Shown here: piece by piece, positions 1 through 46,005 of the stretch | How the letters are laid out: each line of letters starts with the position of its first letter | Position numbering within the stretch: the first letter of the stretch is position 1 | Assembly (NCBI GenBank): GCA_028288785.1 | Contig: JAQGHV010000046.1 | Span: 1 to 46,005, forward strand | Length of the DNA stretch: 46,005 nt | Direction of reading: 5' to 3' | From: Rhodospirillales bacterium | GTDB lineage: Bacteria; Pseudomonadota; Alphaproteobacteria; Acetobacterales; Acetobacteraceae | Translations under genes and position numbers: made by a program | The notes under the pieces: generated by a model | Database searches by the model: none | What the model was told of the DNA's origin: nothing | Seen by the model: only the letters and a program-made list of their open reading frames with translations

Positions 1-344
1 GCCTCGCGGAACGCCCAGATCGTGTTGGCGTCCGGCACCGGGTCGGCCAGCCCCAGGCCGACAAAGCGCATGAACGACAGGCGATCCTTGACGAGGTATT
101 CGCAGCGTTCGTCCGACAGTCCGTGCATCGCCTGCAGCAGCAGGATCTTGAACATCAGCAGGTGATTGAAGGCCGGCCGGCCGCCCTTCGTGCCGTCGGG
201 GCGCGGCACGGCCTGCTCCAGTTCGACGCGGAACAGAGAAAAATCCACAAGCGCGGCGATCCGCTCGAGGTCATCGCCCTTGGCCGACAATTCTCGCAGC
301 CGCTCCTCCACATCGAAGAACCCAGGCTGCCCTACCATCCCCAT
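1..344 (-). CDS. IS5-family transposase, N-terminal part (runs off window)
   Basis: About 114 residues of a transposase enter from the left edge; the C-terminal catalytic part is outside the window. The visible protein begins with a GQPGFFDVEERL segment (start at 344, or six bases further in at 338). It continues through KGGRPAFNHLLMFKILLLQ, LSDERCEYLVKDRLSFMRF and LGLADPVPDANTIWAFREA, which is the standard N-terminal (DUF772-type) region of IS5-group transposases. The protein would bind the element's ends and catalyse cut-and-paste transposition through a DDE site not seen here. No frameshift or stop is visible in this part. It is the only transposase recognised in the window. Confidence 0.85.
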   Translation of the reverse strand, partial: MGMVGQPGFFDVEERLRELSAKGDDLERIAALVDFSLFRVELEQAVPRPDGTKGGRPAFNHLLMFKILLLQAMHGLSDERCEYLVKDRLSFMRFVGLGLADPVPDANTIWAFRE

Positions 345-412
345 CCCCCGCGCCAATCCACGTCAGTGAATCAGCCAAAAGGCATCGGGGCGAGAGGTTT
401 CTGGAGGGGGCC
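1..412 (-). mobile_element. End portion of an IS5-type insertion sequence
   Basis: The left edge of the window holds one end of an insertion sequence, recognised by its transposase N-terminus (1-344). Between the transposase start and the stop of the next gene (444) is about 100 bp of non-coding DNA. It includes a GGCCCCCTCCAGAAACC-type stretch (minus strand, about 396-412) that could be the terminal inverted repeat. The other end of the element lies outside the window, so neither the repeat nor a target duplication can be confirmed. The outer boundary is a guess. Confidence 0.5.
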
Positions 413-443
413 ATTTGATGGAGTTCTGCGGCGCGCTTCCGGC

Positions 444-887
444 TCAGCGCCGCAGGAAGTGGGTTCCGGTGGCTTCCATGACCACGACGCCGTCGGCCAC
501 CCGAGTCGCGGTGTGCCGCAGGATGGCAACGCCGAGTGGACGGCCGGAGCGCGACGGCTTCGTCTCCAACACCTCGGTGCGGATCGCGATGGTTTCGTTT
601 GGTCGGAGTGGCGCGGGCCAGCACGTATCGATGCGGTTGCCGCCTTCGGAGATGGTACCGAAGACTCCACTGCCCATGATGCGCCCGAAGCTGGCCGACA
701 GGGTATGTAGCCCGCTCGCGATGAGCTCCCCGAACATGCTTTCCTTGGCGGCGACGGCGTCGAGGTGGAAGCGCTGCGGATCGTAGAGGCTGGCGAAGGC
801 GATGATGTCAGCTTCGGTGAAGCAGAGCGTGCCGAATTCGAAGACTTGGCCTGGCGTGAGCTCGTCGAGCGAAGTGAGGGGCGTCAT
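444..887 (-). CDS. MaoC-like hot-dog dehydratase
   Basis: A 147-residue single hot-dog domain protein of the MaoC/(R)-specific enoyl-CoA hydratase group. The signature region is FTEADIIAFASLYDPQRFH followed by FGELIASGLHT. Asp36 and His41 sit where the catalytic Asp/His pair of R-hydratases is found, although the intervening residues (PQRF) depart from the usual N-P. Length is normal for a stand-alone MaoC protein. Its ATG overlaps the stop of the upstream short-chain dehydrogenase by four bases (ATGA), so the two are probably co-translated. Together they could hydrate and oxidise an acyl-CoA or a related beta-hydroxy acid. The substrate is not visible from sequence. Confidence 0.85.
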   Translation of the reverse strand: MTPLTSLDELTPGQVFEFGTLCFTEADIIAFASLYDPQRFHLDAVAAKESMFGELIASGLHTLSASFGRIMGSGVFGTISEGGNRIDTCWPAPLRPNETIAIRTEVLETKPSRSGRPLGVAILRHTATRVADGVVVMEATGTHFLRR

Positions 888-1669
888 GCGAGAAATTGCA
901 TGTCGCCATCGATCGCGAGTGCCTGGCCGCTGATGCTGCGTCCGAAGGGTGAGCAGAGGTACAGCGCCATGTTCGCGATGTCGTGCTGGGTGACGTAGGT
1001 GCGCAGCGAGTTGGCATGCAACAATTCCGCCTCCTTGTCGCGGAAGGCGACGCCTTCGACCTGGGCCTTGGCTTCAATGACGCGCCGAATGCGGTCGCCC
1101 GCGACCAGGCCGGGGAGGATGGCGTTGACGCGGATGCCTTCGGGCCCGAGCTCGATTGCCAGTGACTTGGTGAAGCCGATCACGCCCCACTTCGCGGCCG
1201 CGTAGGGGCTGCGCAGGGGAAAGCCGAAGCGCCCCGCCGCCGAGGAAAGGTTGATGATGGCGCCGCCGCCTGAGGCGCGGAGCGCCGGCACCGCGCGCCT
1301 GGCGCAGTGGAAGAAGCTCTCGATGTCGATCGCCATGGTGCGTTCGAGGTCTTCGGTGCGGACGTCCTCGACCCGTGCGGTGGGCCCCGCAATGCCGGCG
1401 TTGTTCACCATCACGTCGAGGCCGCCGAGATGCGCGACGGCGGCATTGACGAAGCCTTCGCAGGCGAGGGCATCGGCCATGTCCGCGGTCATGTGCGGGT
1501 GCGGGCAGGCGGCGAGGATCTGGGGGTCGACGTCGCAGACGAAGACCTTGGCACCGCGGGCGGCGAAGCTGTCGGCCATGACGCGGCCGATGCCACCGGC
1601 CCCGGCGCTGATCGCAACGCGCAGGCCGGAGAGGTCCACAGTGAGCGGAGTGGTGCAGGCGTCGATCAT
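884..1669 (-). CDS. Short-chain dehydrogenase/reductase (SDR)
   Basis: A 261-residue classical SDR. The nucleotide-binding glycine motif is SAGAGGIG at residues 21-28, with Ser in place of the usual Thr. An Asp-Val-Asp follows the second strand (46-48), which favours NAD(H). NNAG, the catalytic-serine segment NLSSAAG and the SPYAAAK Tyr/Lys motif are all present, so it should be active. The start at 1669 is supported by an AAAGGAG ribosome site about 9 bases upstream; the frame stays open further upstream, but that stretch is antisense to the SPFH gene. It is first in a two-gene unit with the MaoC-like gene and is divergent from the SPFH gene across a 150 bp gap. Substrate unknown, probably a hydroxy-acid or 3-hydroxyacyl compound. 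Confidence 0.9.
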   Translation of the reverse strand: MIDACTTPLTVDLSGLRVAISAGAGGIGRVMADSFAARGAKVFVCDVDPQILAACPHPHMTADMADALACEGFVNAAVAHLGGLDVMVNNAGIAGPTARVEDVRTEDLERTMAIDIESFFHCARRAVPALRASGGGAIINLSSAAGRFGFPLRSPYAAAKWGVIGFTKSLAIELGPEGIRVNAILPGLVAGDRIRRVIEAKAQVEGVAFRDKEAELLHANSLRTYVTQHDIANMALYLCSPFGRSISGQALAIDGDMQFLA

Positions 1670-1819
1670 GGCGTTGCTCCTTTTTCCCATCGTCTGGTGC
1701 CCTGCGGTTCCGCGCAAGCTCAGTGTGCTGTGGACCGACCGGGCAGGGTGCCCAGGGCGGATACCTGAACCGTTCCCGTATCGGCCATTCGCGTCTAAGC
1801 TGCGCGCGGCTTTTGGGGT

Positions 1820-2890
1820 ATGGGGATGGACATCAATCTCGGCTTGGGCATCGGTACCGTCATTTTCGTGGCGCTGCTCATCCTTGGGGTCGTGACGGCC
1901 GCCAAGGGCATCCGCACGGTGCCGCAGGGCGAGGTCTGGACCGTGGAGCGCTTCGGCGCCTTCACCTCGATCCTGCAGCCCGGGTTGAACTTCATCATCC
2001 CCTATATCGACAGCATCGGCCGGCGGGTGAACGTGCAGGAGCAGGTGCTCGACATTCCCGAGCAGCACGTGATCACGCGCGACAATGCGACGGTGCAGGT
2101 CGATGGCATCGTCTACTACCGCGTCATGGACGCCGCGAAGGCCGCCTATGCGGTGCAGGACCTGACCCAGGCGCTGCAGCAGTTGTCGATGACCAACATC
2201 CGCTCCGTCGTGGGCGAGATGGACCTCGACGCTACGCTGTCCGGCCGCGACCGGATCAACACCGCCCTGCTTACCATCCTCGACGGCGCGACCGAACCTT
2301 GGGGTGCCAAGATCAGCCGGGTCGAGATCAAGCGCATCGAGCCGCCGGAAAATCTCATCCGCGCGATGAACCTGCAGATGACCGCCGAGCGTGAGCGCCG
2401 CGCCACCGTCGCCAAGGCCGAGGGCGACCGGGAGGCCGAAGTGAAGCGCGCCGAGGGTGCCCGTTCCGCCGCCATCCTTGCCGCCGAGGGCCGCAAGGAG
2501 GCCGCGTTCCGTGACGCCGAGGCGCGCGAGCGTTCCGCCGAGGCGGAAGCGCGCGCGACCGAGATGGTGGCGAAGGTGGCCGCCGGCGCCGGCGTGCAGG
2601 CGCTGCAATACTTCATCGCCGAGAAATACGTGAAGGCGTTCGAGGTGCTGGCCGGCAACCCCGCGCAGAAGCTGGTGCTGGTGCCGATGGAGAGCACCGC
2701 CCTCGCCGGCGGCATCACCGCCGCGCTCGAACTGCTGCGCAACAGCGCCGAGGGCGGCCCCGCTCCGGCGCCACGGATGACGCCACCGCCAACGCCGCCG
2801 CGGCCGGGAACGCTCGGCGGGCCACCGCAAGGAGGTGGCGGTTCCGCCATGACGCCAGCCGCGCCGGGGTCGCCATGGACCCGGGGCTGA
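1820..2890 (+). CDS. SPFH/Band 7 (stomatin-like, QmcA-type) membrane protein
   Basis: 356 residues, a slipin/stomatin-like protein. An N-terminal hydrophobic segment (about residues 8-28) anchors it. The SPFH domain follows, with characteristic stretches GEVWTVERFGAF, GLNFIIPYIDSIGRRVN, QEQVLDIPEQHVITRDN and WGAKISRVEIKRIEPP. A highly charged Ala/Glu/Arg-rich coiled coil (about 195-255) follows, then a Pro/Gly-rich tail (about 310-350). Such proteins oligomerise in membrane microdomains and scaffold proteases or other membrane complexes. It overlaps the downstream NfeD gene by 16 bases, the classic slipin-NfeD pairing. A second ATG at 1826 is an equally good start. Confidence 0.93.
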   Translation: MGMDINLGLGIGTVIFVALLILGVVTAAKGIRTVPQGEVWTVERFGAFTSILQPGLNFIIPYIDSIGRRVNVQEQVLDIPEQHVITRDNATVQVDGIVYYRVMDAAKAAYAVQDLTQALQQLSMTNIRSVVGEMDLDATLSGRDRINTALLTILDGATEPWGAKISRVEIKRIEPPENLIRAMNLQMTAERERRATVAKAEGDREAEVKRAEGARSAAILAAEGRKEAAFRDAEARERSAEAEARATEMVAKVAAGAGVQALQYFIAEKYVKAFEVLAGNPAQKLVLVPMESTALAGGITAALELLRNSAEGGPAPAPRMTPPPTPPRPGTLGGPPQGGGGSAMTPAAPGSPWTRG

Positions 2891-3306
2891 TCTGGATCCT
2901 CGCCGGCTTGTTGATGCTGTTCGGCGAGTTGCTGCTGCCGGGGATTTTCCTGCTCTGGATCGGTCTTGCGACCATCGCGACCGGCCTGTTGGTGATGCTG
3001 CTCGATCCGACGTTCGGCACCACGGTGGTGATGTTCAACGTGCTGTTGCTGGTTGGCGTGGGGCTGGGCATCAAGTTCCGGCCCAAGACGCGCGGTCACC
3101 CGGCGGTGAACATGGCCAATTCCGGCCTGGTGGGACGCGCCGGCGTCGTGATCGCCGCCAGTCCCACGGGCCTACGCGTGCGCATCGGCGACAGCGACTG
3201 GCCGGCGCGCCTGCCGCGCGATGTCGAGTCGACGGCCGAGGGCGCCAGCATCCGTGTCGAAGCGGTCGACAACATGACGCTGGTGGTGCGCCCGCTCAGC
3301 CCTTGA
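2875..3306 (+). CDS. NfeD-family membrane protein
   Basis: 143 residues. Two or three hydrophobic segments fill residues 3-65 (LIWILAGLLMLFGELLLPG, FLLWIGLATIATGLLVML, VVMFNVLLLVGVGLG). A C-terminal OB-fold-like domain follows (about 80-143: GLVGRAGVVIAA, VRIGDSDWPARLP, GASIRVEAVDNMTLVVRP). This is the short NfeD form without the ClpP-like protease domain. NfeD proteins partner stomatin-like SPFH proteins in the membrane, and here the start lies inside the SPFH coding region with a 16-base overlap. Its stop is directly followed by an intergenic repeat and the remains of a UPF0114 gene on the other strand. Confidence 0.92.
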   Translation: MDPGLIWILAGLLMLFGELLLPGIFLLWIGLATIATGLLVMLLDPTFGTTVVMFNVLLLVGVGLGIKFRPKTRGHPAVNMANSGLVGRAGVVIAASPTGLRVRIGDSDWPARLPRDVESTAEGASIRVEAVDNMTLVVRPLSP

Positions 3307-3355
3307 GGGTTCAGCCCTCGGACGACTTATGGGAATGCCACGAAGTACTGACGCG

Positions 3356-3432
3356 TGCCGAGCGCCTGACCGGGCGCCGCCGGTGGTAGTCCGGCGAGCC
3401 GGGCGCGCGCCCGGCGCTTGAGGGCGCAGAAA
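3356..3432. repeat. Copy of a dispersed intergenic repeat
   Basis: About 77 bp between the NfeD stop and the UPF0114 remnant. It shares GGGCGCCGCC, TCCGGCGA and GCCCGGCG(C/T)TTGA blocks, in the same order and spacing, with the third unit at 7741-7826. In the opposite orientation it shares them with the lepB-rnc spacer (42630-42790). It is GC-rich and has no reading-frame conservation. It looks like one member of a family of degenerate non-coding repeats. Confidence 0.6.
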
Positions 3433-3442
3433 ATTTCAAAGG

Positions 3443-3947
3443 TCATTTTGCATGACCGCTGATTTGAGCACCGAGCCGGTCCACCACCGCGAGCACAAAG
3501 ACGCCCATGATGAACATCCCGTGCAGGGCCAGCGCCCAGGTGATATCCCGGTCGCCATAGCCCTCCACCCATGGAGACCTGCAGCAGGTGGATCGAGGAG
3601 ATCGCGGCGATCGCCGTCGCCAGCTTCAACTTGAGGTTGCCTGCGTCGATCTAGGTCGCCCACGCAAACCTGGAGGTGCCCTCGTCATTGGTGAGCCTGC
3701 TGACCAGGCTGTCCCAGCTCGACACCGCGACCATGACGATCAGGGAGACAGCCAGCGCGGCATCCAGCAAATGTACGACGCCAGGCAGGAACACGCTGTC
3801 ATCCGGCTCGAACAGTTCCCCCGCGAGCTTCGCGAGATTCCAGACGAAGCGCACGGCATAGAGCGCCAGGGCGGCAGCGAGCCCGACGAGGAACACCGCC
3901 GTCAGCCACCGCGCGGCAAGGTTTCTCAAGCGCGGCCTACATGGCAT
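3443..3947 (-). pseudogene. UPF0114 (YqhA-type) membrane protein, disrupted
   Basis: A once-complete UPF0114 membrane protein gene that now carries two lesions. The N-terminal part reads normally from ATG 3947: two hydrophobic segments, then LFEPDDSVFL, IVMVAVSSWDSLVSRL and FAWAT. An in-frame TAG at 3651-3653 interrupts just before IDAGNLKLKLATAIAAISSI, where a Lys codon (AAG) would be expected. A frameshift at about 3565-3572 then moves the reading frame before EGYGDRDITWALALHGMFIM and VFVLAVVDRL, the family's C-terminal helix, which ends at TGA 3443. One nonsense change plus a one-base gain (or two-base loss) explains everything. Function of the family is unknown. A sequencing error could explain one lesion but hardly both. 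Confidence 0.8.
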
Positions 3948-4006
3948 GATCCCATATCGGCCGCGTCGCATACACCAGCCGGCGCCGTGCCTGAATACGG
4001 AAGGAT

Positions 4007-5014
4007 GTGGCTGCCGATGCAACGCGGGAACCGGGCGTGAAGCTGCCGCGTGCCACCGCCGTGCCGGCCTGGTTCACGCCTCTGTTGCTTACACTTGCTT
4101 TTGCAGGCTTGGTCGCGGCCGCCGTCGCGGACCGGAACGCCTGGGCGCCGCCGGGGTGGGCAATAGCGCTCGCCGCGGCCGGTCTCGGCGGGCTGCACTT
4201 CTTGATGCCGCGCGGCCTCCACTTCGCCATCGGTACCACGGCGGGCCTCGGCACCTACATGGCACTGTTCGTTGTCATCGGCCGCGCTGCCTTCCCCCAT
4301 GCCGAGGCCTGGTCGATGGGACCGGCCTTCCTGGCGCCGGTCGGCGGCTTTCTCGGCGCCTTCCTGATGCAGCGGCGCCGCCTGAGGATGATCGCCGAAC
4401 GCGCGGGGCCCGTGGACCTGCGCCACCTCCGCCGCATGGGGCGCTGGCTGGTGCCGGCCTTCCTGGTGGCGGCCTGCTGCATGGCCTTCCCTGTCAACCG
4501 CCTCTCGGCCGCGATGCAGGGCGTCGCGCTGATCACAGGCATGGCGGCGATCGGCGTGATCGTCGCCGCGTCCATCCAGGGGGTCGTCCTGCTCCTGGTC
4601 GATGCTGCGACAATCCTTGAAGCTTTGGGCAAGCGGCTCGCCGTCGTCGCCGTGCCGATGGTGGCCTTCACCATGGTCTACCTGATCCTGGTCGTCGCCT
4701 TCGGCGCCGTCTACCGCATCGCCGACGACCTCTCGCGCGAGCCACTGTTTCATATCTCCGGCGCAAGCCGCTGGCTGGCCTTTCCCGAGGCGCTGTATTT
4801 CAGCATGGTGACGCAGGCGACGGTTGGCTACGGCGACGTGACGCCGCATGATGACGGGGTACGATTGCTGGCCGCGGCGCAGGTCATGCTCGGCCAGCTT
4901 CTGCTGCTGTTCGGCTTCTCGGAGCTGATGCGTGGCCGCAGCGAGCCGAAGCCAGGCCGCCCCGATGCCGCCGAACCTCCGGCGCATCCCCGCCGCAATC
5001 GTTCGGCAGAGTAG
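4007..5014 (+). CDS. Two-pore-loop potassium channel-like protein (ion transport 2)
   Basis: 335 residues with a GTG start. About five or six hydrophobic helices are followed by a pore loop whose selectivity filter reads TVGYGD (residues 272-277, within TQATVGYGDVTP). A last transmembrane helix (LLAAAQVMLGQLLLLFGFSE) and a short polar, proline-rich tail end the protein. The filter is the textbook K+ signature, so this is probably a potassium channel of the Ion_trans_2 type with an extended N-terminal membrane region. No RCK or cyclic-nucleotide domain is attached. The start is uncertain: an AAGG block lies only two bases before GTG 4007, and a second in-frame GTG at 4037 would remove ten residues. 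It is divergent from the UPF0114 remnant. Confidence 0.85.
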   Translation: MAADATREPGVKLPRATAVPAWFTPLLLTLAFAGLVAAAVADRNAWAPPGWAIALAAAGLGGLHFLMPRGLHFAIGTTAGLGTYMALFVVIGRAAFPHAEAWSMGPAFLAPVGGFLGAFLMQRRRLRMIAERAGPVDLRHLRRMGRWLVPAFLVAACCMAFPVNRLSAAMQGVALITGMAAIGVIVAASIQGVVLLLVDAATILEALGKRLAVVAVPMVAFTMVYLILVVAFGAVYRIADDLSREPLFHISGASRWLAFPEALYFSMVTQATVGYGDVTPHDDGVRLLAAAQVMLGQLLLLFGFSELMRGRSEPKPGRPDAAEPPAHPRRNRSAE

Positions 5015-5040
5015 GACTATCGGTGCAAAGGGTGCGTAAG

Positions 5041-6030
5041 ATGGCGGCTTCCTACTGGCGCGGCAAACGAGTTCTGGTGACGGGAGGGGCCGGGTTCCTC
5101 GGCGCCGGGCTGTGCCACGCGCTCGTCGGCCTCGGCGCCCGCGTGATCGCGCTCGACGCCATGATGCCCGACGGCGGCGCCAACCCCGCCAACCTCGAAG
5201 GTGCCGGTGTCCTCCTCGTGCGCGGCGACCTCCGCGATGCGGAGCTGCACTCCCTGGCCCAGGGCTGCGATGTGCTCTTCAACATGGCGGCGCAAACCAG
5301 CCACATGGGTGGCCAGCGCGACCCCGTCGCCGATATCGGCATCAACGCCGTGGCCCAGGTGCGCCTCATCCAGGTGATGCGCGAAGTCGCCCCCAAGGCA
5401 GCCGTCGTCCACGCCTCCACCCGCCAATTCTACGGCCGCCCGCAATACCTCCCCGTCGACGAAAAGCACCAGGTCAACCCGCCCGACGCCAACGGCGTTT
5501 CCAAATGGGCCGGCGAGCAATACTGGCTGCTCGAAAGCCGCGTCCACGGCCGCCCCGTCGTCTCCCTGCGCCTGACCAACTGCTACGGCCCCCGCCTCCG
5601 CATCAAGGATGCCCGCCAGACCTTCCTCGGCATCTGGCTCCGCCGCGTCATCGAGAACGACCCCTTCGAAGTCTGGGGCGGCGAACAACTCCGCGATCTC
5701 ACCTACCTCGACGACGTCGTCGACGCCTTCCTCCGCGCCGCCGAACAAGCCGCATCGCCCCAGGTCATGGGCCAAGTCTTCAACCTCGGCGGCAGCCCCC
5801 CCATCCGCCTGATCGACCTGGCCGACCGCCTCATCGCGGCAAACAACGGCATCGGCAGCTACGAGAACAAGGAATTCCCCGCCGACCGCGCCCAGATCGA
5901 CATCGGCAGCTACGCCGCCGACGACCGCGCCTTCCGCGCCGCCACCGGATGGTGGCCGCGCACCGACATCGACGAAGGCCTGCGGCTCTCGCTGGAATGG
6001 TACCGCGCTCGCCTGGGGGATTACCTGTGA
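5041..6030 (+). CDS. NAD-dependent epimerase/dehydratase (extended SDR)
   Basis: 329 residues from ATG 5041; an in-frame GTG at 5023 would add six. The NAD motif GGAGFLG is at 15-21. Further blocks are ASTRQFYGRP, SLRLTNCYGPR, KDARQTFLGIWLRRVIEN, EVWGGEQLRDLTYLDD and VFNLGG. These mark it as an extended SDR acting on nucleotide-sugar-like substrates. The position of the catalytic YxxxK reads NGVSK (151-155), so Tyr is replaced by Asn while Lys155 is kept. I recall a subfamily with NGxxK at this place, so this may be inherited and not damage. The downstream DegT aminotransferase suggests a shared role in making an amino sugar for surface polysaccharide, although about 330 bp of repeat DNA separates them. 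Confidence 0.88.
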   Translation: MAASYWRGKRVLVTGGAGFLGAGLCHALVGLGARVIALDAMMPDGGANPANLEGAGVLLVRGDLRDAELHSLAQGCDVLFNMAAQTSHMGGQRDPVADIGINAVAQVRLIQVMREVAPKAAVVHASTRQFYGRPQYLPVDEKHQVNPPDANGVSKWAGEQYWLLESRVHGRPVVSLRLTNCYGPRLRIKDARQTFLGIWLRRVIENDPFEVWGGEQLRDLTYLDDVVDAFLRAAEQAASPQVMGQVFNLGGSPPIRLIDLADRLIAANNGIGSYENKEFPADRAQIDIGSYAADDRAFRAATGWWPRTDIDEGLRLSLEWYRARLGDYL

Positions 6031-6050
6031 AGGGTGGCACGGACGGCAGA

Positions 6051-6330
6051 ATGGGGGCGCTGCCCCCAAACCCCCGCCGGAGATCGCGCCGATCCCCGGG
6101 CCCCTGCATGTGTGATTCTTGGTTTGGGAGGGGCGGGTTTTGCTGTGGGGCCGGCTTGGGGAGAGGGGCGCATGTAGCAGCTTCCATCCAGGGCCATCAC
6201 GTGGCGCGCCCCTCTCCCCAACCCGGCTCGCCTCCGGCGAGACTCACACCTTCTTCAACCCAGGACCAACAAATCCGTGTCCAGGGGCCCGCAGGCTCCT
6301 GGTGGGGGTATGGGGGCAAAGCCCCCATGC
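6051..6330. repeat. Large imperfect palindrome filling an intergenic region
   Basis: The 334 bp between the epimerase and aminotransferase genes is largely one inverted duplication. The outer arms are about 6051-6130 and 6250-6330: each begins with ATGGGGGC, a 3-base loop, GCCCCC, then ACCCCC, and both share CGGGCCCCTG. The inner arms 6150-6171 and 6206-6227 match at 21 of 22 positions (GCCGG-C/G-TTGGGGAGAGGGGCGC). The centre is about 34 bp. The right tip is itself a perfect hairpin (ATGGGGGC-AAA-GCCCCCAT). No reading frame fits. It may be two inverted copies of a dispersed repeat, and it ends about 35 bp before the aminotransferase start. Confidence 0.7.
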
Positions 6331-6364
6331 TTTCTTCGCCCACTCTCCACAGGACATCCTCCCG

Positions 6365-7507
6365 ATGAACGCGAGCACTCTTCCAGTGATTCCCCAGGCC
6401 GATCCGGGCGCCGGGTATCGGGCGCACAAGGAGGCCATTGATGGTGCGGTGGCGCGCGCCTTGTCGTCCGGCTGGTACATTCTCGGCAAGGAGGGCGAGA
6501 CGTTCGAGCGCGAGTATGGGGCGTGGCTGGGCGAAGGAATGCGGGCGGTCGGGTGTGCGAACGGCACCGATGCGCTGGCGCTCATTTTGCGGGGGTTGGA
6601 CATCGGGCCAGGTTCGACGGTGGTGACGGTGAGTCACACGGCGGTGGCGACGGTTGCGGCGATCGAGATGGTGGGTGCGACGCCGCTGTTGGTGGACATC
6701 GACCCCGAGCATTTCACGATGGACCCGGAGGAATTGGTCGCCGTGCTGGAGGACCCGCCGCCGGGCCTGCCGCCGATTCGCGCGGTCATCGCCGTGCACA
6801 TCTATGGGCAGCCATGCGACCTGATGCCGATGCGTGCGGCGTGCGACCGCGAGGGCGTGGTGCTGATCGAGGATTGTGCCCAGGCGCATGGGGCGCGGCT
6901 AAATGGGCGGATGATCGGCACCATCGGTCATGCGGCGGCGTTCAGCCTGTATCCGACCAAGAACCTGGGTGCGCTGGGCGATGGCGGCGTGCTGGCGACG
7001 CCCGACGCGGCGCTGGCGACTCGCATCGCGGCGATTCGGCAGTATGGCTGGCACGAGCGCTACATCAGCTCCGAGGTCGGCGTGAACAGCCGGCTCGACG
7101 AGGTGCAGGCGGCGATCCTGCGGGTGCGTCTGCCGCTTTTGGATGGCGGAAACGCGCGCCGACGCGCGATCGCCGATGCCTATGATCGGGCGCTGGCGGG
7201 TGGACCCTTCACCGCACCGCAGCGGCGCGGTGATGTGGAGCACGTCTTCCACCAATACGTGCTGCGCAGCGAGGATCGGGCGGCGACTCAAGCGGCGCTG
7301 AAGGCGCAGGGCATCGGCACCGGCATCCACTATCCGGTGCCCGTGCATTTGCAGGGCGCCTACAAGGACCGAATCCCGCTCGGCCCCGCCGGCTGCGCGG
7401 AGACGGCCCGCGCGGCGGGTGAGGTGTTCTCCCTGCCGATGTATCCGGAGCTGACCGATGCTCAGGTGGAGCGCGTCTGCGAGGGGCTGCGGAGCCTGGG
7501 GCGCTGA
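6365..7507 (+). CDS. DegT/DnrJ/EryC1/StrS-family aminotransferase
   Basis: 380 residues, a PLP-dependent sugar aminotransferase of the DegT family (fold type I). Visible hallmarks are WYILGKEGETFEREY, GCANGTDALALILRGL, the cofactor-contacting IEDCAQAHGA, and Lys199 in YPTKNLGALGDGG as the Schiff-base lysine. Then come GVNSRLDEVQAAILRVRL and, near the C-terminus, GIGTGIHYPVPVHLQ, all typical of the family. The usual reaction is transfer of an amino group from glutamate to a keto-sugar nucleotide. ATG 6365 is chosen because homology begins there; the frame is open upstream only through repeat DNA. With the epimerase it may supply an amino sugar for cell-surface glycans. Confidence 0.92.
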   Translation: MNASTLPVIPQADPGAGYRAHKEAIDGAVARALSSGWYILGKEGETFEREYGAWLGEGMRAVGCANGTDALALILRGLDIGPGSTVVTVSHTAVATVAAIEMVGATPLLVDIDPEHFTMDPEELVAVLEDPPPGLPPIRAVIAVHIYGQPCDLMPMRAACDREGVVLIEDCAQAHGARLNGRMIGTIGHAAAFSLYPTKNLGALGDGGVLATPDAALATRIAAIRQYGWHERYISSEVGVNSRLDEVQAAILRVRLPLLDGGNARRRAIADAYDRALAGGPFTAPQRRGDVEHVFHQYVLRSEDRAATQAALKAQGIGTGIHYPVPVHLQGAYKDRIPLGPAGCAETARAAGEVFSLPMYPELTDAQVERVCEGLRSLGR

Positions 7508-7540
7508 CCGCTCCAGCAGCCGTCGGCTTTGGGACCGCAA

Positions 7541-7826
7541 ACGCGGGCCGCAAGCCCGAGCGGCTACCGCTGATCATCCACCGGTCAAAGAACGCGGAGA
7601 ATGCGCCAGGGACCTGAGGGCCGCACAAGTCCCAGCTCGCAATGCGTGCGGCAAACCCAGGCGGTAACCGCTGATCGTCCAGCGGGCTGAGAATGCGGAG
7701 CATGCGCCCGGAACCTCAGGCCATACCATTCGCCTCGCAGCGGCGAGCCGAAAGCCCGGATGGGCGCCGCCAATGGTCCGGCGAACCCAGTGGCCGGAGG
7801 CCACGCCCGGCGTTTGACGACACAAG
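7541..7826. repeat. Three degenerate tandem units (~100 bp period)
   Basis: The 405 bp between the aminotransferase and the helicase (7508-7912) contains no gene. Three related units start at about 7541, 7641 and 7741. Units 1 and 2 share GCGG-x-C, CAA(A/G)CCC, ACCGCTGATC-x-TCCA, GCGGAG-x-ATGCGCC and ACCT-x-AGG blocks. Unit 3 is more diverged but keeps AAAGCCCGG, GGTCCGGCGAACCCAG and GCCCGGCGTTTGA. Related sequence occurs at 3356-3432 and, inverted, at 42630-42790. Beyond 7826 I see only a probable leader of the helicase gene. Confidence 0.65.
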
Positions 7827-7912
7827 ACCGAGGACCAACGCTCATTCCTCATGGACGTTTGACTTAGGCTTCGCTGGACAGCGCGAGGGCAGGGGCCTAA
7901 GCCCCGCCCATC

Positions 7913-9493
7913 ATGCCATTTCCGAATTTACCCCCGTTGCTGGCCACGGCGCTTGCCGAACGTGGCTACACTGAACCCACCCCTGTGCAGGAAGCCGTCC
8001 TTGCCGCCGAACCTGGGCGAGACCTTCTGGTCTCCGCCCAGACCGGTTCGGGCAAGACCGTGGCCTTCGGCCTCGCCATGGCGGCGGAGCTGTTGCCCGA
8101 GGGCCAGCGCGTCCACGGCACCCGCACGCCGCTCGCACTCGCCGTCGCACCGACGCGCGAACTCGCGCTGCAGGTGGCACGAGAGCTCGAATGGCTCTAC
8201 GGCCCGGCCGGCGCGCGCATCGCGACCTGCGTCGGTGGCATGGACATCAAGCGCGAGATGCGCCTGCTCCAGCAAGGCGTCCACATCGTCGTCGGCACGC
8301 CCGGGCGACTGTGCGACCATCTCGAGCGCGGCAGCCTCGACGCCAGCACCGTCCGCACCGTCATCCTCGACGAGGCCGACGAGATGCTGGACCTCGGCTT
8401 CCGCGAGGAGCTGGAGAAGATCCTCTCCGCGGCGCCCGAGACGCGCCGCAGCCTGCTGTTCTCCGCCACCATGCCGCGCGCCATCCAGGAATTGGCGCGT
8501 CGCTACCAGCGCGACGCGCTGCGCATCGAGGTCGGCCGCGAAGGCGGCGGGCACGCCGACATTGAGCACCGCGCCGTCCTCTGCAACGCGAACGAGATGG
8601 AAAAAGCCATCGTCAACCTGCTTCGCTGGTACGAGGCAGGCGGCGCGCTGGTGTTCTGCAACACGCGCGAATCCGTCAACCGCCTCCAGGGCAACCTGCA
8701 GGAGCGCGGCTTCTCCGTCGTGGCCCTCTCCGGCGAGCTGTCCCAGAACGAGCGCACCCGCGCGCTGCAATCCTTGCGCGACGCCCGCGCCCGCGTCTGC
8801 GTCGCGACCGACGTCGCCGCCCGCGGCATCGACCTGCCCGATCTCGGCCTGGTCATCCACGCCGAACTCCCCCGCGACGCCGAAACCCTCCAGCACCGCT
8901 CGGGCCGCACCGGACGCGCCGGGCGCAAGGGCGTCTCGGTCTTCCTGGTGCCCTATCCCACCCGCAAGCGCGCCGAGCGCCTGTTCCAGGGCGCTCGCGT
9001 CACACCCTCCTGGTCGCCAGTTCCGGCCGCCGCCGAGGTGCGCGCGCGCGACGAGGAACGCCTCATCGACGACCCCGTGCTGCGCGAGGAGCCCGGTGAC
9101 GAAGACCTCGCAATCGGCCGCAAGCTGATTGAGGCACGCGGTGCCGAAGCGGTCGCGGCCGCCTTCGCTCGCATGGCCCGGGCCCGCCTGCCGGAGCCCG
9201 AAGACCTGTCCGCCGCCGCACCGATCCCACGACCACGCGAGCGCGCCGCACCGCGCGACGCTGACGGCGCCTGGTTCCGCATGGGCATTGGGCGCGCCGG
9301 CAATGCCGACCCGAAATGGCTGATCCCGTACCTCTGCCGCCGCTTCAACATCACCAAGGCCGAGATCGGCAGCATCCGCATCTCCGCCAAGGAAACCCAG
9401 GTAGAGATCGCGCCGAGCGTGGCCGAGCAGATCGAGACGGCGCTGCGTGGGCCGCAGCGGCCGGATGATATTCGGATGGCAGCGCTTCGATAA
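7913..9493 (+). CDS. DEAD-box ATP-dependent RNA helicase with DbpA-like C-terminus
   Basis: 526 residues. Helicase motifs appear in order: Q motif GYTEPTPVQ, Walker A AQTGSGKT (42-49), PTRELALQ, TPGR, DEAD (153-156), SAT (184-186), ARGIDLPDL and HRSGRTGRAGR (328-338). The C-terminal region ends with a DbpA-type RNA-binding domain (WFRMGIGRAGNADPKWLIPY, FNITKAEIGSIRI). These enzymes use ATP to remodel RNA, and DbpA/CsdA relatives assist large ribosomal subunit assembly or cold adaptation. It is followed by a strong hairpin and T-rich tract. The ribosome site before ATG 7913 is weak. Assigning it to DeaD, DbpA or RhlE by name would need alignment. Confidence 0.93.
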   Translation: MPFPNLPPLLATALAERGYTEPTPVQEAVLAAEPGRDLLVSAQTGSGKTVAFGLAMAAELLPEGQRVHGTRTPLALAVAPTRELALQVARELEWLYGPAGARIATCVGGMDIKREMRLLQQGVHIVVGTPGRLCDHLERGSLDASTVRTVILDEADEMLDLGFREELEKILSAAPETRRSLLFSATMPRAIQELARRYQRDALRIEVGREGGGHADIEHRAVLCNANEMEKAIVNLLRWYEAGGALVFCNTRESVNRLQGNLQERGFSVVALSGELSQNERTRALQSLRDARARVCVATDVAARGIDLPDLGLVIHAELPRDAETLQHRSGRTGRAGRKGVSVFLVPYPTRKRAERLFQGARVTPSWSPVPAAAEVRARDEERLIDDPVLREEPGDEDLAIGRKLIEARGAEAVAAAFARMARARLPEPEDLSAAAPIPRPRERAAPRDADGAWFRMGIGRAGNADPKWLIPYLCRRFNITKAEIGSIRISAKETQVEIAPSVAEQIETALRGPQRPDDIRMAALR

Positions 9494-9501
9494 GAAACAG
9501 G

Positions 9502-9543
9502 CTGGGGAAAGGAATTTCCCCAGACCCCATTCTTTTGTTTTTG
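9502..9543 (+). terminator. Hairpin plus T-rich tract after the helicase gene
   Basis: A nine-base-pair stem CTGGGGAAA / TTTCCCCAG closes a GGAA loop (9502-9523) and is followed by ACCCCATTC and a T-rich stretch. It starts nine bases after the helicase stop and resembles an intrinsic terminator. A near-identical element lies at 20244-20287, with one compensated base pair. The spacing of T residues from the stem is longer than in a classical terminator. Confidence 0.6.
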
Positions 9544-9556
9544 CTACTGGGTGTGA

Positions 9557-10549
9557 GTGGTGAGCGCGCACTTCAGGACGACGCTGGTGAATGGGCGGCA
9601 GGGGGATCCGGCGGTGTTGCTGGAGATGCCACAGCGCCGGCACGCCATGCTGTTTGATGCGGGAGACCTCGCTGCGCTGAGCATGCGCGCGGCGCTGAAT
9701 GTGACCCATGTTTTTCTCAGCCACGGGCATCTCGATCATCTGTTCGGGTTCGACCGGTTGCTGCGGGTGAATATCGGGCGCGAGCAGCACATCACGATCC
9801 ACGGGCCACCCGGAACCATCGCGCATATCGGGCACCGGCTGCGCGGCTATGAATGGGACCTCGTGGACCGCATCGTCCCGGTGCTGCGCTTTACGGCGTA
9901 CGAACTGCACGGCGATACGCTACGCGCGACGACCTTCATATTGAGGGACGGGTTTGAACCCAAGGCGCTACCCGATACGCGCGCGCCGGGCGGCCTTCTG
10001 CTCGATGCTCCGGGGCTGACCGTGCGCGCGGCCGCCCTGATCCACCATGGTCCGGTCCTGGCGTTCCGCGCCGAAGCCAGCGCCATGGCCGTCATCGACG
10101 CCGACGCCGTCGCGGTGCGCGGCTGGTCAACTGGCCCATGGGTCGCGGCGCTCAAGCCCGCGGCCCTGGCCGGTGCGGACGCGGCGGAAACACCTGGCGG
10201 GTTGCTGCCGCTCGCCACCCTTGGTGATTTGGTGCGTGTTCTGCCCGGCGCCTCGCTCGCCTATGTCACGGATGTCGCGGACACGCCCGCGAACCGGGCC
10301 GGCATCATCGCGCTGGCGCAGGGCGTCGACACCCTGTTTATCGAAGCGCCCTTCCTCGCAGCCGAGGCCGAGCGTGCCCAGGCGCGCGGCCACCTTACTG
10401 CCCGCGCCGCCGGCGAAATCGCGTGCGCCGCGGGGGTCGCGCGGGTAGAGCCGTTCCACTTCTCAGCGCGCCACGAACAGGCGGTGGTCCTTGCCGAGGT
10501 GGAGGAAGGTTTCGGCCGTCAGCTATTCGGCCCGCGATCCATCGCATAG
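9557..10549 (+). CDS. Metallo-beta-lactamase-fold hydrolase (RNase Z-like)
   Basis: 330 residues, GTG start (9557 or 9560). The metal-binding motif HGHLDH occupies residues 56-61, preceded by HAMLFDAGD. Further blocks are PGASLAYVTDV with an Asp in the expected metal-bridging place, GHLTARAAGEIA, and FHFSARH near the C-terminus, similar to the HFSxRY of RNase Z-type enzymes. These features place it in the RNase Z/ElaC-like branch of the superfamily, which holds tRNA 3' processing nucleases and several phosphodiesterases. The substrate cannot be read from the sequence. Its last 31 bases overlap the 3' end of the convergent dehydrogenase gene. Confidence 0.82.
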   Translation: MVSAHFRTTLVNGRQGDPAVLLEMPQRRHAMLFDAGDLAALSMRAALNVTHVFLSHGHLDHLFGFDRLLRVNIGREQHITIHGPPGTIAHIGHRLRGYEWDLVDRIVPVLRFTAYELHGDTLRATTFILRDGFEPKALPDTRAPGGLLLDAPGLTVRAAALIHHGPVLAFRAEASAMAVIDADAVAVRGWSTGPWVAALKPAALAGADAAETPGGLLPLATLGDLVRVLPGASLAYVTDVADTPANRAGIIALAQGVDTLFIEAPFLAAEAERAQARGHLTARAAGEIACAAGVARVEPFHFSARHEQAVVLAEVEEGFGRQLFGPRSIA

Positions 10550-11562
10550 GGCTGCCACCGCTTCAGGTCGGACACCGGCAGTACCGTCGGGTTCACGCAG
10601 CTCATCGGCCAGCGGCCGGTGAGGATCAGCGCCATCTCCTGCCCCGCGCGACGGCGCCGTGCCGGGTCGAAGCGCGCGCTCGCGGAGGCGTTGTGTGGCG
10701 AGAGGATGATGTGCGGCATCTGCAGCAGCGGGTTGTCCTGCTGCGGCGGCTCCTGCTCCAGTACGTCCAGCCCGGCGCCGGCGATCCATTTCTCGTCCAG
10801 CGCGCGGATCAGCGCACCCTCATCCACGGTCGGACCACGGCCGGTGTTGATAAACAGCGCGGTCGGCTTCATGGCGCGGAAGTGGTGCTCCTTCAGCAGG
10901 CCATTCGCCTCCGGCGTCGCCGGCACGTGCATGGAGATGAAGTCGGACATCGCGAGCAATTCCGGCAAGCTCACCGGCTGCACGCCATGCGAGGAGATCA
11001 TCATCTCATCGACATAGGGGTCATAGGCCACGACATGCAGGCCGAACGCCTTTGCGCGATGGGCCACCGCGCGCGCCACCCGCCCGAAGGCGATGAGGCC
11101 GAGGGTCTGGCCCATCAGGCGCGGGATGAGGTTGAGCTGCGGGCGGCCGGCCCGCCAACGGCCCTCGCGCACCATGCGGTCCTGCTCCAGCGCGCGGCGG
11201 TGCGTGGACAGCAGCAGCATCATCGCGTGGTCGGCGACCTCCTCGATGAAGGTGTCCGGGCAATTGGTGACGGGGATGCCCTTGGCGGTGGCCGCGGCGA
11301 CATCGACGTAGTCCACGCCCACCGACGCACAGGCGATGTGCTTGCACTTGCCCAGCTCCGCGATCAGCTTCGCGGAGAACTTCATGCCCTTCGCGTAAAG
11401 CACATCGGCCTTGCCCGCCGCCGCGATCAGTGCCTCCTCGGTCGGCTCGACTTCGAGGAATTCGGCATCGAGCGTGCCCAGCCCCTCCCGCTCATAGCCG
11501 TAGTCGCCGAGCTTGGCGCCAGGCGTCGCGAGGGCAGGCGTGAGGATGGTGAATGTGGCCAT
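10519..11562 (-). CDS. D-2-hydroxyacid dehydrogenase
   Basis: 347 residues of the D-isomer-specific 2-hydroxyacid dehydrogenase family. Catalytic residues are in place: Arg in NTGRGPTVDEGAL, Glu in LEQEPPQQ and His in SPHNA. The dinucleotide-binding glycine motif is degenerate: GLIAFGRVARAVA has Ala at two of the three usual Gly positions. It is the last gene of the minus-strand ABC importer operon, starting 11 bases after the enolase-superfamily gene ends. It may reduce or oxidise the 2-keto acid formed by that dehydratase. ATG 11562 is preferred over a TTG five codons upstream. Confidence 0.88.
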   Translation of the reverse strand: MATFTILTPALATPGAKLGDYGYEREGLGTLDAEFLEVEPTEEALIAAAGKADVLYAKGMKFSAKLIAELGKCKHIACASVGVDYVDVAAATAKGIPVTNCPDTFIEEVADHAMMLLLSTHRRALEQDRMVREGRWRAGRPQLNLIPRLMGQTLGLIAFGRVARAVAHRAKAFGLHVVAYDPYVDEMMISSHGVQPVSLPELLAMSDFISMHVPATPEANGLLKEHHFRAMKPTALFINTGRGPTVDEGALIRALDEKWIAGAGLDVLEQEPPQQDNPLLQMPHIILSPHNASASARFDPARRRRAGQEMALILTGRWPMSCVNPTVLPVSDLKRWQPYAMDRGPNS

Positions 11563-11573
11563 GTCGGTGTCTC

Positions 11574-12749
11574 TCAAGTCTTGGGTGGGCGCGCGCGGAC
11601 TGCGGCCTCGTTGATGTCGGTGCCCCAGCCGGGGGCGGTCGGCACCACGAAGGCGCCATTCTCGAACTCCGGCAGGTTGGTCACGAATTCATCGCGCCAC
11701 GGGCAGCTGTCGATGTCGATCTCCATGATGCGGAAATTCGGGATCGACGCGCAGAAATGCGCTGATATGAAGGAGCAGAGATGGCCGTAGAAATTATGCG
11801 GCGCGCAGTTGATCTCATAGGCGTCGCACATGGACGCGATCTTCATGCTCTCGCCGAGCCCGTTCCACGGCACGTCCACGATGGCGACATCCATCGCATA
11901 GGCCTCAAGGAAGGGCTTGAAGTCGCGCCGCCCGTGCAGCGTCTCGCATGACGCGATGGCGCAGGGCGCGCGTCCCCGGATCATCGCCAGCGATGCCGGG
12001 TCGTGGCTGTCGATTTCGAGCCAGGTCAGCCCGATCGGCGAGACCGCGTCGGCGACACGCAGGAACCCCTCCGTCTTGAAGTGGAAATTGGTGTCCAGCA
12101 TGATGCCCATCTCGGGGCCGACCGCGTCGCGTATCGTCATGAGCTCGCGGGTCAGGTCGCCCAGCAACGCGTTGTCCCAGTTGAGCTCGGGCCAGCCCGC
12201 CGCGCGCCCGAAGCCCGGCGCGTATTGTGAGAAGGCGCCGTCTTTCCACGGAAAGATATTGGTCTTCAGGCAGCGAAACCCGGCGTTCTTCACCTCCTCG
12301 GCGTGCCGCCCAAGCGCCTCGTAGTCGGGGATCGGGGGGAAGAACTGCGTGCTGCGGCCGGAGACGCGATAGGTGCCGAAATGCGACCAGTAGACCGGGA
12401 TGCGGTCGCGGATCGGGCCGCCGAACAGTGCGTGCACTGGCATCCCCGCTTCCTTGCCGCGGATGTCGAGCAGCGCGTTCTCGATCGCCGCGATCGCCTG
12501 CTGGTTCAGACCGCCGCGGGCTTGGCGCGTGCCGACGTGTAGCCGCGCGACGATGGCCTCGGAGGCCCGCGGATCGGTGCCGATCACCAGCGGGCTCAGC
12601 GCGCGGATCACGTCGGACAGTCCCTTGGACCCGAAATCCTCGTTGTATTCGGACCAGCCGGTGATGCCGCAGGCCGTGCTCATCTTCAGGAAGGAGAAGG
12701 TGCGCCAGCCGGCATCCGCGATCATCGTGTCGATGCGTTCGATCTTCAT
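11574..12749 (-). CDS. Enolase-superfamily (mandelate racemase/muconate lactonizing-type) dehydratase
   Basis: 391 residues, full length for the mandelate racemase subgroup. It has an N-terminal capping domain and a barrel carrying GFRCLKTNIFPW (Lys segment), metal-ligand candidates Asp in MLDTNFHF, Glu in WLEIDSHD and Glu in SCETLHGRRDF, and a possible catalytic His in CAPHNFYGH. The PHNFYGH block resembles sugar-acid dehydratases of this superfamily, so it most likely removes water from an aldonic or uronic acid to give a 2-keto-3-deoxy acid. It lies between the permease genes and a 2-hydroxyacid dehydrogenase in one operon, six bases after the permease stop. The exact sugar acid is unknown. 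Confidence 0.85.
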   Translation of the reverse strand: MKIERIDTMIADAGWRTFSFLKMSTACGITGWSEYNEDFGSKGLSDVIRALSPLVIGTDPRASEAIVARLHVGTRQARGGLNQQAIAAIENALLDIRGKEAGMPVHALFGGPIRDRIPVYWSHFGTYRVSGRSTQFFPPIPDYEALGRHAEEVKNAGFRCLKTNIFPWKDGAFSQYAPGFGRAAGWPELNWDNALLGDLTRELMTIRDAVGPEMGIMLDTNFHFKTEGFLRVADAVSPIGLTWLEIDSHDPASLAMIRGRAPCAIASCETLHGRRDFKPFLEAYAMDVAIVDVPWNGLGESMKIASMCDAYEINCAPHNFYGHLCSFISAHFCASIPNFRIMEIDIDSCPWRDEFVTNLPEFENGAFVVPTAPGWGTDINEAAVRARPPKT

Positions 12750-12755
12750 GGCGCG

Positions 12756-13658
12756 CTACTCCTTCACGGCACCGGTCAGCGAGGAGACGTAGTAGTCCAC
12801 GAAGAAGGAATAGAAGATCGCGACCGGCAGCGAGCCCAGCAACGACCCCGCCATCAGCGCCCCCCACTGGTACACGTCGCCGGTCACCAGCTCGGTCAGA
12901 ATCGCGACGGGCACCGTCTTCCGTTCCGAAGACTGGATGAACGCGAGCGCGTAGATGAACTCGTTCCAGGACAGCGTGAACGAGAAGATGCCCGCGCTGA
13001 TCAACCCGGGAACTGCGAGCGGCAGCGTGATGCGGCGCAGGATCTGCAACCGTGTCGCGCCATCGATCAGCGCGCATTCCTCCAGCTCGTAGGGGATGGA
13101 CTTGAAGTACCCGATGAGCAGCCAGGTGCAGAAAGGGATGAGGAAGGTCGGGTAGGTAAGGATCAGCGCGAAGGGCGTGTCGAACAGCCCCAGATTATAA
13201 ACCATGGTCGCCAGCGGGATGAACAGGATCGACGGCGGCACCAAGTAGGCGAGATAGATCCCGAGCCCGACATACTGGCTGCCTCGAAACCGGAGCCGCT
13301 GGATCGCATAGGCCGCCAGCGTGCTCGCGAACAGCGACAGCACGGTGGAGGACACCGCCACGATCATGGTGGTCCACAACCAGCGCGGATAGCTCGTCTC
13401 GAACAGCAGCAGGCGGATGTGGTCGAGCGTCGGCGAGGAAATCCAGAACGGGTTGTGGTTGCGGAAATCGTAGAGCTCCGCGTTCGGCTTCAGCGCGGTG
13501 ACCGCCATCCAATAGAACGGGAACAGCAGGATCAGCAGGAAGCAGCCGAGCGGGATCCACAGCATCACCATGCGGCGGGCGCGGCTGTCCCACGCCATGG
13601 TTTCCGATTGATCGGAGCCGGAGTTGGTGGAGGCGGTTGAAGCGGCGGCGTCAGTCAT
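12756..13658 (-). CDS. Carbohydrate ABC transporter permease (MalG/UgpE-like)
   Basis: 300 residues, about six transmembrane helices. The first is VMLWIPLGCFLLILLFPFYW near the N-terminus. The cytoplasmic EAA loop that contacts the ATPase reads EECALIDGATRLQILRRITLPLAVPG, close to the consensus for MalG-type permeases. It is followed by SAGIFSFTLSWNEFIYALAF, another mark of this class. It starts inside the end of the other permease gene (8-base overlap), so the two inner-membrane subunits are probably translated in a fixed ratio. The soluble N-terminus is Ser/Ala/Thr-rich and unremarkable. Confidence 0.93.
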   Translation of the reverse strand: MTDAAASTASTNSGSDQSETMAWDSRARRMVMLWIPLGCFLLILLFPFYWMAVTALKPNAELYDFRNHNPFWISSPTLDHIRLLLFETSYPRWLWTTMIVAVSSTVLSLFASTLAAYAIQRLRFRGSQYVGLGIYLAYLVPPSILFIPLATMVYNLGLFDTPFALILTYPTFLIPFCTWLLIGYFKSIPYELEECALIDGATRLQILRRITLPLAVPGLISAGIFSFTLSWNEFIYALAFIQSSERKTVPVAILTELVTGDVYQWGALMAGSLLGSLPVAIFYSFFVDYYVSSLTGAVKE

Positions 13659-14607
13659 TGCTCTCTCCCTGCTGCCACTTGCGCCGGGCGAGGGCGAAAT
13701 AGCTGAACAGCGTGGCCGCGACGAGGAAGGGGATCATGGAGACGGCGATCGCGGCGCCCTCGCCGAGTTCGCCACCGGCGATGCCGCGCTGGAAGGCAAG
13801 CGTCGCCAGCAGGTGGGTCGAGTTCACCGGGCCACCGCGGGTGATCGCGTAGACGAGTTGGAAATCGGTGAAGGTGAAGATGATCGAGAAGGTCATCACG
13901 ATCGCCAGGATCGGCAGGAGCATCGGGAAGGTGATGAAGCGGAAGCGCTGCCAAGCCGTGGACCCATCGAGCAGTGCGGCCTCATAGAGCGAGGGTGAGA
14001 TGGTCTGCAGGCCCGCGAGCAGCGAGATCGCCACGAAGGGAATGCCGCGCCAGATATTAGCGACGATCAGCGAAAAACGGGCCGGCCACTCCGTGTTGAT
14101 GAAGTCGATATTCGTGCTCCGCCATCCCAGCACCTCGACGAAAATGTACGAGATGATCGAGAATTGCGGATCATAGATCCACCAGAAGGCAATGGCGCTC
14201 AGCACGGTGGGCACGATCCACGGCAGCAGGATGATGGCGCGGATGATCGACTTGAACGGCGTGTGCTGGTTGAGCAGCAAGGCCAGCCACAGCCCGAGGC
14301 CGAATTTACCGACCGTCGCGATGGCCGTGTAGAACACGGAGTAGAATACCGCGTTCAGGAAGATCGGGTCGGTCAGCAGGTACTCGAAATTTTCGAGCCC
14401 CACCCAGGAGCCGCTCCTGCCGATCGTCGTGTCGGTGAAGGCCAGGAAGATGCCCAGGCCGAGCGGGTAGGTCAGGAAGGTCATCAGCAGGCCGACCGCC
14501 GGCAGCAGGCACATGACGACGAGGAACGGCTTCCAGTCGAAGAGCTTCACGATCCAGGACGGATCGCGCCTGGCCTTGATCCATTGAGCGGCGGTGACGG
14601 CGGACAT
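13651..14607 (-). CDS. Carbohydrate ABC transporter permease (MalF/UgpA-like)
   Basis: 318 residues with six predicted transmembrane helices. The first follows a short basic N-terminus (KPFLVVMCLLPAVGLLMTFL). The EAA-type loop reads LYEAALLDGSTAWQRFRFITFPMLLP and is followed by IIFTFTDFQLVYAITRGGP, standard for the UgpA/MalF class. It forms the translocation pore with the MalG-like subunit encoded just downstream. A 51-base gap separates it from the binding-protein gene upstream. Confidence 0.93.
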   Translation of the reverse strand: MSAVTAAQWIKARRDPSWIVKLFDWKPFLVVMCLLPAVGLLMTFLTYPLGLGIFLAFTDTTIGRSGSWVGLENFEYLLTDPIFLNAVFYSVFYTAIATVGKFGLGLWLALLLNQHTPFKSIIRAIILLPWIVPTVLSAIAFWWIYDPQFSIISYIFVEVLGWRSTNIDFINTEWPARFSLIVANIWRGIPFVAISLLAGLQTISPSLYEAALLDGSTAWQRFRFITFPMLLPILAIVMTFSIIFTFTDFQLVYAITRGGPVNSTHLLATLAFQRGIAGGELGEGAAIAVSMIPFLVAATLFSYFALARRKWQQGESND

Positions 14608-14658
14608 GGCGGAAACTCCGACAGGGCGGCGCGCTCTGGCGCCGCCCGGAAAACTGGA

Positions 14659-15999
14659 TCAGCGCCGGCGGAAGAAGCGCGTGGCGCGCCGTTCGGCCTC
14701 ACGCGCCGCGGCCTCAGGCGTCGCCTGTCCGGAGGCCACCGAGGCACACATCTGCACCATCACGTAATCCGCGTTCGCCGCTGCCGAGCCTTCGCTGATC
14801 GGGCCTTTGTACCCGATCCAGAAGGGGCTCTTCATCGTGTCGCGGAAGATCGTGACCTTGGGGTCGGCGGTCCAGACGGCGCTCGTGCCGTAGTTCTCCA
14901 GCGGATGCGCCCAGTAGCCGAGGTTGGCGTTCAGCCAGGGGTCGTACTGCTCGCGCTCCAGCAGGAACATGAGCAGTGCCTTGGCCGCGTTCGGGAAGCG
15001 GGAGTGCTTGAACACCATGGCGTTGAGCGTGAGCCCCGCCATCGGGGAGAACGACGCCAACCCCTTGGGCAGCAGCGAGTGCTCGGTATCGTCGGCGATG
15101 GCGCGCGTCGCGGGATCGTTCTTCAGCCCGAAGTAGAGCGAGACGCCGTTCGCAGTCATCCAGCATTCGCTCGACGCATAGGCGCGGTTATTGCTGATAT
15201 CGCCCCAGGCGATCGTGCCCGGGATGAACGTCGCATAGAGGTCCTTGAGGTAGGTGAGCGCGTTGACCGTCTCGCGGCTGTTGATGCCGACAGAGCCATC
15301 CTCGTTCACCAGGAACCCGCCATGCGACCAGATCAGCCAGTTGGCGAAGCCGTTGCCATCGCCCACGGCATTGCCGAGCGCAAAGCCCGCGGGCTTGTTT
15401 GCCTGGCGCAGCTTGCGGCAGAGGTCGAGGTAGCCGGCATGGTCCTCGGGTGGGCGCTCGAAGCCGGCGGCGTTGACCGCGGACTTGCGCCAAACAAGCG
15501 GGCCGCCGGAGGCCCCGAAGGGCAGGCCGATCCAGTTGTTGGTGCCGTGACGCTTGCCGTAGCGCTGCGCCAGCGGCAGCCAGCCGCCATAACGCCGCCC
15601 CAGGTATTCCGCGATGTCGGTCAGCTCGACCAGCTTGTCGGCGTAGACGTGCGGGGCCTCGTTGAAGCCGATGATCAGGTCCGGGCCGGCGCCGGTATTC
15701 GCAGTGACCGCCGTCTGCTGGGTGATGTCCTCCCAGCCGACGAAATCGACGCGGACCTCGACGCCGGTGGCCGCCGTAAATCGGGCGCAGTTGGCGCGGA
15801 AAACCTCCTCGTCCGGGGCCACGAAGCGCACGGGGCGCAGCATGCGCAGCGTGGCGCCACTCTCGATCGCGAGGCGGGGTGCCGTCGCTTCGGCAGCGGT
15901 AATTTGGCTGGCCTGCGCCTGGGCCTTCTCCGCCATCGCCATGGCCGCGAGTGCGGCCGCCGATAGGCTGATCGCGTTGCGGCGTGTCACTTCAACCAT
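14659..15999 (-). CDS. ABC transporter extracellular solute-binding protein (family 1)
   Basis: 446 residues from ATG 15999, which has a GGGAGAA ribosome site at good spacing. An N-terminal export signal with a twin arginine (VTRRNAISLSAAALAAMA, then AQAQA) suggests Tat or Sec secretion to the periplasm. The mature part has typical family 1 features: GVEVRVDFVGWEDI, TGAGPDLIIGFNEAP, and a central VNEDGSVGINSRETVNALTY stretch seen in sugar-binding proteins. It lies between the ATPase and permease genes of one importer and should deliver the substrate to it. The ligand is likely a sugar or sugar derivative, judging from the class and the adjacent dehydratase. Confidence 0.92.
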   Translation of the reverse strand: MVEVTRRNAISLSAAALAAMAMAEKAQAQASQITAAEATAPRLAIESGATLRMLRPVRFVAPDEEVFRANCARFTAATGVEVRVDFVGWEDITQQTAVTANTGAGPDLIIGFNEAPHVYADKLVELTDIAEYLGRRYGGWLPLAQRYGKRHGTNNWIGLPFGASGGPLVWRKSAVNAAGFERPPEDHAGYLDLCRKLRQANKPAGFALGNAVGDGNGFANWLIWSHGGFLVNEDGSVGINSRETVNALTYLKDLYATFIPGTIAWGDISNNRAYASSECWMTANGVSLYFGLKNDPATRAIADDTEHSLLPKGLASFSPMAGLTLNAMVFKHSRFPNAAKALLMFLLEREQYDPWLNANLGYWAHPLENYGTSAVWTADPKVTIFRDTMKSPFWIGYKGPISEGSAAANADYVMVQMCASVASGQATPEAAAREAERRATRFFRRR

Positions 16000-16027
16000 T
16001 GTCGTTTTCTCCCTGGTTTTTCGGTGA

Positions 16028-17077
<1,050 letters not shown>

Positions 17078-17232
17078 GCGTCTCCCCCGGCGCCGCGCGG
17101 GTTCCGTCTGATGCGGAACCTCTCCGGCGTGCGACGCCCTTTCTGTTGCGCAAAGCTAGGCATGCGAACCGCGTGCTGGCAACATGCGCGTTCCTGCTTA
17201 GCGGGCGGAAGCCGCCCTGGAGATGATGCGCC

Positions 17233-18159
17233 ATGCCGCTTCCGGAATCCTTGCGTGGCCGCCTGACGCTTCCGGCAGTCGCCGCGCCGCAATTCCTCGT
17301 CTCCGGCCCGGACCTGGTGGTGGAAACCTGCAAGGCCGGGCTGCTCGGCACCTTCCCGGCGCTGAACCAGCGTACCAACGAGGGATTTTCGGACTGGCTG
17401 GATGAGATCCGCGAGCGGCTCGGCAACACGCCTGCGCCCTACGGCGTGAACCTGATCGTGCACAAGTCCAACGCCCGGCTCGACCAGGATCTGGCGACGG
17501 TGGTGAAGCACCGCGTACCACTGGTGATTACCTCGCTGGGCGCGGTGAGCGAGCTGGTGCAGGCCGTGCAATCCTATGGCGGCCTGGTGTTTCATGACGT
17601 CATCAACCTGCGCCACGCGGCCAAGGCGGCCGAGGCCGGCGTCGACGGGCTGATCGCGGTGACGGCGGGTGCGGGTGGCCATGCCGGGCTGCTCAACCCT
17701 TTCGCGTTCCTGACCGAACTCCGCTCGATCTTCGATGGCACACTGCTGCTGGCGGGAAGCCTCTCCACCGGCCGGCACATTGCTGCCGCCCGGGTCGCCG
17801 GCGCCGACCTCGCCTATCTCGGCACCCGCTTCATCGCGACGACGGAGAGCATGGCGAGCGACGACTACAAGCAGATGATCCTGAACAGCTCTGCCAAGGA
17901 CATCGTCTACACGGATGCGATCAGCGGCGTGAAAGGCAGCTTCATGCGGGCGTCGCTGGAGAATGCCGGGCTCGACCCGGAAAACCTGCCCGAGAAGAAG
18001 GCGATGAATGTAGGCAGCCACGAGAAGCGCGCCTGGACGAACATCTGGTCGGCCGGGCAGGGGGTTGGTGCCATCCGCGACGTGCCGACTACTGCCGAGC
18101 TCTGCGCACGCCTCGCCGCCGAATACCGCGCGGCGCTGGACGAAGCCGCGACCTACTGA
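17233..18159 (+). CDS. Nitronate monooxygenase-family flavoprotein
   Basis: 308 residues of the 2-nitropropane dioxygenase/nitronate monooxygenase (TIM-barrel, FMN) family. Seen are VAAPQFLVSGPDLVVETCKAG and GLLGTFPALN near the N-terminus, YGVNLIVHKSN, the phosphate-binding glycine-rich AGAGGHAG (His in the usual active-site place), and GADLAYLGTRFIATTES. Such enzymes oxidise alkyl nitronates or reduce enones/quinones with FMN. A GGAGA ribosome site precedes ATG 17233. The gene faces the Rrf2 regulator, and their stop codons overlap by seven bases. It is divergent from the sugar-importer operon. Confidence 0.87.
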   Translation: MPLPESLRGRLTLPAVAAPQFLVSGPDLVVETCKAGLLGTFPALNQRTNEGFSDWLDEIRERLGNTPAPYGVNLIVHKSNARLDQDLATVVKHRVPLVITSLGAVSELVQAVQSYGGLVFHDVINLRHAAKAAEAGVDGLIAVTAGAGGHAGLLNPFAFLTELRSIFDGTLLLAGSLSTGRHIAAARVAGADLAYLGTRFIATTESMASDDYKQMILNSSAKDIVYTDAISGVKGSFMRASLENAGLDPENLPEKKAMNVGSHEKRAWTNIWSAGQGVGAIRDVPTTAELCARLAAEYRAALDEAATY

Positions 18160-18530
18160 GCCGCGAGCGCCGGCTGCGCGCGCAGCGTGTCGAGGTTCGC
18201 CGCATCCAGGATCGCCGCCGTCGCGTCGCGCACCTGGCGCATCAGCAGCCGGATCGCGCAGGCGATCAGCGCGAGCGGGCCATCGACGATCCGGATAACG
18301 TTGCCGAGGCGGATATCGGCAGGGTGCATCGCGAGCGCGTAGCCGCCGGACTGGCCGCGCGTGCTGCGCAGCACGCCGCCGCGGCGCAGCTCCAGGAGGA
18401 TGGCTTCGAGGAACTTGTGCGGCGCATGCGCGCGCTCGGCGACCTGCTGGATGGGCAGCGGCCCATAAGCACGCCAGTCGGCCAGCACAACGAGGGCGCG
18501 CAGCGCGTATTTCGCTTTTTGCGTGAACAT
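18153..18530 (-). CDS. Rrf2-family transcriptional regulator lacking most of its cysteines
   Basis: 125 residues. The winged-helix part is canonical: QKAKYALRALVVLA, PIQQVAERAHAPHKFLEAIL, and the RSTRGQSGGYAL wing. In Rrf2/IscR/NsrR proteins a loop with three cysteines holds an Fe-S cluster after the VDGPLAPI-like stretch. Here VDGPLALIACAIRLLMRQVRDAT runs straight through with a single Cys, as if about 16 residues had been removed in frame. It therefore probably cannot ligate a cluster by the usual three Cys and may be a constitutive or differently triggered repressor. It is divergent from the class V aminotransferase gene across about 60 bp, a likely target promoter. Confidence 0.85.
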   Translation of the reverse strand: MFTQKAKYALRALVVLADWRAYGPLPIQQVAERAHAPHKFLEAILLELRRGGVLRSTRGQSGGYALAMHPADIRLGNVIRIVDGPLALIACAIRLLMRQVRDATAAILDAANLDTLRAQPALAAQ

Positions 18531-18592
18531 GCAGTAGCGCCATACACGCAGCGGGCTTCCAGGCCAAGCCGGCCTGCGCCATGCTGCCCGGC

Positions 18593-19696
18593 ATGAGCAA
18601 TCTGCCCCTGTTCCCCCGCGCCGATTTCGGCCTGCCCGACGACATCGCGCATGTCTGCGCCGGCGGCGAAACACCCTTCCTGCTGCGCCACGCGAACGCC
18701 TTCGCAGCCTACGCTCGCGACAAAGCCCAGGGCCTCCCCGGCCGCACCGCACAGGAAGCCGAGGTGGAGCGAGTGCGCGGTTCACTCGCCAAGCGATGGA
18801 ACTGCGCGACCGGCGATATCGGCTTCGTGTCCTCGGTCGCCGAGGGCGTCTCCATGCTCGCCGAAAGCATCGACTGGCGCAGCGGCGACAACGTGCTGTT
18901 CGAGCCGGATGAATACCCCTCCGTCGTCGCACCCTTCATGGCCGGCGGCCGGGCGGAAATACGCTTCAGCCCCTGCGCCCAGATGGCCGATTTGGTCGAT
19001 GCCCGCACCCGCATCATCGGCGTGAGCGCGGCGTCCTACCTCAACGGCGCGCGTCCGGATCTGCTGGCACTGCGCGCGCTTGCCGACAGCGTCGGCGCCT
19101 GGCTGGTCGTGGACTACACGCAGGCGGCGGGCTGGCTGCCTATCGAGGCCGGGGTCGCTGATTTCGCCTTTGCCTCCAGCTACAAATGGCACCTCGGGAC
19201 CACCGGCATCGCCACCGCCTTCTGGAACCGCGTGCGGCAGCCGGAGTGGATGCCGAGCAGCGCGGGATGGATGTCCATCGCCCCCGCGCCGGGCCGGCTC
19301 GACTACAATGCCGGCCTGCCGCTGGTGCCGGATGCGATGCGCTTCTGCCGCGGCAATCCGGCGCACCTACCGTTGTACGTGCTGGGCTCCGCGCTCGACT
19401 ATCTCGGTCAGTGGGAGACCCCGGTCGTGCAGCGCCACGTGCACACCCTGACCGTCGCGCTGCTGGGGCAGCTCGAGGCGGCGGGCATCCCCACCATCAC
19501 CCCGCGCGACCCCGGCGCGCATGGCGCCAGCGTCTGCATCGCCTCGCCGCGCGCGGACGCGATCGTGGCGGCGCTGGGGGAGAAGGATGTGCTTGCCTGG
19601 GGCGGCCGCGGGCGCATCCGCTTCTCTTTCCACGGCTACAACGCGATGGATGATGTCTCCCGCATCATGGACGCGCTGGTGCCCGCCTGGGGGTGA
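18593..19696 (+). CDS. Class V aminotransferase (cysteine-desulfurase-like PLP enzyme)
   Basis: 367 residues from ATG 18593 (ATG 18581 would add four). A fold-type I PLP enzyme of class V: LVVDYTQAAGWLPI with the cofactor Asp, and Lys198 in SYKWHLGTTGIATAFW as the Schiff-base lysine. FVSSVAEGVSMLAESIDWRSGDNVLF and GGRGRIRFSFHGYN near the C-terminus also fit. It resembles CsdA/IscS relatives and kynureninase-like proteins, but the flexible Cys loop of true desulfurases was not recognised, so the reaction is open. It is divergent from the Rrf2 gene, whose family often controls Fe-S or cysteine genes; a regulatory link is inferred only. Confidence 0.82.
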   Translation: MSNLPLFPRADFGLPDDIAHVCAGGETPFLLRHANAFAAYARDKAQGLPGRTAQEAEVERVRGSLAKRWNCATGDIGFVSSVAEGVSMLAESIDWRSGDNVLFEPDEYPSVVAPFMAGGRAEIRFSPCAQMADLVDARTRIIGVSAASYLNGARPDLLALRALADSVGAWLVVDYTQAAGWLPIEAGVADFAFASSYKWHLGTTGIATAFWNRVRQPEWMPSSAGWMSIAPAPGRLDYNAGLPLVPDAMRFCRGNPAHLPLYVLGSALDYLGQWETPVVQRHVHTLTVALLGQLEAAGIPTITPRDPGAHGASVCIASPRADAIVAALGEKDVLAWGGRGRIRFSFHGYNAMDDVSRIMDALVPAWG

Positions 19697-19749
19697 CGCG
19701 GGGGCCGCCGGCGCGGTAGCATCGGGGCCGCGAATAGGGAGAATGTGCC

Positions 19750-20241
19750 ATGCCGCATGACGGGCACGACCATAGCCACGAGACTCCACCCGACGGCTGG
19801 AAGAACTCCGGCGTCCAGGTGATTCCCGGCGACAGCCTGGACACCAACACGGCGCAGTCGCCAGGCATGAACCGCGCGGCCGCCATCAACTTCGCCCGCG
19901 TCGGCGCGCAGAAGATCTGGGCCGGCACCGTTCATATCCACGCCAATGCGAAGACCGGCGCGCACCACCACGGCGCGCTGGAAAGCGTCATCTACGTGCT
20001 GAAAGGCCGAGCCCGCATGCGCTGGGGCGAGAAGCTGGAATTCGTCGCCGAAGCCGGGCCTGGCGACTTCATCTTCGTGCCCCCCTACGTGCCGCACCAG
20101 GAGATCAACGCCAGTACGGATGAGACGCTGGAATGCGTGCTCGTGCGGTCGGACAATGAAGCGGTGGTGGTGAATTTGGATATCGAGCCGGTGGAGAAGC
20201 CGGAGAACGTGGCCTGGATCGATCCGATTCATCGGGCGTAA
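19750..20241 (+). CDS. Cupin-domain protein
   Basis: 163 residues, one cupin barrel. The N-terminus is His-rich (DGHDHSH). The barrel shows the first cupin motif with metal-binding His residues (GAHHHGALESVIYVLKGRARMRWG, then a Glu) and a second motif (PGDFIFVPPYVPHQEIN) with its own His. This fits a small metal-dependent isomerase, dioxygenase or sugar-modifying enzyme; function cannot be narrowed. It starts 53 bases after the aminotransferase gene on the same strand and is followed immediately by a hairpin element, so it probably ends that transcription unit. Confidence 0.85.
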   Translation: MPHDGHDHSHETPPDGWKNSGVQVIPGDSLDTNTAQSPGMNRAAAINFARVGAQKIWAGTVHIHANAKTGAHHHGALESVIYVLKGRARMRWGEKLEFVAEAGPGDFIFVPPYVPHQEINASTDETLECVLVRSDNEAVVVNLDIEPVEKPENVAWIDPIHRA

Positions 20242-20243
20242 GG

Positions 20244-20287
20244 CCGGGGAAAGGAATTTCCCCGGACCCCATTCTTTTGATTTTACC
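20244..20287 (+). terminator. Hairpin plus T-rich tract after the cupin gene
   Basis: Stem CCGGGGAAA / TTTCCCCGG with a GGAA loop (20244-20265), then ACCCCATTCTTTTGATTTT. It begins three bases after the cupin stop. It is the same element as at 9502-9543, but the second stem pair is C-G here and T-A there, so pairing is conserved while the bases change. Likely an intrinsic terminator or a repeat used as one. Confidence 0.6.
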
Positions 20288-20336
20288 ACTTGGCGCCGGA
20301 CAGTCTGACCAGCGCCCAATAAGCGGGAACTGTTCC

Positions 20337-21113
20337 ATGTCCAACGCCGCACTCGGCATCTCCTCCCTCGAAGGCAAGGTCGGCCCGGAGGAGTGGCAGG
20401 CCCGTCAGGACCTCGCCGCCTGCTACCGGCTGGTGGCGCTGTGGGACATGACCGACATGATCGCGAACCACATCTCGGTGCGCGTGCCGGGGACGGAGGA
20501 TGAGTTCCTCATCAACGCCTATGGGTTGCTGTACGAGGAGATCACCGCTTCCTCCCTCATCCGCATTAACCTGGCAGGCGAGATCCTGTGGAAGCCGGAT
20601 TTCGACTATGGCGTGAACCGCGCCGGCTTCGTGATCCATTCGGCGGTCCATCGGGCGCGACATGATGCGGCCTGCATCATCCACACGCACACGCCGGTGG
20701 GCATGGCCGTTTCGTCGATGGAGTGCGGCTTCCTGCCGATGACGCAGACGGCGATGCGGTTCGCGAAGGTCGCATATCACGACTATCGCGGCGTGGTCGT
20801 GGATGTGGCTGAGCAGGAAGACCTGGTGCGCAACCTCGGCGATGCCGACCTCATGGTGCTGCGCAATCACGGCTTGCTGGTGTGCGGACCCTCGGTGGCG
20901 GAGGCCTTCTCCAACATCTATCGCGCCGAACTGGCATGCCGGGCGCAGGTGCTGGCGATGGCATCAAACGGCAAGATGATCCTGCCACCGCAGGATGTGA
21001 TCGAGGCGACCAACCACCTCTACAAGCCGACGACGCGGCGGCCCTTCGGCAAGCTCGAATGGCCGGCGCTGCTGCGCAAGCTGGACCGCACGGATACGAG
21101 CTGGCGGGAATGA
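20337..21113 (+). CDS. Class II aldolase/adducin-family protein
   Basis: 258 residues. The zinc-binding residues of class II aldolases are visible: His pair in IIHTHTPVGMAV and His in VLRNHGLLVCG. INAYGLLYEEITASSLIRIN, near the N-terminal third, is typical of the family, and GVNRAGFVIHSAVHRARHD includes conserved motif positions. Such enzymes cleave carbon-carbon bonds of sugar phosphates or decarboxylate/aldol-cleave hydroxy-keto acids. It overlaps the PrpF-like gene by four bases (ATGA). That pairing suggests aldol cleavage of a tricarboxylate- or oxaloacetate-like intermediate, but this is inference. ATG 20337 was chosen because upstream is repeat-like DNA. Confidence 0.87.
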   Translation: MSNAALGISSLEGKVGPEEWQARQDLAACYRLVALWDMTDMIANHISVRVPGTEDEFLINAYGLLYEEITASSLIRINLAGEILWKPDFDYGVNRAGFVIHSAVHRARHDAACIIHTHTPVGMAVSSMECGFLPMTQTAMRFAKVAYHDYRGVVVDVAEQEDLVRNLGDADLMVLRNHGLLVCGPSVAEAFSNIYRAELACRAQVLAMASNGKMILPPQDVIEATNHLYKPTTRRPFGKLEWPALLRKLDRTDTSWRE

Positions 21114-22234
21114 CCCAACGCTCCATCCCCGCCGTCTTCATGCGCGGCGGCTCCTCCAAGGGCGTGTTCTTCCACGCCCGCGACCTCCCCACCGATCGCG
21201 CGGCCCAGGAGGCCATCTTCCTCGCAGTCATTGGCAGTCCGGACCCCTATGGGCGGCAGCTGGACGGCATGGGCGGCGGAATTTCATCGCTCTCCAAGGC
21301 CGTCATCATCGGACCGTCGACGCACCCCGAAGCCGATGTGGACTACACCTTCGCGCAGGTCGCGGTGGACCGCCCGGTGGTGGATTGGGGCTCCAACTGC
21401 GGCAATCTCTCCGGCGCCGTCGGTCCCTTCGCGGTCGATGAGGGCTTGGTCGAGGCGCGCCGCGATGGCGAGGCACTGGTTCGCATCCACCAGACCAACA
21501 CGCGCAAGATCATGCACGCCCGCTTCCCCATGCGCGATGGCCGCGCGGAGGTCGCGGGCGACCTCGCCATCGCGGGCGTCGCGGGCACCGGCGCCCGCGT
21601 GCGCATCGACATCCTCAACCCCGGCGGCACCCGCACCTCCGGCCTGCTGCCCACGGGGAAGGTGATCGAGACGCTGGACGGCATCCGCGCCTCGCTCGTC
21701 GATGCCGCGAACCCGACGGTGTTCGTGGACGCCGAGGCACTCGGCTGCGACGGCACCGAGAGCCCCGAGGCGATAGAGGCGAAGCCCGGCCTCATGGCGC
21801 GGCTAGATACGCTGCGCCGCGCCGCCGCCGTCGCCATGGGCATGGTCGCGACGCCCGAGGAAGCGGGCCTCGCCGTCCCCAAGATCGCGATGGTGGCGCC
21901 ACCGCGCGACTTCACCTCGCTCGACGGCACCTCCATCGCCGCCGAGCATTTCGACATCGCCACGCGGGTGCTCTCGATGGAGCGCGCGCATCGCGCGACG
22001 CCGCTCACCAGCGCCATGTGCCTCGGCGTCGCGGCGCGCATTCCGGGCACGCTGCCGAACCTGCTCGCCCGTGCCGTGGCGGGTGAGGAGGTGCGCGTGG
22101 GCAATCCTTCCGGCGTGCTCTCGGTGGGCGGCGTGCTGACGCGGCGCGGCGAAGTCTGGCACGCGGACGGCGCCATCGTCTTCCGCACCGCCCGCCGGCT
22201 GATGGATGGCCGCGTCTACTACCTGCCGCGGTGA
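21110..22234 (+). CDS. PrpF-family isomerase/tautomerase (4-oxalomesaconate tautomerase-like)
   Basis: 374 residues of the PrpF family (diaminopimelate-epimerase fold). Hallmarks: IPAVFMRGGSSKGVFFHARDLP at the N-terminus, DGMGGGISSLSKAVII with the conserved Lys, Cys97 in WGSNCGNLSGAVGPFAV, and ILNPGGTRTSGLLPTG. Family members isomerise double bonds of methylaconitate (PrpF, propionate pathway) or 4-oxalomesaconate (GalD, gallate pathway). No acnD or propionate genes are nearby, so a role in an aromatic or organic acid degradation step with the coupled aldolase is more plausible. The start overlaps the aldolase stop. Confidence 0.88.
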   Translation: MTQRSIPAVFMRGGSSKGVFFHARDLPTDRAAQEAIFLAVIGSPDPYGRQLDGMGGGISSLSKAVIIGPSTHPEADVDYTFAQVAVDRPVVDWGSNCGNLSGAVGPFAVDEGLVEARRDGEALVRIHQTNTRKIMHARFPMRDGRAEVAGDLAIAGVAGTGARVRIDILNPGGTRTSGLLPTGKVIETLDGIRASLVDAANPTVFVDAEALGCDGTESPEAIEAKPGLMARLDTLRRAAAVAMGMVATPEEAGLAVPKIAMVAPPRDFTSLDGTSIAAEHFDIATRVLSMERAHRATPLTSAMCLGVAARIPGTLPNLLARAVAGEEVRVGNPSGVLSVGGVLTRRGEVWHADGAIVFRTARRLMDGRVYYLPR

Positions 22235-22288
22235 GGCGTGGGCCGGCGTCTTGAACCGGACCGAGCGACGGGCCACGTCTGCCGTATC

Positions 22289-22591
22289 ATGAACACCAAC
22301 CACCGCCCGCCGATCATCGACATGACCCCCGAGGGCCAGTTCCGCGACCCGGCACCACGACGCCCCACGAGCCGGCTCGACCGGCTCCTGATGCGGGTCG
22401 GCGGCGTGGCGGTGTTGCTCGCGATCATATCCGGCGCGCTGGTGCTGGTGACGCTCGCGGTGATGGCCTTCGCCATCCTGCTGCCGGTCGCGATCGTCGC
22501 CGGAGCTGTGGGGGCAGGCACCCTCTGGTGGCGCATGCGCCGCGCGCGTGCGCAGGGCACCCCGGTGCGGTTCGGCTTCGTCCGGCGGTAG
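22289..22591 (+). CDS. Small membrane protein, unknown function
   Basis: 100 residues from ATG 22289 (an upstream in-frame start at 22238 is possible). A polar N-terminal third with a stretch of Arg/Pro is followed by a long hydrophobic region (about 36-77: GGVAVLLAIISGALVLVTLA and onward) that may span the membrane twice. A short basic tail with WWRMRRARAQG ends it. No family was recognised. It follows the PrpF-like gene by 54 bases on the same strand; no functional link is evident. Codon use looks similar to its neighbours, which supports it being real. Confidence 0.55.
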   Translation: MNTNHRPPIIDMTPEGQFRDPAPRRPTSRLDRLLMRVGGVAVLLAIISGALVLVTLAVMAFAILLPVAIVAGAVGAGTLWWRMRRARAQGTPVRFGFVRR

Positions 22592-22978
22592 AGCGATATC
22601 GCCTCCAGCTGAGCCGCGAAGCGGTTCGAGGGGCGGTGAAACTGCTTGCTGAAACCGGGCTGGAGCTCCGATCACGCTCCAGGTTTAAGTTCGGGCCGGC
22701 CGCTGCGCTCAAAGGCGTTTGTCGTTAGAGCAACAATGCTTTTGGTTGATTCGCGAGGCGATTTGCAAGGCAATGAAATTGCTTGATGAAACCTGAGGCT
22801 ACAGCGTCATCGCGCAGCGATCACGCTCTACGCAAATTACGCGTGCTGACCTGCTCCTGGACGTTCCAGGAACGTCCGAGGTGCGCCAGTCGTAACGCCT
22901 CCTTCGAATGCCGCGTCCGCGGCGCGGCCGACGCATAACCAGCAAGCGCTCGCCCCACGCTCTCCCAACCAAGCAGCC
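22592..22978. repeat. Gene-free stretch with a degenerate repeat pair and a palindrome
   Basis: 387 bp without a convincing gene. Two related segments lie at about 22628-22690 and 22757-22835. They share CG(A/G)TT-, GGC-GTGAAA/AATGAAA, TGCTTG-TGAAACC and GATCACGCTC blocks, with an insertion in the second. Further on, 22859-22877 is a perfect palindrome (GGACGTTCC, A, GGAACGTCC). It lies about 100 bp beyond the stop of the minus-strand ABC permease gene and could act as a transcription end or protein site. It has no T run. Confidence 0.5.
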
Positions 22979-23851
22979 TCACCCTGCGAGGTGACGCCTG
23001 CGCAGCGCGCGCCAAAGAACCCCATCGACCGGTCCGGCCAGCAGCGAGGCGCACCACACCGCCCCCGCCGTCAGCACGATCGCTGGCCCAGTCGGCAAAT
23101 CCGCATGGTAGGACACGAGTAGCCCCGCCACGCTCGCCGCCACCGCGACGGCGACCGCCGCATAGGCCATCCCGCCCAGGCTGCGCGCCCAGTTCCGGGC
23201 CGCGATCGCCGGCAGCATCATCAGCCCCACCGCCATGAGCGTTCCGAGTGCCTGGAACGCCGCCAGCACATTCAGCACCACCAATGCGAGGAACAGCATG
23301 TGCCAGACGCCGCCGCGCGCCCCGGCACCGCGGGCAAAGCCGGGATCGAAGCATTCCAGCGCCAGCGGCCGCCAAGCCAGCGCCAAGCCGACCAGCGTGA
23401 CCGTGCTCGCCACCGCCATGAGCAACAGCGCCGCGTCATCCACCCCGAGCACGCTTCCGAACAGGAGTGCCTGGAGGTCGCCGCTCCCGCCGCTTGCCGA
23501 GATCATCGCCACACCCGCGGCCAGCGCCAGCAGGTACAGGGCGGTCAGCGTCTGGTCCTCCCGGCTTTCGGTCGCCCGCGCCAGCGCGCCCGCACCAAGT
23601 GCGACGGCAAGCCCCGCGACCAACCCGCCCGTCCACATCGCCGCCGCCGAGAGCCCCGCGATCCAGTACGCGCCCGCGATGCCCGGCAGGATCGCATGGC
23701 CCAGCACCTCGGCCGTGAGGCTCATCCGCCGCAGGGTCAGGAACACGCCCAGGGGCGGCGCCGCGACGGCGAGGGCCAGGCAGCCCACCAGAGCGCGGCG
23801 TAGAAAGCCGAACTCGGCGAAGGGTTGGATGAGGGTCTGGTAGAGATCCAA
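22979..23851 (-). CDS. ABC-3 family metal transporter permease (Mn/Zn type)
   Basis: 290 residues, about eight or nine hydrophobic helices. Family-specific stretches include GCLALAVAAPPLGVFLTLRR, MSLTAEVLGHAILPGIAGAY, the gating-associated LLFGSVLGVDD, and LGTLMAVGLMMLPAIAARNW. These are standard in ZnuB/MntB/TroC-like permeases, so it should form the membrane pore of a manganese, zinc or iron importer. No ATPase or metal-binding protein gene is adjacent: upstream is UPF0262 and downstream repeat DNA. It must rely on partners elsewhere or be a relic of a broken cluster. The reading frame itself is intact. Confidence 0.9.
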   Translation of the reverse strand: MDLYQTLIQPFAEFGFLRRALVGCLALAVAAPPLGVFLTLRRMSLTAEVLGHAILPGIAGAYWIAGLSAAAMWTGGLVAGLAVALGAGALARATESREDQTLTALYLLALAAGVAMISASGGSGDLQALLFGSVLGVDDAALLLMAVASTVTLVGLALAWRPLALECFDPGFARGAGARGGVWHMLFLALVVLNVLAAFQALGTLMAVGLMMLPAIAARNWARSLGGMAYAAVAVAVAASVAGLLVSYHADLPTGPAIVLTAGAVWCASLLAGPVDGVLWRALRRRHLAG

Positions 23852-23905
23852 AGCATCGAGCCCTGTGGTTCACGCTGAAAACACGAGGCCCAAGACCCCG
23901 GCCGA

Positions 23906-24394
23906 TCAGATCCGCTGATGCAGCGCACAGACCAGCGTGAACAGGCGCCTGGCGGTATCGAAATCGACCGTCACACGCTCCCGCAGGCGCTCCATCAGCA
24001 GCTCGGCGCCCTCGTTGTGCAGCCCGCGCCGGCCCATGTCGATGGCCTGCACGCGCGCTTCGCCGTGGTTCTCGACAACGGCGCGCTCGTGGCTCTCGAC
24101 GACCAAATGGTAATCCTTGATCAGCCGGCGGAATGGGCCGAGTGCCAGGATGATGGCGCGCAGCGGCTGGTCCTCGGCGTCACGGATGTCGAACACCAGG
24201 CGTCCGTCGCGCACTGCAAGCGTCAGGCTCCAGGGGCCGGTACCGAGCTCGGTCGGCGTGAAGCGATTGCCGGTGAGCAGGTCGGCCACCGCCTGGCGGC
24301 GATCCGCCTCGGCATAGGCCGATTGCAGCGGTGCTTCGTCCGGCAAGGCGATGCGAACCAGGTCCCGCATCGCGACCGCGGCCCCGCTATCCAT
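23906..24394 (-). CDS. UPF0262 family protein
   Basis: 162 residues from ATG 24394 (154 from ATG 24370, the first family-like Met). The C-terminal half carries the family hallmarks: LALGPFRRLIKDYHLVVES, QAIDMGRRGLHNEGAELLMERL and VDFDTARRLFTLVCALH. This family is confined mainly to Alphaproteobacteria and has no assigned function. Starting at 24394 would overlap the DUF983 gene by eight bases, which argues for translational coupling. Neither start has a strong ribosome site. The protein is predicted to be soluble and cytoplasmic. Confidence 0.88.
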   Translation of the reverse strand: MDSGAAVAMRDLVRIALPDEAPLQSAYAEADRRQAVADLLTGNRFTPTELGTGPWSLTLAVRDGRLVFDIRDAEDQPLRAIILALGPFRRLIKDYHLVVESHERAVVENHGEARVQAIDMGRRGLHNEGAELLMERLRERVTVDFDTARRLFTLVCALHQRI

Positions 24395-24827
24395 CGGAAG
24401 TCGGCGCTTTATCCGCCATGCCCAGGCGGAACATCCAGCCGACGACCGCACCCTTGATCGGGCGGAGCACCAGCATGCAAAGCACGGTGAACAGCGGCAG
24501 CCACACCACCATCTGCAGCCAAATCGGCGGCTGGTAGGCGCGCTCGACCATGAACACGCCAGGCACCACGAGGTGCCCCACCAGCAGGATCGTAAAATAG
24601 GGTGGTGCGTCCTCCGCATGAAGGCGGCCGAGCGGGGCGGCGCAGACCGAACAGGCGGGCACCACCTTCAGGTAGCCGCTGAACACACGGCCCTCGCCAC
24701 AATAAGGGCAGCGGTTGCGCAGCCCGCGACCGATCATGGTGGGAAAGGACGGCAATTCACGCTGCGTCGCTGCCACCGGCGGCGACCACTGCGCAATTGG
24801 GGAGGTTTGCTCCGACATCTTATTCAT
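24387..24827 (-). CDS. DUF983 membrane protein with zinc-ribbon-like Cys motif
   Basis: 146 residues from ATG 24827, chosen for its AGGTGGG ribosome site. An N-terminal cytoplasmic part contains CPYCGEGRVFSGYLKVVPAC and SVCAAP, two CxxC pairs of the DUF983 type that probably bind zinc. Two transmembrane segments follow (FTILLVGHLVVPGVFMVE; WLQMVVWLPLFTVLCMLVL), then a basic C-terminal region. DUF983 proteins often sit near cytochrome c oxidase assembly genes, but none are present here. Its stop overlaps the UPF0262 start. The upstream 100 bp is noticeably richer in A/T than its surroundings and likely holds the promoter of this pair. Confidence 0.87.
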   Translation of the reverse strand: MNKMSEQTSPIAQWSPPVAATQRELPSFPTMIGRGLRNRCPYCGEGRVFSGYLKVVPACSVCAAPLGRLHAEDAPPYFTILLVGHLVVPGVFMVERAYQPPIWLQMVVWLPLFTVLCMLVLRPIKGAVVGWMFRLGMADKAPTSDG

Positions 24828-24954
24828 ATGTACCCACCTATGCTGCACTGCAACACAAACTTGCGTTGCGATACGACGAGGCAATTCATAGCAGACTCAG
24901 CGTGAACGTGAGGCAAGCCTTGCCGCGCTCGCGCAGTTGCGAAAAGATGGTGGC

Positions 24955-25608
24955 ATGAGCCAGCCCGCACGCGCCCGCATCCTCGTGATCAACCCGAACA
25001 GCAGCGCGACCTGCACGGCCGGCATCGTCGCATCCCTATCCCGCTTCGCGGCACCGAGCCTGCCGCGCATTGATGTCACCTCGCTGCCCGGCGGCCCGCC
25101 CGCGATCATCACCTGGCGACACTGGTACAGCGCCGCCGAGCCGATCTGCCGCATGATCGAGGAGCAGGAGGCGGACGCCTACATTATCGCCTGCGTCTCC
25201 GACCCCGGTCTCGAAGCCGCGCGCACGTCGACGACTCGGCCGGTTTTTGGCGTCCTACGCTCGGCCATCGCGGCGGCCACGGCCCGAGCGGAACGGTTCG
25301 GCATCATCGGCTTCACGGACCAGAGCCGCGCCCGGCAGCTCCGCGCGCTTCAATCGATGGGGCTTGAGGCCCGTTTGACCCAGTCTCTTCCGCTCAACCT
25401 CGACATGGAGACGCTGACCGATCCGGTCGCTCCGCGTGCTCGCATCTGCGCCATCGCGCGTGAACTCGCCGCTGGCGGCGCACAGGCCATCATCCTGGGC
25501 TGCGCTGGCATGGCCGGACACCGCGCGGCCGCCGAGGATGCCGCCGGCGTCCCGGTCATCGAGCCCTGCCAGGCAGCCGCTGTGCAGGCGCTGCTGGCCG
25601 TCGGGTAG
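24955..25608 (+). CDS. Asp/Glu/hydantoin racemase-family protein
   Basis: 217 residues. It begins with ARILVINPNSSATCTAGIV, the standard start of hydantoin racemase-like proteins. The two catalytic cysteines of the family are in place: Cys80 in YIIACVSDPGLEAAR and Cys183 in IILGCAGMAGH. A two-base mechanism on an amino-acid derivative or allantoin/hydantoin-like substrate is therefore likely, or a maleate-isomerase-like reaction. No hydantoinase or carbamoylase genes lie nearby, so the substrate is open. It is divergent from the DUF983 gene across about 125 bp, and its 3' end faces the alpha/beta hydrolase gene across 65 bp. Confidence 0.87.
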   Translation: MSQPARARILVINPNSSATCTAGIVASLSRFAAPSLPRIDVTSLPGGPPAIITWRHWYSAAEPICRMIEEQEADAYIIACVSDPGLEAARTSTTRPVFGVLRSAIAAATARAERFGIIGFTDQSRARQLRALQSMGLEARLTQSLPLNLDMETLTDPVAPRARICAIARELAAGGAQAIILGCAGMAGHRAAAEDAAGVPVIEPCQAAAVQALLAVG

Positions 25609-25673
25609 CCGCGGCCCGCGTCGGAGCGACGCGGGGCAGGTGCGCGGCGAGCGAAGCGCGCCCGTGGAAAGTC

Positions 25674-26501
25674 TTACTTCAGAAGGTCGGCCACCGCGCG
25701 AAGCAGCATCCCACCCGGTCGCGAGAGCGCATCCAGAACTCGGAAGTGATCGGCACCCGGTACTGGGATCAGCGGCCCCGGGGCCTGCGCCTCGGCGCGG
25801 AAGGCGTGGAAGTCCCGGCTTTGGCGGCGCAGTTCCGGCAATTCGGTTCCGCCATAGGCGATCGCAATGGGCTTTGGCACCGCCGGTCGCCGCATCGGCG
25901 AGAACTCCGCGATCTCGGCAGGAGTGAGGTTCAGCTTTTCGTTGAGGTAGGTGTCGCGGATCGGCGCCAGCTCATAGATGCCCGAGATTGCCAAGGCGCC
26001 GGCAACGCCGGGATTCTCCGCCGCAAGCGCGGCGAGGTGCCCACCCGCCGACCAGCCGGAGGCGATGATCTTGCCGCCGGCGCCGTGTTCCGCACCATGG
26101 GTGGCGAGCCAGTCGAACGCCGCCTCCATCTGCCGGCAGATGGTAGCAAAGGGCACGTCTGGTCCGAGCGAATAGCCGCACATCGCGACCGACCACCCCA
26201 TCGCCAACGCGCCCTCCGCGAGGGACGCGAATTCCTCGCGCCGGTTGCGCTGCCAGTAGCCGCCATGGATGAAGGCCAGCACCGGTGCGGAGGCGTCGCC
26301 GGCCGCGTAGATGTCCCACTGCTCGCGCTGGCTTTCACCATAGGCGAGGTCGAGATGCTGGTTGTGCGCCGCGCGGAACGCGGCGCTGGCGGCGATGCGC
26401 GAGGCGCTCAGGGCTGGGCTGTCCGGGACAGCGGCCGAGTTGTTGTAGGCCGCGTCGCGCTCCGCCTGCGTCATGCGGTTCCAACCGGGGATGAGGATCA
26501 T
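25674..26501 (-). CDS. Alpha/beta hydrolase (arylformamidase-like)
   Basis: 275 residues. The oxyanion-hole motif is HGGYW (in FIHGGYWQRNRREEF) and the nucleophile elbow is GWSAGGHLAAL. A distal His in PGADHFRVLDAL completes a Ser/His triad. HGGYW together with this elbow is typical of kynurenine-formamidase-like and related carboxylesterases. The N-terminal YNNSAAVPDSPALSA stretch also resembles that group. It may hydrolyse an amide or ester bond in a catabolic pathway; tryptophan-pathway genes are not seen nearby. The start overlaps the stop of the upstream 2-hydroxyacid dehydrogenase by four bases. Confidence 0.87.
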   Translation of the reverse strand: MILIPGWNRMTQAERDAAYNNSAAVPDSPALSASRIAASAAFRAAHNQHLDLAYGESQREQWDIYAAGDASAPVLAFIHGGYWQRNRREEFASLAEGALAMGWSVAMCGYSLGPDVPFATICRQMEAAFDWLATHGAEHGAGGKIIASGWSAGGHLAALAAENPGVAGALAISGIYELAPIRDTYLNEKLNLTPAEIAEFSPMRRPAVPKPIAIAYGGTELPELRRQSRDFHAFRAEAQAPGPLIPVPGADHFRVLDALSRPGGMLLRAVADLLK

Positions 26502-27469
26502 GGGGACATTATCCTGATGGGGTGGCCGGATTCGAAGGCGTTGAGCGCATCGACCGCGCCCTCGAAGTAGGCGCGGTAATTCTGCTCCGACACGTAGCCG
26601 AGATGCGGCGTCAGGACCGTGTTCGGCGCCGAGAGGATGGGGTGCCCAGGCGGCAGGGGCTCCTCATCGAAGACGTCGAGGCCGGCGCCGGCAATGCGGC
26701 CTTCCTGCAATGCCGCGATGAGCGCCGGCTGGTCGATCAGCGGCCCTCGGCTGGTGTTCACGACGAAGGCGGCTGGCTTCATCAGGGCGAGGTCGGCCGC
26801 GCCGATGATCCCGCGCGAACGGTCGGACAGCACCACGTGCAGGGTGAGCACATCGGCCTCGGCCAGCAGCGTCGCCTTGTCGACGCGGGTGGCACCGATT
26901 TCGGCGGCGCGCTCCTCGGTGAGGTTCGGCGACCATGCGATGATGCGCATGCCGAGCGCGGCGCCCACCTTCGCGACCTTCCCGCCTAGCTTGCCCAGGC
27001 CAAGCACGCCGAGCGTCTTGCCCTCCAAACCGATGCCGACGCTGGTCTGCCAGGTGCCGGCACGCAGGCTCGCCTGCTGGTTTGGAATGTCGCGCGCGAG
27101 GCTGAGGATGAGGCCCCAGGTGAGATCGACCGTCGGCGAGCCGTTATCGGGCGTGCCGCAGGCGGTGATGCCAAGTTCGACGCAGGCCGCGAGGTCGATG
27201 GAACGATTGCGCGCGGCCGTCGAGATCAGCAGCCGCAAGTTCGGCAGCCGCTCGAGCAAGGCGCGAGGGAAGGGGGTGCGTTCGCGCATCGCGAGGATGG
27301 CGTCGAAGGGAGCAAGGCGCTCCACCAGGGCGTCCTGATCCTTCAGCGTGTCGCGGAAGGTGGTGATCTGGAGCGTCGGCGGTGCATCCCCCCACGGTCC
27401 AAGGGCGAGGGTGACACCCTGGTAGTCATCGAGGATGGCAAGGCGAGCAAGTGGAGCGAATTTGGTCAT
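26498..27469 (-). CDS. D-2-hydroxyacid dehydrogenase
   Basis: 323 residues from ATG 27469; the frame runs further upstream, but alignment begins here. It has a standard dinucleotide-binding motif (LGVLGLGKLGGKVA) and the catalytic Arg (NTSRGPLIDQPAL), Glu (DVFDEEPLPPGHP) and His (LTPHLGYVS). This is a second, clearly different member of the family from the one at 10.5 kb. It is coupled to the alpha/beta hydrolase by a four-base overlap. The substrate is probably a 2-keto or 2-hydroxy acid produced by that hydrolase or a neighbour. NAD versus NADP preference was not judged. Confidence 0.9.
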   Translation of the reverse strand: MTKFAPLARLAILDDYQGVTLALGPWGDAPPTLQITTFRDTLKDQDALVERLAPFDAILAMRERTPFPRALLERLPNLRLLISTAARNRSIDLAACVELGITACGTPDNGSPTVDLTWGLILSLARDIPNQQASLRAGTWQTSVGIGLEGKTLGVLGLGKLGGKVAKVGAALGMRIIAWSPNLTEERAAEIGATRVDKATLLAEADVLTLHVVLSDRSRGIIGAADLALMKPAAFVVNTSRGPLIDQPALIAALQEGRIAGAGLDVFDEEPLPPGHPILSAPNTVLTPHLGYVSEQNYRAYFEGAVDALNAFESGHPIRIMSP

Positions 27470-27518
27470 GCGTGGGAGTGTCGAGGGTTTGGCTTGTGCG
27501 CGCAACGGGCGGGTGGCC

Positions 27519-27956
27519 TCAGCCGATCACGAGTGTGGCCAGTGCTACCCGCAATCGCTCCGGGATTGGCGTCGCGCGTGTCTGGTTCGCGCGTTCCACA
27601 TAGACATGCACAAAGTGGCCCTCGGCGCAGGCGTCATCCTCGTCATTGCGGAAGATTGCCAGCTCATAGCGGACCGAGGATGTGCCGATGCGGGCGCAGC
27701 GCAGGCCGCAGGTGACGCGGTCCGGGAAGGCGAGGGGGGCCAGGTAGCGGCACTGGGTTTCGACGACCAGGCCGACCACGGGGCTCGATGCGACTTCGAG
27801 CACGTTTTCCTCGATCAGGAAGCGGGCCACGGCGGTGTCGAAGAACGCGTAGTAGACCACGTTGTTGACGTGGCCGTAGGCGTCATTGTCGTGCCAGCGC
27901 GTGTCGAAACCGTAGAAGCGGCGGTAGTCGGCGCGGGTCGCGGGGGCAGGTCTCAT
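27519..27956 (-). CDS. Acyl-CoA thioesterase (4-hydroxybenzoyl-CoA thioesterase type)
   Basis: 145 residues from ATG 27956; in-frame ATGs at 27968 and further upstream would lengthen it slightly. A single hot-dog domain with TRWHDNDAYGHVNNVVYYAFFDTAV: the first Asp in this motif is the catalytic residue in 4-HBT thioesterases, and HVNN is family-typical. Downstream, VVGLVVETQCRYLAPLAFPD is also characteristic. It hydrolyses acyl-CoA esters to free acids. It lies 49 bases from the dehydrogenase and 41 from the permease gene on the same strand and may be co-transcribed. Confidence 0.9.
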   Translation of the reverse strand: MRPAPATRADYRRFYGFDTRWHDNDAYGHVNNVVYYAFFDTAVARFLIEENVLEVASSPVVGLVVETQCRYLAPLAFPDRVTCGLRCARIGTSSVRYELAIFRNDEDDACAEGHFVHVYVERANQTRATPIPERLRVALATLVIG

Positions 27957-27997
27957 GACTGCCGGCATAAACGCCACCGCGACCGGCACGCAAGGCT

Positions 27998-29335
27998 TCA
28001 GGCCGGCTCAGCTACCGCGCGCGGCCGCATCACCATGAACGAAAGCAGGATCACAAAAAGTACAGCGCCAGCCAAGGCTGGGGCACGCCAGTCTCCGCCT
28101 GCCACACGGTTCAGCAGCAAAGCGATACAGACCAGCGCGCCCAGCGCCGGCACGAAGCGCGGCACTTCGAACCCGCCGCGTGCCTCGCCCGGCCGGCGTT
28201 GCAGAACAAGGAGGGCGATGTTCACGCAAGCGAAGACCGCGAGCAGCAACAGCACCGTGGCCGAAGCGAGCTGGGCTATGTTGCCCGCCAGCATAAGTGC
28301 CACCACCGCAACGAACAGCACGCCGACCGCGATGTACGGAGTGCGTGTCCGCTCGTGGACCCGGCCCAGCACGGCCGGCAGCAGTCCTTGGCGCGACATC
28401 CCGTAGGTGAGGCGGGACGCGGTGACGTAGTTCAGCAGCGCCGTGTTCGCGACGGCGAAGATGGTGATGCCGATATAGACGCTCGGCGGCAGCCATGGCG
28501 CAGCGCGGGTCATGACCTCGGCAAGCGGTCCGGAGGCGGCAGCCAGCTCCCGCCAGGGCACCACGGAGACGGCAACGACCGCGACCGCCATGTAGAGAAC
28601 CGTTGCCACCAGCATCGCCGAAACGATGCCGATCGGGATGGTCCGCTGCGGGTCATGGCATTCCTCTGCGACGTTCAACGTGTCCTCGAAGCCGATGAAG
28701 GCGAAAAAGGTCAGGATTGCGCCTTGCAGCAAAAGCGTGGCGCTCAGGCCCTCCGCGTTCGGCGTTTCCATGAGGTCTGCCTGCCCAATCCAGGGCAGTC
28801 CGACGGCAATGACCAGAAGCAGGCCGCCCGCTTCCACGACGGTGCACAGGATGTTCATCCACATGCTCTCGCGAATGCCGCGTGCGACGAGGCCGGCAAC
28901 CAGAAGCAGGAAGCCGAAAGCGATGAAGACGGGCGGGGCATCCGGCAGGCCGATAAGCTGCCCCAGATTTTCCGCCACCACGCGGGACTGCGTGGCCACC
29001 GAGGTGAGGCTGGATGCCATCACCGCGAGCCCGACCGTCCAAGTCAGCAGCGGCCGGCCAAATCCACGTTGCACGACGTAGGCCGCACCACCTGCGCGCG
29101 GGTGACGCGAGCCGAGCGAGGCGTAGGACAGGCCGGTCAGGAGCGCTGCCACCATGGCAACGGCGAAGCCGAGCCAGACCGCACCGCCGAGCTGCCCGGC
29201 CGCTTGGCCAATCAGCCCATAGATCCCGGCGCCGAGCATGCCGCCAAGCGTATAGGCGAAGAGCTGCATCGGCCCCAGGCTGCGGCGGAGCGCCGGCTCG
29301 CTCGCTGGGGCGCTGGTCTCGGGACGGTCGCTCAT
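27998..29335 (-). CDS. APC-superfamily amino acid permease
   Basis: 445 residues with about 12 hydrophobic helices. The first shows the substrate-binding signature GGMLGAGIYGLIGQAAG. GAILTFFAFIGFEDTLNVAEECHDPQRTIP is the classic APC helix-6/loop segment, and YVTASRLTYGMSRQGLLPAVLGRVHERTRTP is a typical helix 8-loop region. It should import or exchange an amino acid or polyamine across the inner membrane; the ligand is not predictable. It is probably the first gene of the minus-strand group running through the thioesterase. The 189 bp upstream contains no gene and presumably its promoter. Confidence 0.92.
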   Translation of the reverse strand: MSDRPETSAPASEPALRRSLGPMQLFAYTLGGMLGAGIYGLIGQAAGQLGGAVWLGFAVAMVAALLTGLSYASLGSRHPRAGGAAYVVQRGFGRPLLTWTVGLAVMASSLTSVATQSRVVAENLGQLIGLPDAPPVFIAFGFLLLVAGLVARGIRESMWMNILCTVVEAGGLLLVIAVGLPWIGQADLMETPNAEGLSATLLLQGAILTFFAFIGFEDTLNVAEECHDPQRTIPIGIVSAMLVATVLYMAVAVVAVSVVPWRELAAASGPLAEVMTRAAPWLPPSVYIGITIFAVANTALLNYVTASRLTYGMSRQGLLPAVLGRVHERTRTPYIAVGVLFVAVVALMLAGNIAQLASATVLLLLAVFACVNIALLVLQRRPGEARGGFEVPRFVPALGALVCIALLLNRVAGGDWRAPALAGAVLFVILLSFMVMRPRAVAEPA

Positions 29336-29524
29336 GGGGGGTGTTCCGTTTGGGAGGCGGCATCAGTGACGAAGTGAGGTCATGGCGCCGGTCTTACGGG
29401 GCCAGCGGCTTTCGGGCAGACGAGCGTCACATGTGCGCTGCGGGCATGTCCCTCATTGTGACATGGGCCGCAACTGCCGAGGGAGTCGCCGCCCCCCGCT
29501 TGTCCGAAGCGTGGCAATGATACC

Positions 29525-30430
29525 TCAGCCGGCCAATGCCTGTGTAACGATCGCTTCATCCACGCATTCCTCGAAGCTGGGCAGCCGTGGCAGCTGGCCG
29601 GCCGTAGCCATCGAATCGCGCAGTCGGGTGAAGGCGTCACGCGGGAAATGCGGGGTCGGCGACCACAGGCGCTTGCCCTGGTAGCGAGCGAGGGCGGCCG
29701 TGAGCATCGCTGGCTCGATATCGGGGAAGTAGGCGGCGACGGTTGCGGCGATCTCGGCGGGCTGGCTCGCGTAGATCCATTCGAGGGATTCTGCGATGGC
29801 GCGGATCATCGCCTGGAACTCCTCGTGGCGCTCCACGATGCGCGCCTCAGTCGCGTAGAAGGCCGTGTAGGCGGTCGGGCCGCGATCCGACGCCGCCTGC
29901 CATACATGCCCGCCGGCGGCTTCCACCCGGCTCGCGAAGGGCTCGAACATCTGCGCGACGTCGAGCTCGCCGGCCTGCAACGCGGCGCTGTTCTCCGCCA
30001 TGGACGGGCCCAAGGTGACGTCGAGTGCCGCGGCGTCGAGCCCGGCCTCGGCGATGTCCTGCAGGCTGCACCACCAGGGCGTTGGCACCTCGGCCACGGC
30101 ACCGATGCGAAGGTTCGCGAGGTCGGCAGTCTTGAAGCCGGGATTCGGCGTCGCACCCATGAGGTAGAAGGGGTCCTTCATGACGACCGCGCAAAAACTG
30201 CGCAGCGGGCAGGCGGGATCGCGCGCGCGCATCAGCATGGGCCGCATCGGGCCGGACCAAGCAATGTCGACCTTGCCGGAGAGCAGATTGTCGGCCGCCT
30301 TGTTGGGGTCGCCGGCGGTGTCGCGGGTCACCTCGACACCCTGGCGGCGGTAGAAGCCGCGTTCCTCCGCAATGTAGAAGGGCGCGTAGAACACTGCGCG
30401 AAACGGCTCGTTCAGGATGATGGGGCGCAT
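29525..30430 (-). CDS. NMT1/THI5-like substrate-binding protein without signal peptide
   Basis: 301 residues. The protein starts directly with the family fold: LNEPFRAVFYAPFYIAEERG, KVDIAWSGPMRPMLM, VAEVPTPWWCSLQDIAEAG and RGPTAYTAFYATEARI. It belongs to the NMT1/THI5-like type II binding-protein group. No hydrophobic export signal precedes the fold, and the start (ATG 30430) cannot be extended sensibly. It may therefore be cytoplasmic, with a pyrimidine-like or other small ligand. No permease or ATPase of an NMT1-type ABC system is adjacent. A close relative lies at 34253-35155. It is divergent from minC across 156 bp. Confidence 0.8.
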   Translation of the reverse strand: MRPIILNEPFRAVFYAPFYIAEERGFYRRQGVEVTRDTAGDPNKAADNLLSGKVDIAWSGPMRPMLMRARDPACPLRSFCAVVMKDPFYLMGATPNPGFKTADLANLRIGAVAEVPTPWWCSLQDIAEAGLDAAALDVTLGPSMAENSAALQAGELDVAQMFEPFASRVEAAGGHVWQAASDRGPTAYTAFYATEARIVERHEEFQAMIRAIAESLEWIYASQPAEIAATVAAYFPDIEPAMLTAALARYQGKRLWSPTPHFPRDAFTRLRDSMATAGQLPRLPSFEECVDEAIVTQALAG

Positions 30431-30586
30431 CGGCCAGGCTCCTTGTGGGTCCCGGCGACTATGGGAGAGTCGCGGGCTGGTCGGAAGGGCTTCGCCCGCG
30501 CCGCTGGTGCCTGTATAGGGGCGGACCCAGCCCGCCCGGCTCCAAATCGCGAGTCGTGCATCATTCCAGGAGTGTCCAGGGCCGCC

Positions 30587-31351
30587 ATGTCCGCCGACTC
30601 GCAGCCCCAACCCCGTTCCGAGCCGTTCCGCCTTCGCGGCGCGAACTTCAACCTGCTTGTGCTGCGGCTGCTCGATCCGCGGATCGAGGCGGTGGTGCCG
30701 GCCCTTGGCGATCAGTTCAAGCGCGCCCCCGGCTTCCTGCGCTTCGCGCCCATCGTGATCGGGCTCGCCGACCTCGCGGTGGCGCCGGCGGACATGGATT
30801 TCGTGGCACTGGTGCGCGAATTGAAGGCGCTGGAGATCGTGGCCATCGGCACCACCGGTGGCTCGCCCGAGCTGCGCCAGGCGGCGATTGCGGCTGGGCT
30901 GCCGCCGCTTCGCCAATCCGGCGGCGACGAGGCTCCGCCTGCAAATACGCCAGCGCCAGCGCCAACGCCCGAACCGGTTGCGGCCGCGGCACCCGTGCCG
31001 CCGGCGCCGAGCGGCCTGCGACCGACGATGATCGTGGACCTGCCGGTGCGCGCCGGGCAGCGGGTATGGGCGCCGGGCGCCGACATGATCGTGACCTCGA
31101 CCGTGAATGCGGGCGGCGAGGTCATTGCGGACGGCAACATCCACGTCTATGGCGCGCTCCGCGGTCGCGCGATCGCGGGTGGCGCCGACAATTTGAACGC
31201 GCGCATTTTCGCGCAGAATTTCGATCCGGAGCTGGTCTCCATCGCGGGGTTCTACGCGGTGCGGGAAGGCCTCGGGAAAGCGCCCATAGGGCGTGCGACA
31301 CAGGTACGTTTGGCAGGCGAGAGCCTGCGCTTCGATCCGTTCGGGGCGTAG
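30587..31351 (+). CDS. minC: Septum site-determining protein MinC
   Basis: 254 residues. The N-terminal domain begins FRLRGANFNLLVLRLLDPRI and contains FAPIVIGLADL. A Pro/Ala-rich linker (about 123-150) follows. The C-terminal beta-helix domain reads GQRVWAPGADMIVTSTVN, GEVIADGNIHVYGALRGRA, ARIFAQNFDPELVSIAG. The C-terminal domain binds MinD at the membrane and the N-terminal domain disrupts FtsZ polymers, blocking division at the poles. It is followed after 17 bases by minD. The GNIHVYG-LRGRA stretch is the strongest family mark. Confidence 0.95.
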   Translation: MSADSQPQPRSEPFRLRGANFNLLVLRLLDPRIEAVVPALGDQFKRAPGFLRFAPIVIGLADLAVAPADMDFVALVRELKALEIVAIGTTGGSPELRQAAIAAGLPPLRQSGGDEAPPANTPAPAPTPEPVAAAAPVPPAPSGLRPTMIVDLPVRAGQRVWAPGADMIVTSTVNAGGEVIADGNIHVYGALRGRAIAGGADNLNARIFAQNFDPELVSIAGFYAVREGLGKAPIGRATQVRLAGESLRFDPFGA

Positions 31352-31368
31352 GGACAGGGAGATTGCGT

Positions 31369-32187
31369 ATGGCGCAGGTTGTGGTGATCACGTCCGGAAA
31401 AGGCGGCGTCGGGAAGACGACGAGTTCGGCGGCTATCGCCACGGGCCTGGCGCAGCGCGGCAAGAAGACTGTCGTCATCGACTTCGACGTGGGGCTGCGC
31501 AACCTGGACCTCATCATGGGGGTCGAGCGGCGGGTGGTGTTCGATATCGTCAACGTCATCCAGGGCGATGCGAAGCTCAACCAGGCGCTCATCCGCGACA
31601 AGCGGGTCGAGCACTTGGCGATCCTTCCGGCCAGCCAGACGCGCGACAAGGACGCCCTGACCAAGGAGGGCGTCCAGATAATCATCGAGGAGCTGTCGAA
31701 GGACTACGACTACATCATCTGCGACAGCCCGGCCGGGATCGAGAAGGGGGCGCTGCTGGCGCTATACTTCGCGGACCAGGCGATCGTGGTGACGAACCCG
31801 GAAGTGAGCTCGGTGCGGGACTCCGACCGTATTCTCGGCGTGCTGCAGTCGAAGTCCAAGCGAGCCGAGGAAAAGCGCGAGCCAGTGAAGGAACACCTGC
31901 TGGTGACGCGCTACGATCCGGCGCGGGTGGAGCGCGGTGAGATGCTGAAGCTCGAGGACATCCGGGAGATTTTGGCGATCCCGCTCCTCGGCGTGGTGCC
32001 CGAGAGCGAGAGCGTGCTGCGCGCCTCCAACACCGGCACGCCCGTGATCCTGGATGCGGAGAGTCCGGCGGGCCTCGCCTATGGCGATGCGGTCGCGCGC
32101 TTCCTTGGCGATGAGCGGCCGCACCGCTTCCTCGAAGTGGAGAAGAAGGGCCTGTTCAAGCGGCTGTTTGGGGGGAGGGCGGCGTGA
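31369..32187 (+). CDS. minD: Septum site-determining ATPase MinD
   Basis: 272 residues. Deviant Walker A KGGVGKT (11-17) in a ParA-type ATPase. VVIDFDVGLRNLDLIMGVE and RDKDALTKEGVQIIIEEL are typical MinD, as is ICDSPAGIEKGALLALYFAD. The C-terminus ends in an amphipathic membrane-targeting helix (KKGLFKRLFGG). MinD-ATP dimerises on the inner membrane, recruits MinC and oscillates through MinE-stimulated hydrolysis. A good AGGGAG ribosome site precedes ATG 31369. Its stop overlaps the start of minE by one base (TGATG). Confidence 0.97.
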   Translation: MAQVVVITSGKGGVGKTTSSAAIATGLAQRGKKTVVIDFDVGLRNLDLIMGVERRVVFDIVNVIQGDAKLNQALIRDKRVEHLAILPASQTRDKDALTKEGVQIIIEELSKDYDYIICDSPAGIEKGALLALYFADQAIVVTNPEVSSVRDSDRILGVLQSKSKRAEEKREPVKEHLLVTRYDPARVERGEMLKLEDIREILAIPLLGVVPESESVLRASNTGTPVILDAESPAGLAYGDAVARFLGDERPHRFLEVEKKGLFKRLFGGRAA

Positions 32188-32465
32188 TGGCATGGCTCGA
32201 CATCTTCCGGAGCCGCAAGCCGCCGCCGTCGGCGTCGGCTGGGGCAGCGAAGGAGCGCTTGCAGATCGTGCTGGCGCATGAGCGCATCGGCCGCACGAGG
32301 GAAGACTTCCTGCCGAAGCTGCAAGCGGAGCTGGTCGCGGTGGTCGCGCGGTATGTGGCGATCGATCCCGGGAAGGTGGCGGTCAACCTGGATCGCGGCG
32401 GGGATATGAGTACGTTGGCCATCGAGATCGAGTTGCCGGGGCCGCGGGGAGCGGTGGCGCGGTAG
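32187..32465 (+). CDS. minE: Cell division topological specificity factor MinE
   Basis: 92 residues. The N-terminus (MAWLDIFRSRK) is the amphipathic membrane-binding segment. AKERLQIVLAHERIGRTRED is the contact helix that displaces MinC from MinD and triggers its ATPase. The C-terminal specificity domain runs through FLPKLQAELVAVVARYVAID and STLAIEIELPG. This is the intact copy. A frameshifted duplicate lies 340 bp downstream at 32807. The start is translationally coupled to minD; a GTG three bases earlier (32184) is the alternative. Confidence 0.95.
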   Translation: MAWLDIFRSRKPPPSASAGAAKERLQIVLAHERIGRTREDFLPKLQAELVAVVARYVAIDPGKVAVNLDRGGDMSTLAIEIELPGPRGAVAR

Positions 32466-32742
32466 TCTGCCCGATGCGCCGTCGCACGTTCGACGAACAA
32501 TGAAGGTATCAACCATGCGATCGATCTTCCGGAGTGTGGTGATCCTACTGGTTTAGACGGCTGGCGGAGCTTTGCTCAGCGTATGCGCGTCCGCGTGCTG
32601 CCGTGGGTCTTCGGGGCTGTGCATCAGCTGCTGAAGGAGTTGGGGTAAGGCGACCGCGTCGCGGTTGCGATCGTGCTTTTCAGCAATGCGGTGCCAGCTT
32701 TCGCCGTCGTTTGCCGTAAGAGTTCAGCCGAGGCGTCTGAGC
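32466..32742. other. Gene-free stretch between minE and the gene remnants
   Basis: About 277 bp with no gene that I can support; with the remnant that follows, the stretch from minE to the minE copy is 340 bp. Short reading frames exist on both strands but none resembles a known protein. It may contain further decayed sequence, since both flanks are products of rearrangement. No terminator hairpin or repeat was recognised. Confidence 0.4.
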
Positions 32743-32808
32743 TCACCGCAACGCCTCCTCCGCAACCTCCTGTACCACCATCCCTGAAAACCCATTGCTG
32801 TGCGTGAT
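32743..32808 (-). pseudogene. C-terminal remnant of an NMT1/THI5-like binding protein gene
   Basis: Reading leftward, the last 20 or so codons spell ITHSNGFSGMVVQEVAEEAL and then a stop at 32743. This matches the end of the intact protein encoded at 34253-35155 (ITHSNGFAGMVAEEVVEEAL). At the DNA level the two stretches are visibly similar through the stop. Upstream coding sequence is missing: at 32802-32808 the remnant runs into the start of the minE copy, sharing the bases GCGTGAT with both parent sequences. It is the tail of a third gene of this family, destroyed by rearrangement. Confidence 0.75.
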
Positions 32809-33083
32809 GGGTCGGCTGGACATCTTCCGGAGCCGCAAGCCGCCCTGGCCGGCGACCGCGCGCGCTGCGAAGGAGCGCTTGCAGATCGTGCTGGCGCACG
32901 AGCGCATCGGCCGCACGCGCGAAGGCTTCCTGCCGAAGCTGCAGGCGGAGCTTGTGGCGGCGGTCGCCCGGTATGTGGCGATCGATCCCGGGAAGGTGGC
33001 GGTCAACCTGCATTGCGGAGGGACATGAGCACGCTGACGATTGAAATTGAGCCGTCGGAGCAGCGCAGGTGGTGGCACGGTAG
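32807..33083 (+). pseudogene. Frameshifted duplicate of minE
   Basis: Starting at ATG 32807 the sequence repeats minE: LDIFRSRKPP, AAKERLQIVLAHERIGRTRE, FLPKLQAELVA and ARYVAIDPGKVAVNL, all with high DNA similarity to 32187-32465. A single-base loss at about 33018-33023 brings TGA into frame at 33026-33028, giving a 73-residue product that ends CGGT. The remaining specificity-domain sequence (STLTIEIE) continues in another frame, and a GGTAG at about 33080 matches the original minE end. The truncated product would keep the MinD-contact helix but lack the last strand. Whether it is expressed is unknown; the upstream region is a remnant of another gene and shows no clear promoter. Confidence 0.82.
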
Positions 33084-33288
33084 AGCGGCGCCGCCTCTCC
33101 ACCTAAAGATCGTCTTTTTCATTATGGTCCTGGCTCTGATGAGGCCGGACTGGACTATTGTTGCTAGCGTCGCGGAGACGCCGGGAACAGGTTTGATGCG
33201 ACAATGAGGCGGGCTCTGCCCGGCTCGCTGCGGCCGCAAAAGGCCTGCCTCGACTGGCCGACGCACGTCCTCGTGGGGAGACTATCCG

Positions 33289-34242
33289 ATGCTGCACCTC
33301 AGCCACGTCCTTGCCCTACCACTTGCCATCCCCGCCATCGCTCGCGCTCAGAGTTGGCCCAGTCAGCCCATTCGCCTCATCGTGCCCTTTGGTGCCGGCG
33401 GCGCCACCGACATCTTCGCGCGCATGGTCGCGGACCGCATCGGCCCGGCGGTGGGCGCGCGGGTCATTGTGGAAAACCGACCCGGCGCCGGGTCCACCAT
33501 CGGCGCGCAGGCGGTGGCGCGCGCGGTGCCGGATGGGCACACATTGCTGGTGCTCACCTCCTCCCACACCATCGGCGAGACGCTGCTTCCAGGGCGCGGC
33601 TATGTGCTGGCGCGCGATTTCGTGCCCGTCGCAGCGTTCAACAGCACCGCACTCGCCATTGTCGCCAGCCCGAGCCTGCCGGTCAGCGACATGGCTGGGC
33701 TGATCGCCCATGCGAAGCAGAACCCAGGCGCAGTTGCCTATGCCACCACTGGCATCGGCACCGTGAACCACCTGGCCGCTGAACTCATCCGCCTGCAGGC
33801 AGGGTTTGAGTGGCTGCACGTGCCCTATCGAACCGGCGCTGAGGCGCGCAGCGACATGATGGCGGGGCGTGTGCCCGTGATGTTCGACCCGGTCGCCGGC
33901 GCCGTACCCCTGGCACGGGAACGGCGGGCCAATGTGCTGGCCGTAACGACAGCCGCGCGCTCGGCGGCCATGCCCGAGGTGCCGAGCGTCGGTGAGACCC
34001 TGCCGGGCTTTGATGTCGGCCTGCTGATTGGGCTTCTGGCGCCCGCGGGCACTCCGGAGCCGATCGTGCAGCACTTGGCCGGGGCGGTTCGTGCGGTGAC
34101 TGCGGCACCGGACATCGCGTCGCTGTGGCGGGAGCAGGGGGCTGAACCCCTAACCCTGTCCCCCGAAGCCTGGAGCGCGCTGCTGGCCGCAGACACAGCG
34201 CGCTGGGCGCAGGTGGTGCGGGATGCCGGAGTGACGGTGTGA
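33289..34242 (+). CDS. Bug-family (TctC-type) tripartite tricarboxylate transporter receptor
   Basis: 317 residues. An N-terminal export signal (HVLALPLAIPAIARAQS) is followed by the Bug fold: PIRLIVPFGAGGATDIFARM, ENRPGAGSTIGAQAVARA, DMAGLIAHAK, VAYATTGIGTVNHLAAEL and VPSVGETLPGFDV. Such periplasmic receptors bind carboxylates or amino acid derivatives and deliver them to TctAB-type permeases. No TctA or TctB gene occurs in the window, so it is one of the orphan Bug proteins common in these bacteria. A GGGGAGA ribosome site precedes the ATG. The gene ends 10 bases before the convergent NMT1-like gene. Confidence 0.93.
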   Translation: MLHLSHVLALPLAIPAIARAQSWPSQPIRLIVPFGAGGATDIFARMVADRIGPAVGARVIVENRPGAGSTIGAQAVARAVPDGHTLLVLTSSHTIGETLLPGRGYVLARDFVPVAAFNSTALAIVASPSLPVSDMAGLIAHAKQNPGAVAYATTGIGTVNHLAAELIRLQAGFEWLHVPYRTGAEARSDMMAGRVPVMFDPVAGAVPLARERRANVLAVTTAARSAAMPEVPSVGETLPGFDVGLLIGLLAPAGTPEPIVQHLAGAVRAVTAAPDIASLWREQGAEPLTLSPEAWSALLAADTARWAQVVRDAGVTV

Positions 34243-34252
34243 GCGTGGCGCC

Positions 34253-35155
34253 TCACCCCAGCGCCTCCTCGACCACCTCCTCCGCCACCATCCCCGCAAA
34301 CCCATTGCTGTGCGTGATCGCCCCCGCCGACAGCATCGCCGTCTCCAGCCGCACCAGCGCCTCCTCCGGAAAGCGCGGGTCCAGCGTCCAGATGCCCAGC
34401 TCACGATACCGCCCGATGCAGCGCGCCAGCAGCGTCTCCACCATCTCCGGGAAGAACGGCCCCACCACCCGAGCGCATTCCTCGTCGCTCGCATCGTCGA
34501 ACCAGTCGAGCGTCACGGCCAGGCCGCGCACCATCGCCTCGAACTCCTCGCGACGGTCCGCGATGCGCGCCACCGTGCTGTAGAACGCCGTGTAACTCGT
34601 GGGCCCGCGCGAAGCCGCCGCGTAGTAGATGTGGCACCCGGCATCCGTCAGGCGCGTGAGGTAGGGTTCGAACAGCTGCGCGCAGTCGAGCGTGCCGGCC
34701 AGCACCGCCGCCGCGTTCTCCTCCATGCTCCCGTCGGTGATGCGCCGGATGCTGGCCGGGTCCATCCCCGCGCGGCGGAGGTCATCCTGCAGCGTCCACC
34801 ACGGCGTCGGCACCTCGCTCACGGTCGCCAGTGTCATCTGCGCCAAGTCCGTCAGCGCGAAACCCGGGCGCGCCGCGCGGCCCACCAGGCAGAACGGGTC
34901 GCGCATCACCACTGCGCCGAACAGCCGCAGCGGACTGCCATGATCCTTGTCATGCGCGAGGAACAGCCGCATCGGCCCACCCCAGGCGAGATCAGCCTCG
35001 CCCTCCAGCACCGCATCCTTCGCCAGCGACGGCACCAGCCCCGACCTGAGCGTCACGGCGACACCCTCCGCCGCGTAGTCGCCACGCGCGAGTGCGGCAT
35101 AGAAAGGCGCATAGAAGATCGCCCGGAAGGGCTCCTGGAGGATGATGTCGTGCAC
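34253..35155 (-). CDS. NMT1/THI5-like substrate-binding protein without signal peptide (second copy)
   Basis: 300 residues from GTG 35155, the codon just before DIILQEPFRAIFYAPFYAAL. It is a clear paralogue of the protein at 29525-30430: ADLAWGGPMRLFLA, SEVPTPWWTLQDDLRRAG, RGPTSYTAFYSTVARI and a shared overall plan. Extending upstream adds only a non-hydrophobic tail, so an export signal is again absent. A cytoplasmic ligand-binding or enzymatic role similar to the NMT1/THI5 fold is possible. It is flanked on both sides by Bug receptor genes on the other strand. No NMT1-type permease or ATPase is near. Confidence 0.8.
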   Translation of the reverse strand: MHDIILQEPFRAIFYAPFYAALARGDYAAEGVAVTLRSGLVPSLAKDAVLEGEADLAWGGPMRLFLAHDKDHGSPLRLFGAVVMRDPFCLVGRAARPGFALTDLAQMTLATVSEVPTPWWTLQDDLRRAGMDPASIRRITDGSMEENAAAVLAGTLDCAQLFEPYLTRLTDAGCHIYYAAASRGPTSYTAFYSTVARIADRREEFEAMVRGLAVTLDWFDDASDEECARVVGPFFPEMVETLLARCIGRYRELGIWTLDPRFPEEALVRLETAMLSAGAITHSNGFAGMVAEEVVEEALG

Positions 35156-35226
35156 TGCAGCGGCTCCGGTCTGGACGGGGTCGCAGCTTGCGCCATGATG
35201 TGCCCTCTGCAAACCCGGGAGCCACC

Positions 35227-36204
35227 ATGATGCTGACACGCCGCCTGCTGCTTGCCGGACTGCCCACGGCCCTCGGCCTTGCGCATCCGGCCCTGGCGCA
35301 GGATCGATTCCCGACGCGTCCCATCCGCATGGTGATCCCGGTGGGCGTCGGCGGCGTGACCGATGTCGTGGGCCGCATCCTGGCCGAGGGCATGCAGACC
35401 GTGCTCGGCCGGCCGGTGGTGCCGGAGAACATTCCCGGTGCCGGAAGCACGGTGGGCGCGGCCGCCTTCCACCGCGCGCCGGCAGATGGCTACGCGGTCT
35501 ATATCGCGACCAACAACCACGCCGTCATGCGCACGATCTACCCGAACTTCGCCTATGACCCGATCACCGATTTCATCCCGCTCGCGCTGGTGGGCCGGCA
35601 GCCCTTCGTCCTGGCCGTGCATCCCGATGTGCCCGCGCGGGACATGGCGGGGCTGCTCGCCTGGCTGCGTGCGCGAGGGGACGCCGCGAACTACGGCGCG
35701 ACCAATCCGGGGGCCACGAACCACCTCGCCGGCGAGTTGTTCAAGCAAATCCTGGGCGGCGATTTCACCATCATCCCGTACCGGACCGCGGCCAATGCCG
35801 TGCAGGATCTGGTCGCCGGGCGGATGAACTTCACCATCGACAGCCCGACCATGCTGCTGCCGCTGATCCAGGCCGGGCGCGTGCGTGGCCTCGCGGTCTC
35901 CTCACTCGAGCCATCCGCGCTGGTGCCGGGGCTGCCGAGCCTCGCGCAGTCCGGGGTTGCGGATTACGAACTGACGGCGTGGCAGGTGCTCTACGCCAAG
36001 CCGGGCACGCCGCCAGAGGTGGTCGCCATCCTCGCCGATGCGGCAAAGCGTGCGCTGGCCGATCCCGCCATGGCGCCGCGCCTGGCCGCCGCCGGGGTGG
36101 AGCTCTGGCCGGACCCATCGCCGGCCGCGGCCGAGGCGCATGTGCGCGCCGAGATGGCACGCTGGGCGCCGATCGTAAGCCGCATGAATCTGGGGACGAA
36201 CTGA
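35227..36204 (+). CDS. Bug-family (TctC-type) tripartite tricarboxylate transporter receptor
   Basis: 325 residues from ATG 35227 (the next codon is also ATG). Signal peptide with a twin-arginine-like start (TRRLLLAGLPTALGLAHPAL, then AQD). Bug features: RPIRMVIPVGVGGVTDVVGR, ENIPGAGSTVGAAAFHRAP, ANYGATNPGATNHLAGELFK and VPGLPSLAQSGV. Periplasmic carboxylate or amino-acid-derivative receptor, again with no permease gene in the window. The stop overlaps the start of a gamma-glutamyltransferase gene by one base (TGATG), so the two are co-translated. The ligand may be a gamma-glutamyl compound, but this is inference from that coupling. Confidence 0.93.
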   Translation: MMLTRRLLLAGLPTALGLAHPALAQDRFPTRPIRMVIPVGVGGVTDVVGRILAEGMQTVLGRPVVPENIPGAGSTVGAAAFHRAPADGYAVYIATNNHAVMRTIYPNFAYDPITDFIPLALVGRQPFVLAVHPDVPARDMAGLLAWLRARGDAANYGATNPGATNHLAGELFKQILGGDFTIIPYRTAANAVQDLVAGRMNFTIDSPTMLLPLIQAGRVRGLAVSSLEPSALVPGLPSLAQSGVADYELTAWQVLYAKPGTPPEVVAILADAAKRALADPAMAPRLAAAGVELWPDPSPAAAEAHVRAEMARWAPIVSRMNLGTN

Positions 36205-37793
36205 TGCAGATGCGCGCGCACCGGCCACTGATCATGGGGCGGCGTGGTGCCGTCGCATCCAACCACCCGGTCGCCACGCAGGCAGGGCTCGATGTGCTGC
36301 GGGGGGGAGGCAACGCGGCGGATGCGGCGGTCGCAGTGGCCCTGACGTTGGGCGTGGTCGAGCCGCACATGTCCGGCCTCGGCGGCGATGGTTTTTATCA
36401 CGTCTGGGACGCGAGCCAGCGTCGGGGGCGGGTGTTCAATGGCTGCGGTGCCGCGTCGGCCGGTGCCACGGCCGAGGCATACCGCGCGCGCGGCGGCATC
36501 CCGCTGTTTGGCCCGCTCTCGGTTTCTGCGCCCGGAATGCTCGCCGGGCTCGGCCTCATGCATAAGTCGTGCGGTGAACGTAAATGGCGCGGCCTGTTCG
36601 GTCCCGCCGTGGAGGCCGCGCGGGACGGTTTCGCCGTGACCCACCACCTGCGCAAATTTGCCGACGCGCAGCGCGCGCGCCTGCCGGAGGGAAGCCGCGC
36701 CGCCGCCATCTTCCTGCCCGACGGCGAGCCGCCGCGTCTTGGCGACCTGCTGGTGCAGGAGGCCCTCGCCGCGACGCTTGAAGCACTCTCCGGCGGCGCC
36801 GATTTCGCGGCCCTGCTCGCACCCGGCGCAGCGGCGGCCGACGTTCCGATCAGCCATGCCGATCTCGCTGCCATGTTGGCCGAGGAACTGGCCCCGATCT
36901 CCGTACCCTACCGCCGTTTTGTGGTGGCGCAGACGCCGCCCAACTCCACCGGCTTCACCGTGCTGCAGATGCTGCGCATCCTGGAGCGCCATGACCTGGC
37001 GGCACTCGGCTGGGGTTCCGCGGCGCTGATTCACCTGATGGTGGAGGCGAAAAAGCGCGCCTTCCTCGACCGCGAGACCTGGGGCGGCGATCCCCGCGGC
37101 ATGGAGGTGCCGATGGAAATGCTGCTCTCCGAAGCCCGTGCCGCCGAGCACGCCGCGGCCATTGACCCCACCCGCGCCGCCGACCTGCCCCTGAAGCCGA
37201 CGCCCGGCACCGGCGACACCACCTATTTCTGCATCGTCGATCCGGCGGGCAACGCGGTCTCCGCCATCCAGAGCCTCAACTCGCCTTTCGGGTCCGGGGT
37301 CATCGCCGGGGATACCGGCGTGCTGCTCAACAACCGCATGAGCTACTGGCACCTGGAGCCCGGCCACGCCAACACGCTGATCCCCGGCCGGCGGGTGCGG
37401 CACACGATGAACGCGCCGATGATTCTCAGGGATGGCCGCCCCTGGTGCGTGCTGGGCACGCCCGGTGCCGACAACCAAGTGCAGATCAACACCCAGGCGA
37501 TCGTGGGTCTGTGCGATTTCGGCATGGACCCGCAGCAGGTCGCGGAGGCGCCGCGCTGGACCTCCTCGCAATACGGGCAGCCCGCGAACTGGCCCCACGA
37601 GGGCGACGATGTCCTGACCATGGAGCAGGGGCTTGCCGCCGCCGCCCCCGCGCTCCAAGCGATGGGCCACAACATCAAGATCGTGCCGCCGCTGGAGGGT
37701 CCGTGCAGCCTGGAGCTCATCCGCCTTCTCGAAAACGGGGTGCGCATGGCCGCATCCGATCCCCGGCGCGATGGCTGGGCGGGAGCCTTCTGA
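36204..37793 (+). CDS. Gamma-glutamyltransferase-family Ntn hydrolase
   Basis: 529 residues. GGT landmarks are present: ASNHPVATQAGLDVLRGGGN and AADAAVAVALTLGVVEPHMSG, GGDGF, and the autoprocessing site GDTTYFCIVDPAGNAVSAIQ. Thr339 in that site should become the N-terminal nucleophile of the small subunit. NSPFGSGVI and LNNRMSYW follow, as in the family. GGTs transfer or hydrolyse the gamma-glutamyl bond of glutathione-like compounds. No export signal is visible at the N-terminus (MQMRAHRPLIMGRRGAV), unlike periplasmic GGTs, so it may act in the cytoplasm. It is coupled to the Bug receptor gene and followed one base later by an enoyl-CoA hydratase gene. Confidence 0.9.
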   Translation: MQMRAHRPLIMGRRGAVASNHPVATQAGLDVLRGGGNAADAAVAVALTLGVVEPHMSGLGGDGFYHVWDASQRRGRVFNGCGAASAGATAEAYRARGGIPLFGPLSVSAPGMLAGLGLMHKSCGERKWRGLFGPAVEAARDGFAVTHHLRKFADAQRARLPEGSRAAAIFLPDGEPPRLGDLLVQEALAATLEALSGGADFAALLAPGAAAADVPISHADLAAMLAEELAPISVPYRRFVVAQTPPNSTGFTVLQMLRILERHDLAALGWGSAALIHLMVEAKKRAFLDRETWGGDPRGMEVPMEMLLSEARAAEHAAAIDPTRAADLPLKPTPGTGDTTYFCIVDPAGNAVSAIQSLNSPFGSGVIAGDTGVLLNNRMSYWHLEPGHANTLIPGRRVRHTMNAPMILRDGRPWCVLGTPGADNQVQINTQAIVGLCDFGMDPQQVAEAPRWTSSQYGQPANWPHEGDDVLTMEQGLAAAAPALQAMGHNIKIVPPLEGPCSLELIRLLENGVRMAASDPRRDGWAGAF

Positions 37794-37794
37794 G

Positions 37795-38568
37795 ATGCAT
37801 GAGGACGTCCTGCTTCGCGTCCGCGACGGCGCCGTGCTGCGCGCGACCCTCAACCGCCCGGCCAAGCGCAACGCGCTGAACGGCGCGGTCTTCGCCGCGC
37901 TCGAAGCCCTGATCGCGGATTGCGCCCAGGACCGATCCCTCCGCGGGGTGGTTCTCGCGGGCGCCGGCGGGCATTTCTGCGCCGGGCTCGACCTCGCCGA
38001 GCTGGTGGAAGGGGAGGCGGCACTCGCGCGCAACCGACGCATGGGCGCGATCCTGGCCGGGCTATCGGCCCTGCCGCAGGTGGTGATCGCGCAGATCACG
38101 GGCGCGGCCCATGCCGGCGGGCTGGGCCTCGCCTGCGCCGCCGACCTGGTCTTTGCCAGCGCCGATGCCCGCTTCGCCGCCCCGGAGACCCGGCGCGGGT
38201 TGGTCGCCGCACAGATCCTGCCGTGGATCGCCCGTCGCACCGGCCGCAGCGAGGCGGCGCGGCTGGTGTTGCAGGCGCATGTCGTGGGCGCCGCGGAGGC
38301 CGCGCGCATCGGCTTGGTCCATGCCGTCGCCGAGGATGCGGCGGCTCTCGCGACCCTGGTCGACCAGGTGCTTGCGGATGTGCTGCAGGGTGCACCCGAA
38401 GCCCTGGCCGAGACGAAGATCCTGCTCGCGGCCCTTGGTCCCGTCGTGCCGGAGGGTTACGGTGAGGCCGGCGCCCAGGCTTTCGCCAAATGCGCCGCTG
38501 GTGGCGAGGCGGCGGAGGGCATTCTGGCCTTCCGGGAGAAGCGTTTGCCGGCCTGGGCTGCGCGCTGA
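37795..38568 (+). CDS. Enoyl-CoA hydratase/isomerase-family protein
   Basis: 257 residues of the crotonase family. Visible segments are LRATLNRPAKRNALNGAVFA, the oxyanion-hole GAGGHFCAGLDLAEL, ITGAAHAGGLGLACAADLVF and SADARFAAPETRRGL with a Glu in an active-site position. It most likely hydrates or isomerises an enoyl-CoA; many family members act on other acyl-CoAs, so the reaction is not fixed. It starts one base after the gamma-glutamyltransferase stop, suggesting one operon with the Bug receptor. A gap of about 77 bp separates it from rpoZ. Confidence 0.9.
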   Translation: MHEDVLLRVRDGAVLRATLNRPAKRNALNGAVFAALEALIADCAQDRSLRGVVLAGAGGHFCAGLDLAELVEGEAALARNRRMGAILAGLSALPQVVIAQITGAAHAGGLGLACAADLVFASADARFAAPETRRGLVAAQILPWIARRTGRSEAARLVLQAHVVGAAEAARIGLVHAVAEDAAALATLVDQVLADVLQGAPEALAETKILLAALGPVVPEGYGEAGAQAFAKCAAGGEAAEGILAFREKRLPAWAAR

Positions 38569-38645
38569 ACTTGCACTCGCGCGCCATGGTGGCTATCTGA
38601 AGGGTTCAGCGGTCCGCCGCCTCCCATTGAATTTCGGAGCCTCCC

Positions 38646-39038
38646 ATGGCACGCGTCACGGTCGAAGACTGCATCGTCAAGGTCCCCAATCGGTTCGACC
38701 TCGTTCTCCTTGCGGCCCAGCGCGCGCGCAACATCGCGCGTGGCGAGGAGCCGACAATCGATCGCGACGACGACAAGAACCCGGTGATCGCCCTTCGCGA
38801 AATCGCCGACGAGACGATTGAACTCGGCCCCTTGGAGGCCGATCTGGTGAAGTCGTTGCAGCGTTCGGCCGAGCCGGAGCCTGCTGAGGAAGAGGTCCTT
38901 GACCTCATCGCCACCGACGAGAACATCTTCGGCGTGATGGACGTGAACGAGGAACAGCTTCCCGAGCTGACCGCCGAAGATCTCGCCACCGATGATATCG
39001 AGACGCAGATCGCTGCGGAACTCGCCGGCAAACGTTGA
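38646..39038 (+). CDS. rpoZ: RNA polymerase omega subunit
   Basis: 130 residues. The N-terminus [20 protein letters not shown] and [32 protein letters not shown] are diagnostic for omega. The C-terminal half is acidic and extended ([18 protein letters not shown]), as is usual in Alphaproteobacteria. Omega binds the beta-prime subunit, helps assembly of RNA polymerase and is part of a ppGpp site. It is directly upstream of the rel gene, the standard arrangement. About 18 bases separate its stop from the rel start. Confidence 0.97.
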
Positions 39039-39056
39039 TTGCGAATGAGGTGATGC

Positions 39057-41345
39057 TTGGCCTTGGGTGATGCTGATACGGGCGGGCTTTCTCCGCCCCT
39101 TCGCGCGCCCGAGGGGTTGTCCGCCGGCGGCCCGGTTTCCCCCGGTGTTCGCCTGGCACGCATGGTGGGCGCCTACGACCCGCGCGCCGACCAGGACCTT
39201 ATAGCAGCCGCCTACACCCTCGCCGAGGCCGCCCACGCGCCCCAGAAGCGCGAGAATGGCGAGCCCTACATCGTCCATCCCCTCGCCGTCGCCGAGATCC
39301 TGGCGAGCTATAAGCTCGACCAGGGCTCCATCATCACGGCGCTGCTCCATGACGTGGTGGAGGACACGCCGACCACGCTGGTCGAGATCGAGCGCAGGTT
39401 CGGCAAGGAGGTCGCCAAGCTCGTCGATGGCGTGACCAAGCTGACGCGCCTCGAACTGCAATCCGAGCGCACCAAGCAGGCCGAGAACTTCCGCAAACTG
39501 GTCCTTGCGATGAGCGAGGATATCCGGGTGTTGCTGGTCAAGCTCGCGGACCGGCTGCACAACATGCGCACGCTGAGCGCGGTGCCCAAGCCCGAGAAGC
39601 GCCGCCGCACCGCGCGCGAGACGCTCGAGATCTACGCGCCGCTGGCCGAGCGCATCGGCATGGACGCGCTCAAGACCGAGATCGAGACGCTCGCTTTCCG
39701 TGAGATGGATGCCGATGCCTGGGCGACCATCGCCGCGCGCCTGACCTTCCTGCGGGGCCAGGGCGCCGACCTCATCGAGGCGATCGAGCAGGATCTCGGC
39801 CGGGTTCTCCGCGATGCCGAGGTGAAGCTGGTCGATGTGCTCGGGCGCGAGAAATCGCCCTATTCGATCTGGCGCAAGATGCAGAAGAAGAACGTGGCGT
39901 TCGAGCAGCTGTCGGACATCATGGCGTTCCGCGTCATCGTCGCGGACAGGGGCGATTGCTACGCGGCACTCGGCGCCATCCACTCCGCCTATCGCGTCGT
40001 GCCGGGCCGCTTCAAGGACTACATCTCGACCCCCAAAACCAACGGCTACCAGAGCCTGCACACCGGCGTGACCGTGCCGGAACGGCGCAACGCAAAGATC
40101 GAGGTCCAGATCCGCACGCGCGAAATGCATGAGGTCGCCGACTTCGGCGTCGCCGCGCACTGGATCTACAAGCAGGGCGATGTCGCCGCCAAGGATCGCA
40201 AGCGTTACCCCTGGGTGCGCGACCTGCTGGAGATCCTGGATGCGGCAAACGATCCTCAGGATTTCCTCGACCACACGAAGCTGGAACTGCACCGCGACCA
40301 GGTCTTCTGCTTCACGCCCAAGGGCGACCTGATCGAGCTGCCGAAGGGCGCCACCCCGGTCGATTTCGCCTACCAGGTGCATAGCGAGGTGGGGGACGCC
40401 TGCGTCGGCGCCAAGGTGAACGGCAAGATCGTGCCGCTGCGCCATCAGCTGGAGAATGGCGACCAGATCGAGATCATCACGGCGCGCGGTGGCACCCCCA
40501 ACCCCGGCTGGGAACGCTTCGTCGCGACCGGCAAGGCCCGCGCGCGCATCCGCCGCTTTGTCCACGCCCAGCTGCGCAGCGAGCACCAGGAGAACGGCCG
40601 CGCGGCCATCGCCAAGGCGGTCCGTGCCGAGGGCCTCGACTTCTCCGAGAAGCTGATCGAGCCGGCTATCAAGATCCTGAAGCAGGCTGATTTCGCCACG
40701 CTCTGTGTCGCGGTCGGGGCCGGCAACCTGACCCCCCGCGAGGTCGTCCACGCCGCTGTACCCGAGCTCAAGGCGCCGCCTCGCGTGCATGAGACGCTGC
40801 CCCTCGCCCGCCCGCGCGGCCGGCTCGGAGAGGGCAGGACCCTCACGACCCCCAGCAAGGGGGACAAGGCGGTTTCGGCACGGCGCGACACGGCGCTGGG
40901 CATCACCGGCTTGGTTTCCGGCATGGCCGTGCATTTCGCCGGGTGCTGCCACCCGCTGCGCGGCGACCGCATCGTGGGCATCGTCACAACTGGGCGCGGC
41001 GTGACCATCCACAAGAACGACTGCCATTCGCTGGAAAGCTTCTCGGCCACGCCGGAGCGCTTCATCGACGTCGATTGGGAATACGACGCGTCGCCCAAGG
41101 GAATCCATATCGGGCGGATCGAGGTGGTGACCGAAGGTGCCGGCGGCAACGCGCTCGCCGGCGTCACCACCGCGATCGCCAAGCAGGAGGGGGCGGTGGC
41201 CAGCCTCAAGATCACCAACCGCGCCGCCGAACATTGTGAGCTGCTGGTCGATGTGGAGGTGCGCGACCTGCGCCACCTCTTGACCATCATCGCGGCGCTC
41301 CGGGCCTGCCCAGGCGTGTCCGGCGTAGACCGGGCACGGGGCTGA
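39057..41345 (+). CDS. spoT: Bifunctional (p)ppGpp synthase/hydrolase (Rel/SpoT)
   Basis: 762 residues from TTG 39057, supported by GAGGTG seven bases upstream; ATG 39162 would shorten it by 35. The hydrolase HD motif is intact (H98-D99 in LLHDVVEDT). The synthetase domain has [20 protein letters not shown] and RFKD (318-321), the RxKD form linked with bifunctional Rel enzymes. TGS ([24 protein letters not shown]), a zinc-finger-like [17 protein letters not shown] and a C-terminal ACT domain follow. It makes and degrades (p)ppGpp in the stringent response. It follows rpoZ and is 10 bases from acpS. Confidence 0.95.
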
Positions 41346-41355
41346 TGGACGCCAG

Positions 41356-41763
41356 ATGATTTTGGGCCTCGGCAGCGACATGGTTGATATCCGCCGTATC
41401 GAGCGAGTGATCGAGAAGCATGGGGACCGCTTCCTCCAGCGCATCTTCACCCCGCTCGAGATCGCCAAGGCGAATCGCCGGACCGAGCGCATCCGCGTCG
41501 CCACCTACGCCAAGCGCTTCGCCGCGAAGGAGGCTGCGTCCAAGGCTCTGGGCACCGGGTTCCGCGCCGGAGTGTTCTGGCGCGACCTCGGCGTGGTCAA
41601 CCTCGCCTCTGGCGCTCCGACGCTACGCATGACCGGCGGCGCGGGCCTCCGCCTCGCGGCCATCACGCCCGACGGCCACGTGGCGCAGGTTGCGCTGACG
41701 ATGACCGACGAATACCCCTACGCGCAGGCGGTGGTGATGATCACCGCGTCGCGGCTTCCTTGA
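41356..41763 (+). CDS. acpS: Holo-[acyl-carrier-protein] synthase
   Basis: 135 residues. Begins [20 protein letters not shown]; Asp8 and Glu59 (in [12 protein letters not shown]) are the Mg2+-binding residues of the family. The [11 protein letters not shown] stretch is also typical. It moves the phosphopantetheine arm from CoA to the acyl carrier protein. In many alphaproteobacteria pdxJ lies between rel and acpS; here they are separated by just 10 bases, so pdxJ must be elsewhere. About 110 bp without a gene separates it from lepB. Confidence 0.95.
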
Positions 41764-41873
41764 CATTCCGCGCCGCCGGGGGCTTCCCTCCGCCCGCTCG
41801 TGGTCGATACGACCATGCGCTCCCTCGGCGCGGCTGAGCTGGACATACCTCATTGCGGGCGAACACTCCCTTC

Positions 41874-42614
41874 ATGGCGAAAAAGACCGGTGGCTGGGGC
41901 GAGAGCATCAAGACGGTGCTCTACGCGGGCCTGATCGCGATCGGCGTGCGCACCATTGCATTCGAGCCCTTCAACATTCCCTCCGGCTCCATGATCCCGA
42001 CGCTGCTGGTGGGCGACTACCTGTTCGTCTCCAAGTTCAGCTACGGCTATTCGCGGCATTCGATGCCGTTCAGCCCCAACCTGTTTTCCGGGCGCATCTT
42101 CGGCCGCCTGCCCAACCGCGGCGACGTTGCCGTCTTCAAGCTGCCGCGCGACAATTCGACCGACTACATCAAGCGCATCGTGGGATTGCCGGGCGACCGC
42201 ATCCAGGTCGTGGGCGGCATCCTCCGGGTGAATGGCGTGCCGGTGACGCGCGAATCGCTCGGGCCCTACATTGTCGAGGGCGACGGTCCCCGCATGACCG
42301 TGCGGTGGTACCGCGAGACCTTCCCTGGACCTGGCGGCATCTCGCACCAGATCGTCGAGAACTCGGACGACATGCCGTTCGACAACACGCCCGAGTTCGT
42401 GGTGCCCGCTGGACATGTCTTCGCCATGGGCGACAACCGCGACAACAGCCTGGACAGCCGCGCGACCAGCGCGGTGGGCTTCGTGCCGATCGAGAATTTG
42501 GTCGGGCGCGCCGAGTTCATCTGGTTCTCCGTCGATGGCTCGGCGGCGTGGTGGGAGGTGTGGGGCTGGCCCTTCGCGATCCGCTGGGGCCGGCTCTTCA
42601 CGCCGGTTCGATGA
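41874..42614 (+). CDS. lepB: Signal peptidase I
   Basis: 246 residues from ATG 41874; a TTG 21 bases earlier is in frame. One N-terminal transmembrane helix (about residues 13-28) anchors it, with the catalytic domain in the periplasm. The catalytic Ser39 lies in PSGSMIPTLLVGDYLFVSKF and Lys100 in DYIKRIVGLPGD. The C-terminal GHVFAMGDNRDNSLDSR box is conserved. It removes signal peptides from exported proteins such as the two Bug receptors nearby. It lies in the acpS-lepB-rnc-era order typical for this class, but the spacer to rnc is filled by an intergenic repeat. Confidence 0.96.
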   Translation: MAKKTGGWGESIKTVLYAGLIAIGVRTIAFEPFNIPSGSMIPTLLVGDYLFVSKFSYGYSRHSMPFSPNLFSGRIFGRLPNRGDVAVFKLPRDNSTDYIKRIVGLPGDRIQVVGGILRVNGVPVTRESLGPYIVEGDGPRMTVRWYRETFPGPGGISHQIVENSDDMPFDNTPEFVVPAGHVFAMGDNRDNSLDSRATSAVGFVPIENLVGRAEFIWFSVDGSAAWWEVWGWPFAIRWGRLFTPVR

Positions 42615-42629
42615 GTTCAGCGAGCGCGC

Positions 42630-42790
42630 TTGCGTGCCCGCAAACGCCGGGCGCGTGCTCCGCACGGTTGGCTTCGCCGAGCTGCCGGCGGCACACTTTT
42701 GCTTTCCCTCAGACGCCGGGCGCACGCTTGGCTTCGCCGGACTGTGGGCGGCGCCCGTCCGGGCGCTCGGTCCGCAAGGCGTGCCGCTGG
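42630..42790. repeat. Two inverted copies of the dispersed intergenic repeat, before rnc
   Basis: The lepB-rnc spacer (42615-42825) holds two adjacent, partly matching units, about 42630-42705 and 42706-42790. Each carries CA(A/G)ACGCCGGGCGC, TTGGCTTCGCCG and, in the second, GGGCGGCGCCCGTCCGGGC. Read on the other strand these match the unit at 7741-7826 and the copy at 3356-3432. The rnc frame is open through this repeat, which makes an artificially long protein possible. I treat the repeat as non-coding. Confidence 0.65.
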
Positions 42791-42825
42791 TCAGTGAATG
42801 GGGCGGCTCAAGGAACGCGGTTTTC

Positions 42826-43473
42826 GTGATCGAGGACCGCATCGGCCATGTCTTCGCCAACCGCGCGCTGCTCGAACACGCGCTGACGCATCGCTCCGCC
42901 GCCAAGACCCAGCTTGCCAGCAATGAGAGGCTGGAGTTCCTGGGGGACCGGGTGCTCGGCCTCACCATGGCGGAATGGCTCGTCGAACGCTTCCCGGACG
43001 AGCTCGAGGGCGCGCTGACCCGGCGGCTTTCGCAGCTGGTCGCGTGGGAGATGCTGGCCCGCGTCGCGGACGAGATCGGGCTGCGCGCCGAATTGCGCGT
43101 GCCGCCCTCCGAAAGCCGTGCCGGGCTGCTCGACAAGGCAAGCGTGCTCGCTGACGCGGTCGAGGCCATCCTCGGCGCTGTCTATCTCGATGCCGGGCTG
43201 GAGGCAGCGCGGGGCGTGGTAAAGCGCATCTTCGGTGCCCATCTGGAAGCCGCGTTGACACCGCCGGTTTCGGCCAAGAACCGTTTGCAGGAATACACTT
43301 TAGGCCGCGCCAAGGGGCTGCCGGTCTATGAGGTCATATCGAATGTCGGCCCCTCCCACGCCCCCACCTTCGTGGTGCAGGTGACGGCGGAGGGGCGCAG
43401 TGCCGAAGGCTTGGGCCGGTCCAAGCGAGAGGCGGAACAGGCGGCGGCGGAGGCTTGGATGCGGGATGTCTGA
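42826..43473 (+). CDS. rnc: Ribonuclease III
   Basis: 215 residues from GTG 42826, chosen because it lies just before the homologous IEDRIGHVFANRALLEHALT and has AAGGA 11 bases upstream. The RNase III signature NERLEFLGDRVLGLTMAEWL and the second catalytic block DKASVLADAVEAILGAVYLD are intact. A double-stranded RNA-binding domain (about 150-215) ends with SKREAEQAAAEAWM. It processes rRNA precursors and other double-stranded RNAs. Its stop overlaps the era start by eight bases. Any longer start would lie within intergenic repeat DNA. Confidence 0.95.
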   Translation: MIEDRIGHVFANRALLEHALTHRSAAKTQLASNERLEFLGDRVLGLTMAEWLVERFPDELEGALTRRLSQLVAWEMLARVADEIGLRAELRVPPSESRAGLLDKASVLADAVEAILGAVYLDAGLEAARGVVKRIFGAHLEAALTPPVSAKNRLQEYTLGRAKGLPVYEVISNVGPSHAPTFVVQVTAEGRSAEGLGRSKREAEQAAAEAWMRDV

Positions 43474-44368
43474 CAACACACGGTGCGGTTTGGTGGCCAT
43501 CCTCGGCGCTCCCAATGCCGGGAAATCGACGCTCGTGAACCGGCTCACCGGCAGCAAGGTGACGATCGTCTCGCCCAAGCCGCAAACGACGCGCTTCCGC
43601 ATCCGCGCCGTGGTCATGCGCGACCAGGCGCAGATCGTGCTCGTGGACACGCCCGGCATCTTCGCGCCGCGCCGGGGCCTCGATCGCGCGATGGTCGCAG
43701 CCGCCTGGTCCGGCGCGCGCGATGCCGACGTGACGGTTCTGATCGTCGACGCGCAGAGCGGCATCACCGAGCGCGTGCAGGCCATCCTGGACGGCCTCGC
43801 GAAGAGTGGGCGGCCGTGCTGGCTGGTGCTCAACAAGGTCGACCTCGTGGACCCGCCGGTGCTGCTGCCGCTGGCCGAAAAGCTCAATGCCGGGCAGGCC
43901 TTCGTCCATACCTTCATGATCTCGGCCGAGAAGGGCAGGGGTCTCGACAAGCTGCTGGAGACCATGGCCGAGGCGATGCCTCCCGGTCCCTGGCTTTTCC
44001 CCGCGGATGAGCTGTCCGACCTGCCGAACCGGATGCTCGCCGCCGAGATCGTGCGCGAGCACATCCTGCGCCTGACGCATGAGGAAGTGCCCCACCACGC
44101 CACGGTCGAGACCGAGAACTGGGAGGAGCGCAAGGACGGCTCCGTGCGGATCGACTGCACGATCTACGTCCTGCGCGCCACGCAGAAGGCGATCATCATC
44201 GGCGACAAGGGCAGCAAGGTTAAGGATATCGGCCGCCGCGCGCGTGCCGAGCTGATGACCCTGCTGGACAAGCCCGTGCATCTGTTTCTCAACGTGAAGG
44301 AGCGTGCCGGCTGGGATGAGGAGCGGGCGCGGCTGCGGGCGATCGGCCTGCGCGAGGAGGATGGGTGA
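43466..44368 (+). CDS. era: GTPase Era
   Basis: 300 residues. G1 is GAPNAGKST (14-22), G2 lies in KPQTTRFRI, G3 is DTPG, G4 is NKVD and G5 is SAEKGRG. The C-terminal KH domain shows AIIIGDKGSKVKDIGRRARA. Era binds 16S rRNA and is needed for small ribosomal subunit maturation. It starts inside the end of rnc and is followed by recO with a four-base overlap, so the three are translated together. Length and motifs are normal. Confidence 0.97.
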   Translation: MSDNTRCGLVAILGAPNAGKSTLVNRLTGSKVTIVSPKPQTTRFRIRAVVMRDQAQIVLVDTPGIFAPRRGLDRAMVAAAWSGARDADVTVLIVDAQSGITERVQAILDGLAKSGRPCWLVLNKVDLVDPPVLLPLAEKLNAGQAFVHTFMISAEKGRGLDKLLETMAEAMPPGPWLFPADELSDLPNRMLAAEIVREHILRLTHEEVPHHATVETENWEERKDGSVRIDCTIYVLRATQKAIIIGDKGSKVKDIGRRARAELMTLLDKPVHLFLNVKERAGWDEERARLRAIGLREEDG

Positions 44369-45093
44369 CCACGGCGTGGGAAGCGCCCGCGATCATCCTT
44401 TCGGCCCGCCCTTTCGGTGAAGGCGGCGCGGTGGTCCATGTGATCACCCGCGACCATGGCCGCCACGCCGGGCTGGTGCGCGGCGGTACCTCCCGCGCGC
44501 AATCCGCACTCTGGCAATCCGGCAACATGATCGAGGCGCGCTGGGTGGCGCGCCTGGCGGACCAGCTCGGCAACCTCACGGGGGAGTTGGTGCATCCGGC
44601 GGCCGCACTTGCCATGGAGGAACCGCTGGCCCTGGCCCTGCTGAGCTCCGCCTGCGCCATCGCCGAGGCGACCCTGCCGGAGCGCGAGCCGCACCCGGTG
44701 CTGTTCGAGGGCCTGGTGCGGATCGTTTCCCGCCTGGTGTACGGCGCGGCGCATGCGATGCCCGACTACATCAGATGGGAAGCGATGCTGCTCGCGGAGC
44801 TGGGTTTCGGCATCGATCTCGCCGCTTGCGCCGTGACGGGCGCGGTCGAGGACCTCGCCTACGTCTCCCCGAAATCAGGCCGTGCGGTGAGCCGCGACGC
44901 CGCCGCGGGCTGGGAAGACCGCCTGCTGCCGCTGGCGGCGTTCCTGCGTGACGACTCTGCGGCTTCGGGAGCGGAAGACTGGTCCGCGGGGCTGCGGCTG
45001 ACTGGGCACTTCCTGGAGCGCGACGTGTTCCATGGCCACCATCGCGCGGTGCCGGATGCGCGGCTGCGGCTGGTGGATCGGGTCATGGGCTGA
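44365..45093 (+). CDS. recO: DNA repair protein RecO
   Basis: 242 residues from GTG 44365, coupled to era. The N-terminal OB-like domain reads AIILSARPFGEGGAVVHVIT and GRHAGLVRGGTSRAQSALWQ; GELVHPAAALAMEEPLALAL follows. The cysteine-poor C-terminal region has LAACAVTGAVEDLAYVSPKSG, typical of alphaproteobacterial RecO. RecO loads RecA onto single-stranded DNA with RecR in gap repair. It is the last intact gene of the rpoZ-rel-acpS-lepB-rnc-era-recO block. Beyond it lie gene remnants. Confidence 0.93.
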   Translation: MTTAWEAPAIILSARPFGEGGAVVHVITRDHGRHAGLVRGGTSRAQSALWQSGNMIEARWVARLADQLGNLTGELVHPAAALAMEEPLALALLSSACAIAEATLPEREPHPVLFEGLVRIVSRLVYGAAHAMPDYIRWEAMLLAELGFGIDLAACAVTGAVEDLAYVSPKSGRAVSRDAAAGWEDRLLPLAAFLRDDSAASGAEDWSAGLRLTGHFLERDVFHGHHRAVPDARLRLVDRVMG

Positions 45094-45177
45094 GGGTGGC
45101 GGCTCGGGGACGTTGGCCTCGGTCGTCCCCTCACCGAATGATCGGCAGTCCCGCTTGAGGGTAGCGGGCCCGCTAGT

Positions 45178-45519
45178 CTAGGCCGCGAAACTGACCTCAC
45201 CCGCGGTCTGGATCTGCGCAAACCGCTGCATGCAGGAGATCGCGTTCTGGTGCTCCTCGCCGGACGCCCCGGCGCAGCAATCTTCGACGACACGGGCGTA
45301 GTCGCGGTCATGGCCTTCGCGGACGCCGGTATGAACCACGCCATTGGTCGAGACACCGGTCATGTAGATCTGCGTCGTTCCGAGCGCGTGCAGGATCGGT
45401 TCGAGCGACGTCCCATAGAAGGGGCTCACGCGGTGCTTTACGATGTCCAGCTCGTGTGGCTGGGGCTCGAGTGCTGCGAACACTTCGGTGCCCCAGGTGC
45501 CGAGCTTGGACAGGCCGCG
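45178..45519 (-). pseudogene. Isochorismatase-like hydrolase, 3' half only
   Basis: From 45519 down to the stop at 45178 the sequence encodes about 113 residues of a cysteine-hydrolase/isochorismatase-family protein. It reads GLSKLGTWGTEVFAALEPQP, VKHRVSPFYGTSLEPILHAL, YMTGVSTNGVVHTGVREG and VVEDCCAGASGEEHQNAI. The N-terminal half, which carries the catalytic Asp region, is missing. A TAG stands directly before the homologous part (45520-45522) and unrelated sequence follows. Val is found where many family members have the catalytic Cys (STNGVV). The remnant has no plausible start and is probably non-functional. Confidence 0.72.
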
Positions 45520-45554
45520 CTAGGCTCCGTTTACTGATCTGCGGGTGGACGTGC

Positions 45555-45665
45555 TTAGTTTGGTGAGCCGCTGGTTTGGCGCAAGTCATTGACGGTCGCC
45601 CAGCCGGCCTCGATGTGGCGGCGCAGCGCGAACATTGTGCCCGCGATGTCGCCCTCGACCATGCG
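45555..45665 (-). pseudogene. C-terminal tail of a GntR/FadR-type regulator
   Basis: About 35 codons ending at the stop 45555 encode VRMVEGDIAGTMFALRRHIE, then AGWATVNDLRQ. This resembles the last helix of the FCD ligand-binding domain of FadR-subfamily GntR regulators (a GD followed by an RRHI motif). All upstream coding sequence is gone: at about 45665 it meets the LivH-like remnant on the other strand. The short length makes the family assignment tentative. Confidence 0.5.
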
Positions 45666-46005
45666 AACGCTTTTCGTGGTGATCGGGTGTACGCGCATCG
45701 GCATCACCTTCCGCGCGGTGTGGACCAGCCCCCTCGCCAGCCGGGTCTGTGGCATCAACCTCCACGCCTTCCAGGGCTTGGCATGGGGGGCCGCGGCGAC
45801 GCTGGGCGTCATCGCCTCGCTGCTCATCATACCCAGCACCTTCCTGAGCTCGACCACGGTCGCGGCCTTCATGCTGCAATCCTTCGCGGCGGCCGTGCTC
45901 GGTGGCTTCTCGAGCCTGCCAGGGAGCATCATCGGAGGCCTGATCGTGGGCGTCGCCATGAACCTGTTCAGCTTCTTCGTGACATCGGAGCTGAGCAGCA
46001 CGTTC
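45661..46005 (+). pseudogene. LivH-like branched-chain amino acid permease, 5' truncated, runs off window
   Basis: About 115 residues read to the right edge of the window. The stretch CTRIGITFRAVWTSPLASRV, CGINLHAFQGLAWGAAATLG, VAAFMLQSFAAAVLGGFSSL and PGSIIGGLIVGVAMNLFSFF follows the C-terminal half of LivH/LivM permeases (RAV...GIN...LGGFSSLPG). The first half of the permease, about 160 residues, is absent: the sequence left of about 45665 codes for a different remnant on the opposite strand. The ATG at 45661 could allow translation of a partial protein, but it would lack most helices. The 3' end is outside the window. Confidence 0.68.

Follow-up and report, generated by a model that had tools for sequence, protein, structure and literature searches.

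The two hairpins that begin at positions 9502 and 20244 of the window (the whole 46,005-nt stretch of Rhodospirillales DNA analysed here) belong to an old REP/BIME-like repeat family, mostly passed on by vertical descent, in Acetobacteraceae of the Roseomonas group. The computations establish the family, the hairpin and where the copies lie; the function of the element we infer. Coupled change of the hairpin arm and the tail behind it strongly suggests a DNA triplex in these elements, and the explanation that we find best overall, with a probability of about 0.5, is a REP/BIME-like repeat whose antisense strand would fold as a class I triplex and act as a block at gene ends.

Two copies in the window

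The original prediction described twin, nearly identical hairpin elements, and the copies are indeed 89% identical over 53 nt, share one and the same tail, start within nine bases of a stop codon (Table 1) and differ at the second stem pair, which is T-A in one and C-G in the other. That pair had been offered as direct evidence that the hairpin is maintained; it is present, but a single compensation in two copies is weak when taken alone, and it is covariation across related copies (below) that bears out the structure. With up to 3 mismatches allowed, the two copies are the sole matches of the 18-nt core in the window (0.03 expected in shuffles), which also holds just two perfect class I triplex motifs, one per copy. 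The tail by itself is unremarkable (3 window matches at up to 3 mismatches, 1.28 expected), and the folding z-scores of the two copies alone are modest, from -1.5 to -3.5. An Rfam search of the window gave no match at the gathering score; for 17 related loci it gave 3 matches up to an E value of 0.05, all under the gathering score and two of them miRNA models. A sigma-70 scan of positions 9000–21000 found no promoter, and a promoter within the element, considered by eye, was rejected on its inconsistent -35/-10 spacing.

Table 1. Coordinates of the two window copies and of adjoining features
Feature	Position	Strand	Remarks
Hairpin A, copy 1	9502..9523	+	9-bp stem CTGGGGAAA/TTTCCCCAG, loop GGAA
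Tail, copy 1	9524-9537	+	ACCCCATTCTTTTG
Third-strand (mirror) segment, copy 1	9525..9531	+	CCCCATT, parallel to arm GGGGAAA
Perfect class I intrastrand triplex motif, copy 1	9504..9531	-	AATGGGG-TCT-GGGGAAA-TTCC-TTTCCCC; stem 7, loops 3 + 4
T-rich tail, copy 1	9529..9543	+	ATTCTTTTGTTTTTG
Stop TAA of upstream DEAD-box RNA helicase gene (7913-9493)	9491..9493	+	8 nt 5′ of copy 1 stem
Hairpin A, copy 2	20244..20265	+	9-bp stem CCGGGGAAA/TTTCCCCGG, loop GGAA
Tail, copy 2	20266-20279	+	identical to copy 1 tail
Third-strand (mirror) segment, copy 2	20267..20273	+	CCCCATT
Perfect class I intrastrand triplex motif, copy 2	20246..20273	-	AATGGGG-TCC-GGGGAAA-TTCC-TTTCCCC
T-rich tail, copy 2	20271..20285	+	ATTCTTTTGATTTTA
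Stop TAA of upstream cupin gene (19750-20241)	20239..20241	+	2 nt 5′ of copy 2 stem
Apparent remains of central stem of a paired element	20290..20319	+	TTGGCGCC...GCGCCCAA; right-hand hairpin, present at the P. arctica site, absent here

Elsewhere in the window, an 80-nt direct repeat (7540–7619 and 7641–7720, 78% identical) lies just 5′ of the helicase gene, two direct repeats of 221 nt each (32182–32402 and 32802–33022, 88% identical) stand 620 bp apart, and a 67-nt repeat (85%) joins 32742–32808 with 34252–34318. A 660-aa open frame on the minus strand at 7928–9910, antisense to the helicase gene, is probably not a gene but a shadow ORF of high-GC DNA.

Size, host range and anatomy of the family

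That the element is a dispersed repeat, as predicted, was confirmed by a genome-wide search with the stem-loop core: GGGGAAAGGAATTTCCCC, with up to 2 mismatches, has 160 matches in the 4.1-Mb genome to which the window belongs (G000, 90.8% complete, of which the window is contig C178), and the reversed control of the same pattern has none. The relatives compared were Plastoroseomonas arctica LMG 28251 (G001) and P. hellenica (G002). Searched with up to 1 mismatch, GGGGAAANGAATTTCCCC occurs 139 times in G000, 179 times in P. arctica and 4 times in P. hellenica, and 21 of 299 genomes of the taxonomic family are positive, some by a single match. A covariance model of 38 copies (E ≤ 0.001) places the element in 42 of the 299 genomes and in 14 of 102 genera when at most 18 candidates are scored per genome; with up to 150 scored, ten chosen genomes carry 5 to 28 elements each. 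By the same model P. hellenica has 10. Hairpin and tail are found together in Rhodovarius, Pseudoroseomonas deserti, Roseomonas sp. GC11, R. rubea and Acetobacteraceae bacterium AT-5844, among others, and the bare core also occurs in unrelated bacteria, without the tail. Among the open-licence papers listed in literature searches on palindromic repeats and triplex motifs, we saw no earlier account of this repeat family.

In each unit a purine/pyrimidine hairpin comes first, then a pyrimidine segment in mirror image and lastly a T-rich tail, and the half-element has roughly the consensus GAAGNAAGGCY-GGGGAAA-NGAA-TTTCCCC-RGA-CCCCATTCTTTTRTTTTTG-NNTATTGG. Altogether 202 half-elements were collected, 87 in 0.69 Mb of G000 and 115 in 1.99 Mb of P. 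arctica, and the reversed sequence of the same 2.68 Mb contains none. The commonest 5-mers 5′ of the G-run are AGGCT and AGGCC, and a CGTC-like end (G[AT]C[GA]ACAG) is present in 11 of 153 copies. Two flank classes (AAGG for stop-facing, GACAGCATG for start-facing copies) had been suggested by eye; the split is absent from the counts.

Units are either single or face to face, neighbours less than 800 bp apart being arranged '+-' in 58 cases, '++' in 2 and '-+' in none, so that 58 of 60 face each other. Measured between the first G of each half, composite spans cluster near 117, 135, 155 and 230 bp within a range of 113–245 bp, and two longer composites measure 380 and 556 bp. A TTGG/TGGT motif stands at the start of the central stem in both halves of 42 of the 56 composites shorter than 330 bp, and an extra palindrome around CGTATACG is placed between hairpin and tail in 5 of 58.

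Conservation of the stem

For pairing within the stem we used the 182 copies with the 18-nt core, drawn from the 202 in the two genomes. The inner pair flanking the core is standard in 159 of these against 77.4 expected if the two sides were independent, the outer flanking pair in 151 (118.5 expected) and core pair 5 in 175 (146.1 expected); the third flanking position is unpaired, being standard in 31 of 182. Uncompensated stem changes, which were looked for as counter-evidence, are rare, 71 of the 1456 stem cells of these copies being non-Watson-Crick. Thirty-three gapped or odd rows were dropped from 71 aligned copies, and in the remaining gap-free alignment of 38 copies double-sided changes occupy 38 cells (shuffled mean 10.2) and the covariation score is 0.287 (0.142 shuffled), values reached by none of 500 shuffles. 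In the same 38 copies, 4 of 9 pairs show a double change, as was equalled in 77 of 500 shuffles, and the 6 further pair types are not in excess of the shuffles (7.1). Mismatches in the stems comprise 14 G.U and 20 A.C, and thus there is no preference for RNA wobble pairs.

Coupling of the tail to the hairpin arm

The C-run of the tail mirrors the G-run of the arm position by position and in parallel, 4G going with 4C, 5G with 5C and GGGAG with CCCTC. Run lengths are 4/4 in 63 copies and 5/5 in 61, with 4 off-match copies of 4G and 5C and 13 of 5G and 4C. An exact parallel match of arm and tail is found in 161 of 198 usable elements (61 of 259 were unusable), compared with a mean of 78.3 and a maximum of 102 in 2000 permutations. 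The rarer arms include GGGAG, accompanied by a CCCTC tail in 7 of 8 cases, six-G arms, 4 of 6 of which have a tail of six C, and the sole GGGGGAG arm, from another genus, whose tail is CCCCCTC; four GGG arms and the one GGAG arm are mismatched to their own tails. By group, the match holds in 48 of 63 elements of G000 (27.4 when permuted), 68 of 81 of P. arctica (31.9), 30 of 32 of g17 (17.1), 6 of 8 of P. hellenica (4.7) and 6 of 8 of other Roseomonas-like genomes (3.5), and in Rhodovarius in 3 of 6, with 3.3 expected on permutation. Shared descent of a few subtypes could account for part of the match.

Since the match is parallel, it is not accounted for by ordinary antiparallel pairing. A GGGAG arm accompanies CCCTC and not GAGGG, and an alternative Watson-Crick pairing between tail and arm was rejected on this ground. 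An H-type pseudoknot was dismissed on geometrical reasoning. On the antisense strand the third strand comes first, then the purine arm, the loop and the pyrimidine arm, as in a class I intrastrand DNA triplex (purine motif, reverse-Hoogsteen) in the definition of PMC4666352, where class I comprises three stems of 6–15 nt, loops of 1–6 nt and the triplets A.A-T, G.G-C and T.A-T, one mismatch being permitted from 7 nt up. Under these published triplex-finder criteria (ITxF class I, re-coded here) 170 of the 202 half-elements qualify, 168 with one mismatch. The proportion falls to 16.5% after tail shuffling, and with tails swapped randomly between copies it is 76% against 84% for the real ones; because so many pass with swapped tails, the looser criteria alone are no proof of coupling. 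Perfect class I motifs (stem of at least 7, at least 3 G) number 127 in the 2.68 Mb, of which 126 fall inside elements; 126 of the 202 half-elements are perfect, and the reversed sequence contains no perfect motif.

Among the 161 matched copies, the first A of the arm stands opposite a tail A in 117, a T in 39 and a G in 5, C at this place being excluded by the match rule. According to PMC4666352, the purine motif permits both T.A-T and A.A-T and the pyrimidine motif only T. A pyrimidine-motif (class III, RNA-capable) triplex would be feasible with one mismatch, and was rejected on the consensus A, which makes a disallowed triplet.

Position relative to genes

Gene calls came from a purpose-written ORF caller and some are surely wrong; in an early pass 11 of 147 elements lay within a predicted gene. 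Within 45 nt, the codon that a half-element directly faces is a stop in 111 of the 202 and a start in 59. In the stop-facing copies the stem starts at a median of 7 nt past the stop (10th–90th percentile 4–16), and the 36 strict canonical terminators found at gene ends without the element start at a median of 37.5 nt. This anchoring does not arise from lack of space, because it is retained where at least 60 nt are to spare: among 34 such same-direction footprints, 23 lie within 15 nt of the stop (3.5 expected) and one within 15 nt of the start. Of the 15 composites among them 14 lie that close to the stop (1.3 expected), and the singles are less anchored (9 of 19). Anchoring to the stop codon suggests a role tied to mRNA ends or translation, for which a purely DNA-level model has no need.

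In G000 the element occupies 17 of the 111 junctions between convergent genes, 40 of the 427 between same-direction genes and none of the 100 between divergent ones (one more site being divergent if its neighbours are taken differently), rates that are inflated because the contigs were mostly chosen for carrying elements; in P. arctica the corresponding figures are 18 of 269, 49 of 1249 and 9 of 265. The higher occupancy of convergent than of divergent junctions, the stop-proximal position and the T-rich tail are what would be expected if intrinsic terminators had spread as a repeat, the RNA hairpin lying behind the stop, the tail releasing RNA polymerase and facing pairs serving both convergent genes, and at some orthologous sites that lack the element another palindromic sequence was seen by eye. 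We nevertheless regard this reading as unlikely. Of the original description as 'terminator-like', the place behind the stop and the T-rich tail stand, and the geometry of hairpin and tail does not. As in intrinsic (Rho-independent) terminators, a stable GC-rich hairpin behind a gene has a T-rich stretch downstream; unlike in them, that stretch is offset from the stem by C3–C6 plus A/T, the sequence is common to about 160 places, and it also faces start codons. The T-run 0–2 nt after the stem that is a feature of intrinsic terminators is absent, and in stop-facing copies each of the first 8 tail positions is T in at most 10%. A lower stem (AAGNAA:UUCUU) that might complete a terminator was rejected as being in slight excess only over shuffled flanks in all four groups (0.79 against 0.72 and 0.68 against 0.64 in stop-facing copies). 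A terminator scan found no plus-strand site at 9502 or 20244; its minus-strand site at copy 1 is one of 5 found, with 5.0 expected.

Two further properties speak against one-way termination. Start-facing halves keep hairpin and tail as well as stop-facing ones do (perfect triplex in 38 of 59 against 71 of 111; tail T fraction 0.71–0.72 against 0.69), and in 16 of 31 same-direction composites no more than 22 nt lie between the end of the element and the next predicted start codon, which leaves no room for a promoter behind the element. Strict canonical terminators are present at 12 of 248 convergent and 24 of 608 same-direction gene ends without the element and at 1 of 49 and 3 of 49 with it, about equally rare in both, so no trade-off between the two is visible. 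Given this equal rarity, the lack of G.U preference in the stems and the intact start-facing copies, we find a symmetric DNA element more likely than an RNA terminator working one way; the anchoring to stop codons pulls the opposite way, and none of these points is decisive.

Inheritance and mobility

At orthologous sites with both flanks found in the part of the P. arctica genome compared, the element is kept in P. arctica at 18 of 23 G000 sites, and in the reverse comparison at 20 of 25; single halves are kept at 22 of 33 and, in reverse, 24 of 35. Since most orthologous sites keep the element in P. arctica, the copies are largely inherited. The site of copy 1 has the same hairpin there, with only a loop base altered (G to A), and the site of copy 2 has a full pair, the facing half of which carries a G-run and a C-run of five each and one imperfect stem pair.

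Such inheritance bears on the reading of the repeat as a non-autonomous mobile element, REP/REPIN-like or MITE-like, in which a transposase would recognize the hairpin ends and stop-proximal copies would survive as the least harmful. The inverted pairing of close neighbours (58 of 60), the uneven copy number between relatives (179 against 4 at up to 1 mismatch) and the existence of empty sites are in keeping with this; on the other side, most compared sites are common to both species, the structure has been maintained since the species split, and a target-site duplication was not established. PF01797 (IS200/RAYT-type transposase), the only transposase family searched, was found in 0 of 9 genomes, the control being positive in 5 of 14, and a RAYT/IS200 transposase as the driver was therefore rejected. 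A transposon-sized element between the hairpins was likewise rejected on the evidence of the two longest composites (380 and 556 bp), one of which holds no called ORF and the other a 110-aa frame. Taken together, we think mobility a distinctly unlikely explanation.

Relation to known repeats and possible function

By place and layout the element is, as we judge from these comparisons, REP/BIME-like, and by structure it appears PIT/BoxC-like. With REP/BIME it has in common short high-copy palindromes, mostly 3′ of genes, and head-to-head dimers; in PMC3733652, GTAG and CGTC REPs are described as head-to-head dimers located downstream of genes, the CGTC REPs likewise being without a known transposase and stated to be missing in Acetobacteraceae. 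Unlike the REP superfamilies, the elements here have no GTAG tag and a CGTC-like end in a minority only, and unlike REP/BIME their hairpin bears a mirror third strand and a T-rich tail. With BoxC/PIT/TM_ECO they share a repeated intergenic single-strand triplex motif with three short G/C-rich stems, sometimes in inverted pairs, a copy number strongly variable between related strains and, as far as PMC4666352 reports, no transposase nearby. TM_ECO, as described there, belongs to class II, its stem being of the 9-nt CCCTCNCCC type, and shows no tendency to lie at a particular distance from genes; the elements here, unlike it, are of class I, with a mostly 7–8-nt GGGGAAA-type stem and a T-rich tail, and form paired composites with many copies close behind stops. 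The class II consensus CCCTCNCCC-N3-6-GGGNGAGGG-N3-GGGNGAGGG (PMC4666352) does not describe their arms, which are GGGGAAA and relatives. By the features tested, the element is thus outside TM_ECO and the tagged REP superfamilies.

For the E. coli BoxC/PIT motifs, PMC4666352 reports triplexes in vitro, DMS footprinting that gave no support to stable formation in vivo, earlier work in which neither promoter nor terminator activity was seen, and an association of the E. coli triplex motif with genome rearrangement. We suggest that the antisense (template) strand of the present element may fold into a triplex hairpin when supercoiling, transcription or replication opens the DNA, and that this would create a local block or pause point at the gene end. 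Such a block could curb transcription or replication running into the next gene, or absorb supercoils there, and would let some read-through past. A role for the hairpin in RNA, like that of some E. coli REPs, in which it would stall terminating ribosomes or block 3′ exonucleases and so tune the upstream gene, is in our estimation improbable: the position of the stem, 4–16 nt past the stop, fits the range of less than 16 nt within which E. coli REPs reduce translation (work cited in PMC12306157), but the stems show no G.U preference, start-facing copies are no less intact than stop-facing ones, and the relation of arm to tail would need a pyrimidine-motif RNA triplex, which the consensus tail A disfavours.

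To return to the class I DNA triplex as gene-end block, a wider proposition, which we advance tentatively and with more doubt than belief, is that this lineage keeps around a hundred or more DNA triplex hairpins per genome (an extrapolated number) by selection acting on three strands, both arms and the third strand altering together, as template-strand boundaries at gene ends behind stops. If true, this would provide evidence from evolution that bacteria form intrastrand DNA triplexes in the living cell and that these matter there, evidence of a kind that footprinting of the E. coli motif did not give (PMC4666352). The family, of which a genome holds well over a hundred copies in several arm/tail subtypes and stop-proximal positions, amounts to a natural mutagenesis set for the question of triplexes in vivo, and its members can serve directly as test sequences that allow the third strand to be separated from the hairpin.

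Further observations at individual sites

The element within 9493–9557 of the window separates the helicase gene from a metallo-beta-lactamase-fold gene in both G000 and P. arctica; in P. hellenica, as judged by eye, the two genes appear to overlap by ATGA and there is no element, and the C-terminus of the helicase is shorter in G000, again by eye. At the first loop base G000 has G in 45 of 67 copies and P. arctica A in 45 of 86; 10 of 18 orthologous pairs show a G-to-A difference there, which looks like a concerted drift. Near G001:C3 ~196580, in the gene interval where G000 holds the element, the sequence behind the stop is another palindrome (GGTAAGCAAGGC...GCGCCTTACC), which may represent a second repeat family. 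The palindrome around CGTATACG stands before the C-run, with arms that vary and are mostly matched, at G001:C2 ~291605 and ~368728, with further sites in G001 at C3 162021 and 222582, C6 158199 and C4 137299, and a comparable inserted palindrome with CATATATG is found in Rhodovarius (L076).

Follow-up and report, generated by a model that had tools for sequence, protein, structure and literature searches.

Tandem duplications with short junctions, for instance those of Salmonella, end at short direct repeats and contain a novel join between the two ends of the duplicated unit. Among spontaneous rearrangements in Salmonella, the confirmed duplication junctions had more than 10 bp (PMC3411829). 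The locus described here likewise has end points at short direct repeats and a join between the two ends of one unit, but it is old and eroded, its repeat is 7 bp long and its unit is small, about 350 bp. The gene concerned is minE, which encodes the cell-division topological specificity factor MinE (PF03776). Residues 1–31 of E. coli MinE contact MinD, and the sheet of the MinE dimer, including its last β-strand, has been described (PMC2883074).

In Plastoroseomonas and Neoroseomonas, the min locus has the order NMT1-like gene, minCDE, NMT1-like gene, Bug-type gene and gamma-glutamyltransferase. The window, by which we mean the whole 46,005-nucleotide stretch analysed, keeps this order, but a second copy of minE and an extra Bug-type gene of its own, placed between minE and the right NMT1-like gene, occur in the window only. 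Compared with MinE of PF03776, the second copy (minE 2) is clearly derived from the neighbouring minE (minE 1), yet the ribosome-binding site is missing, the sequence is truncated and invariant residues have been lost.

Results

The first-pass annotation of this DNA had reported, beside an intact minCDE (30587–32465), a duplicate minE joined to a leftover tail of an NMT1/THI5-like gene. Alignment of each half with its parent bears this out. The tail (tail copy 1, 32743–32809) matches the final 67 bp of the NMT1-like gene (34253–34319) with 84% identity, and minE 2 (32803–33083) aligns with intact minE (32182–32465) over the full length, also with 84% identity. The minE copy had been said to begin exactly where the tail ends, at 32807; the join is indeed gap-free, but the homology to minE already starts at 32803, with the GCGTGAT that belongs to the last minD codons. 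The gene that had been placed "at 34253" is the intact parent of the tail, with the correction that it is encoded on the minus strand, 34253 being its end. In a search of the whole 4.1-Mb genome, the matches of minE (E = 2.3e-82) and of the tail (E = 2.5e-14) were both far above chance, and no further copies of either were reported.

As had been proposed, the motif GCGTGAT is present in both parents and is retained once at the join. When pairs of breakpoints were drawn at random between minE and the NMT1-like gene, 7 bp or more were shared in about 0.1% of draws; the match is therefore unlikely to be luck. An overlap of 7 bp would give an assembler far too little sequence on which to make a join. 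A chimeric contig or a mixture of strains would fit the fragmented state of the genome (391 contigs), but we regard such an artefact as highly improbable, because the copies disagree at about 16% of positions and hence do not represent one set of reads used in two places, and because the flanking gene order agrees with that of relatives on both sides.

Table 1 Features of the minE–NMT1 region; positions refer to the window
Feature	Position	Strand	Remarks
minD, intact	31369..32187	+	Pfam P-loop ATPase matches
Shine-Dalgarno of minE, GGGGGGAGGG	in last codons of minD		duplex energy -11.8 kcal/mol
Left GCGTGAT site	32182-32188		minD/minE overlap
minE, intact working copy (minE 1)	32187..32465	+	Pfam MinE E=4.6e-20; 91-92% identical protein in P. 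arctica
Spacer 1, unique sequence	32466..32742 (277 bp)	+	no clear similarity, no convincing relatives
Tail copy 1, leftover last 22 codons of NMT1-like gene	32743..32809	-	56/67 identical to 34253-34319
GCGTGAT junction	32803..32809		one of two parental copies kept; alignments, chance ~0.1%
minE copy 2 (minE 2), probable pseudogene	32803..33083	+	open frame 32807-33028, frameshift near 33020
TctC/Bug-type binding-protein gene	33289..34242	+	Pfam TctC E=1.8e-54; synteny
Intact NMT1/THI5-like binding-protein gene, parent of the tail	34253..35158	-	Pfam NMT1 E=1.2e-11
Right GCGTGAT site	34312-34318		inside NMT1-like gene tail

We compared the locus with those of relatives, among them two other genomes of the genus. 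In Plastoroseomonas arctica (same genus; G001, locus L038), minE and the NMT1-like gene converge, with 6 bp between their ends: the fusion sequence, used as a query, placed minE at 109175–109455 and the NMT1-like tail at 109462–109527 of one contig, where minE ends in TAG, followed by 6 bases and the NMT1-like stop on the other strand. The adjoining NMT1-like protein is 90% identical to that of the window's tail parent, and the minE/NMT1-like neighbourhood is common to P. arctica, P. hellenica and several Neoroseomonas. The two halves of the fusion thus run minE then tail in P. arctica and tail then minE in the window, with equal strand relations. Such a permuted order is the signature of a tandem-duplication junction. 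The join unites the downstream end of the unit with its upstream end in the same orientation, and the short direct repeat flanks the unit on either side and is retained as a single copy in the join. No other match spanning the fusion occurred among the matches listed for 397 family genomes (the weak ones listed in part), and a translated search of 80 minE loci, 76 of them with at least 2 kb downstream, detected no second minE-like segment; a relative carrying the same arrangement was found in neither set.

The first-pass annotation had suggested a duplication or inversion joined by microhomology. The duplication is supported, and the direct adjacency of minE and the NMT1-like gene in P. arctica identifies it as the tandem type; inversion is an unnecessary route, since both parts of the fusion keep their P. 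arctica orientation. We conclude, with a probability of about 0.87, that the fusion is the relic of a tandem duplication in which the unit, about 350 bp long, lay between two GCGTGAT sites, the second minE having decayed since.

The rates of change in the four pieces bear on the age of the event. With P. arctica as the outgroup, 22 differences are common to minE 1 and minE 2, 10 are peculiar to minE 1 and 25 to minE 2. The tails are 84% identical to each other and 75% (tail 1) and 84% (tail 2) identical to that of P. arctica; calculated from these pairwise identities, own change amounts to about 13% in the loose tail 1 and about 4% in tail 2, which is attached to the NMT1-like gene. Change in the inner pieces is thus two to three times that in the outer ones, as would follow if one event took place after divergence from P. 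arctica. Two observations weigh against the main reading. Over codons 1–70, dN/dS is 0.29 between the minE copies as against 0.066 between minE 1 and P. arctica, a relaxed value that falls short of 1; part of the shortfall is constraint on copy 1. Identity blocks between the copies slightly exceed the random expectation in length (longest 42 bp, p = 0.009), which could reflect residual constraint or gene conversion.

The spacers also count against a plain duplication. The two copies of the unit are alike in their minE and tail parts, but the intervening spacers are not, which requires two later insertions or replacements. Both spacer 1, following minE 1, and spacer 2, a 1.17-kb stretch with the TctC/Bug-type gene following minE 2, are absent in P. 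arctica. The same order of pieces, with spacers different from the outset, would arise from unequal crossing with DNA of a related strain, in which the recipient's NMT1-gene tail was joined at GCGTGAT to an incoming segment of minE, Bug gene and NMT1 gene. This alternative, which we consider unlikely, would account for the unrelated spacers and is in keeping with the 16% difference between the minE copies, about as large as that between minE 1 and P. arctica. It is opposed by the 22 differences from P. arctica that both minE copies share and by the location of the excess change, which falls on the inner, useless pieces, the pattern that decay following one local duplication should give; these observations are still compatible with a closely related donor. 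The spacers may both be later arrivals, or a crossing partner may already have differed, and the reading of the fusion is independent of this choice.

Spacer 1 showed no similarity clearly above shuffled sequences to spacer 2, to minE or to the NMT1-like gene. We accordingly rejected the two spacers as copies of one spacer, and likewise dismissed the idea that spacer 1 holds a third remnant, of minE or of NMT1, as the best scores lay inside the shuffle range. Nor does spacer 1 resemble a known gene: it has no Pfam match, and its weak matches in 3 of 200 family genomes (27–40 bp) look like chance, the one inspected (L119) falling in unrelated genes. With no convincing relative in these 200 genomes, it is perhaps a decayed insertion. 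A search for RNA elements gave no Rfam match in the window.

We then considered the state of minE 2. One base has been lost near 33020, so that the open frame from 32807 ends at 33028, after 73 codons, in agreement with the frameshift given in the first-pass annotation; another 1-base gap follows downstream. Each of the 30 relatives examined has the Shine-Dalgarno sequence of minE just upstream, in the last minD codons, with pairing energies of -10.3 to -11.9 kcal/mol. The value is -11.8 kcal/mol for minE 1 versus +0.4 kcal/mol upstream of minE 2. The breakpoint falls between the Shine-Dalgarno sequence of minE and its start codon. Since it left the Shine-Dalgarno sequence behind and the replacement sequence does not pair, minE 2 has been without a recognisable ribosome-binding site from birth. 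No sigma-70-like promoter was found in the region. Furthermore, minE 2 carries the replacements W3R, D40G, V52A, D69H and R70C, which introduce residues absent at those places from all 80 relatives; D40, V52 and R70 are invariant among them. Placed by homology, the lost C-terminal part should hold the last β-strand of the dimer sheet. Thus minE 2 has neither an open frame through the topological specificity domain, nor a translation signal, nor the conserved residues of a functional MinE. Judged from its sequence, minE 2 is very probably a dead pseudogene, and its protein is presumably not made.

The first-pass annotation had raised the possibility that the open part, if made, interferes with Min oscillation. 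It is true that the segment KERLQIVLAHERIGRTRE, which corresponds to the MinD-contact region of E. coli MinE, is intact and that Pfam still matches MinE in minE 2 (E = 1.3e-15). A truncated MinE of about 73 residues that modulates or disturbs MinD is nevertheless extremely improbable: the Shine-Dalgarno sequence and the C-terminal part with the last β-strand are gone, the region yielded no sigma-70-like promoter, W3R affects the N-terminal end, and replacements fall on invariant residues. Production by read-through from the min operon, with the product tuning MinD as a dominant-negative MinE fragment, would be just as improbable. In view of the lost ribosome-binding site, the frameshift before the last β-strand and the replaced invariant residues, the suggested interference is not supported. 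The readable MinD-contact segment fits a modest age of minE 2 and does not show use.

Discussion

The fusion is a real, well explained and ordinary gene relic. It offers a clean, well-polarised case of a short-homology tandem duplication that leaves a fusion relic. It also illustrates how a breakpoint can sever a gene from a ribosome-binding site located in its upstream neighbour, the copy being probably dead from birth. About Min function, minE 2 teaches nothing new.

The tandem duplication probably proceeded as follows. The unit would have comprised the start of minE, the remainder of minE, a short spacer and the terminal 67 bp of the convergent NMT1-like gene, bounded by two direct 7-bp sites: the GCGTGAT in the minD/minE overlap and the GCGTGAT in the NMT1-like tail. 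Replication slippage or unequal crossing between sister chromosomes could have supplied the molecular route. The product would have been minD-[minE-tail]-[minE-tail]-rest of the NMT1-like gene. Of these pieces, selection maintains the minE that still adjoins minD and its Shine-Dalgarno sequence, and the tail that continues into the rest of the NMT1-like gene; the two in between, tail 1 and minE 2, are useless and decay. The two unrelated stretches between the pieces would be later arrivals or derive from a diverged partner.

It had also been suggested that this locus recombines repeatedly, as NMT1-like genes stand on both flanks of minCDE. This is not supported. The two genes (29525–30430 and 34253–35158) are 45% identical and belong to distinct, older clades, and in both clades the window clusters with P. 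arctica and P. hellenica; they are old paralogues, the left one is uninvolved, and the right one is simply the neighbour of minE. Paired NMT1-like genes around minCDE occur in Plastoroseomonas, some Neoroseomonas and Caldovatus; the left gene is widespread in the sampled loci and the right one is not.

Relatives differ in the sequence just downstream of minE, but this reflects ordinary turnover of genes and does not point to a special recombination site. Between minE and the NMT1-like gene, P. arctica and P. hellenica lack the window's Bug-type gene (33289–34242). We rejected this gene as an ancestral part of the unit on this ground and because the gene at that place in three Neoroseomonas-like loci (L059, L073 and L103) differs from it (about 30% identical). 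The best relatives of the window's gene elsewhere share about 45% identity with it, and the Plastoroseomonas genomes each contain at least 64 matches to it. The genes of L059, L073 and L103, downstream of minE, are mutually orthologous, with 86% DNA identity. The site downstream of minE appears to have gained Bug-type genes at least twice.
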